Shown here one piece after another: positions 1 through 35,583 of a stretch of DNA of 35,583 bases. Under the pieces are notes generated by a model, which worked only from the letters and a program-made list of their open reading frames with translations, was not told the DNA's origin and did no database searches. Source of the stretch: an uncultured Persicitalea sp. (lineage in GTDB: Bacteria; Bacteroidota; Bacteroidia; Cytophagales; Spirosomataceae); contig CATMVR010000002.1 in the NCBI GenBank assembly GCA_950075905.1, positions 1-35,583 on the forward strand, in the 5' to 3' direction. The position numbers and the translations under genes were made by a program. How positions within the stretch are numbered: position 1 is the first letter of the stretch; each line of letters begins with the position of its first letter.

Positions 1-2250
1 GAAATCCACCGCTACGTCTGCTCCAACTCCGGCGACCCGCTGCTGGTCCCCAGCCCTAACTCGAAAGGCCCGATCATCGATCACTTCGACTCCACGGCCA
101 CCCGGATGCACTTCATGTACTTCATCAACCAGCTGAAACCTGTACTGGGAGACTTCCGCAAAACGGCCTTAAAGAACCTGTACCTGGCCAGCTTTGAAGC
201 AAAAAATGCCCTTTGGACACCTTCACTAGCCACGGAGTTTGAGAAATTGAACGGCTACGATGTGGCGAAATTCCTTCCCTATATCTTCAATAAAACTGCT
301 TTTGACCCCACGACCACCGACCGGTTCCGGCAGGATCTGAACAAGACCATCTCCGAACTGATGATCAACAATCACTACCGGAAAGGAAGAGAAATTGCAA
401 ACAGCTACGGACTGAACCTGATATCGGAGTCGGGCGGGCCGGGACCGCCGCTGCACAACGTACCCGTGGAGGCCATCAAAGCGCTGGGTTCGCTGGACGT
501 ACCCCGCGGAGAGTTCTGGATCAACCACGAACGGCTCGACGAAACCAAAGACAGCGTTGATTTGCTGATGCTGGTTAAGGAGATTGCGGCCGCTTCGCAC
601 CTCTACCAGCGTAAGATCACGGAACTGGAAGCCTTCACCAGCTTCCAGAACTGGCAGGAAGGTCCCGGCGACATGCGCCCCATCGGGGACCGGGCTTTCT
701 GCGAGGGTATGAGCCGGGCCGTCATTCACGGCTTTACCCATAATCCCACCAGGGAAGGTTTTCCGGGCAATGTGTACGCCGCCGGTACCCACTTCAACGT
801 CAAAACCACCTGGTGGCCTAAGGTAAAACCCTTCAACGACTACCTGGCGCGGGTATCGTACATCCTGCAGGAAAGTGACTTTGTCGCCGATGTACTCTAC
901 TACTACGGCAACCGGGTACCTAATTTCGGCACGCCCAAGAACAGCCGATTTGCCGTCGGCTCCGGGTATGACTACGAGATTATCAATACCGAAAAACTTC
1001 TGAACGACCTTACCGTCAAAGACGGGCTGCTCACCCTGCCGTACGGGGCGCAGTTTAAAGTACTGTCGCTGGACGAAATCGTGGGCAATGATCCGGCGGT
1101 ACTTAAGAAGCTGGAAGAACTAGCTAAGGCAGGAGCCATCATTACCGGTACCAAACCTACGGACGTGTGGGGAGCCAGCCAACCCGTTGCCGACCGGCTG
1201 TGGGGTGGATCGGGGGCATTTTCGCAGAATGATCTAAAAAAAGGAAAAGTGTTTACAACTCCGGTTTTGCAAATCCTGCAAAAGATGAACGTAAAGCCCG
1301 ACTTCGACTATCCCGACAAAGGCTCGCAGCGGCTGGACTACATGAAAAAGAGTCAGCCGGTACTTGACTTTATCCACCATAAAAAAGGCGATATGGATTT
1401 TTACTTCGTCCGCAACACCAGCGACAAGGCCCTATCCCGGCTCGTATCCTTCCGGCAGCCGGGCAAATCACCCGAGCTCTGGAACCCGGTAACGGGCGAA
1501 ATTATCCCGATCAGTGTCTACAATCCGGCGGGCGACAAGGTACAGGTACCTCTCTCCTTCGGCCCCCACGGCTCATACTTTGTGGTCTTCACCAAAGGGA
1601 GTACCACGCCCCGCTACCAGGCCGTCACCTCTGCCTCCGCGCACCCGCCGCTGTTTGCGTATACCCCGCAGGGATTGCAGTTTATGGAAAATGGTTCTTT
1701 TGAATTGAAGGGTACGTCAAATTCAAAAAAAGTAGCGAATTCCATCCAGACTCAGCCTATCAAAGGGGCGTGGGACGTGCAATTCACCAAGGGCTGGGGC
1801 GCCCCCGAAACCGCTACTTTCCCGGAGCTTATCTCCTGGACAAAATCTCCCGACAAAGGCATAGCGCACTACGCCGGCTCCGGCATGTACACCAAAACCT
1901 TTACCTACAACAAACCGGAGAATCAGTCGGGTCGGGTGTATCTGGATCTGGGGAAGGTGGGCAAAGTGGCCGAAGTATGGCTGAACGGGAAATCATTGGG
2001 CATTACCTGGGCCGCTCCCTACCGCTACGACGTGACGGACGTCATCAAACCCGGCGAGAACGCTTTGCGGGTAGAAGTGATCAATACGTGGGCAAACCGG
2101 ATCATCGGGGATATTAACGAAAAGGAAAACTATACCCGGACGAATCTGAAAGTACGGGGCTCGCGGGAATTGCTGTGGTCGGAAACGCCCCTGGTAGAGT
2201 CCGGCCTGATGGGCCCGGTGACGATTCAGCATGTGCAACCCGTTCACTAG
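1..2250 (+). CDS. GH106 alpha-L-rhamnosidase-like glycoside hydrolase (5' end outside window)
   Basis: The reading frame is open from base 1, and the codons before the ATG at 106 (…RYVCSNSG…GPIIDHFDSTAT) align with the inside of the next gene's product. The gene therefore starts upstream of the window and the track's ATG at 106 is internal. The visible part covers the later catalytic barrel and a C-terminal beta-sandwich of galactose-binding type (…VWLNGKSLGITWAAPYRYDV). GH106 enzymes release terminal alpha-L-rhamnose from pectin side chains or glycosides, usually in the periplasm or at the cell surface. The protein is a close paralogue of the downstream one along its whole visible length. 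One visible difference is SESGGPGPPLHN here against SEAGGPGHMHH in the neighbour. Family assignment is from recognised sequence style; the substrate is inferred. Confidence 0.8.
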   Translation, partial: EIHRYVCSNSGDPLLVPSPNSKGPIIDHFDSTATRMHFMYFINQLKPVLGDFRKTALKNLYLASFEAKNALWTPSLATEFEKLNGYDVAKFLPYIFNKTAFDPTTTDRFRQDLNKTISELMINNHYRKGREIANSYGLNLISESGGPGPPLHNVPVEAIKALGSLDVPRGEFWINHERLDETKDSVDLLMLVKEIAAASHLYQRKITELEAFTSFQNWQEGPGDMRPIGDRAFCEGMSRAVIHGFTHNPTREGFPGNVYAAGTHFNVKTTWWPKVKPFNDYLARVSYILQESDFVADVLYYYGNRVPNFGTPKNSRFAVGSGYDYEIINTEKLLNDLTVKDGLLTLPYGAQFKVLSLDEIVGNDPAVLKKLEELAKAGAIITGTKPTDVWGASQPVADRLWGGSGAFSQNDLKKGKVFTTPVLQILQKMNVKPDFDYPDKGSQRLDYMKKSQPVLDFIHHKKGDMDFYFVRNTSDKALSRLVSFRQPGKSPELWNPVTGEIIPISVYNPAGDKVQVPLSFGPHGSYFVVFTKGSTTPRYQAVTSASAHPPLFAYTPQGLQFMENGSFELKGTSNSKKVANSIQTQPIKGAWDVQFTKGWGAPETATFPELISWTKSPDKGIAHYAGSGMYTKTFTYNKPENQSGRVYLDLGKVGKVAEVWLNGKSLGITWAAPYRYDVTDVIKPGENALRVEVINTWANRIIGDINEKENYTRTNLKVRGSRELLWSETPLVESGLMGPVTIQHVQPVH

Positions 2251-2296
2251 TTTTGGTATGAAAAGTTTTATTGGTACTATTTCAAAAAAGGAATAT

Positions 2297-5242
2297 ATGG
2301 CCCGTTGGAAGGTACTCGGCCTGCTGGCCGTGCTGGGGGCTATGGTACTTTTCTCATTCAGCACCACCCAAAAAGCCGACGCTGACCTCACCGCCCTGAA
2401 AGCCGGATTTAAGAGTCCGCCGATCCTGGCGCGCCCGAAGGTATACTGGTGGTGGCTCAATGGCTACGTGGATAAGGTGCGGCTCAAAGAAGAGCTGCTG
2501 GCTATCAAAAACGCCGGGCTAGGTGGCGTGGATATTTTTGAAATAGGGTTGCCACCCGCCAGCGACCCCAACGGCATTATCCCGGCGGGACCGGCCTACA
2601 TGGGTGACGAGTCGCTGGATGTGATTGAGATGGCCATCAAGGAAGCCGGCAAGCTGGACCTGGAAGTGGGCCTGAACCTGGCCAGTAGCTGGAACGCGGG
2701 CGGAAGCTGGGTAAAGCCCAAGTACGCGGCTAAAACGCTCTACTTTTCCAAAACCCCGGTGAATGGTACTACCGCCGCAAACGTGAAGCTACCCTTCCCA
2801 ACCATTTCGCCCGACCGCAACGGCAACCCACGCCCTATCGAGTACGACGAAACCGGTCGGCCCGTGTACCGGGAAGAGGTAGCCGTAATCGCCGTGCCAG
2901 CCGGTGCTAAGAACCTGGCCGATACTTCCAGGATCATCAACCTCACCAGGTACTTTGATCCTACGTCCGAAATGCTTGCCTGGAAAGCGCCCGCCGGTAA
3001 TTGGGACGTATACCGCTACGTTTGTTCCAATTCGGGTGAACAGCTGATCCGGCCTACCCCCAACTCGCTGGGGCCGATCATCGATCATTTTGATTCGACG
3101 GCTACCGAAATGCACCTGATGTACTTCATTGATCGCCTGAAGCCCCGCCTCGGTGATTTCAGCAAGAGCGCGCTGAAGTACCTGTATCTCGCCAGCTACG
3201 AAGCCAAGGAATTTACCTGGACCTCCTCGCTGCCCGCTACCTTCCGGCAGTTGCACGGCTACGATATTTATAAGTTCATCCCCGCCATCTACAATCCTGA
3301 GCTGTTTGACGCGAAAACGCAAGAGAACTTCCAATACGATTTCACGAAGACCTTCTCGGAATTGATGATCAACAACCACTACCGGAAGTCGAAGGAAATA
3401 TGCAACAAGCACGGGCTTAAAATCACGTCCGAAGCGGGTGGCCCGGGGCACATGCACCATATTCCGGTCGAGACGCTGAAAGCGCTGGGCTCGCTGGACA
3501 TTCCCCGCGGCGAGTTTTGGTACAAACGCCCCTATTATGACAAAGACAGCGTGGATATGGTGTGGCTCGTGAAGGAAATCGCCGCCGCTTCGCACATCTA
3601 TAAGCGGGGTATGGTAGAAGAAGAAGCCTTCACCAGCTACTGGGACTGGCAGGAGGGCCCGGCTGACTTAAAGGTTTTTGCCGATCGGGCCTTTTGCGAA
3701 GGGCTGAACCGGCTGGTGATCCACGGTTTTACCCATAATCCAACGAGCTTCGGGTACCCCGGCATCGCCTACTTTGCCGGGACCCACTACAACGACCGCC
3801 GCGCCTGGTGGCCCAAGATCAGGCCCTTTAACGAGTACCTGAGCCGGGTGTCGTACCTACTTCAAAATACCGATTTTGTGGCGGATGTCCTGTACTACTA
3901 CGGCGACAAGGTACCCAACCTGGTACCACCCAAAAATACGCGGTTCAGCGTCGGGCCGGGCTATGACTACGAGATGATCAACACCGAAATTCTCATAAAA
4001 AACCTGACCGTCGACAAGGGCGAGCTGGTACTTCCCGGCGTGGGTCGGTACAAGGTACTTACGGTGGGGAATGAATCAGAAATGCACCCGGAGGCGCTGG
4101 CGAAGCTTAGGGTACTGGCCCAACAGGGTGCTATTATCGTCGGGCAGAAGCCCGTGCGGGCAGCAGGTCTGAGCCACCAGCCCCAGGCTACTTCGGCGGT
4201 AGCCAGCCTGGCCAACACCTTATGGACAACAAAGGCTTTTTCGGCCAGTAACCGGGAAAAAGGAAAAATATACGCCAACACCGAACCCGCGCAGGTACTG
4301 GCGGCCTTACAGGTCGCCCCTGATTTCAGCTACCCCGATCAGCAGGCCGGTACCCTGGACTATATTCACTACGCCAAAAACGGCAACGATTTTTATCTGA
4401 TTCGCAATACCACCGATCAGTGGGTGTCGCGGAACGTCAGCTTCCGGCAGACCAACAAAGCTCCCCAGCTCTGGGACCCCGTTACGGGGGATATCGCTCC
4501 GGTTTCTATCTATGAACAGAGCGGCCCTCATACCGCTATGCCCCTGACCCTTCCGCCCTACGGCTCCTACTTTGTAGCGTTCACTAACGAGAAGCCCGGC
4601 GCCCGCTACCAGCCGGTCGCCAGCGCCGGGGGTAATCCGCTCAGGGTACACTACACCGCCAACGGTTTTTATTCACTGGATAACAAACCTATGGAGGTAA
4701 AAAAAGGCTCCGCCTCGCAGCGGGTAAAAGCGCTAACGCCCGTTACGACGCTGACGGGTGCGTGGAACCTTACCTTTCCCAAAAACTGGGGTGCTCCCGA
4801 AAAGGCTACCTTCCCCAAGCTGATCTCCTGGACGGAAGCCCCCGAAAAAGGGATCAGGTACTTTTCGGGTATAGCGGCCTATGATAAATCTTTTGAACTT
4901 AGTCCGCCGGCAAAGGGTGAACGCATTTATCTGGATCTGGGCAACATAGCCGAAGTAGCCGAGGTATGGGTGAATGGCAAGCCAATGGGAATTACCTGGT
5001 CAAAGCCGCACCGTTTTGACATCACCGACGCCGTCAAGGCAGGTACTAATCAGCTGAAAGTGGAGGTAGCCAACACCTGGTCCAACCGCATGACGGGTGA
5101 TGCGCTCACGGGCGAAAAATTTACCAATACCAACATTGTGAAAGCCAACAAAAACCTGACGCCCTGGGGGGAGGTACCTCTTAAAAAGTCGGGGCTACTG
5201 GGGCCGGTCACCCTATTAACCGTCAAACCTACTAAACCATGA
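2297..5242 (+). CDS. GH106 alpha-L-rhamnosidase-like glycoside hydrolase, exported
   Basis: The track ORF opens at 2231, inside the previous gene. I prefer the ATG at 2297: it has an AGGAA-like ribosome site just upstream and begins a good signal peptide (MARWKVLGLLAVLGAMVLFSF). ATG 2258 is the alternative. The mature protein starts with RPKVYWWWLNG, typical of the first strand of the GH106 barrel, and ends with a beta-sandwich (VWVNGKPMGITW). At about 981 residues it has the family's usual size. The predicted role is hydrolysis of terminal alpha-L-rhamnosyl residues after export. It lies directly behind its paralogue and overlaps the next gene by 4 bp (ATGA), so the three are one operon. Confidence 0.82.
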   Translation: MARWKVLGLLAVLGAMVLFSFSTTQKADADLTALKAGFKSPPILARPKVYWWWLNGYVDKVRLKEELLAIKNAGLGGVDIFEIGLPPASDPNGIIPAGPAYMGDESLDVIEMAIKEAGKLDLEVGLNLASSWNAGGSWVKPKYAAKTLYFSKTPVNGTTAANVKLPFPTISPDRNGNPRPIEYDETGRPVYREEVAVIAVPAGAKNLADTSRIINLTRYFDPTSEMLAWKAPAGNWDVYRYVCSNSGEQLIRPTPNSLGPIIDHFDSTATEMHLMYFIDRLKPRLGDFSKSALKYLYLASYEAKEFTWTSSLPATFRQLHGYDIYKFIPAIYNPELFDAKTQENFQYDFTKTFSELMINNHYRKSKEICNKHGLKITSEAGGPGHMHHIPVETLKALGSLDIPRGEFWYKRPYYDKDSVDMVWLVKEIAAASHIYKRGMVEEEAFTSYWDWQEGPADLKVFADRAFCEGLNRLVIHGFTHNPTSFGYPGIAYFAGTHYNDRRAWWPKIRPFNEYLSRVSYLLQNTDFVADVLYYYGDKVPNLVPPKNTRFSVGPGYDYEMINTEILIKNLTVDKGELVLPGVGRYKVLTVGNESEMHPEALAKLRVLAQQGAIIVGQKPVRAAGLSHQPQATSAVASLANTLWTTKAFSASNREKGKIYANTEPAQVLAALQVAPDFSYPDQQAGTLDYIHYAKNGNDFYLIRNTTDQWVSRNVSFRQTNKAPQLWDPVTGDIAPVSIYEQSGPHTAMPLTLPPYGSYFVAFTNEKPGARYQPVASAGGNPLRVHYTANGFYSLDNKPMEVKKGSASQRVKALTPVTTLTGAWNLTFPKNWGAPEKATFPKLISWTEAPEKGIRYFSGIAAYDKSFELSPPAKGERIYLDLGNIAEVAEVWVNGKPMGITWSKPHRFDITDAVKAGTNQLKVEVANTWSNRMTGDALTGEKFTNTNIVKANKNLTPWGEVPLKKSGLLGPVTLLTVKPTKP

Positions 5243-5958
5243 AATACGCTGGCTGGATACTAAGTACCCTATTCCTTTTTTCATTTCCCTTCGTTGGACA
5301 GTCGCAGGTGGCCGACCAAAAGGAGTACCTGGCCGAAGTAAAGAAAGAGCTAAACGCCGTCTGGCCCAAAAACCGGACGGTCAATATCGTCTTCCACGGG
5401 CACTCGGTGCCGGCTGGTTTCTGGCATAACCACGAAGTACATACGCTGGAATCGTACCCGCACCTGGTCCTGAAGAAGCTCAAAGAACAGTACCCCTACG
5501 CCGTAATCAACGTAATCATAACGGCCATCGGGGGCGAGAACTCGCAGAAAGGCAGTGCGCGGCTGGAAAAGGAAGTACTGGTACACCGGCCCGATGTACT
5601 GCTGATCGATTACGCCCTGAATGATCGGTTTATGGGACTGGAAAAATCAAAAGAAGCCTGGGGAGACATGATCAAAAAAGCGTTGGCCCAAAACATCAAA
5701 GTGATTCTGGTAACGCCCTCGCCCGACCAGCGGGTGGATTTGCTGGCGGCGGACAATCCGCTGGAACCGCATACCGAGCAGATTCGGCAACTGGCGGAGA
5801 AGTACCATATCGGGCTGGCGGATCCCTACGGTGAGTTTAAGAAAATAGCTACCGATGGAGAGCTGAAAGAGTACATGTCACACGTGAACCACCCCAATTT
5901 GGCGGGCCATCAGATCATAGCGAACACTATTGCAGAGTGGCTAACTGAGAAGAAATAA
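5239..5958 (+). CDS. Secreted SGNH/GDSL-family hydrolase (probable carbohydrate esterase)
   Basis: The product has 239 residues with a signal peptide (MKYAGWILSTLFLFSFPFVGQSQ). SGNH blocks are visible: the nucleophile Ser56 in FHGHSVPAG, Gly98 in AIGGENS, Asn128 in YALND and His218 in HVNHPN. Two positions are unusual. The classic GDS is GHS, and the usual Asp three residues before the catalytic His is His215, so the triad Asp is missing or supplied from elsewhere. In this context the likely job is removal of acetyl or other ester groups from a rhamnose-containing glycan so the GH106 enzymes can act. It is translationally coupled to the GH106 gene by a 4-bp overlap, and its stop lies only 6 bp from the convergent GntR gene. 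Confidence 0.75.
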   Translation: MKYAGWILSTLFLFSFPFVGQSQVADQKEYLAEVKKELNAVWPKNRTVNIVFHGHSVPAGFWHNHEVHTLESYPHLVLKKLKEQYPYAVINVIITAIGGENSQKGSARLEKEVLVHRPDVLLIDYALNDRFMGLEKSKEAWGDMIKKALAQNIKVILVTPSPDQRVDLLAADNPLEPHTEQIRQLAEKYHIGLADPYGEFKKIATDGELKEYMSHVNHPNLAGHQIIANTIAEWLTEKK

Positions 5959-5964
5959 GGGTAC

Positions 5965-6729
5965 CTAGCTTTCCGAAAGCCCATGATCGTTGTAGTCGGG
6001 GTTGGCAATGATGGCAAACTTGTACTTGTCGCCCCGGTAGTACGACCGTTCGATTTCGACTACCTTGCTTTCTGTGCATACGACCGCACTATCCAGAATG
6101 AACATTGCTGTTGCCCTGGGCAGTTCGAAGTTGTTGTCCGGGGAGTCCGGCTGGACGATGTCCGTACTTAATGTCTGCTTCACCTCCTCAATTTTAAGGT
6201 GGTAGCTTTTTTCGTACACTTTGAAGTAGGAAATTTCGGTAGGCAGCCGGTTGATGTTAGGGCATAGCGTAAGGGAGATATATTTCAGTTCGTCCTTGAT
6301 GATCTCCTCGTCGGCGTACCGCAGCTGGTGGATTTTCAGCACGGGCCCCTCAATGATAAAATGCCTCCCCCCGATTTCGGACGAAATCCCGTCCTGGAGG
6401 ATGGTTTTTTCCAGCACCAGGTTTCTGGGCTGAAACCCCTCGGCAATCAGGCTCTCGTGAAACCCCCGCCGAGTGGCATATATGGATCCGAGGGTCCGGA
6501 CCAGGTGATGGTCGGGGGTCCGGTTCAAGACATAGGTACCCTTGCCCTTGATCCTTTTGGCCCAACCCTTAGACTCAAGGTCCAACAGGCTCTTGCGAGC
6601 TGTAGTATTACTAACCCGGAAGTCGCGAATCAGCTCGTTTTCGGACGGTATCTGGTCACCCGGCTGCAGTTCACCGGATTTGATTTGCTCGACAATCGTC
6701 TCGCTTATGGAGATAAACTTGGGCTTCAT
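5965..6729 (-). CDS. GntR-family (HutC/UTRA type) transcriptional regulator
   Basis: The product has 254 residues. Residues 9-70 form a GntR winged helix (QIKSGELQPGDQIPSENELI, then FRVSNTTARKSLLDLESKGW and GKGTYV). The rest matches a UTRA ligand-binding domain, which in this family binds sugars, sugar phosphates or related effectors. It is convergent with the rhamnosidase operon and divergent from the SDR operon. Palindromes rich in TATACAT/ATGTATA lie about 100 bp upstream of its start and overlap a candidate -7 element on its own strand, which suggests autorepression. Which neighbouring operon it controls, and its ligand, cannot be told from sequence. Confidence 0.85.
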   Translation of the reverse strand: MKPKFISISETIVEQIKSGELQPGDQIPSENELIRDFRVSNTTARKSLLDLESKGWAKRIKGKGTYVLNRTPDHHLVRTLGSIYATRRGFHESLIAEGFQPRNLVLEKTILQDGISSEIGGRHFIIEGPVLKIHQLRYADEEIIKDELKYISLTLCPNINRLPTEISYFKVYEKSYHLKIEEVKQTLSTDIVQPDSPDNNFELPRATAMFILDSAVVCTESKVVEIERSYYRGDKYKFAIIANPDYNDHGLSES

Positions 6730-6816
6730 GACAGTTCAGCGGTATACATGAGACAAAGGGTGGGTACCTGCTTCCTGCGCGGTGACCTGGTTCAATGGTT
6801 CATTCTCCATAAATAG

Positions 6817-6857
6817 TATGTATATACATAAGTATACAAATGTACATATTAATGTAA
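6817..6857 (-). promoter_or_regulatory. Candidate GntR operator cluster and gntR promoter
   Basis: TATGTATATACATA (6817-6830) is a perfect 14-bp palindrome. It is followed by GTATAC (6832-6837), ATGTACAT (6840-6847) and TACAT-ATTA-ATGTA (6843-6856). On the minus strand, TACATTTG (6837-6844) fits the Bacteroidota -7 consensus TAnnTTTG for gntR; no clear -33 TTTG is seen. HutC-type GntR proteins bind GT/AC palindromes with a TATA core, so autoregulation is plausible. The pairing of protein and site is inference. Confidence 0.5.
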
Positions 6858-7167
6858 AAGTTAGAAATAGTGATTGTAATAGAAATAAAGGAAATGATAC
6901 TACTTACGGCTCACAAAGTGATGGCTTCTTGAATCAATATGTCAGGACTTTTCACAATGGAGAACGTATTTCATCAATGGGATATGCCATCGGTATTTAA
7001 ACAAGAAGTAGCTAGGAAAAAGTAATACGGCTTAGATTCAAGTACTTAGATTCAGTTCATAAATGCCTATACCCGGTTCAAATTAGGCGGCCTCAGGCCG
7101 GTTGGCTCGCCACCCAACGTTTGGACTACCTCTTATTACCGGCTCACAGGTGCATTTTAGATCAATT

Positions 7168-7234
7168 TGGCTAAAATACTTTAAGTTTTGGCTAAATATG
7201 GCGAATCTCCTCGAATCCATGGTCCCTACCTTTG
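7168..7234 (+). promoter_or_regulatory. SDR operon promoter with AraC-type direct repeats
   Basis: TGGCTAA occurs at 7168 and again at 7189, 21 bp apart (two helical turns). The candidate -7 element TACCTTTG is at 7227-7234, 38 bp after the second repeat. No good -33 TTTG is present, which fits activator dependence. The 28-bp repeat block matches the one before susC at 24 of 28 positions, with identical spacing to the -7 element. Confidence 0.7.
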
Positions 7235-7270
7235 TCAGGCAGATTAACCTGTATTATTTTAATATAGAAT

Positions 7271-8068
7271 ATGTCTTTACAATTATTCAGCCTGGCTGGC
7301 CGGACCGCGCTCATCACCGGGGCGAGCCAGGGTATCGGGCTGGCGCTGAGCCGGGGGCTGGGACTTGCCGGTGCACGGGTGGTCCTGAATGCCCGGCAGC
7401 CTGACAAACTTCAGGAGGCCGTTCAAAAGCTGCTTAGCGAGGGAATCGACGCACATGGGTATCCGTTTGATGTAACGAGCGAAGCCGGTGTCCAGCAGGC
7501 CGTAGAAAGGGTGGAAACCACGCTAGGGCCTATTGACATCCTGGTCAACAATGCGGGAATCATCCGCCGTCATCCGGCCGAAACCCTGGCGCTTCCGGAC
7601 TGGAATGCGGTCATACTGACAAACCTGACCGCTCCATTCATAATGGCCCAGGCCGTGGGAAAGCGGATGATCGGCCGACAAAGTGGTAAGATCATCAATA
7701 TCTGCTCGCTCATGAGTGAGCTGGGGCGTGATTCGGTGGCGGCCTATTCAGCCGCCAAAGGGGGCCTGAAGATGCTGACGAGGAATTTGGCCTCCGAGTG
7801 GGCCGAACACAACATACAGGTCAACGGCCTGGGCCCGGGTTACATTGCCACGCCCATCAACACCGACTACCGCGCGCCCGGCAACCCCTTGAACGACTAC
7901 ATCCTGAGCCGTACGCCGGCCGGCCGCTGGGGAACCCCCGACGATTTAGTCGGAACGGCGGTTTTTCTGGCCTCCGCAGCTTCGGATTTTGTCAATGGAC
8001 AATTGATCTATGTCGATGGCGGGTTGGTTACGACCTTCGGAAAACCATTTGATGCTACAAAAGGATGA
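7271..8068 (+). CDS. SDR-family oxidoreductase, gluconate 5-dehydrogenase / KduD-like
   Basis: The product has 265 residues, the classical SDR size. The NAD(P)-binding motif TGASQGIG is at residues 16-23, NNAG at 93-96, and the catalytic pair Y159xxxK163 is in YSAAKGG with Ser146 upstream. The sequence style (GIIRRHPAETL, NGLGPGYIATPINTDYR) is that of gluconate 5-dehydrogenase or 2-deoxy-D-gluconate 3-dehydrogenase. It would interconvert a sugar acid and its keto form in the cytoplasm. It is the first gene of an operon with a sugar-acid transporter, an epimerase and RpiB. The exact substrate is not determined. Confidence 0.85.
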   Translation: MSLQLFSLAGRTALITGASQGIGLALSRGLGLAGARVVLNARQPDKLQEAVQKLLSEGIDAHGYPFDVTSEAGVQQAVERVETTLGPIDILVNNAGIIRRHPAETLALPDWNAVILTNLTAPFIMAQAVGKRMIGRQSGKIINICSLMSELGRDSVAAYSAAKGGLKMLTRNLASEWAEHNIQVNGLGPGYIATPINTDYRAPGNPLNDYILSRTPAGRWGTPDDLVGTAVFLASAASDFVNGQLIYVDGGLVTTFGKPFDATKG

Positions 8069-9341
8069 TCTTGTCTTGAAGCCCTCGAACAACTACCGCT
8101 GGTGGATTGCCGCCCTCATTGGACTCGCCACGGCGATCAATTACCTTGATCGGCAGAACCTGCCCATTGCCATTGGCGAAATCAGGAAAACTATTGAAAT
8201 CAGCGATTTCGACTACGGACTCATCAACAGTCTGTTCCTCTTTGCCTACGGTACCATGTATGCGATTGGTGGGCGAATCATCGATATTCTTGGCTCCAAA
8301 ATGGGCTATGCCGTGATGATTGTGTGGTGGTCGGTAGCCAATATCCTGCATGGGCTCATTTCCAGTGTAACCGGACTAGGCATAGCCCGGTTTCTGCTCG
8401 GACTCGATGAGGGCGGAGGTTTTCCGGGTTCAGCCAAGGTGGTCTCGGAATGGTTTCCCCGCAAGGAACGCTCCATGGCTTTTGGCATTTTCAATACCGG
8501 TTCAAGCCTGGGGGCGGTACTTGCCCCACCGTTACTTGCCGTGATTATTTCGCTGGCCAACTGGCGCTGGACGTTCATCTTTTCGGGCTTGCTGGGCCTG
8601 GGGTGGGTGCTCCTGTGGTTCAATATGTACAGCCTACCATCCAAAAGCCGATTTTCGTCGGTGGCCGAAAAAGCCTACATCGCCAGCGGACAAGCGTCAG
8701 AAGTGGGCGCAAGGCCCAAAACTCCCTGGCTCGGCCTTTTCAGGAATCGAGACGTGTGGACGGTCATTCTGGTCAAGTTCTTCCCGGATTCGGCCTGGTA
8801 CTTCTACATTTTTTGGCTTCCCAAATACCTCAATGACGTGCGTGGACTGGACATAAAGGGCATTGGGCTTTACGCCTGGATACCCTATGCTTTTGCGGGA
8901 GTGGGCAGCTTGCTGGGGGGCTGGCTGAGTAGCTTCCTGCTGCGGAAGCACGTTTCTCTGGCCGTTGCCCGTAAAATCCCGCTGGGGCTGGCGGCGGCCC
9001 TTTTGCCCACTTCGCTGCTTATCACGAGTGTATCGCTTCCCCTGGCCATCGTGTTTTTCAGTATGGCCATGCTGGGGCACCAGCTGTACTCGACCATCGC
9101 CCAGACCCTGGTGACCGATTTGTTCCCATCCCCCGTGGTGGGCTCGGTCACCGGATTGATGGGATGCATGGTGACCTACGGGGCCATGTTGTTCAGTGTA
9201 TTGATCGGGTATGTCATCGGTGAGTTTGGGTATGGACCGGCTTTCCTGATTTCGGGCATGCTGCATCCACTGGGCTTTATCCTGGCACTCGTGTTGCTCA
9301 AAAAGGACAGGTTTGTTCGAAATGATCTAGCTATAATTTAA
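8052..9341 (+). CDS. MFS transporter, ACS family (hexuronate / sugar-acid:H+ symporter-like)
   Basis: The likely start is ATG 8052 (MLQKDDLVLKPSNNYRWWIAALIG), overlapping the SDR end by 17 bp; the track's 8010 start would lie deep in the SDR gene. The product has about 429 residues with many hydrophobic segments, consistent with 12 membrane helices. NYLDRQNLPIA in the first helix and LLGLDEGGGFPGSAKVVSEWF are typical of ACS-family carriers such as ExuT. The predicted role is uptake of a hexuronate, aldonate or similar anion across the inner membrane, feeding the SDR, epimerase and isomerase encoded beside it. Confidence 0.85.
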   Translation: MLQKDDLVLKPSNNYRWWIAALIGLATAINYLDRQNLPIAIGEIRKTIEISDFDYGLINSLFLFAYGTMYAIGGRIIDILGSKMGYAVMIVWWSVANILHGLISSVTGLGIARFLLGLDEGGGFPGSAKVVSEWFPRKERSMAFGIFNTGSSLGAVLAPPLLAVIISLANWRWTFIFSGLLGLGWVLLWFNMYSLPSKSRFSSVAEKAYIASGQASEVGARPKTPWLGLFRNRDVWTVILVKFFPDSAWYFYIFWLPKYLNDVRGLDIKGIGLYAWIPYAFAGVGSLLGGWLSSFLLRKHVSLAVARKIPLGLAAALLPTSLLITSVSLPLAIVFFSMAMLGHQLYSTIAQTLVTDLFPSPVVGSVTGLMGCMVTYGAMLFSVLIGYVIGEFGYGPAFLISGMLHPLGFILALVLLKKDRFVRNDLAII

Positions 9342-9352
9342 TCCCGAATGGA

Positions 9353-10225
9353 ATGAAACTATCAATTGCCATTGCCGACACCCATGCGCTGCCTTCCGCA
9401 TTTGTGGTATACCGCGGATTCGACTTGTGTATTCCCAAGGCCGCCTGTTTGGGCTTCAGCGGCGTGGAACTGGCCCTGAAGCGGGCCGATGAAATACATC
9501 CCGTGCGCATGCAAACCCTGCTGGACGAACATCGTATGGAAGTATCCTGTATTTCCACGGGACAGGTGTACGCCGACGACGGGCTGATGTTCACCGACCC
9601 CAAGGCCGATAAACGGCAACAGGTGCGCGCCGTCTTCAGGGAGCTCATCGACCTGGCGGAGAATTTCGGCGGACTGGTCAATATCGGGCGGGTGCGTGGG
9701 CAAATCGGGGACTCGCCCCGGGCCGAAGCAGAAAACCTCTTCATCGAACTGGCTCAAGAATTATGTGACTACGCCGCCCCGCGGCGGGTGACGCTGATTC
9801 TTGAACCCGTCAACCGCTACGAGATTGATTTTGTGAACAGCGTGGAAGAGGGCGTGGAGCTAATGCGGAAAGTGGATCGGCCCAACATGATGCTCATGCC
9901 CGACGTGTTTCACATGAACATCGAGGATCGTTCGCTCGGACCCGAACTGGCCCGGCACATCGCCTATGTCAAGTACATTCACCTGGCAGACTCCAACCGT
10001 CTGGCGCCCGGACAGGGGCATCTCGACTTTCCGGCCATCTTTGAGGCGCTGCTGGGGGCGGGGTACGACGGCTGGGTATCGGCCGAAATACTGCCGGTTC
10101 CGGACCCCGACCTGGCGGCCCGCCGGACCGCCGAGTACCTGCTGCCGATGATTGCCACCTACAACCAGAACACCAGCGAAAAACGGGTGTCCGGTGCCCT
10201 GAGCAAAACCGTGGGATACCGCTAG
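9353..10225 (+). CDS. Sugar isomerase/epimerase TIM barrel (D-tagatose/L-ribulose 3-epimerase-like)
   Basis: The product has 290 residues with the xylose-isomerase-like TIM barrel fold. The four metal ligands of the tagatose 3-epimerase group are all visible: Glu151 (LILEPVNRYE), Asp184 (MPDVFHMN), His210 (YIHLADSNR) and Glu245 (SAEILP). This spacing matches the E152/D185/H211/E246 set known for D-tagatose 3-epimerase. The group epimerises or isomerises ketoses or sugar phosphates with a divalent metal. It begins 11 bp after the transporter and precedes rpiB, in keeping with a ketose catabolic route. Hydroxypyruvate isomerase or an IolI-like function are alternatives. Confidence 0.78.
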   Translation: MKLSIAIADTHALPSAFVVYRGFDLCIPKAACLGFSGVELALKRADEIHPVRMQTLLDEHRMEVSCISTGQVYADDGLMFTDPKADKRQQVRAVFRELIDLAENFGGLVNIGRVRGQIGDSPRAEAENLFIELAQELCDYAAPRRVTLILEPVNRYEIDFVNSVEEGVELMRKVDRPNMMLMPDVFHMNIEDRSLGPELARHIAYVKYIHLADSNRLAPGQGHLDFPAIFEALLGAGYDGWVSAEILPVPDPDLAARRTAEYLLPMIATYNQNTSEKRVSGALSKTVGYR

Positions 10226-10259
10226 TGGTACCCGCTAACCCTAAACCATTTTTCAAACC

Positions 10260-10769
10260 ATGGAAAAAGCAAAAATATACCTCGGCTGTGACCACGGGGG
10301 CTACGTTCTGAAAACCCAGCTTGTTGACTTTCTCACCGGGCAGGGCTATGCGGTGGAGGATTTCGGTTGCCATTCCGAAGACATTGTGCGCTACCCCCAC
10401 TACGCCGCGCGGGTGGCGAAGGCGGTGCGGAGCCAACCCGGCGCGCGCGGGATCCTGCTGTGCTCCACGGGCATCGGCATGAGCATCATCGCTAACAAGT
10501 ACCGGGGGATCAGGGCCGCCCTGTGCTCCACGAGCTACCAGGCCCGCATGACCGCCTCCCACAACAACTCCAATGTCCTGTGCCTGGGCGGTCGCTGTAT
10601 CGGGATTTTTGAGGCACAGGATATGCTGCATGCCTGGCTTACCACCCCCTACGAAGGCGGACGCCATGACATTTCCCTGGGGCTGATTGAGTCGGCGGAG
10701 AACGTAAATTTTTCGGGAAAGGATTGGGAGGGGGAGGAAAACGACAAAAATAGTCCTGGCCTGGTTTGA
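10260..10769 (+). CDS. rpiB: RpiB/LacAB-family sugar-phosphate isomerase
   Basis: The product has 169 residues, a little longer than typical RpiB (about 150), with an extra polar tail. Active-site signatures are present: CDHGG (Asp11-His12), the enediol-base Cys68 in LLCSTGIGMS and His101 in SHNNSNVLCLGGR. RpiB interconverts ribose 5-phosphate and ribulose 5-phosphate; relatives act on allose, galactose or other sugar phosphates. Given its place beside an epimerase and a sugar-acid dehydrogenase, it may be a pathway-specific isomerase and not the housekeeping enzyme. It is the last gene of the operon, 34 bp after the epimerase. Confidence 0.83.
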   Translation: MEKAKIYLGCDHGGYVLKTQLVDFLTGQGYAVEDFGCHSEDIVRYPHYAARVAKAVRSQPGARGILLCSTGIGMSIIANKYRGIRAALCSTSYQARMTASHNNSNVLCLGGRCIGIFEAQDMLHAWLTTPYEGGRHDISLGLIESAENVNFSGKDWEGEENDKNSPGLV

Positions 10770-10835
10770 CCTCGGGCGTGAAAAATGTGCGCTCTGCCGT
10801 ATTTTAACATCACTTAGAGGATTTGCCCCAGCTTC

Positions 10836-10902
10836 TGGCTAAAATAGTTTAATTAATGGCTAATTCACTTCAATTTGCTCATACTATCGAAAGGTACCTT
10901 TG
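10836..10902 (+). promoter_or_regulatory. susC operon promoter with AraC-type direct repeats
   Basis: TGGCTAA is at 10836 and 10857, 21 bp apart. TTTG at 10874-10877 and TACCTTTG at 10895-10902, with a 17-bp spacer, form a good Bacteroidota -33/-7 promoter. The second repeat starts 38 bp before the -7 element, exactly as at 7168-7234. This promoter also shows that the track's ATG at 10900 cannot be the susC start. Confidence 0.75.
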
Positions 10903-11013
10903 CGCATACCGTCTGGAATAAAGACAAAAAGATTCACTTTAAGTACAAGTAAAACTATTCTTTTCAACAGGTTACAAATAACTATTCCTAAACCCAATAA
11001 AAGCTGTATTGAT

Positions 11014-14000
11014 ATGAAAAAATACCTGGTAACGAAAAACAGCGTGCTGCTGTGGTCACTCCTGCTGGCATCGCTCCTGGTGCTGCAGGTACCTCCGGCT
11101 TGGGCCGAAAAACGGCCCGTCTCCCTAAATTTGTCTCCGTGGGCAGTGCAGGTTTCAGGTCGGGTGATCGACGAAGACGGCAATGGGATTCCGGGAGTAA
11201 GCGTAACGGAGCGCGGCACCGCCAACGGCACCATCACGAACCCCAGTGGAGAATTCAGCCTCTCGGTGACCAGCGAGGCAAGCGTGGTCGTGTTCAGTTT
11301 TCTTGGGTATGTTTCCCAGGAAAGGGTGGTGGGCAGCAGCTCCCGCCTCGAAATCAGCCTGCAGCCGGATGTCAAGGCACTCTCAGAGGTGGTGGTGGTG
11401 GGGTATGGTACCCAGCGCAAGAGTGATGTGACGGGGGCTATATCCAAAATATCGGCCGAAAAGGTAAAAGCCGTGCCGGTAGTCTCCACCGAGCAGGTGC
11501 TGCAGGGGCAGGCGGCCGGTGTCGACGTGGTGGCGGCGGGCAATGCCCCCGGCTCGGGCATGACCGTGCGGGTGCGCGGCCAGCGGTCGATTCAGGCAGG
11601 CAACGATCCCCTCTACGTGGTGGACGGCATTCCGTTCGATGGCGGCTTGAACCAGATCAGCCCCAATGACATTCAGTCCATCGAGGTGTTGAAAGACGCC
11701 TCATCCGCCGCGATCTATGGGTCAAGGGCAGCCAACGGCGTGGTTTTGATCACCACCAAGCGGGGCAGCGCCGGCAGGACCACCGTCAGCATTGATTCCT
11801 ACTACGGGGTGCAGAATATCCTGAATCAGGTGAATGTGCTGGACGCCGAAGATTTTGTGAATTTTCGAAAAACGGCCCAGAACCGCACCGATCTGAATAC
11901 GATTCTGGCGCCAGAGGAAATCGCCAACTATCAGAATGGCCAGTCAGTGAACTGGCAGGACCTGCTGCTGGCAAAGAATGCCCCGCAGCAGAATCATCAG
12001 GTCAGTGTTTCGGGGGGAAGTGAAAAAACCAGGTTCCTTGTTTCGTTCAACTACCTGCAGCAGAAGGGGATCATTGCACCCTCCGACTTCACGAGGGGCT
12101 CGCTTCGCATCAATCTTGACCATGAGATCAACCGGCGGATCAAGGTGGGGGTGTCCTCACTGCTGACCCGGAACCTTACCAACCGGGTGGATGTGGGTAA
12201 TGCCCTCATCGCTGCCTCACAGATAAGCCCCCTGGGCGACGTCCGCGACGAGCAGGGCAACCTGCTGCTGTATCCCACCCAGAGCGAGCAACTGGTGGTG
12301 AATCCCCTGACCGATATTGCCAACAACATCAACAAGACCTGGGAAAACCGCATCTTCGCTAGTCTGTACGCCGAGTTTATGCTGGGCAAGGGGTTTACCT
12401 ATCGCTTCAATTTTGGCCCCGATTTGTCGTTCGACAACAACGGCGTGTACATCGGTTCGGAGACAAACGCCAAGAAGGGGGCTCTGGACGAAGGGCAGAG
12501 CAACCGGTCTGACTCGTACTCTTACACACTCGAGAACATCCTGCGCTACACCAAAACCCTGGGTGAGTCGCATAAGCTGGATGTGACGCTCGTGCACAGT
12601 ATCCAGAACCGGAAGTACACGTATACCCGTGTCAGTGCGCAGGGTTTTCCCACCAACCAGGTGGAGTGGAACAAGCTGTCTAGTGGTACCATCAAGGGCT
12701 TCGATACGGGCTTTGAGGACTGGAAGCTGCTTTCCTACATGGCCCGGGCCAACTACGGCTTCCGCGACAAGTACCTCTTCACGCTTGCCGCGCGTCTGGA
12801 TGGCTCCTCCCGCTTCGGCGATCGGAACAAGTTCGGATTTTTTCCCTCGGCGGCCTTTGCCTGGCGCGTCATCGAGGAAAACTGGATGCCCTCCGCCTCC
12901 TGGCTTTCGGACCTGAAGCTGCGGGTCAGCTACGGCACTGTGGGCAACACCGCCATCTCGCCCTACCAAACCATCGGCTCGCTCACCCGCTCGTCCTACC
13001 TGTTCGGGTCTAACCCGGCGCAGGGTTTCGGGCCAGGTACCCTGCCAAGCCCCGACCTGAAATGGGAAACAACCCGGCAGTTTAACGTGGGACTGGACTT
13101 CGGGTTGATCAATAACCGGATCTCGGGCGCTCTGGAGTACTACCGCACCAGCACCGACGACCTGCTCCTGAGCCAGTCGCTGCCCCCGACCTCGGGGTAC
13201 GCCACCATCATCTCCAACATCGGCGCCACCCGCAACCAGGGCCTGGAGCTGACGCTCCAAACGGTGAACCTGGATGTGCCCTCGGGCTTTAAGTGGACAA
13301 GTGACCTCAACTTCTCGGCCAACCGCAACGAGATCGTCCGGCTGCTGGGCGATAACAAGAACGACATCGGCAACCGCTGGTTTATCGGGCAGCCCATTCA
13401 GGTGTACTACGACAACCGCTACCTGGGCATCTGGCAGCAGGAGCAGGCTGATGAAGCCAAAGGCTATGGCCGCACGGTGGGGCAAATCCGGGTGGAAGAC
13501 CTCAACGAGGACGGCCGCATCAACGCCGACGATCGCTCGATCCTGGGGTCGCCGTTCCCGAAGTGGACGGGCGGCATGACCAACACATTCAGCTACAAGG
13601 GGTGGAATTTTTCGTTCTTTGTCTACACCCGCCAGAACTTCCTGATCAACAGTGCCATTTATGCCGGCAACCTGGGCGAGCTCAACTCCCGTTTCAATAT
13701 CCCGCAGTTTATCGACTACTGGACACCCGAAAATACCGGTGCCCGCTACCCCAAGCCCCTGCCGATCGGCACCAACAACCCCGACCTCAACACCCTGGGC
13801 TACGTAGATGGCTCGTATGTGCGGGTCAGGACGGTTACGCTTTCCCATGATTTTGGCAAAGTACTGGTCAACAAACTGGGCATGCAGTCGCTGCGGGTGT
13901 ACGCCACGCTCAACAACCCCCTGAATTTCACAAATTTCAAGGGGTGGGATACCGAGGCGGGCTCCTCTGTCAACTCCTACCCGTCCACCAAACTGGCTCT

Positions 14001-14025
14001 GCTGGGTGTGAACATTACATTCTAA
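11014..14025 (+). CDS. susC: SusC/RagA-family TonB-linked outer-membrane transporter
   Basis: I chose ATG 11014 (MKKYLVTKNSVLLWSLLLASL…PPAWA, a signal peptide); the track start at 10900 lies on the -7 element. The product has about 1003 residues. A carboxypeptidase-regulatory-like domain follows the signal (VSGRVIDEDGNGIPGVSV … FLGYVSQE). The SusC hallmark SEVVVVGYGTQRKSDVTGAI comes next, then the plug (VRGQRSIQAGNDPLYVVDG) and a long beta-barrel ending in an aromatic residue (GVNITF). It forms the outer-membrane pore of a SusCD importer for an oligosaccharide or glycoconjugate, driven by TonB. It is followed 21 bp later by susD. Confidence 0.95.
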   Translation: MKKYLVTKNSVLLWSLLLASLLVLQVPPAWAEKRPVSLNLSPWAVQVSGRVIDEDGNGIPGVSVTERGTANGTITNPSGEFSLSVTSEASVVVFSFLGYVSQERVVGSSSRLEISLQPDVKALSEVVVVGYGTQRKSDVTGAISKISAEKVKAVPVVSTEQVLQGQAAGVDVVAAGNAPGSGMTVRVRGQRSIQAGNDPLYVVDGIPFDGGLNQISPNDIQSIEVLKDASSAAIYGSRAANGVVLITTKRGSAGRTTVSIDSYYGVQNILNQVNVLDAEDFVNFRKTAQNRTDLNTILAPEEIANYQNGQSVNWQDLLLAKNAPQQNHQVSVSGGSEKTRFLVSFNYLQQKGIIAPSDFTRGSLRINLDHEINRRIKVGVSSLLTRNLTNRVDVGNALIAASQISPLGDVRDEQGNLLLYPTQSEQLVVNPLTDIANNINKTWENRIFASLYAEFMLGKGFTYRFNFGPDLSFDNNGVYIGSETNAKKGALDEGQSNRSDSYSYTLENILRYTKTLGESHKLDVTLVHSIQNRKYTYTRVSAQGFPTNQVEWNKLSSGTIKGFDTGFEDWKLLSYMARANYGFRDKYLFTLAARLDGSSRFGDRNKFGFFPSAAFAWRVIEENWMPSASWLSDLKLRVSYGTVGNTAISPYQTIGSLTRSSYLFGSNPAQGFGPGTLPSPDLKWETTRQFNVGLDFGLINNRISGALEYYRTSTDDLLLSQSLPPTSGYATIISNIGATRNQGLELTLQTVNLDVPSGFKWTSDLNFSANRNEIVRLLGDNKNDIGNRWFIGQPIQVYYDNRYLGIWQQEQADEAKGYGRTVGQIRVEDLNEDGRINADDRSILGSPFPKWTGGMTNTFSYKGWNFSFFVYTRQNFLINSAIYAGNLGELNSRFNIPQFIDYWTPENTGARYPKPLPIGTNNPDLNTLGYVDGSYVRVRTVTLSHDFGKVLVNKLGMQSLRVYATLNNPLNFTNFKGWDTEAGSSVNSYPSTKLALLGVNITF

Positions 14026-14046
14026 TTCAAACCGACTGACTAAAAC

Positions 14047-15573
14047 ATGAAAACATATCTCAAGAAATGCCTAGTTCTGGCGGCCCTGGGTGCGGCGTCA
14101 CTTTCGTGCACCGAATCGTTTTTGGAGGAAAACCCGGTGTCGGTGCTTAATCCGGTGAGCTTTTACACTAACGAGGCCGGACTCACCCAGGGGGTGAACG
14201 CCCTGTACGCCAGCCTGCGGCCCATGTATGGTGAAAATCAAGGACCTCTCTTTTTAGCTTTAATGGGCACAGACGAGTTTCTTACTGGTAAGAATGTGGC
14301 CGGGGCACATATCGTGAAGTACGACGCCACGTTCAACTCCAGCATGGGGGAAGCGTCTTTTGTGTGGCGGAACCTGTACCAAACCATCAACACGGCCAAT
14401 ACGGTGCTTGCAAGCGAAGACAGGGTTTCCATGAATCTGGCGGCCAAGAACAGGCTGCTGGCCGAAGCCCGCTTCATTCGTGCGCACGCTTACTTCTACC
14501 TCGTCCAGTATTTCGGAGACATCAGTCTGCTCACCGAGCCGACCATCGGCCTGCAGACCGACTACCGCCGAAACACCAAAGAGGAGGTGTACGAGCAGAT
14601 TCTGGAAGATCTGACGTTTGCCGAAGCCAACCTGCCCGCTACCACTACTGATTTTGGGCGGGCTACCAAAGGGGTGGCGCAGCATCAGCTGGCAAAGGTG
14701 CACCTGGTACTGAAAAACTGGACCACCGCGGCCGATTATGCCAAACGGGTCATCGACTCGGGTCTGTATCGCCTGCAGGAGGACTATGTGGAAATATTTG
14801 ACGTGGACAATCAGATGAATTCAGAAATCATCTGGTCCATTCAGTACGAAAACGATCTGCTGAACTCCGGAGCGGGCAATCAGTCCCACACCTGGTTTAC
14901 CAATTCGTACAGCGACGTGCAGGGCATGCAGCGTACCCTGGAATGGGGGCGGCCGTTTACCCGGTTTTCGCCCACCACCTACCTCATGGAGCTGTTCGAC
15001 AAGGATAAGGATCAGCGCTGGCACGTCTGGCGGCGGTTCGACGATTATTCCTATAATAATCCCGCCTCTCTGCCGGCGGGCAAAAAGCTCGGCGATCCGG
15101 TGGATGAAAGCTGGCGGGGAAAAATGGAATTCCACTGGGCGCTCAAGAAATTTCAGGACCCCTCGCGGCTGTCACCCAACGAAACCCGCGGTAACAAGGA
15201 CTTCCTGGTGTTCCGCCTGGGGGAGACCTACCTGCTGGCCGCCGAGGCCCTGCTCATGGCCGGCAAACCCGACGAGGCCGTGGAGTACTTTAACGCGATC
15301 AGGCGTCGGGCCGCCAAACCCGGAGTTGATTTTCTGATCAACCCTTCCGAACTTACCCTCGATTTGATTCTGGACGAGCGCTCCCGTGAGCTCGCCGGGG
15401 AGGTGAGCCGCCGGGCCGACCTGGTCCGGACGGGCAAACTGCTCGAGCGTGTCCGGAAATACGGAAACCCGGCTGTGCTCACCAATCTGAAAGAACACCA
15501 CGTGCTGCTGCCCATTCCCCAGAACCAAATTGATCTGACCACCTCGGTCTACCCGCAAAACCAGGGATACTGA
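14047..15573 (+). CDS. susD: SusD/RagB-family nutrient-binding outer-membrane lipoprotein
   Basis: The product has 508 residues with a lipoprotein signal; the lipobox ASLSC places the lipidated Cys near residue 21. The N-terminal region (FLEENPVSVLNPVSFYTNEAGLTQ), the helical repeat part (AEARFIRAHAYFYLVQYFGD) and the C-terminal block (ETYLLAAEALLMAGKPDEAVEYFNAIRRRA … LDERSRELAGE) are all classic SusD. It forms the surface lid on SusC and captures the glycan substrate. It lies directly after susC and 12 bp before the nucleoside-hydrolase-like gene. Confidence 0.95.
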   Translation: MKTYLKKCLVLAALGAASLSCTESFLEENPVSVLNPVSFYTNEAGLTQGVNALYASLRPMYGENQGPLFLALMGTDEFLTGKNVAGAHIVKYDATFNSSMGEASFVWRNLYQTINTANTVLASEDRVSMNLAAKNRLLAEARFIRAHAYFYLVQYFGDISLLTEPTIGLQTDYRRNTKEEVYEQILEDLTFAEANLPATTTDFGRATKGVAQHQLAKVHLVLKNWTTAADYAKRVIDSGLYRLQEDYVEIFDVDNQMNSEIIWSIQYENDLLNSGAGNQSHTWFTNSYSDVQGMQRTLEWGRPFTRFSPTTYLMELFDKDKDQRWHVWRRFDDYSYNNPASLPAGKKLGDPVDESWRGKMEFHWALKKFQDPSRLSPNETRGNKDFLVFRLGETYLLAAEALLMAGKPDEAVEYFNAIRRRAAKPGVDFLINPSELTLDLILDERSRELAGEVSRRADLVRTGKLLERVRKYGNPAVLTNLKEHHVLLPIPQNQIDLTTSVYPQNQGY

Positions 15574-15585
15574 TCCCCGCATCTC

Positions 15586-16575
15586 ATGAAAAAACTAGTA
15601 GTGCTTTTCCTCTGCATGGTACCTTGGCTCAGTCTTGCCCAGCGTCCGGTGAAAATTATTTTTGATACGGACATGGACTCCGACGTGGATGACGTTGGTG
15701 CCCTGTCCATGCTGCACAGCCTGGCCTCCTCGGGCGAAGCCGACATCCTGGCCGTGATGGTGTCGAGCCTGAATCCCTGGTCGGCTCCGACCGTGGACGT
15801 GCTCAACACCTACTTTGGCCGGCCCGACATTCCGATCGGCAACGTCAAGCGGTTTGGCGTTTACCATCCGTCAAGGTACGCCCGGATGCTCGCCGAGGAG
15901 TTTCCGCAGCGGGTGGGCTCCGGCGAGAAAGCCACGGAAGCTACCGTACTGTACCGGCAGATTCTTGCCCGGCAGCCCGACAACAGCGTGGTGATTGTTA
16001 CCGTGGGCGACCTGACCAACGTGTCGCGGCTGCTCGCGAGCGCGCCTGACACGATCAGTGCGCTGGGCGGAGAAGCGCTTGTGGCAAAAAAAGTAAAGCA
16101 CCTGGTGGCCATGGGCGGGCGGTACCCGGTCGAAACCGACGCCCGGCCCAATGGCAACTTCAAGCCAGATCCCGCCTCGAGCCGGCACGTGGCGAACCAC
16201 TGGCCCACCAAAATCATTTTTACCGGTGGAGGCGTTTTTGCCAATGCAATTCCGACTGGCAAAATCTACTTTGAACCCAGCCAGGCGAAAACCCCCATGC
16301 GCCGGGCCTACGAGACGTTCCTGGTGGGCTGGAACCGCAACTACCACCACAGTGCCGACATGATAGCGGTGTACGTGGCGGTGCGCGGGCCGGAGCCGTT
16401 TTTCAAGCTGCAGGAACAGGGAATGAACCATATCTTTGAGAATGGAACCACGGTATGGCGTAATGAGCCCGACGACCGGCGGCACGCGTTGGTCAATGAG
16501 TTTGCCGAAGGGGTGGACCCGCTGGTAGTGGCGAAGAAATTTGACGAGCTGCTTATCAAAAAGGCGGGGAAATAA
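15586..16575 (+). CDS. Exported nucleoside-hydrolase-like protein
   Basis: The product has 329 residues with a signal peptide (MKKLVVLFLCMVPWLSLAQ). DTDMDSDVDD at residues 27-36 corresponds to the calcium-binding aspartate cluster (DTDxxxDDD type) of the inosine-uridine nucleoside hydrolase fold; GDLTNVSRLL and HLVAMGG also fit. Family members cleave N-ribosidic bonds, releasing ribose and a base. Export and placement after SusCD suggest the imported substrate is hydrolysed in the periplasm, possibly to ribose or another sugar handled by the RpiB and epimerase operon. The substrate may not be a nucleoside, since many SusCD-linked relatives are uncharacterised. Confidence 0.8.
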   Translation: MKKLVVLFLCMVPWLSLAQRPVKIIFDTDMDSDVDDVGALSMLHSLASSGEADILAVMVSSLNPWSAPTVDVLNTYFGRPDIPIGNVKRFGVYHPSRYARMLAEEFPQRVGSGEKATEATVLYRQILARQPDNSVVIVTVGDLTNVSRLLASAPDTISALGGEALVAKKVKHLVAMGGRYPVETDARPNGNFKPDPASSRHVANHWPTKIIFTGGGVFANAIPTGKIYFEPSQAKTPMRRAYETFLVGWNRNYHHSADMIAVYVAVRGPEPFFKLQEQGMNHIFENGTTVWRNEPDDRRHALVNEFAEGVDPLVVAKKFDELLIKKAGK

Positions 16576-16593
16576 CCAAGCGCCATGTGAGCC

Positions 16594-17466
16594 ATGAAGC
16601 CAATTCTGAAGATCGTCAACACGCAGCAGAGCGAAGCCTTTCAGATCATGAAAGTACAGGATCCCTACTTCTTCCCAACCTGGCATTTTCATCCCGAGCT
16701 GGAAATCATGCTGGTGCAGGAAGGGGCGGGTATCCGCTTCGTGGGCAACAGCATGGAGCGTTTCCAGGCGGGCGACCTCATACTCCACGGCAGCAACATC
16801 CCGCACCTCTACCGCAGCGACAAGGAGTACTACCAGAAGGACACCAACCTGGTGTCGCGGGCGATCGTGGTGTACTTCAGGGAGAATTTTCTGGGAGAAA
16901 GCTTCTGGCAGCTGCCGGCCATCGCCCCCCTGAAAAAGCTGCTGGCATTATCCAGGCGCGGCATCAAGTTTCGGGGGGCCGCCAAAGTGGAGCTGAGGGA
17001 GCTTATACAGGGCCTGGAGGGGCAAAAAAACAGCATCGGCCGTATCATCGACCTGCTGGACATCCTCCGGATTATGGCCGAGACCAGGGAGTACGACCTG
17101 CTGCTGGCCAATGACTTCACCCGCCACGTCAGTGAGGACGACTGCGAGAGGATCAACCGGGTGTACCAGTTTATCATTGATCACTACACTGAAAATCCTA
17201 CCCTGGCCCAGGTGTCCGAAGTGGCGAACATGAGCACCACGGCCTTCTGCCGGTACTTCAAGTCCCACACCACCAAGACCTACACGCAGTTTCTGAACGA
17301 TATAAAGATCGACAATGCCTGTCGGCTGTTGTTGGATAACAGGCTCAACATTTCGCAGATCTGTTTTGAGACGGGTTTCAATAACTTTACCCATTTCAAC
17401 GATCAGTTTAAAAAAATCACGGGCCTCACGCCCAAACAGTACCAAACCGAGCATCTGAACCGCTGA
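16594..17466 (+). CDS. AraC-family transcriptional regulator with N-terminal cupin
   Basis: The product has 290 residues. The N-terminal half is a cupin-like sensor (WHFHPELEIMLVQEG … GDLILHGSNIPHLY). The C-terminal 100 residues are an AraC double helix-turn-helix (NPTLAQVSEVANMSTTAFCRYFKSHT, and ICFETGFNNFTHFNDQFKKITGLTP). It is the last gene of the susC operon, 18 bp after the nucleoside-hydrolase-like gene. AraC proteins commonly bind direct repeats with a centre spacing of 21 bp. That is the arrangement of TGGCTAA sites before the SDR operon and before susC, so it is the best candidate activator of both; this link is inference. Confidence 0.9.
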   Translation: MKPILKIVNTQQSEAFQIMKVQDPYFFPTWHFHPELEIMLVQEGAGIRFVGNSMERFQAGDLILHGSNIPHLYRSDKEYYQKDTNLVSRAIVVYFRENFLGESFWQLPAIAPLKKLLALSRRGIKFRGAAKVELRELIQGLEGQKNSIGRIIDLLDILRIMAETREYDLLLANDFTRHVSEDDCERINRVYQFIIDHYTENPTLAQVSEVANMSTTAFCRYFKSHTTKTYTQFLNDIKIDNACRLLLDNRLNISQICFETGFNNFTHFNDQFKKITGLTPKQYQTEHLNR

Positions 17467-18201
17467 ACATTCGAGCAACGTACTCCGGTCAATACAACAG
17501 ATGTGTATCACCAGGCTCCTGACAAGCCAGCCTGCACCCATTCTCCGGCTACCTGCAAACGCACCGACCGAGCTGAGCACTTGTTTTACAGTAGTCGCAT
17601 CGGCGCTCCCATCATTCGGTACCCGGATCACCAGTCGCGGCGGTACGATGGGCTTAACTACCCGAAGGTACAATTCTCCCCGCAGCCCTCGCACACGTCG
17701 GGCTTCTTTTAGTAAATGGACCGCAGCCGCGGACGACAAAGAATTACTCTAAGAAAAATCGATATTCATTTTACTTGATTATCAACAGTTTACAAAAACG
17801 AGGATTTACGGGTACAGTCTGTATAGACCAATAATTTAATGAAAATTGCGCTTAAATTTGCATCTAAAACTTATACCATGGGGTAGCTAACACACCCTGG
17901 GTATATCCGCCACGGAAAAGCTATAATTGTCTAATATTTAGTTATTTACAAAGATTTAAGTAATCAGGTTTGGTACCACTACGCCGTTTTTACAAAATGG
18001 CTCAGAAAATGTATTGATTCCCCTTGGAAAGCCACCTTCCAGAATGAGCTTGCTTTTAAGGTGGATTTTTGCCCTTATAGCATCAAATTTATCCTCTTTT
18101 ACATGTACCTAAACAGCAATATTACTTGCTATTTAAAACGGACGTTAAAATCATAAATTTTTCGACAAATTACTGGTGAACAGAAGGTTTACTGCCTTTG
18201 A
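17467..18201. other. Gene-poor intergenic stretch, possible decayed sequence
   Basis: This stretch has no recognisable gene. Bases 17500-17750 are GC-rich and open on both strands (ORF 17501-17752 on +, the end of ORF 16948-17739 on -), but neither translation is recognised. From about 17760 it becomes AT-rich. A pair CCACCTT (about 18031) … AAGGTGG (about 18058) could form a hairpin. It may be the remains of an insertion event; no insertion-sequence ends are visible. Confidence 0.35.
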
Positions 18202-18396
18202 TGGCGGATATACCCCAAATGTGTCAGCTACCCCGACTTTAAGAAAATTTACTATTGTTTCGAAGAAATAGCACCATTTTGTACCAAACTAATTCATTTG
18301 GCTGAAACCGAGAAAGACCTCCCCCGCCGGACGCTGGGGTATGGGTTGATCAACACGCTTAGGAGTAAGGTAGGGGAGTATGGGGTGTTATTTTGA
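18202..18396 (+). pseudogene. Possible 3' remnant of an unrecognised gene
   Basis: After a TGA at 18199 the frame is open for 64 codons to a TGA at 18394-18396, and it reads like real protein (YPDFKKIYYCFEEIAPFC, then LAETEKDLPRRTLGYGLINT). There is no suitable start codon, so it looks like the C-terminal end of a lost gene. It overlaps the 3' end of the convergent hydrolase gene by 9 bp. The family is not recognised; chance is the main alternative. Confidence 0.35.
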
Positions 18397-19791
18397 CAAT
18401 GTGCTTTTTACATAATTTGAAAAGTGCTCCTTAAATGCCTCCTGCTGTCTGTAGCAGAAGTAGTCATGGTTTTTATGCAGGCTGGGACAGTAGGTGAAAT
18501 TTTTTTCCAAGCCCTGATGGGCGACTAGTTTCTTTAATCGGTTTACCTCACCATGCCAGTCTGCACCCAAAGTAGTAGCGTTGCGTTTGGCGGCGGAGGT
18601 AAACCACCGAATCACAGGGGCCACCTGCTTGGTGAGCATCTGGTCCTTCGGGTTGAAGCCGATGTAGAAGTGGTGGTTGGCGTTTTGGTTCTTGTCGAGC
18701 GGAAGGAAAGTGGTTCGTCCGGGTATGGCTGGAGCGTTTAGGAAAAGGGTGATTTTTTGCCTTGGTATCCCAATCTCAAACTCAGTTAGAAGGGATTGGT
18801 TGAATGGGCTATTTCTTTGTGATTTAGCGATCTTTCTAACCGGACTCAGTACTAGCCCGGTACTGATGACGGCACCAAACGAATGTGATACGACATTGAC
18901 CGAGAGTGCTGGATCCAACTCACGCAGGAGTGCGCGAAGGGAAAGGCTGGCCAGATACGCACGATTGGTAACGTAGTCATTCAAGAGGCCGCTACGGAGG
19001 CTCTTTTGATTCTTGATGTTGCACCGAGTTTTTCCAAAAACACTGTTCTTTTTGTTGTTGCTGGGCCAGAACACACGTACATACAGGATCTTCTTCTTAC
19101 TGTCGCTGTCTGTCACCAATCGGTCGATGTCCTCAAAGACGCGGTTTCCCTGCAAATGTGCCAGGCTGTAAGGTACATTGTAGCCAGGTATAAAAAAGTA
19201 CAATTGTTCTATGCCCTTATCCTGAATGTGTTTCCTGGTGGTCTGAATGAGTTCACCTAGAAAAAGCTGATTCCATGCCTGCCTGAATTTGAAAAAATTA
19301 GTAATGGTCAGGCTGTCAACCTTGGCAGGGTCCCCAGAAAAATTTCTGTTTGCGATTTTTTCGAGCCCTTTGAATTGCTTTGCCAACTCAGGACGAATGG
19401 TTGCCAATGCTCCCGGTCTTTTTCTTAGCAGCATATAGAAGCTACGAGAAGCCAGAGTTCTGTAGTCTACCCAATCTCTAAGGAAGAGTGCCCTTAATCG
19501 CGAATCATCCATAAAGGAGGGGTAAACGCACCCAAGTCCGTCAAAACGGATGCTGGTGACATCCGATGGTACCGATGCTGGAAATGGTTTTTCCAAGTTC
19601 TCTCCCTCGAAGTCGTTCCAGTTGTTGCGTATGATCTCTTTCTGCTGATCATTGAACCTTTGACCGATTTCTTCTTTGCAGAGGCACTGCGGCTCGCATG
19701 AGATACAATCAATGTCCTGTGCGTACACAGCCATACCATTGAATGCGCATAGGCAGAAGGTACATGTGAGCAGGTTGGCAATTGAAGTCAT
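18388..19791 (-). CDS. Exported alpha/beta hydrolase, DUF900-like
   Basis: The product has 467 residues with a likely signal peptide ending near AVYAQ. FFIPGYNVPYSLA (about 199-211) resembles the oxyanion-loop block of DUF900-type hydrolases, and VVSHSFGAVIS contains the nucleophile-elbow Ser304. Later KDQML and KNHDYFCY may supply the acid and histidine. Several cysteines follow the signal peptide (CISCEPQCLC), suggesting disulfides or a metal knot. It is a probable esterase or lipase acting outside the cytoplasm. It is the last gene of a three-gene minus-strand operon, 11 bp after its neighbour. The substrate is unknown. Confidence 0.6.
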   Translation of the reverse strand: MTSIANLLTCTFCLCAFNGMAVYAQDIDCISCEPQCLCKEEIGQRFNDQQKEIIRNNWNDFEGENLEKPFPASVPSDVTSIRFDGLGCVYPSFMDDSRLRALFLRDWVDYRTLASRSFYMLLRKRPGALATIRPELAKQFKGLEKIANRNFSGDPAKVDSLTITNFFKFRQAWNQLFLGELIQTTRKHIQDKGIEQLYFFIPGYNVPYSLAHLQGNRVFEDIDRLVTDSDSKKKILYVRVFWPSNNKKNSVFGKTRCNIKNQKSLRSGLLNDYVTNRAYLASLSLRALLRELDPALSVNVVSHSFGAVISTGLVLSPVRKIAKSQRNSPFNQSLLTEFEIGIPRQKITLFLNAPAIPGRTTFLPLDKNQNANHHFYIGFNPKDQMLTKQVAPVIRWFTSAAKRNATTLGADWHGEVNRLKKLVAHQGLEKNFTYCPSLHKNHDYFCYRQQEAFKEHFSNYVKSTLSK

Positions 19792-19802
19792 GACATGAGA
19801 AT

Positions 19803-20603
19803 TTATCGCTGGGTGGGGTAGTAGGAGTAAAGCCGGTTCGACTTGAACCTTATCGTATCAAATCCACGCCCCACTTTTTTCCTCAGGAAATAGTAGGTGT
19901 TGTTGCAGAGTGTATCCACATGCACCGTGTTTCCGGGCAGGTCGAACTCCGGTGTTTCCTTTTTGCCTGGTGTGTAGGGTTTTTGAAAAACTAGTTTGTA
20001 TGCAGGAACTTTGTAGAAGGTAGGGATTAATTCCAACGAGGCCCTCGTGGTTTTTTCCTCGAAACCGTCCACCACTGCTACCTTTACCGATTCTACCGTA
20101 ATAATTCCAGGCTTGCCTTCATCCAGTTTCCAGATGTGCCTTTCCCGGGGTTTCACCATTCTCTGAAAGATCAACTCCGACTTGACAGGATCATAGAATC
20201 CAAACCGCATCTGGTTGATATACCAGATATTGACTCTCACAGAGTCGGATGAGAGAAGGGACATCTGCTGTTTTAGGTCCGGATTGACATAAAACTGCTG
20301 TTCACGATCCTTTATGTAATTGATGACAACTGCTTTGCCGGTCATTTTGGACAGAAACAGGTATTCGTTTTCGACCACCATTTCTTCAGAGTACGTATCC
20401 AGCTCTTTGCAGTTGCAGGGAACTAGCAGACCGTTGGAGTCCACCTTACACACGGACTTAATGTACAGCTCGTAGGTATTGTCAATTGTGATAGCCCGAA
20501 GGCTATTCTTATCAATGTTTACTTCCTTGGCATAGAAGAAAGAGGGAGCTGGAAAAATCCTAATCCAGGGTAAAAGCTGAAGCAGAATGATGAGAACGTT
20601 CAT
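19803..20603 (-). CDS. Conserved-looking exported protein of unknown function
   Basis: The product has 266 residues and I do not recognise the family. The N-terminus is hydrophobic (MNVLIILLQLLPWIRIF) and may be a signal peptide or anchor. The rest is rich in beta-prone segments and aromatic residues, with a Cys pair at CNC. Its start overlaps the stop of the upstream gene by 4 bp (ATGA), so it is translationally coupled and probably works with its two operon partners. Confidence 0.6.
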   Translation of the reverse strand: MNVLIILLQLLPWIRIFPAPSFFYAKEVNIDKNSLRAITIDNTYELYIKSVCKVDSNGLLVPCNCKELDTYSEEMVVENEYLFLSKMTGKAVVINYIKDREQQFYVNPDLKQQMSLLSSDSVRVNIWYINQMRFGFYDPVKSELIFQRMVKPRERHIWKLDEGKPGIITVESVKVAVVDGFEEKTTRASLELIPTFYKVPAYKLVFQKPYTPGKKETPEFDLPGNTVHVDTLCNNTYYFLRKKVGRGFDTIRFKSNRLYSYYPTQR

Positions 20604-21598
20604 TGAAGTCCAATTTTGATTTGCTGGAAATAACCGATGGGACCTACGGCCAAAGCTTTTGGATATGGCACCAGGTGCAAGGGATAATACTTGTTGTTAT
20701 GAATGCGATGCTGAAGGTCAAGGCGGGGGAAGTTGTAGGCAATCATCGAAACGCCCCAGTTCGTGGCGGTATTACCGACGTTAAGGTAGATGTTCGATTT
20801 GTTGTAGAAGTTTTCAACTCTGTTTCGGTAAAACACATAGCTGCTTCCAAGTTTATTGCTCAGCTCGTAGGAGCTGGGACTGTAGCCGGTGAATTTATTG
20901 AAACCCACCTCTACAAGGTTGAGCGCCCATTGGTCATCCCCGTGAAAAGTACCAAAAATGCCTCCCGTGTGGTAGCGGTCTTTCATGTCGGCCAGGGGTG
21001 GAAAAAACGGTGGACCGTCGTTGATATACCCAACCTGAAAACGGTCCAGATGAAGGCCCAGAAAACCCACCTGCTGCTTTTTGTATTGTGGGCCTGTAAG
21101 GAAAATTATCGTATTGCTTCCAAGGGTTATAGACCAGCGGTAGGGGTTCTGCAGGGCTGGCAGGTTGCGGGTATTGAAATAATAGAGGGGATAATTGCGG
21201 ATGCCGGGGCGGGCAGGACTTGTCTCACGCAACCGGTTGGCCAGCCCCGCGGTTGCCGTGTAAGAGATTACGGTCTCCAGATCAAGCCATTTGCCGGTTT
21301 TTCGGCCGGGTCGGTTACTGCCGATACCACCCCTGTATAGAATAACGTCGGAATTGATCGCCTGATAAAACCAGTTCTTACCCACGAAACTGCCAATGCC
21401 ACCTGATACCCCCAGTGTGAATGTCAACCGCTCTGCATTGGAGTAGTCGAGGCGGGCTTTGAGACTGTATCCGTATTGTATGGCATTGGTACTCCTGTAA
21501 TATACGGCGTTATCCTGTGCTGAGGCAAAACCAGCAGAGCATAACGCCACCAATAGCAGGTTGACTCTTCCGATGAGTAAAGCGTGAGGAAAACCCAT
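20600..21598 (-). CDS. Exported beta-rich protein, possibly polymorphic-toxin-23-like
   Basis: The product has 332 residues with a signal peptide (GRVNLLLVALCSAGFASAQ). The centre (GYINDGPPFFPPLADMKDRY, followed by HTGGIFGT and GFNKFTGYS) resembles my memory of the Bacteroidota polymorphic toxin type 23 domain. Alternating glycine and aromatic residues (GVSMIAYNFPRLDL, AIQYGYSLKARLDYS) also suit an outer-membrane barrel. It is first in the operon with the unknown protein and the hydrolase. No dedicated immunity gene is evident. The toxin assignment needs an HMM search; the barrel-protein reading is equally possible. Confidence 0.5.
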   Translation of the reverse strand: MGFPHALLIGRVNLLLVALCSAGFASAQDNAVYYRSTNAIQYGYSLKARLDYSNAERLTFTLGVSGGIGSFVGKNWFYQAINSDVILYRGGIGSNRPGRKTGKWLDLETVISYTATAGLANRLRETSPARPGIRNYPLYYFNTRNLPALQNPYRWSITLGSNTIIFLTGPQYKKQQVGFLGLHLDRFQVGYINDGPPFFPPLADMKDRYHTGGIFGTFHGDDQWALNLVEVGFNKFTGYSPSSYELSNKLGSSYVFYRNRVENFYNKSNIYLNVGNTATNWGVSMIAYNFPRLDLQHRIHNNKYYPLHLVPYPKALAVGPIGYFQQIKIGLQ

Positions 21599-21909
21599 AT
21601 GAACTGGTAAATGTATGTGCTATAAATGAACGGGGTATTTCAAGGGATGGGGAATCGATCCCTGCTACTGCGAACTTAAAGAGTTGTTAGGAAACAACTG
21701 ATGACAAATTATCAAACGGTCTGAAAAACTAAAAAAGGGGTGAAGCAGAGCAGAATGTTGACTGCTAAAATGGCTTTTTTACTGACCATGTCCGAAAAGT
21801 TAGGTTCGCGATTTAATGATGTGTTGCCGCTGGATAAAAAAATAGAATGCACAATTGATCTTTCGTTTACTTTCGACCTTCAAGTATGTCTCATGAAATC
21901 ATATTGTCG

Positions 21910-22746
21910 ATGAAAAATTATTTGTCTTTGCTGCTGGTCCTTGTCTGTTCAATGGCCTGGTCGCAGAACGAGGAAGCCTCGTTGATCGGCACGTACTTCT
22001 GGAAAGACGCAATCGTGCTCAGACCGTGTACGATTACCGGTCAGCCAGTGGCTGGAAGTGAAGAGATCACCTCATTACCCAACCAGTACTTCCGGGTCAT
22101 CCGCGAGTTGGAAAAGGACGCCCTGGTCATTGAGATTCTCAAATACTCCTCCGAGTTAAACTTTGTAAGGTACAACCTAAAAGGGGGTACGGCTACCTAC
22201 AACGCCATGGGAAAACCCAAGGATCTACAGAAGGGGATATATGAAAAATCTTACTTTTTAGTTAGCGAAAACGACGTACAAAAACATGCCGGGCAGTGGG
22301 TGCCCTTACGGTTTGCCTTCGGCATTATTAATTTCCCTTTCAAATACCGGATTCAGCCCGGTAGGGGCGACTTTTCGGGATCATTCAATTTTGGAGCTGG
22401 TTTGGGTGTGAAGCTTCCCCACAAGACCAATTCCAATACTACCTTTTCGATCCTCAATGGGTACAGCTTGTCAAATGTCGACCTTGACGCCACTTCCGTG
22501 CGAAGAAATGCCACTGAATTGAATCAGACCAATAACTTTTCGGCCCTTTCCATTTCATTTGGGTTGATGATGGAAAACAGGAGGATACAGGCGGGCGTAT
22601 TTACAGGATTTGATACGATCAATCATATCAATCAGAAACGGTTTGGGTGGTACTACCAGGGAAAACCCTGGATAAGCGTAGGCTTTGGTTATGCCATATT
22701 CTCGAATGAAGATCCTGGGGGGGCTAATATAAAAACAGAACAGTAG
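21910..22746 (+). CDS. Exported protein of unknown function, probable outer-membrane barrel
   Basis: I prefer ATG 21910 (MKNYLSLLLVLVCSMAWSQ, a clear signal peptide) over the track's 21886. The product has about 278 residues. The second half has alternating glycine/aromatic strands (FSGSFNFGAGLGVKL, SALSISFGLMMENRRIQAGV, KPWISVGFGYAIF) as in small outer-membrane barrels. It is divergent from the three-gene exported operon, with a 287-bp gap between the outer starts. After its TAG the same frame stays open into the next entry. Confidence 0.55.
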   Translation: MKNYLSLLLVLVCSMAWSQNEEASLIGTYFWKDAIVLRPCTITGQPVAGSEEITSLPNQYFRVIRELEKDALVIEILKYSSELNFVRYNLKGGTATYNAMGKPKDLQKGIYEKSYFLVSENDVQKHAGQWVPLRFAFGIINFPFKYRIQPGRGDFSGSFNFGAGLGVKLPHKTNSNTTFSILNGYSLSNVDLDATSVRRNATELNQTNNFSALSISFGLMMENRRIQAGVFTGFDTINHINQKRFGWYYQGKPWISVGFGYAIFSNEDPGGANIKTEQ

Positions 22747-22749
22747 GGC

Positions 22750-22995
22750 TTGCGAATCGGCACATGCAAAGCCTCCGACACCCGCAAGTCACTCCTGATC
22801 AAGGATGCCATGGGAAATGTGCTGCACCGGGTGACCATCGCAAAAGGCAAGGAGAGCTACAAGTGTAAATTTGATCTTCGGGAATGGGCGACGGCACTTA
22901 CTACTGGAGTGCATCAAGAAGTGTGGGAGATTCATGCCGCTTCCTGGACGAGATCAGGCTCCTTCACTAATTTGATCGGCCTGAAATCGGGATAG
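22750..22995 (+). CDS. Small unrecognised ORF in frame after a stop codon
   Basis: This is an 81-codon frame with TTG as the only early start, in the same reading frame as the gene that stops at 22746. The text (SLLIKDAMGNVLHRVTIAKG) looks plausible as protein. It could be a small separate gene, a decayed extension, or chance. Confidence 0.3.
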   Translation: MRIGTCKASDTRKSLLIKDAMGNVLHRVTIAKGKESYKCKFDLREWATALTTGVHQEVWEIHAASWTRSGSFTNLIGLKSG

Positions 22996-23388
22996 CGCTG
23001 GGTAGTTTCCAACATTCGGGGAAAATGTTTCATCAAATAGGATAACCTGTTTGATAATCAGCTATTTATTTAGAATCCGACCTCCCTCTTGCTACGAATG
23101 TTGATGGTCCGCCAGCGGCCACATTACTATTTTCATGGGATTTGTTCAGGTTAGCTGACTGATTAACCGAATATACTGAACCTTGATTGCTGAACAAGTT
23201 CGATTAACTAGTTTGAGCGCATAAGAACGAGTTTATTGATCCCAGTCCTGATTAGGGACTGGTACATTAATACGTTCGTTTTATTTTACTACCTCATGAC
23301 GCTCAGAGAAATCCTATCCGTCAATCGTCTCCTCTAACGTACTTAAATTCAGAGTAATACTTCTGGCTGATGAAACATTTTCCCGGAA
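22996..23388. other. AT-rich intergenic stretch before the distal end of CRISPR array 1
   Basis: No gene is recognised. A perfect 7-bp hairpin CCAGTCC (23242-23248) / GGACTGG (23256-23262) with a 7-nt loop lies where transcription of array 1 (minus strand) would leave the array. It lacks a following T-run on either strand, so calling it a terminator is weak. Confidence 0.4.
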
Positions 23389-23444
23389 TGTTGGAAACCT
23401 CCCTGTGTAGGAAAAACGCAACACTAGCCACGCCACGCGACGAT

Positions 23445-23717
23445 CGGTCCATCCCCACCTGTGTAGGGAAAACCAAATCCCGCCTTAGAGAAATGAATCA
23501 ACATGCGGTCCATCCCCACCTGTGTAGGGAAAACGATAGCTCCACCAGCCGGGACTCCACCTTAGCCGGTCCATCCCCACCTGTGTAGGGAAAACGTAAA
23601 CCTGAGCGTGACCGTGTGCATCATCAGCGGTCCATCCCCACCTGTGTAGGGAAAACGTCCCCTACCTGCTGGTGGCTACCCCTATACTCGGTCCATCCCC
23701 ACCTGTGTAGGGAAAAC
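23445..23717 (-). repeat. Array 1, distal block: repeat type A (5 intact copies)
   Basis: Copies start at 23445, 23506, 23567, 23628 and 23689. In minus orientation they begin GTTTTCCC and have loop ACAG. This is identical to the repeats of array 2. Confidence 0.95.
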
Positions 23718-23749
23718 TGGATGTAGATCACGTAGATATTGAAGAATTT

Positions 23750-24875
23750 CGGTCCATCCCCACGCATGTAGGGAATACTCGGCCAGTGCCTCTTTGTGCG
23801 CCTTAATTACCGGTCCATCCCCACGCATGTAGGGAATACGAACCGTGGCCGCGCACGTGCTGACCTTTTCGCGGTCCATCCCCACGCATGTAGGGAATAC
23901 ATTGATGTACTCAATGACTTTTAGCGGTGAGCCGGTCCATCCCCACGCATGTAGGGAATACCGATACGGATTGTACCCAATATGCTCATTACCCGGTCCA
24001 TCCCCACGCATGTAGGGAATACCAGCGCATTATATCCGGGTTGGTATCGTAGTTCGGTCCATCCCCACGCATGTAGGGAATACCGGCCTGCCTGATATAC
24101 CTCCTGTCTCCGCTTCGGTCCATCCCCACGCATGTAGGGAATACTCAATAAACCGCTCGTCGGCGGTGTTCCAGTTCGGTCCATCCCCACGCATGTAGGG
24201 AATACTCACCCTGGTGTAGGGCAGCACCTCCTCATACGGTCCATCCCCACGCATGTAGGGAATACGCGTGACGCTTTCGGGGGCCGCGACCGGAACTCGG
24301 TCCATCCCCACGCATGTAGGGAATACCCCTCCCCTCCCTTCCGAATATCATCCTCCATCGGTCCATCCCCACGCATGTAGGGAATACCTCCTGACGGCCG
24401 ACGCATCGAAGGCCTTATTCGGTCCATCCCCACGCATGTAGGGAATACCGCATTCGCCCCGGCACAGACTCCTGTCGGGGCGGTCCATCCCCACGCATGT
24501 AGGGAATACGCTTTCAGCGACTCAACGTAGCGGTCAATGGCCGGTCCATCCCCACGCATGTAGGGAATACCATCGGCTTCGGTGGACCTCAGGTTCGGGT
24601 GTCGGTCCATCCCCACGCATGTAGGGAATACTTGGTAGCGTTACCCGTTACCATCGTCTTGTACGGTCCATCCCCACGCATGTAGGGAATACGGTATCTT
24701 TTGGAATGCCATTAAGAACATAAAAGGTCCATCCCCACGCATGTAGGGAATACTGTCAGGGGGCGGTTTGGGGTGGCGGCGTGTTCGGTCCATCCCCACG
24801 CATGTAGGGAATACGGTGGTGCCTACGGAGGAAGTGACACCGGAACCGGTCCATCCCCACGCATGTAGGGAATAC
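23750..24875 (-). repeat. Array 1, leader-proximal block: repeat type B (19 copies)
   Basis: Copies start at 23750, 23811, 23872, 23933, 23994, 24055, 24116, 24177, 24237, 24298, 24359, 24420, 24481, 24542, 24603, 24664, 24725, 24786 and 24847. In minus orientation they begin GTATTCCC and have loop ATGC. The copy at 24725 differs at its last base (T in place of G). Confidence 0.95.
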
Positions 24876-24947
24876 ACTAAAAATTTGCATGTGAACGCGG
24901 TTTTCGTACGTCAAAGAGCGTTTATGTGTTTTTAAGAAATTTTTTGT
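24876..24947 (-). promoter_or_regulatory. Leader of CRISPR array 1
   Basis: This 72-bp AT-rich segment lies between the cas6e stop and the first repeat. CTCTTTG (minus strand, 24918-24912) lies 36 nt before the repeat; the same heptamer lies 34 nt before array 2. Because the gap is so short, array 1 may also be read through from the cas operon. Confidence 0.65.
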
Positions 24948-25622
24948 TCAGAATCTGGCGGGGGCCAACGAGAGCAATCCAAAACCAAAAGCCTTGGCAG
25001 GTCCAATGCCACTCTGCAGGGCGGCTTTGAAAAGTATGGGATCAGTCACGCGTAGCATTCCATCAAAGCGGACGCCGTAAAGCGGGATTGCTTGTCGCGA
25101 TTCGACCGTGCTCCCCTTGGCTGCTTCGTACCAGAAATCATCACTACCGGCCCATAGTATCTCGAAACCATGTTGCTGTCCTTTCCGGCTCAGCCATGCC
25201 TGGGCAGCGGTCGGAGCATCGGCTTCATCGTCCTGAGTCAGGTAATCGGCGAGGGCCACACGCCGGCCCTGTTTCCTGCCCTCACGCTTTTCCTTGCGTG
25301 TCGGATTGGCCACAAGACGGAACTGGAATGTCTGGCCTGACACAAAATCAGGGTCGGCTGCTGTATACTTGACGGAAGTAGTGTAATGTTCAGGCAAGCG
25401 ACTCCAGTCCGGCTCAGTGTGTGACTGCACCAAAATGGTCGGCTGTGCATCGCGGTAAGACAGTGGCTCCAGCCGAAACAGCACACCATGCTCGACCCGA
25501 TAGTCCCTGCCGGGCACCGTCTCGAAAGCATGGGCGAGTGTACGGTGCAGTTCATAGGGTGCAGCCGCATCGCGCCGTGCCTCGAACGATCGGGGGTTAA
25601 GAGTGATTTTAGACAAAAACAT
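24948..25622 (-). CDS. cas6e: Cas6e (CasE/Cse3) crRNA-processing endoribonuclease
   Basis: I use ATG 25622 (MFLSKITLNP, the usual family start) because the track's 25628 codon is TTG. The product has 224 residues. Tyr23 and His26 in PYELHRTL match the Y23/H26 catalytic pair known for Thermus Cas6e, and GIGPAKAFGFGLL is the C-terminal glycine-rich loop. It cleaves the repeat hairpin at its 3' base and stays in Cascade. It starts 2 bp after the cas5e stop. It must process two repeat types, which share the stem but not the loop. Confidence 0.95.
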   Translation of the reverse strand: MFLSKITLNPRSFEARRDAAAPYELHRTLAHAFETVPGRDYRVEHGVLFRLEPLSYRDAQPTILVQSHTEPDWSRLPEHYTTSVKYTAADPDFVSGQTFQFRLVANPTRKEKREGRKQGRRVALADYLTQDDEADAPTAAQAWLSRKGQQHGFEILWAGSDDFWYEAAKGSTVESRQAIPLYGVRFDGMLRVTDPILFKAALQSGIGPAKAFGFGLLSLAPARF

Positions 25623-25624
25623 GT

Positions 25625-26440
25625 TCAATCGGGGACTAAGGTTGGACGGATATAGGTGACCACTTCGCGGGGGGCAAACCGGCGGGGGGCAAACGAAAGC
25701 GGCACATCGCTACGCTGTGCTCGGCTTGCCGGGATGTATTCGCCTGGTGCGTCGGGAGACTGGGCTTTGCCAGTCCCGGCATCCAGCACCAGCCGCACCG
25801 TCTGTGCCGACAGCTCTGCTGCCCCGCTCCAAATCTGCTCCCGATCACCAATGGATTCGGGCATCAACGCTGGGTCAAGGGCCGTTAGCAGCGCTGTTGT
25901 CAGGGGGGCACGCATGACGGAAGGCCCTGTGCCCTCACCAAGCTCGAACCGTACGGGCCAGGTAGGCACGAAGGATTTGCGACCAAGAAACAACGGCCAA
26001 TAGGGTTTGGCTAAGGCCGCGTCCAGGGCAGACAGCAGGTCTCCATCCTCGCTCTCGAACCCCACCAGGAAGTGGGCATCGCTGAGGTAGTACCGCTCCG
26101 ATAAGACGGTGGTCTGCAAGTCGCCGGGGTTGGCGGGCTTGCCGGGCTTCAGCTTGGCACTGGCCCGCAGCACGTTTTGCGCCGTGTGGTAGTCGCGGCG
26201 CAGGACGCCCTCCCGAATGACCCGCACCCCGAAGCACATAGCGGCCAGGTCGGCAAGAGTGCGTTCCTGCCCAGCGATAACGTGCGTGGCTTCGGCCCGG
26301 TCCCAGCCCAGAGCGGCGCAAAGCAAGCCAATCACACCGCTTTTCGAGGGTTCGGCCAGCGTTTCGCGGATGCCGAACCGACTGCTCACGCCCCAGGACT
26401 GCATCGGCCCGGCCAGTCGTAAAATCAGGGTGTGGCTCAT
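25625..26440 (-). CDS. cas5e: Cas5e (CasD) Cascade subunit
   Basis: The start is set at ATG 26440 (MSHTLILRLAGPMQSWG, the canonical Cas5e opening); the track's longer ORF runs into cas7e. The product has 271 residues and contains SRFGIRETLAEPSKSGVIGLL and RDYHTAQNVL typical of the family. In Cascade it caps the 5' handle of the crRNA and contacts Cse1. It overlaps the cas7e stop by 3 bases (ATGA). Confidence 0.95.
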   Translation of the reverse strand: MSHTLILRLAGPMQSWGVSSRFGIRETLAEPSKSGVIGLLCAALGWDRAEATHVIAGQERTLADLAAMCFGVRVIREGVLRRDYHTAQNVLRASAKLKPGKPANPGDLQTTVLSERYYLSDAHFLVGFESEDGDLLSALDAALAKPYWPLFLGRKSFVPTWPVRFELGEGTGPSVMRAPLTTALLTALDPALMPESIGDREQIWSGAAELSAQTVRLVLDAGTGKAQSPDAPGEYIPASRAQRSDVPLSFAPRRFAPREVVTYIRPTLVPD

Positions 26441-27654
26441 GCGGGTTCGGGCTTGGCGGTGAGGAAGGTTTTCAAGGTTCCCAGCAAGTCGGGAACGCTG
26501 TCGAGCGTCTCGACGCCCGCCGCTTGCAACGATTGCGCCGCTTTCCCCCCGGCATCGAGCATCACGCACGCAGCCTGGCCGTTCAGCCCGTACATCTTTT
26601 GCAGCCTACCGTAGTGCGCACTCAGCGATTCGACGGCCCGGCTGGTCAGGCTTTCGTCCTGTCCGGGTTTTACGGGATTCTCAAAGGCATTGACCAGCGA
26701 AACCGGCTGCCCCGATTCCCGCATCACCACCATCACCAGCGCGGGCAGCGAGTGGGCCGCAAAGGTGTTCTGCTTGCCCGAAGGCCGCGCCTGCACGAAC
26801 GCCTCGGCGAAGGCAAGCACTCCTTCCCTGGCGGCTTTGGCATCGCCGCCCAGGTTGCGGGTCAGTTGGCTCGTATCGACACAGGCGAAGCGGTAGAAGC
26901 ACGACGAGGAGAAGCCGATGGTGCCGATCATGCCCGCCCCGGCGTTTTCGGCAGGCTGCAGGTCATCCACCGCCGTGAAGTAGTCGAACTCCATGTTCAT
27001 GCGGTTGACCGAAATGGCGTGGCTCACCTGACAGGCCGCATCCACGTTTTCGGCGGGGTTGTCGGCCAGCATCCGGCCAAACAGGGCCACATCCACTGCC
27101 CGCACGTGCTTGGGGTAGGTTTTCTTGTACTGATCGGCCAGGGCCGCGAAGGGCTTTGCGGCTTCGGAAATAGCCTTTTCGTGATCGGCCTTTTCCTTCT
27201 TCGAGACACCCTTGGCGGGCGGATTGCTCCGCAACTCGGCCAACTGCCCGGCGGCGGCTATCGTTCCGGGCTCGGCACCGTGCAGCAGGTCGGCGGCTCG
27301 CTGTAATTCCTCCGGCCCGACGTAGAGCAGGTACCTCGTCTTGCCGTCGTCGTCAATTTTGTACAAAGCCTCGTAGAACTCCGCCGCCAGGGCCTTGGCC
27401 TGAGTCTCCGAATGACCCAGCCCGACGAGCAGTCCGGCAACCGCCTCGGGCGCTCGCTTGGTGCGGATGCCCAGGCGGTCGGTCATCTGTTCGCGGAACA
27501 CGTCGGACTGCCTGACGGAACGTTTCAGGCATTGGGAAGAGATGCGCTGCCGACGGTAGCCGCCGAAGTCGCAGTCTTTGGGCGCACCGCTGTCGTCACG
27601 GTTGAGGTTGGAGGGGGGGAAGTTCTGCAGGATGTGAAATTCGATGGTTTTCAT
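26437..27654 (-). CDS. cas7e: Cas7e (CasC/Cse4) Cascade backbone subunit
   Basis: The product has 405 residues and begins MKTIEFHILQNFPPSNLNRD, with RRQRISSQCLKRSVR, VDVALFGRMLAD and ENVDAACQVSHAISVN, all landmarks of Cas7e. It polymerises along the crRNA to form the Cascade backbone. It is slightly longer than the E. coli protein (363), partly through an Ala/Lys-rich segment (PPAKGVSKKEKADHEKAI). It begins 29 bp after cse2. Confidence 0.96.
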   Translation of the reverse strand: MKTIEFHILQNFPPSNLNRDDSGAPKDCDFGGYRRQRISSQCLKRSVRQSDVFREQMTDRLGIRTKRAPEAVAGLLVGLGHSETQAKALAAEFYEALYKIDDDGKTRYLLYVGPEELQRAADLLHGAEPGTIAAAGQLAELRSNPPAKGVSKKEKADHEKAISEAAKPFAALADQYKKTYPKHVRAVDVALFGRMLADNPAENVDAACQVSHAISVNRMNMEFDYFTAVDDLQPAENAGAGMIGTIGFSSSCFYRFACVDTSQLTRNLGGDAKAAREGVLAFAEAFVQARPSGKQNTFAAHSLPALVMVVMRESGQPVSLVNAFENPVKPGQDESLTSRAVESLSAHYGRLQKMYGLNGQAACVMLDAGGKAAQSLQAAGVETLDSVPDLLGTLKTFLTAKPEPA

Positions 27655-27683
27655 AGGGATTGGGTTTTTAAATAAAAAAAAGG

Positions 27684-28283
27684 TCAGTTGGTGGTTTCAA
27701 AAAGATCTTCGTCCTCTTGCTCGGCCCGGGCGGTCTTCCAATAGTCACGAGCCCACTGGCGTTTGGTGTGGTCGCCCTCCCAATGCAGCAGGTCCGTCAA
27801 AATCCGACCGTAGTCCACCGGGATGCGGGCTTCGGCGGCAGCTATTCGTTGAATGAAGCCCCGCAGCGGCACGGCGATGTCCTCGCGGTCGCTATCAAGC
27901 AAGGCGACGAATCGCTTATCCAGGCTATCTTGCCCCGCCCCAAGCTGGGTGCGCAGCCGTCGCAGCGACTCGCCGAACGACCGGGGTTGGTAGCTTGTGC
28001 TGTCGTCATCCTCACTAAATCCGGGTACTTTGTACCCGCCATCTGGGGTGGTGAACCGCTGGGCGTGGATGGCGTAGAGCGTCCCCACCAGGCGGTAGGC
28101 GTCGAAGGGCCAGCCGCTGGTTTCGGGCAGAAGCCCGCCCAGTATCCAGATGGAACGGGTGTCGCGCAGCGGGTCGGCGGCGGCGCGGCGGAGTTCGGCC
28201 AGTTTGGCGCGGCCCTCCGCATCGCGCTGCTTTTGCAGAAATCGCACCAGGTTGTTGATCGAGGCTTTGTCGTAAGGATTCAT
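27684..28283 (-). CDS. cse2: Cse2 (CasB) Cascade small subunit
   Basis: The start is at ATG 28283 (MNPYDKASINNLVRFLQKQR), overlapping the cse1 stop as ATGA. The product has 199 residues, is helical and charged, and contains GGLLPETSGWPFDAYRLVGTLYAIH and SFGESLRRLRTQL; it ends with the acidic tail EQEDEDLFETTN. Cse2 dimers stabilise the R-loop and non-target strand in Cascade. Confidence 0.93.
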   Translation of the reverse strand: MNPYDKASINNLVRFLQKQRDAEGRAKLAELRRAAADPLRDTRSIWILGGLLPETSGWPFDAYRLVGTLYAIHAQRFTTPDGGYKVPGFSEDDDSTSYQPRSFGESLRRLRTQLGAGQDSLDKRFVALLDSDREDIAVPLRGFIQRIAAAEARIPVDYGRILTDLLHWEGDHTKRQWARDYWKTARAEQEDEDLFETTN

Positions 28284-29836
28284 ACGGGTTCGGTTTTTTT
28301 GGATTTGAGGTAAAGAGTTCCGGTGTTCAGCACCGTTTCGGCTTCGGCCAGGGCCTGCCAGGCGGAATCGCTGGGTTTGTAGTGATCCAGGACGCCATGC
28401 AGCGCGGCCTTGGCAACTTTTTTGATCATGGTCTGCCACTCTTTGCGCACGGCCCCCAGGTCGTCGGTGGGTACGGTGGCGATTCGGGCCAGAATGCGGT
28501 CGAACTGCTGCCCCAGCACGGGCCAGTAGCGGGCGTCGGTGTCGAGGGCTTGCACGAAGGCGTCGCGCTCGCCCCGCTCCACATCGCTCAGGCGAATGCC
28601 CCAGGGCTTGTTGAGCCGGGCACGGGTGGCGAAGGCGCGGGTGGCTTCGCGCAGCCGGAAGTCGCGGATTTTCCTTGCATCTTCAATTATGTCCCTTAAA
28701 GTGAGCCAGCGGCCTTCCTCGGTTATGATCTGGGGGTAAACCGTCACCCGTTCCTGCCGCCATAGTTCGACCTTGGCCTTGTCGTTGACCATGCCGAACA
28801 CATCCGCCGCAAAAGCCACCCGGCGGTCAAGGTCGAGTTCTTCAACATTGTTCGCCAGCCATTCAAAGGTCTTCGGCGCGTGACCGCCTTCGCCCTTTTT
28901 CTCAATGTTCATCATGTAAGCCGCACTGCCCTGCCAGAGCGCACGGGCCGTACTGAACCGCAAGGGGTAAAGCCCTTCGTTACCCGCCAGGTAGGCCAAG
29001 TGTGGGTCGTCGAAAAGTAGGTTCTCGACCTTGCTGCCCTGGTTGTAGCGGACGCCAGTCACCCCTTGCTCCTCGTTCAAGACCACCTGCAGGCGGCGGC
29101 TTTGAAACGTGAACAGTTCACGGATACCGCCAACGTCGCGTTTTTTGGGTAATGGCGGTTCATCCGCTTCCCAGGCAGGATGATCGCCCTCGGTGTTTCC
29201 CCAAACCCCGGAATCGGGGGCAAGGTTGAGCAGCAAGGCCCGAAACAACGAAGGTCTTTCGTCCGCCACGCCCCGCAGCCAGAAGTACGCCCCGCCCACC
29301 AGCGGTCCGTGGCATAGATTGAACGGCTTGGCCACCCCGCCGCCCAAAGCCGCCGCCTGAGTGCAAACCAGCGCACGGGCCGCTTGGGCCAGCGTCAGGG
29401 GCTGGTTTTCGGCATCAAGGTCATGACTGAACAGCGCGGCGTTATTTCCACTGGCCGCCGCGTGAAACAGGCGCGTTATGGGCGAAGGGTCTTTCGCTTC
29501 CGTGTCGGGGTGGCCGTAAAAAGGCCGCGTCGGCGACAGCAGGTCGAAGCGGTCGGTGTGTTGGGCAAAGTACGCTTCGCATCGCGCGGCGTCGAACGCC
29601 CCCTCCTGCCAGCGGTCAAACCAGTCCGATTCGTCGGTTAGTTCCGGGAATACAGAAGCGGTCAAAGCCGCCAGCAGCCGATTGAGGGCGATGGTTTCGA
29701 GCGGATTGTCGGTCGCCAGTTCCTCGATTTCGTGCGCCCTGGTCAGGGCCTCGTGTAGGCCCACGTCCGTCGGCGGGCCGCCCCCGCGCCACCGCATAGG
29801 TAGCCAGGGTTCTTGTAGTAGGTTGAAGGAATTCAT
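28280..29836 (-). CDS. cse1: Cse1 (Cas8e/CasA) Cascade large subunit
   Basis: The product has 518 residues and begins MNSFNLLQEPWLPMRW, the standard Cse1 opening. PLVGGAYFWLRG, GVWGNTEGDHPAW and the C-terminal helical bundle are also typical. This subunit recognises the PAM and recruits Cas3. The gene starts 2 bp after the cas3 stop, inside the single interference operon. Confidence 0.95.
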   Translation of the reverse strand: MNSFNLLQEPWLPMRWRGGGPPTDVGLHEALTRAHEIEELATDNPLETIALNRLLAALTASVFPELTDESDWFDRWQEGAFDAARCEAYFAQHTDRFDLLSPTRPFYGHPDTEAKDPSPITRLFHAAASGNNAALFSHDLDAENQPLTLAQAARALVCTQAAALGGGVAKPFNLCHGPLVGGAYFWLRGVADERPSLFRALLLNLAPDSGVWGNTEGDHPAWEADEPPLPKKRDVGGIRELFTFQSRRLQVVLNEEQGVTGVRYNQGSKVENLLFDDPHLAYLAGNEGLYPLRFSTARALWQGSAAYMMNIEKKGEGGHAPKTFEWLANNVEELDLDRRVAFAADVFGMVNDKAKVELWRQERVTVYPQIITEEGRWLTLRDIIEDARKIRDFRLREATRAFATRARLNKPWGIRLSDVERGERDAFVQALDTDARYWPVLGQQFDRILARIATVPTDDLGAVRKEWQTMIKKVAKAALHGVLDHYKPSDSAWQALAEAETVLNTGTLYLKSKKTEPV

Positions 29837-29838
29837 GA

Positions 29839-32646
29839 TTATTGTTTGGTGTAAATTAATCCTAATCTGTTATCCAGCGTGAGTTGCACATTCCCTACCG
29901 TGGCATTCCCATCAACCAGCTCCACCAGCTGAAAGCGTTTCAGCACCCGATGTTCCTCCTGCATGGCGAGCCATTCAGGGTTCTCTTCTTTCCATAGCGT
30001 GGAAACAATACCGGGATGGCTGATCCGCACGGCGGCACCGAAAAGGGTACGCAGCGTCTCGGGCTGTAGCCTCCGGTTTTTGGTCCGGCATAAAACCGTT
30101 TTATCGCCTGGCTCCACCGCCCAGCCCCCATCAGTTTCATATAGAAGCAGTACTTCGGCATTGATGCCGTCCGAACTGCGGGTCAGGGCTTTGAGGTGTT
30201 CGGGCAAATCGCCTTTCCCTTTTTCCCCGTCCTCTTCGGCCAATTCAGGTTTTTCAAACACAAACAGCTTCCGCAGTTTTCCCGGCTCCGGCACCAGCCG
30301 CTTTGCGGCATCGGCCATTTTGCTTCGGTCGGCTCTCAGCCACTCGGCCACTTTCTCAGGATATAGGGCTTGAAACTCTTCATCCAGTCCTGCAGGAACT
30401 GCAGCCAAGTCGCCATACACCGCCTCGATCAGAGCCCGGTAGCCCGGCCCGGCCCCATCGCCCAGCGGCAAGGTCCAGCCGCCCGCTTGCCGCAGCACGG
30501 CCCAGGTTTTCCAGAGCAGAGCCGTTTCGTATATTTTGCCGCCGCCCGAAATCCCGTCCACCTCGGGCAGTTTGCCCTCCTCGCTCTCCGCGCAGGCGAT
30601 GTACATCACGGGTTGGGAAAAACCAGCGGGCCGCTCGCGCTGGTGGCGGTGCAGCCGCCCGGCGCGTTGCAGCAGCAAATCGACCGGAGCCAGGTCGGTG
30701 ATGAGGGCGTCCACGTCCAGGTCGAGGCTTTGCTCGATGACCTGTGTTCCCACCAGCAGACCGGACTGCGCGGGGCGTTTGGGGCCGAAGCGGGCGCGGG
30801 CGTCTTTCTCACGCTCCTGCCGCCAGGCTTGGGGCATTCGGGCGTGGAGCAGCATCCGGTCGGCCTTGGGTAGTATTTCATCGGTGTCGAGTTTCTCAAA
30901 AACCTCCTGCGCTCGCTTGACGGTGTTGCAGACGATCATTACCGTGGCTCCCGCCGCCAGCAGTCGCCGGGCGGTGGCCACAACGGAGTCGATTCCGGCA
31001 TCACACCAGCGGAAGGCTAGTCTTTGGCCCCGTCCCGGTGCGGGGGCAAAGGGGTGGGCAGTAGTGGTGCCGTCAGCGGCATGCCACACCACCGGGTAAG
31101 GTGCCGGACGAGTACCGTCAGGCACTTCGGGGCTGCCCCAGGCAGCGAGCATCCGCTGGCGCGCTTCGGTGGGCAGCGTGGCCGACAGCACCACTACGTT
31201 GACATTCAGCGCGCGCAGCCAACGCAGCAATTGCCCAAAGACGGTATTCATGTAGGCATCGTAGGCGTGTACCTCGTCAAAAATGACCGTCTTGCCATTC
31301 AGCGCGAACAGCCGTAGGAAAAAATGCTTGGCGTAAAGGACGCCGAGGAAAAGCTGATCGACCGTCCCAACGCCGTACGGAACCAGCAGGGCCCGCTTCT
31401 TGGGCATGAACCAGCCCAGCACCCGGTCCTTGCCGGATTCTTCCCTGCCCTTCTTAGCATCATTGTCGTCTATTTCGGCGGTAGCTTCGGCGATGGTGAG
31501 CAGCGCTACGGCATCGTCGTGGAGCAAGTCGTTGCCATGTACCAGGCGTAGGGCGGCGGTATCGCCGACATGGGCTGCCACCAGACCATTCTCTACGTCA
31601 CCCGCCACAAATGTTTTCAGGCGCGGGTAGAGGCCGTCTGATGTAGATTGAGAGGGCATGGCTACGTACACCCCCCCGCCATTTCGGGCGGTGACATAGA
31701 ACCCGGCTTCGGTTTTGCCTTCGCCCGTCGGGGCTTCGGCGATAATCAGGTTGGGCTGGTCGGGATGCAGGGGCAGAGCGGCCACGATTTCCTGTAATGG
31801 GCGCGGAGGGTTGCCAAAGTGTTTTTCAAAATCCAAAGCCCGCAGACTGGCCCGCTGATTCAACCCGGCCTGACGATAGGCTGTGTACGCGCCCTCCCGG
31901 CTACTAACCAGGTAAGCCGCGAGGTCGTCCTCGGCCCGAATGTGCAGGTCGTAGCAGCTTTGCATCGATCCGAGCCAGTCGGCCAGCGTGGCCCAGCCCG
32001 CGAAGGCCAGCAGCCAGTCGGGCCAGGAATCTTTAAATGCATTGAGTGTGGGGAAGGCGTTGCTTGATGGAAGCGTAGCCCCCCATGCCATGAAAACCGC
32101 TTCGGTGAGGTCGTGCTGGGCTTGCCTCCAGGTTTCGTTACCCAGCACGGCTTCGGGGCGCGGGTCTAGGGCGACGCCCTCCCATGTTTCTTTCTGGCAA
32201 AGCTTGCCGTGATGAATGCCCACGAAAGCGGCCAGGGCATCCAGCAAGGTTTTGCCTGTAAACCCCTTGGCGCCCAGCCAACGCTGCGCGATGGCGATAG
32301 ACGCGTGACCGTGGTGCAGTCGGTTATGGTTTTCGTGAAAAAACAGCCCGGCCGCTTCCTGCCGCGCCTTAGCGGGTTCGTTCATTTCCTGAAAGCCCGG
32401 AATCCCCTTCCCCAGATCATGCAATCCAATCCAAATGCTGAGAAACCGACCGGCTTCGGCTTCGCTCATACCGAGAGCAGCGGCCATTTTCTGTTTCAGT
32501 GAATCTGGAAGGAACTCGTCCCACAGCAGTTGCGCGGCGCTGCCCACGTCGATGAGGTGTGCCCAGAGCGGGTGTGTCCAGTCGTCGGCTAAGCCTTCGA
32601 CTTTTTCGCGGTTGGTTTTGGCCCAAAAGAGCCGCCAGTTTTCCAT
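29839..32646 (-). CDS. cas3: Cas3 nuclease-helicase with N-terminal HD domain
   Basis: The product has 935 residues. The HD nuclease motif is at GLHDLGK (His76-Asp77) with further metal histidines at HPLWAH, NRLHHGHASIA and IHHGK. The helicase has Walker A APTGEGKT (about 305-312), Walker B DEVH (457-460), SATLP (about 488) and motif VI QRAGRLHRH. It degrades target DNA recruited by Cascade. It is first in the interference operon. A candidate promoter and WYL-type operator lie 25-70 bp upstream. Confidence 0.97.
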   Translation of the reverse strand: MENWRLFWAKTNREKVEGLADDWTHPLWAHLIDVGSAAQLLWDEFLPDSLKQKMAAALGMSEAEAGRFLSIWIGLHDLGKGIPGFQEMNEPAKARQEAAGLFFHENHNRLHHGHASIAIAQRWLGAKGFTGKTLLDALAAFVGIHHGKLCQKETWEGVALDPRPEAVLGNETWRQAQHDLTEAVFMAWGATLPSSNAFPTLNAFKDSWPDWLLAFAGWATLADWLGSMQSCYDLHIRAEDDLAAYLVSSREGAYTAYRQAGLNQRASLRALDFEKHFGNPPRPLQEIVAALPLHPDQPNLIIAEAPTGEGKTEAGFYVTARNGGGVYVAMPSQSTSDGLYPRLKTFVAGDVENGLVAAHVGDTAALRLVHGNDLLHDDAVALLTIAEATAEIDDNDAKKGREESGKDRVLGWFMPKKRALLVPYGVGTVDQLFLGVLYAKHFFLRLFALNGKTVIFDEVHAYDAYMNTVFGQLLRWLRALNVNVVVLSATLPTEARQRMLAAWGSPEVPDGTRPAPYPVVWHAADGTTTAHPFAPAPGRGQRLAFRWCDAGIDSVVATARRLLAAGATVMIVCNTVKRAQEVFEKLDTDEILPKADRMLLHARMPQAWRQEREKDARARFGPKRPAQSGLLVGTQVIEQSLDLDVDALITDLAPVDLLLQRAGRLHRHQRERPAGFSQPVMYIACAESEEGKLPEVDGISGGGKIYETALLWKTWAVLRQAGGWTLPLGDGAGPGYRALIEAVYGDLAAVPAGLDEEFQALYPEKVAEWLRADRSKMADAAKRLVPEPGKLRKLFVFEKPELAEEDGEKGKGDLPEHLKALTRSSDGINAEVLLLYETDGGWAVEPGDKTVLCRTKNRRLQPETLRTLFGAAVRISHPGIVSTLWKEENPEWLAMQEEHRVLKRFQLVELVDGNATVGNVQLTLDNRLGLIYTKQ

Positions 32647-32670
32647 TGTTTTTTGATAAGGCGATGGGGA

Positions 32671-32716
32671 TAAAGGTATAACAGCCTACCTCCTACGCCG
32701 GACATTTCATGTCCGG
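32671..32716 (-). promoter_or_regulatory. cas3 operon promoter and palindromic operator
   Basis: CCGGACAT-TTC-ATGTCCGG (32698-32716) is a perfect 8+8 palindrome with a 3-bp spacer. On the minus strand, TACCTTTA (32678-32671) fits the -7 consensus with one mismatch. The T of its TA is 20 bp from the operator edge, so the operator sits over the -33 region. The same palindrome occurs before cas1. Confidence 0.75.
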
Positions 32717-32738
32717 AATGAGTATGACTACGTAACGT

Positions 32739-33737
32739 TCATTTGCAATAACGTCGGACCAGTTCCTCCGCCTCCTGCCCCAGCCGTTCGCGTAAAGCGC
32801 CGGGTTCGAGTACCGTGATGCCCACGCCCCAGCCCTGGCAGAAGGAACGCATTTCCTCGAATCCCTCCAGCTCGTAGGATACCACCAGCCGGCCGTCAGG
32901 CCGTTCCTCCTCCACAATCTGCGTGGGGTGGTACTTGCGCTCATGGAAATGGGTGGCCTTGTCAGGCTCCACCAGTAGCCTCAGCTCGAAGCACTGGTCG
33001 GAGGTGATCGAGCCCAGGGAGGCCCGGAAATACGTTTCCGGGTTGAAGCTCTCGTCTACGGTGAAAAAGGCACCCTCCACGGCATCGTCGCAGGGAGCCA
33101 CGCGACTGATCCGGGTAAGGGCAAAAGTCAGCAGCTTTTCACGCTTATGGCAGTAGGCAACCAGCATCCAGGCGCGGTTTCGCTTGGCGAAGATGTAGGG
33201 GTCGATTTTCCTGTCATTTGAGATCCGGCCCTCTCTTGCGGTGAAGTAGTCAATCCTGATCGAGCGATGCTCGTCCATAGCCGTTTCCAACCGGCTGAAT
33301 ATATCCATTTGGATGCGATCCGGATCATTGTCGTCAAAGTGCCACTCCTGGGTGGGTTCCTCTATGTCAAAAAGGTAGGTGACGGGACGGGCCCGCTCGA
33401 GTAGCTTGACAAAGGCACGGCTTAGAGCTGCGGCGTGCGGTGTGCCAACCAATACTGACCGGCTAGCCTTGGCGGCAATAGCAAGGGCGCGCAGTTCAGC
33501 GGAATCGAAGCGTAAGTCGGGAATGGTAACCTGCTGGCTTTCCGGAGCCAGAGAAAACACCTTGCGCCTCTCCTCCTGCCGCTGCAGGATCGGCAATCCC
33601 TGTTCCTTCAACTGACTGATGAAACGGCGGGCCTGCCGTTCCCCGACTTTCGTCAGCTTCTGGATGTCATCCAGTGTCAGTGCACGACCTGTGTCCAGGA
33701 CCTGACGTAACAACTCTTCGGGTCTTATTTTTTTCAT
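32739..33737 (-). CDS. WYL-domain transcriptional regulator of the cas locus
   Basis: The start is at ATG 33737 (MKKIRPEELLRQVLDTG); the longer track ORF crosses the operator and cas1 leader region. The product has 332 residues: an N-terminal winged helix (TLDDIQKLTKVGERQARRFI), a WYL domain (DPYIFAKRNRAWMLVAYCHK, with WML at the signature) and a C-terminal WCX-like segment ending QEAEELVRRYCK. WYL proteins respond to nucleic-acid or nucleotide ligands and often sit in defence loci as repressors or activators. It separates the interference operon from cas1-cas2, and identical palindromes lie just beyond each end of the gene. It is the obvious candidate to bind them. Confidence 0.9.
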   Translation of the reverse strand: MKKIRPEELLRQVLDTGRALTLDDIQKLTKVGERQARRFISQLKEQGLPILQRQEERRKVFSLAPESQQVTIPDLRFDSAELRALAIAAKASRSVLVGTPHAAALSRAFVKLLERARPVTYLFDIEEPTQEWHFDDNDPDRIQMDIFSRLETAMDEHRSIRIDYFTAREGRISNDRKIDPYIFAKRNRAWMLVAYCHKREKLLTFALTRISRVAPCDDAVEGAFFTVDESFNPETYFRASLGSITSDQCFELRLLVEPDKATHFHERKYHPTQIVEEERPDGRLVVSYELEGFEEMRSFCQGWGVGITVLEPGALRERLGQEAEELVRRYCK

Positions 33738-33793
33738 TGAGGTAGGGGTGACAGTTAGTTGTGGATTGCAAGGTTGAAGGAGCATTGCCTCAT

Positions 33794-33840
33794 GCCGGAC
33801 ATCGAATGTCCGGCTTGCCGCACATGTGGCTTTAAGTTGC
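33794..33840 (+). promoter_or_regulatory. cas1-cas2 promoter region and palindromic operator
   Basis: GCCGGACAT-CGA-ATGTCCGGC (33794-33814) is a perfect 9+9 palindrome whose core is identical to the one before cas3. A weaker -7 candidate, TAAGTTGC (33833-33840), starts 20 bp from the operator edge, the same distance as at cas3. The site is also 57 bp upstream of the divergent WYL start, so it could serve autoregulation. Confidence 0.7.
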
Positions 33841-33863
33841 AACGTAAATCAACAAATAAATCT

Positions 33864-34799
33864 ATGAAACACAAACATGCATTGCGGGATTTGCCCAAAG
33901 TTCGTGATTCTCTTTCATTCCTTTACGTGGAGTACGGGCACGTAGAGCAATCCAGGCTGGGGGTTGAGTTCGTCAACAGGCTGGGGCAGGTTCCTATTCC
34001 GGCGGCAAGCTTGTCCTCATTGTTGCTAGGGCCGGGCACCACGATCACCCATGGAGCGATCAGAACTCTGGCCGAAGCCGGATGCTCTTTGGTTTGGGTC
34101 GGGGAGGGTGGGGTCAGATGCTATGCCCAGGGTACCGGGGAGACAAACAAGGCCTATCGTCTCATGCGGCAGGCCGAACTTTCGGCAACGCCCGAGCTTC
34201 GACTGCAGGTGGTGGAGCGGATGTACCGGGCCAGGTTTCCGGAGCCACTGCCCCAGGGTCTCAAACTCGAACAAATTCGGGGCAGGGAGGGGATACGAGT
34301 GCGTGAGGCCTATGCCCAGGCCGCACGCAAATTCGGTGTGAGTTGGAACGGCAGGAATTACGACCGCAACAACTGGAACGATACGGATCCGGTAAACCGG
34401 GCTCTGTCATCAGCGAACGCCTGCCTGCACGGGCTGGTACATGCTGCGCTACTTTCGTCGGGTTATTCTCCGGCACTCGGCTTCGTGCACCAGGGCAAGC
34501 AATTGTCCTTTGTGTATGACATAGCCGATCTCTACAAAATGCAGCTGACAGTTCCTGTCGCTTTTTCGGTAGTGGCGGAAGGCCCGGATAAACTGGAAAC
34601 GAAGGTCCGCAAGCGGTGCCGTGATGCCTTCAACAACCTGAAACTGTTGCAGCGAATCGTCACCGACGTGGATCGCCTACTTTCCTTGGATAAGGAACCG
34701 GAGAATCCCGATGGTTTTGACCCTGACGAAGATCCAGCCCTGCCAACCCCCTGGTGGAGCAAATTGCCAGACAACCCAGCCAAATCCACCGAGCCATGA
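33864..34799 (+). CDS. cas1: Cas1 (type I-E) integrase
   Basis: The start is at ATG 33864 (MKHKHALRDLPKVRDSLSFL); the longer track ORF includes the operator. The product has 311 residues. The catalytic residues are Glu142 (RGREGIRVREAY), His209 (GFVHQG) and Asp219/Asp222 (VYDIADLYK), one residue from the E. coli positions 141/208/218/221. It forms the spacer-integration complex with Cas2. It is transcribed divergently from the interference genes, unlike the usual single I-E operon. Confidence 0.97.
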   Translation: MKHKHALRDLPKVRDSLSFLYVEYGHVEQSRLGVEFVNRLGQVPIPAASLSSLLLGPGTTITHGAIRTLAEAGCSLVWVGEGGVRCYAQGTGETNKAYRLMRQAELSATPELRLQVVERMYRARFPEPLPQGLKLEQIRGREGIRVREAYAQAARKFGVSWNGRNYDRNNWNDTDPVNRALSSANACLHGLVHAALLSSGYSPALGFVHQGKQLSFVYDIADLYKMQLTVPVAFSVVAEGPDKLETKVRKRCRDAFNNLKLLQRIVTDVDRLLSLDKEPENPDGFDPDEDPALPTPWWSKLPDNPAKSTEP

Positions 34800-35080
34800 C
34801 CATACTGATCCTGGAAAGGGTCTCCCCCACGCTGCGGGGCGACCTCGGCCGCTGGCTGGTTGAAATACAAGCGGGGGTGTTCGTCGGTCGCGTAAACGAG
34901 CTTGTGCGCGAAGCACTGTGGGAACGGGCCACAGGCCGCGCCGATGATGGCACAGTATTGATGGTTTGGCGCACAAACAGCGAGCAAGGCTTTGATCTAC
35001 GGGCCTGGCAACCTAAAAGCTATATTCCCATCAATCTGGAAGGCATCTGGCTGACCCGCCGACCGGCTTCTAACACTTAG
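34796..35080 (+). CDS. cas2: Cas2e (type I-E) adaptation protein
   Basis: The start is at ATG 34796 (MTILILERVSPTLRGDLGRW), overlapping the cas1 stop as ATGA. The product has 94 residues. VSPTLRGDLGRWLVEIQAGVFVGRV and the strand FDLRAWQPKSY are typical of the Cas2e branch. It is the structural core of the Cas1-Cas2 complex. No cas4 is present, as expected for I-E. Confidence 0.97.
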   Translation: MTILILERVSPTLRGDLGRWLVEIQAGVFVGRVNELVREALWERATGRADDGTVLMVWRTNSEQGFDLRAWQPKSYIPINLEGIWLTRRPASNT

Positions 35081-35126
35081 CGTTTCTCTTTGTCCAAAAA
35101 AGGCTGTTTCTTGTCATTTGATCAGG
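35081..35126 (+). promoter_or_regulatory. Leader of CRISPR array 2
   Basis: Only 46 bp separate the cas2 stop from the first repeat. CTCTTTG (35086-35092) lies 34 nt before the repeat, matching array 1. No good E. coli-type IHF site is seen. Confidence 0.6.
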
Positions 35127-35583
35127 GTTTTCCCTACACAGGTGGGGATGGACCGACCGCTTCGAGTGAGCTATCCTCGTACTGATCGTTTTCCCTACAC
35201 AGGTGGGGATGGACCGAAGACCGCACTAGGCGACTGGAATCTACCCGAGTTTTCCCTACACAGGTGGGGATGGACCGTAAGAAGGAACTGGAAACCGCCG
35301 CCGTGCAACGTTTTCCCTACACAGGTGGGGATGGACCGGCTGAATATCGGGCTCGATGTCCAGCTCCATCGTTTTCCCTACACAGGTGGGGATGGACCGG
35401 ATGGTCTGCCTATTGTGTGGCCCCGTCCGACGTTTTCCCTACACAGGTGGGGATGGACCGGTGGCTGCAGGCCGGTCAAAACGTGGCCGTAGGTTTTCCC
35501 TACACAGGTGGGGATGGACCGGCCCGCCGCAAGCCCGTGCACCACGAGTCGAAGTTTTCCCTACACAGGTGGGGATGGACCGG
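35127..35583 (+). CRISPR. Type I-E CRISPR array 2 (8 repeats visible, continues past window)
   Basis: The 29-bp type A repeats (GTTTTCCC…, loop ACAG) start at 35127, 35188, 35249, 35310, 35371, 35432, 35493 and 35554, with seven 32-nt spacers. All eight are identical. Array orientation follows cas1-cas2, with the leader at the low-coordinate end. No spacer is obviously shared with array 1 by eye. Confidence 0.98.

Follow-up and report, generated by a model that had tools for sequence, protein, structure and literature searches.

Two operons in a 35,583-nucleotide stretch of DNA from an uncultured Persicitalea sp. (hereafter, the window) carry nearly the same pair of direct repeats at their promoters. 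Which protein reads these repeats, which bases does it recognise, and what would binding do to the two operons? The first-pass annotation had proposed that an AraC-type regulator, encoded at the end of the second operon, reads both pairs and thereby controls a small uptake-plus-catabolism regulon with likely positive feedback. The genes concerned are:

5965-6729, minus strand: GntR/UTRA regulator, divergent from operon 1, without a homologue in related loci
7271-8068, plus strand: SDR dehydrogenase, gluconate 5-dehydrogenase/KduD-like, just under the NCBIfam cut-off
8010-9341, plus strand: MFS transporter of galactonate/hexuronate type, below the NCBIfam cut-off; translation probably starts inside the frame
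9353-10225, plus strand: xylose-isomerase-like TIM barrel; the nearest NCBIfam model is 5-keto-L-gluconate epimerase IolO, below cut-off
10260-10769, plus strand: RpiB/LacAB-type isomerase, which closes operon 1
11014-14025, plus strand: SusC-type TonB-dependent receptor, ATG at 11014, ORF open from 10900
14047-15573, plus strand: SusD-type lipoprotein
15586-16575, plus strand: nucleoside-hydrolase-like protein (IU_nuc_hydro)
16594-17466, plus strand: AraC/XylS-family regulator with a cupin-like N-domain and two HTHs, the proposed reader of both operators

As annotated, the AraC gene ends the susC operon (operon 2), whose order is susC-susD-nucleoside hydrolase-araC with intergenic gaps of 21, 12, and 18 nt. 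Its 290-residue product contains cupin-like and HTH domains only. The C-terminal domain matches HTH_18 (E = 3.6e-21, residues 208-284) and has the two HTHs typical of the AraC/XylS family, with recognition helices at about residues 211-226 (HTH1) and 258-272 (HTH2). The N-domain is cupin-like, matching AraC_binding (E = 2.1e-6) and also Cupin_2 (E = 7.9e-5, under its curated cut-off).

The rest of the window includes two adjoining GH106 alpha-L-rhamnosidase genes and a GDSL esterase (106-5958), without an AraC operator in front. Downstream of the regulon lie type I-E-like CRISPR-Cas genes (Cas5, CT1975/Cas7, and Cse2; 25625-28439, minus strand), neighboured by minus-strand ORFs at 28280-32646. 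The protein encoded at 20600-21598 matches Ntox23 (bacterial toxin 23) below threshold and adjoins one without a Pfam family.

A shared 42-bp element at two promoters

A search of the 35.6-kb window for exact TGGCTAA-N{10,18}-TGGCTAA returned only the two annotated pairs, at 7168-7195 and 10836-10863 on the plus strand, both with an N14 gap and a 21-bp period; dinucleotide shuffles of the window gave a chance expectation of 0.02. The two 28-mers are identical at 24 of 28 positions. At both promoters, the second repeat and TACCTTTG are 38 bp apart from start to start (a 31-bp gap), as the first-pass annotation had stated. When 3 mismatches were allowed in the bare 14 bases, the window yielded 3 matches versus 2.8 expected, which is not significant. 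Thus, the strength of the signal lies in the exact, extended element.

The similarity extends past the second TGGCTAA, most clearly at 10836-10877, where two 19-nt copies follow each other at a 21-bp step. Counting this second unit, the whole element spans 42 bp and consists of two tandem 21-bp units, TKGCTAA-n4-STTTAA-n4. Box A (TKGCTAA) is followed in each unit, one helical turn on, by box B. Unit 1 has STTTAA as its box B; in unit 2, box B reads CTTCAA at the susC site (operator 2) and is a degenerate GGCGAA in operator 1. The elements of the two promoters are:

7168-7209, plus strand: operator 1, two 21-bp units, TGGCTAAAATACTTTAAGTTT and TGGCTAAATATGGCGAATCTC; box A TGGCTAA, box B CTTTAA
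7227-7234, plus strand: -7 box TACCTTTG of the SDR operon, preceded by no clear -33 TTG
10836-10877, plus strand: operator 2, TGGCTAAAATAGTTTAATTAA and TGGCTAATTCACTTCAATTTG; both box A and both box B copies recognisable
10895-10902, plus strand: -7 box TACCTTTG of the susC operon; a possible -33 element, TTTG 17 nt upstream, overlaps the operator end

TAnnTTTG is the -7 box consensus of the main sigma factor (sigma-A) in Bacteroidota (PMC9723704). The distance from the end of unit 2 to TAnnTTTG is 17 nt at both window promoters and 16-17 nt in relatives, and a clear -33 TTG was absent from the expected place in most promoters examined. The elements have the features of AraC/XylS operators: a pair of direct half-sites at a spacing of about 21 bp, both containing box A and box B, and a downstream half-site that adjoins or overlaps the position of the upstream promoter element.

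Activator-dependent promoters of the AraC/XylS family usually have tandem direct repeats that end at -33, together with a weak -33 element, and this is the layout found here. The same sites could nonetheless serve repression, with AraC blocking RNA polymerase when its ligand is missing and leaving the DNA on induction: the downstream half-site extends to the -33 region, and E. coli AraC represses araBAD by looping when arabinose is absent (PMC4760080). As the sites cover neither the -7 box nor the start, and as their layout is that of activator sites, we regard repression as improbable and favour activation.

Occurrence of the element in the genome and in relatives

We searched the source assembly (5.38 Mb in 819 contigs, 82% complete, so that an extra site may lie in the missing sequence). 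With 2 mismatches allowed, the bare motif gave 43 matches, versus 53 for a reversed-pattern control; the bare motif is thus uninformative alone, and the extended 42-bp model is needed. Two of the 43 loose matches, TTGCTAAAATAGTTTAAATATTAGCTAA and TTGCTAAATGAGTTTAGGACTTCGCTAA, were conspicuous. Both lie on contig C16, in a paralogous locus whose AraC is 82% identical to that of the window. One site of the pair precedes SDR, TIM barrel, and RpiB genes, and the other precedes ADP-ribosylglycohydrolase-like, SusC, SusD, and AraC genes. The 42-bp model found these four sites in the assembly and nothing else of like strength. A held-out model, made from sites outside the window only, recovered the window sites with E = 5.5e-7 and 6.5e-6, and its best match outside the two loci had E = 0.43. 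A weaker operator-like tandem (GGGCTAAAATAGTGCAATCGG TTGCTAA) was seen at positions 963-990 of L011 (G000, contig C691), just past a distant AraC-type gene.

The C16 AraC has an HTH2 helix identical to that of the window AraC and a nearly identical HTH1 helix, making cross-talk between the two loci likely and allowing more than one assignment of sites to regulators; the regulon proper probably comprises four operators and the two regulators that read them. It is possible, though doubtful, that the window operators are read mainly by the C16 protein, or by both proteins interchangeably in a four-operator, two-regulator network. The shared helices fit this arrangement, as does the finding that the four sites have one common consensus and are the only strong ones in the genome. 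However, relatives with a single copy of the locus (below) suggest that one regulator suffices for both operons, and each pair of operators adjoins its own araC, an arrangement still compatible with cross-talk. We retain the linked AraC as the principal candidate.

Among the 222 genomes of the family, orthologues of the window AraC occur only in the source genome (two copies) and in two relatives, G003 (91% identical) and G032 (70%). In both relatives, the locus is single-copy, and the SDR and susC-type operons are both kept, with an operator at each promoter. Thus, loss of the motif from relatives that keep both operons and the regulator was not seen. The conserved islands in the promoter alignments are the operator and the -7 box. 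Between the window and G003, unit 1 of the SDR promoter is identical at 20 of 21 positions and the upstream flank at 26 of 58; at the susC promoter, the units agree at 17 of 21 (unit 1) and 19 of 21 positions, and the upstream flank at 29 of 63. The -7 box is identical at all 8 of 8 positions.

A further copy of the SDR promoter was found in L066 (contig C187 of G032, about 1380-1560, minus strand), with a slightly decayed operator (E = 0.059) that precedes an apparently short or interrupted dehydrogenase-like frame.

Scanning GTDB genomes added named relatives, in which the AraC is 63% (Catalimonadaceae bacterium JC749), 59% (Parapedobacter koreensis), and 58% (P. indicus) identical. In Catalimonadaceae and Parapedobacter, the catabolic and SusCD genes form one run behind araC, with a single element between araC and the first gene of the run. 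Since one gene run carries one site and two operons carry two, operators and operons match in number. This single element is strong in Catalimonadaceae (L052) and degenerate in Parapedobacter (L048/L049), where the site keeps its position, 38 bp from TACCTT, but has diverged in box A and the second repeat and does not stand out in the genome-wide model search.

The SusCD partner also varies. It is ADP-ribosylglycohydrolase-like in L009 (13388-14917), L045 (13249-14838), and L048 (15830-17362) and nucleoside-hydrolase-like in the window (15586-16575), and P. koreensis has both hydrolase families. It is as if two families with related chemistry swap for each other at SusCD loci.

Two other readings of the repeats bear on these comparisons. 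The 24 of 28 identity between the sites could reflect a recent duplication of promoter DNA with no regulatory role, but the two promoters have different sequences from operator to -7 box, and other genera conserve the sites separately, leaving this reading with hardly any credit. The shared element could also be read by the GntR/UTRA regulator, which adjoins operon 1 and is divergent from it. GntR operators are typically palindromic, whereas the window element is a direct repeat, and no compact palindrome was found in either promoter region. Moreover, no GntR homologue occurs in any related locus that keeps the element. We consider this reading very unlikely, and the absence of GntR from all related loci led us to discard it as the shared regulator.

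Pairing of recognition helices with operator boxes

We compared about thirty divergent AraC paralogues, mostly 33-41% identical, from the relatives and the source genome. In the relatives' paralogues, G..AAAAT was followed by G..AA at a lag of 21 in 10 of 26 upstream regions, compared with 0-4 regions at other lags from 10 to 35. For covariation, one operator was taken for each of 40 regulators by a selection rule blind to box B, and protein segments were compared with operator boxes in a partial Mantel test that controlled for N-domain distance. The test linked HTH1 to box A (r = 0.22, p = 0.001-0.002) and HTH2 to box B (r = 0.29, p <= 0.001). Both correlations are modest in size, and the 40 proteins are related by descent, an effect that the N-domain control offsets only in part. 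In the same test, the cross-terms were not significant (HTH1-box B, p = 0.2; HTH2-box A, p = 0.4), and the spacer correlated with neither HTH. The covariation persisted when all window orthologues were left out. With a sliding segment of 15 residues, the signal for box A was highest at residues 209-223 and that for box B at 257-271, which are the recognition helices. MarA inserts both of its HTHs, into the A- and B-boxes (PMC8279559), and the pairing of HTH1 with box A and HTH2 with box B is what this binding mode predicts.

Individual cases follow the same pairing. The HTH2 sequence GFNNFTHFN is paired with TTTAA in the window group, and the pairing recurs for a Mucilaginibacter protein whose overall identity is just 36%; in Parapedobacter both HTH2 and TTTAA are kept, with a changed HTH1 and the box A GTCAA. 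For L051 (Chitinophagia, same HTH2), the automatic rule mis-registered the site, and box B read by eye is GTTCAA. A search for FNNFTHFN in 395 genomes of the class returned only two already known proteins and thus no new test cases for the HTH2 code.

These data also bear on a hybrid two-component system (HTCS) with an AraC-type output domain, encoded elsewhere in the genome, as the reader of the sites. In Bacteroides, HTCS operators are direct repeats with an average spacing of 21 bp (PMC3878776). However, the locus showed no HTCS gene, conservation tracks the linked one-component AraC, and it is the HTH residues of this AraC that covary with the operator, so that an HTCS is a very improbable reader. 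The first-pass proposal of an AraC-type operator, a linked regulator, and a small two-operon regulon draws support from the retention of both sites in G003 and G032, the second copy on C16, the lack of further strong sites in the genome, and the covariation.

More generally, we lean towards the view that in Bacteroidota the one-component AraC regulators linked to SusCD have a common operator grammar: a pair of 21-bp units, nGnnAAAATA-(box B), is placed upstream of the -7 box by a fixed distance (38 bp here), with box A set by HTH1 and box B by HTH2. If true, this recognition code could be used to predict regulons from protein sequence, examples being GFNNFTHFN-TTTAA, GFNTLSNFN-AGTCA, and GFNNLSHFN-GTATCA. 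The literature searched held no such grammar or HTH-to-box code for these regulators.

A proposed mechanism and its relation to known systems

A model that we hold with considerable confidence, from sequence comparison, is that the AraC at 16594-17466 acts as a class II activator of AraC/XylS type, controlling an uptake-plus-catabolism regulon through both predicted operators. Two AraC subunits would occupy the two same-strand 21-bp half-sites on one face of the helix, separated by two turns; the N-terminal HTH of each subunit would read box A (TKGCTAA) and the C-terminal HTH box B (STTTAA). Because the downstream half-site ends at the -33 location, 17 nt before TAnnTTTG, the bound and presumably ligand-activated dimer would most likely recruit RNA polymerase in class II fashion to promoters that mostly lack a good -33 element. 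Operon 1 (SDR-MFS-TIM barrel-RpiB), for inner-membrane uptake and catabolism, and operon 2 (SusC-SusD-nucleoside-hydrolase-like-AraC), for outer-membrane uptake, would then be switched on together. We infer ligand-dependent activation of both operons from the araI1-araI2-like layout and from the lack of a clear -33 TTG at most promoters.

Since the short gaps in operon 2 put araC on the susC transcript, positive feedback is plausible at the window locus, judging by gene order, and would operate in the source genome. The gene order behind this part of the first-pass proposal is present in the window and in G003, where araC also ends the susC operon, as it probably does in the C16 paralogue. It did not extend to other relatives: araC precedes the operator in Parapedobacter and Catalimonadaceae and is not part of the driven operon, and in G032 about 700 nt separate susD from araC. 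Thus, the autoregulatory gene order is not general, being absent in Parapedobacter, Catalimonadaceae, and perhaps G032.

The catabolic gene types of operon 1 point to sugar acids, so the inducer is perhaps an aldonate or a uronate-like sugar acid. In P. koreensis, an altronate dehydratase-type gene adjoins the locus. We also considered a ribose or nucleoside substrate, as suggested by the nucleoside-hydrolase-like and ADP-ribosylglycohydrolase-like genes, and set it aside because the catabolic genes favour sugar acids and the annotated genes included no ribokinase.

The araI1-araI2 half-sites of E. coli have a 21-bp period. The window operators resemble them in having half-sites of the same orientation, with the same period, that end beside the upstream promoter element, and AraC at the downstream site araI2 recruits RNA polymerase (PMC4760080). 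The window regulator is also built like the E. coli AraC/MarA/XylS-type activators, with a cupin-like sensor, a two-HTH domain, and an A-box and B-box for HTH1 and HTH2 (PMC8279559, PMC4760080). It differs from E. coli AraC in that its promoters are of the Bacteroidota -33/-7 type, it targets one operon for SusCD uptake and one for sugar-acid-like catabolism, and the window locus gives no evidence of a looping site.

Among Bacteroidota systems, HTCS with AraC output likewise use direct repeats at SusCD operons, with a 21-bp average (PMC3878776), but the window AraC is a one-component protein without periplasmic sensor, kinase, or receiver domains. SusR operators are direct repeats 67 or 77 bp apart (PMC3878776), unlike the 21-bp period here. 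In the L-glucose/L-galactose pathway of Luteolibacter LG18, L-gluconate is converted to 5-keto-L-gluconate and then to D-tagaturonate (PMC12632266). Its L-gluconate dehydrogenase and IolO-like 5-keto-L-gluconate 4-epimerase form a step pair analogous to that of operon 1 (PMC12632266), although the LG18 pathway lacks SusCD; the likeness is a lead to the inducer only, as the window assignments fall below family cut-offs and the dehydrogenase family match is open to doubt. RhaR (BT3768) of Bacteroides thetaiotaomicron is likewise an AraC-family regulator of monosaccharide use (PMC3878776), likened here by description, with another regulon and pathway.

Measured against these systems, the window regulon is well supported but conventional, as its AraC layout is classical and 21-bp HTCS repeats have already been described (PMC3878776). 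The literature searched held no description of this operator or this gene set, and a pair of repeats has become a specific proposed regulon in terms of which protein, which two operons, and which bases. Environmental Bacteroidota very commonly have one-component AraC genes beside SusCD operons, and the operators of these regulators are hardly described in that literature; the 21-bp tandem, with the covariation of box A with HTH1 and box B with HTH2, offers a route to predicting the targets of each regulator.

Follow-up and report, generated by a model that had tools for sequence, protein, structure and literature searches.

WYL-domain proteins were predicted in 2014 to regulate CRISPR-Cas systems (Makarova, PMC4012209), and the regulator class is already known. 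DriD of Caulobacter crescentus (PDB 8tp8, 9pfq) recognises the consensus ATACGAC-N7-GTCGTAT; its sites lie over the -35 element, at a constant distance from -10, in promoters with poor -35 elements, and it activates the operon divergent from its own gene (PMC12340889). SiwR requires Arg 38 and 42 for DNA binding and uses a 19-bp imperfect palindrome (PMC10693628). BrxR and CapW are WYL repressors linked to defence systems (PMC9122601, PMC9122588), and Sll7009 of Synechocystis, a WYL protein tied to a CRISPR system of type I-D, is reported as a negative regulator of it (PMC4012209).

The locus described here lies in a window of 35,583 nt, the whole stretch of DNA that was analysed. It can be assigned to type I-E by the presence of cas3, cas8e, cse2, cas7e, cas5e, cas6e, cas1e and cas2e together with a repeat of the I-E type. 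The gene for a 332-aa WYL regulator (32739..33737, minus strand; ATG 33735-33737) separates two gene sets that run away from it. On the minus strand is the interference operon, with cas3 (29839..32646) as its first gene and cas8e, cse2, cas7e, cas5e and cas6e (24948..29836) as the remainder. On the plus strand are cas1e (33864..34799; TIGR03638, 371.8 bits) and cas2e (34796..35080), which overlaps the end of cas1 by 4 bp; the cas2e start was picked by homology, the longest ORF being 34754-35080. CRISPR arrays occupy both outer ends, one downstream of cas6e (23445..24875, minus strand) and one downstream of cas2e (35127..35583, plus strand), the latter reaching the end of the contig.

The first-pass annotation of this DNA had reported a perfect palindrome, CCGGACAT-N3-ATGTCCGG, just outside each end of the WYL gene, and both copies were confirmed there, neither being assigned to a strand. 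The first predicted operator (32698..32716), CCGGACAT-TTC-ATGTCCGG, or CCGGACATTTCATGTCCGG in full, lies directly past the WYL stop codon, 51 bp upstream of the ATG of cas3. The second (33795..33813), CCGGACAT-CGA-ATGTCCGG, or CCGGACATCGAATGTCCGG, lies between the divergent WYL and cas1 genes, at 50 bp from the ATG of cas1 and 57 bp from that of WYL. Both are perfect over 19 bases, and the arms of the second lengthen to 9 bp (33794-33814). In the whole draft genome (5.38 Mb in 819 contigs, 82% complete) the sequence occurs exactly twice at up to one mismatch, both times at the CRISPR locus, so that the many copies unrelated to cas genes that would have spoken against the proposal were not seen within one mismatch of the site in this draft. 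At two mismatches, two unrelated places in the genome match, versus one for a reversed-pattern control. When the non-array part of the window was dinucleotide-shuffled, the shuffles held a mean of 5.5 single inverted repeats with 8-nt arms, and a recurring one, with the same arm and spacing, was found in 0/300. The exact 19-mer is absent from the 98 relatives searched: what they have in common with the window is the core, whereas the exact outer bases and the spacer are peculiar to this genome.

Each palindrome is placed in a fixed relation to a candidate promoter. The predicted -7 elements of cas3 (32671..32678, minus strand; TACCTTTA) and of cas1 (33833..33840, plus strand; TAAGTTGC) both lie 20 bp from the operator edge, counted to the T of TA, exactly as first proposed, and at the cas1 promoter this register is kept in relatives. 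Across a 13-site family alignment the A at +23 and the TT at +26/27 are invariant while the spacer is unconserved, and this invariance supports the predicted -7 elements. If the T of TA is set as -12, the palindrome centre falls at about -41, the classical spot of an activator that touches RNA polymerase beside the sigma subunit (class II activation), and the promoter-proximal half-site sits where a -33 element would be. None of the 13 family promoters has a TTG at a usable -33 distance; this argues weakly for activation, because a -33 motif was also not found in another member of the Bacteroidetes, Flavobacterium johnsoniae (PMC7366714). A scan for sigma-70-type promoters returned nothing, as expected for this phylum. 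The register of the second site toward the WYL gene is roughly kept in the window and in Fibrisoma limi and not kept in the other four loci, and autoregulation of the WYL gene from this site was set aside for that reason.

Conservation was assessed across the family (Spirosomataceae; 223 genomes). Seven of these genomes have a WYL orthologue, among them F. limi, Fibrella rubiginis and Arsenicibacter rosenii. Exactly six have a Cas1e above the curated cut-off, and all six also carry the WYL gene. Five other family genomes have a type I-E locus in which the WYL gene takes the same position, and gene order is identical in all six loci. GGAC-N7/8-GTCC, followed after exactly 21 nt by [T/C]AnnTT, is found at 12/12 promoters (two in each of the six loci), one of the 12 intergenic regions deviating by a single change, to GTCT. 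Within each of these loci the two operators have the same spacer length (7/7 or 8/8). In dinucleotide-shuffled intergenic regions of the relatives an in-register site arose in 9-38 of 20,000 shuffles each (0.05-0.2%), figures that are not simply multipliable since the ten regions share descent; the DNA surrounding the sites has diverged. The site is kept near all seven family orthologues of the WYL gene. Using the site, 21 nt and TAnnTT as one pattern, the seven WYL genomes yielded five zero-mismatch matches, all at cas promoters of the CRISPR locus, and one-mismatch matches elsewhere were at the level of a reversed control. As the zero-mismatch matches fall only at cas promoters, the predicted regulon is the CRISPR locus. 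On this comparative evidence the palindrome is a conserved regulatory site.

The protein encoded between the two sites has Pfam matches to WYL (57.9 bits, 1.1e-15) and WCX (47.4 bits, 2.6e-12), both above cut-off. Pfam gave no HTH match in the window protein itself; HTH_11 matches a homologue of it. The predicted structure is of moderate confidence overall (pLDDT 72.9, pTM 0.38) and has an N-terminal winged HTH (helices 6-15, 22-29 and 33-45 plus two wing strands, pLDDT about 75-92), a helical linker, WYL and WCX. The predicted recognition helix, residues 33-45 (33603..33641, minus strand), is a helix of this model and contains Arg34 and Arg38, the latter invariant in 11 homologues; the spacing resembles that of the two HTH arginines, four apart, in SiwR. 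Over its full length the protein finds its best PDB profile match in DriD (positions 8-317, E 8e-21), which also ranks first in Foldseek (E 2.7e-15 over about 340 columns), the TM being low because the domains are oriented differently. Among proteins of known structure, the activators DriD and PafBC match best over the full length. The repressors CapW and BrxR rank behind them: their sequence matches cover the WYL domain only, and their Foldseek E is about 1e-9 to 1e-7 versus 1e-15.

DriD therefore provides the closest comparison, sharing the full-length domain order as well as the best fold match. The core GAC-N7-GTC is common to its consensus and to GGAC-N7-GTCC. DriD sites keep a constant distance from -10, and the sites here lie 21 nt from the predicted -7 in 13/13 family sites. 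The proposed control of a gene divergent from the regulator's own is a further likeness. However, identity is about 20%, and the outer bases are ATAC/GTAT in DriD versus CC/GG here. DriD is centred on -35, whereas the present sites would be centred roughly 6-8 bp further upstream if -7 is taken to correspond to -10, and the contacts must then differ in some respect. DriD controls DNA-damage genes rather than CRISPR genes, and single-stranded DNA binding, a mark of DriD-like regulators, may by analogy extend to the present protein. SiwR and PafBC of mycobacteria are likewise WYL activators with a fixed promoter-proximal site, but their sites fall in the -26 region, between -35 and -10, not upstream, and their targets are stress and DNA-damage genes. 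BrxR and CapW resemble the present case as WYL and WCX regulators beside a defence operon with inverted-repeat operators, BrxR having two inside its island (PMC9122601); they differ in operator sequence and in the weaker match of sequence and fold. The BrxR operator is downstream of -10 and represses, whereas the sites here are 20-21 nt upstream of -7. Sll7009 is alike as a WYL protein tied to a type I CRISPR locus, and differs as a reported repressor, of type I-D (PMC4012209).

The position near -41, the kinship with DriD and PafBC, the DriD core and geometry and the pair Arg34/Arg38 together favour activation by the WYL protein at both promoters. It is thus probable, as judged from sequence, that the palindromes are WYL operators from which cas3-cascade and cas1-cas2 are jointly activated at about -41. 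In such a scheme a WYL dimer would bind GGAC-N7-GTCC through the N-terminal winged HTH. The downstream half-site, fixed 21 nt from -7, would abut or replace the -33 region, and the bound protein would, most likely in the manner of DriD, recruit RNA polymerase. The genes cas3-cas8e-cse2-cas7-cas5-cas6 and cas1-cas2 would then be turned on simultaneously; by analogy, the inducing signal could be single-stranded DNA from infection or DNA damage. Attack genes and genes for memory formation are probably under the joint control of a single regulator encoded next to them. Direct binding of the WYL protein to both sites is inferred from these features.

The main rival to activation is repression. Here the WYL protein would bind the same two palindromes and block RNA polymerase at -33 until released by a ligand, either a nucleotide or single-stranded DNA from infection, as for BrxR, CapW and Sll7009. 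Several characterised defence-linked WYL proteins do repress (PMC9122601, PMC9122588; Sll7009 as cited in PMC4012209), a site overlapping -33 could equally occlude that region, and all of the conservation evidence fits repression equally well. Yet BrxR and CapW match the protein much less well than DriD and PafBC do. The sites are strictly fixed upstream of -7, which repression does not require and which the BrxR operator, downstream of -10, does not share, and the -33 TTG is missing throughout the family promoters. With the centre of the site near -41, activation appears more likely, and repression is considered rather unlikely.

The association of the site with the WYL gene extends beyond type I-E. 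In the seventh WYL genome of the family, A. rosenii, the WYL orthologue (58% identical) fronts type I-B cas6, cas7, cas5b, cas3 and cas4, and the WYL-cas6 promoter contains CGGAC-GCCGAAAT-GTCCG, with TATCTTCA 21 nt past GTCC in the same register. Since the I-B locus keeps the site, the site tracks the regulator and not the cas type. The A. rosenii locus is without I-E genes; the system under regulation has here been swapped in nature. More distant WYL homologues of the Bacteroidota with the site are 31-42% identical to the window protein. The Roseithermus I-E operon has one site before WYL-cas1-cas2-cas3, and an I-PGING locus has two, the first ahead of WYL and the second in the WYL-cas6 interval (region positions 8901 and 10098). 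At two more loci (positions 10547 and 10919) the WYL-adjacent site faces a divergent gene of unknown function (316 and 367 aa, respectively); in one genome this gene adjoins DUF6079/methyltransferase genes, and in the other its neighbours are EcoRV-type restriction genes. Surveyed over 32 WYL homologue genes in the phylum, the density of in-register sites is 0.73/kb in the flanks of WYL versus 0.027/kb in the rest of the same loci. The density in 20 other I-E loci of Bacteroidota is 0.006/kb, i.e. essentially none, and 19 regions around such cas1e genes have neither WYL nor an in-register site. Outside the family the strict in-register site is found at only 7/25 WYL homologue genes; by sequence the operator is divergent or absent at many of these, and the link fades with distance.

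These distributions also bear on whether some other, unlinked DNA-binding protein uses the palindromes, the WYL gene owing its place between them solely to operon history. Cas promoters are targets of many global regulators, and binding by the WYL protein is itself deduced from indirect features. Nevertheless the genome has no other close copies of the site, the sites move with WYL to I-B, I-PGING and divergent non-cas genes, and they are essentially missing from I-E loci that lack WYL, which makes an unlinked protein improbable. That the palindromes act as RNA hairpins (terminator, processing or attenuation) rather than as DNA operators is less credible still, and a terminator or hairpin role was rejected: 8-9 bp stems with 3-nt loops do fold, and the first palindrome is close behind the WYL stop codon, but neither stem is followed by a T-run, the second palindrome sits in a divergent intergenic region, folding exceeds expectation only slightly (z about -2), the cas RNAs, with start sites predicted downstream of the palindromes, would not contain them, and the stems of relatives are imperfect with spacers of 7 or 8 nt, yet the -7 register is invariant, which fits protein-DNA contacts.

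The proposal of a single regulator, most simply the WYL protein, jointly controlling interference and adaptation is therefore supported, as a prediction, by conservation of the site, its exclusivity to the CRISPR locus, its co-occurrence with WYL, its move to type I-B and its near-absence where WYL is lacking. The occurrence of one cassette before CRISPR loci of different subtype points to a regulator and operator that are exchangeable as a unit. A broader and more tentative possibility is a portable, signal-responsive, DriD-like WYL activator module that senses an infection product (e.g. single-stranded DNA) and co-induces interference and adaptation, the cassette having been placed before I-E, I-B and I-PGING systems across Bacteroidota. 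If true, such a module would make CRISPR in these bacteria inducible.

The first-pass annotation knew of no earlier description of the site. In the literature searched, which left most subscription journals outside its scope, no description was found of the operator sequence, of its pairing over interference and adaptation, of the fixed register or of travel between subtypes. A full-text search for the literal site returned unrelated papers only, and the same literature gave no described set of operators for type I-E systems in this phylum. A short sequence with a fixed promoter geometry offers a concrete and cheap test of joint switching of interference and adaptation, and of activation versus repression.

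Additional information about the locus can be garnered from its arrays and surroundings. The left array is mixed: repeats in 23445-23717, the part most distant from cas6, are of the variant CGGTCCATCCCCACCTGTGT that characterises the right-hand array, whereas those in 23750-24875 are of the variant CGGTCCATCCCCACGCATGT. This points to an exchange between the arrays or to their fusion. Between cas6 and the left array (24876-24948 in the window) relatives at five loci share a conserved array leader, TTCTTTGAC ... AAATTTCCAGT, placed right before the first repeat, and in several relatives a strong hairpin after cas6 precedes it. The palindrome was not seen in the array leaders, and Rfam gave no match in the window. 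Control of both arrays by read-through from the palindromes is not claimed, the cas6 side in the relatives having hairpins and then a conserved leader without the palindrome. From cas2 to the first repeat of the right array there are 46 nt (35081-35126), and about 50 in four relatives; the right-hand array may be fed by cas1-cas2 transcription. An ordinary polysaccharide-use locus lies beside the CRISPR locus in the window; it comprises a SusC-type TonB receptor and two GH106 alpha-L-rhamnosidases that adjoin each other (106-5242 and 10900-14025).
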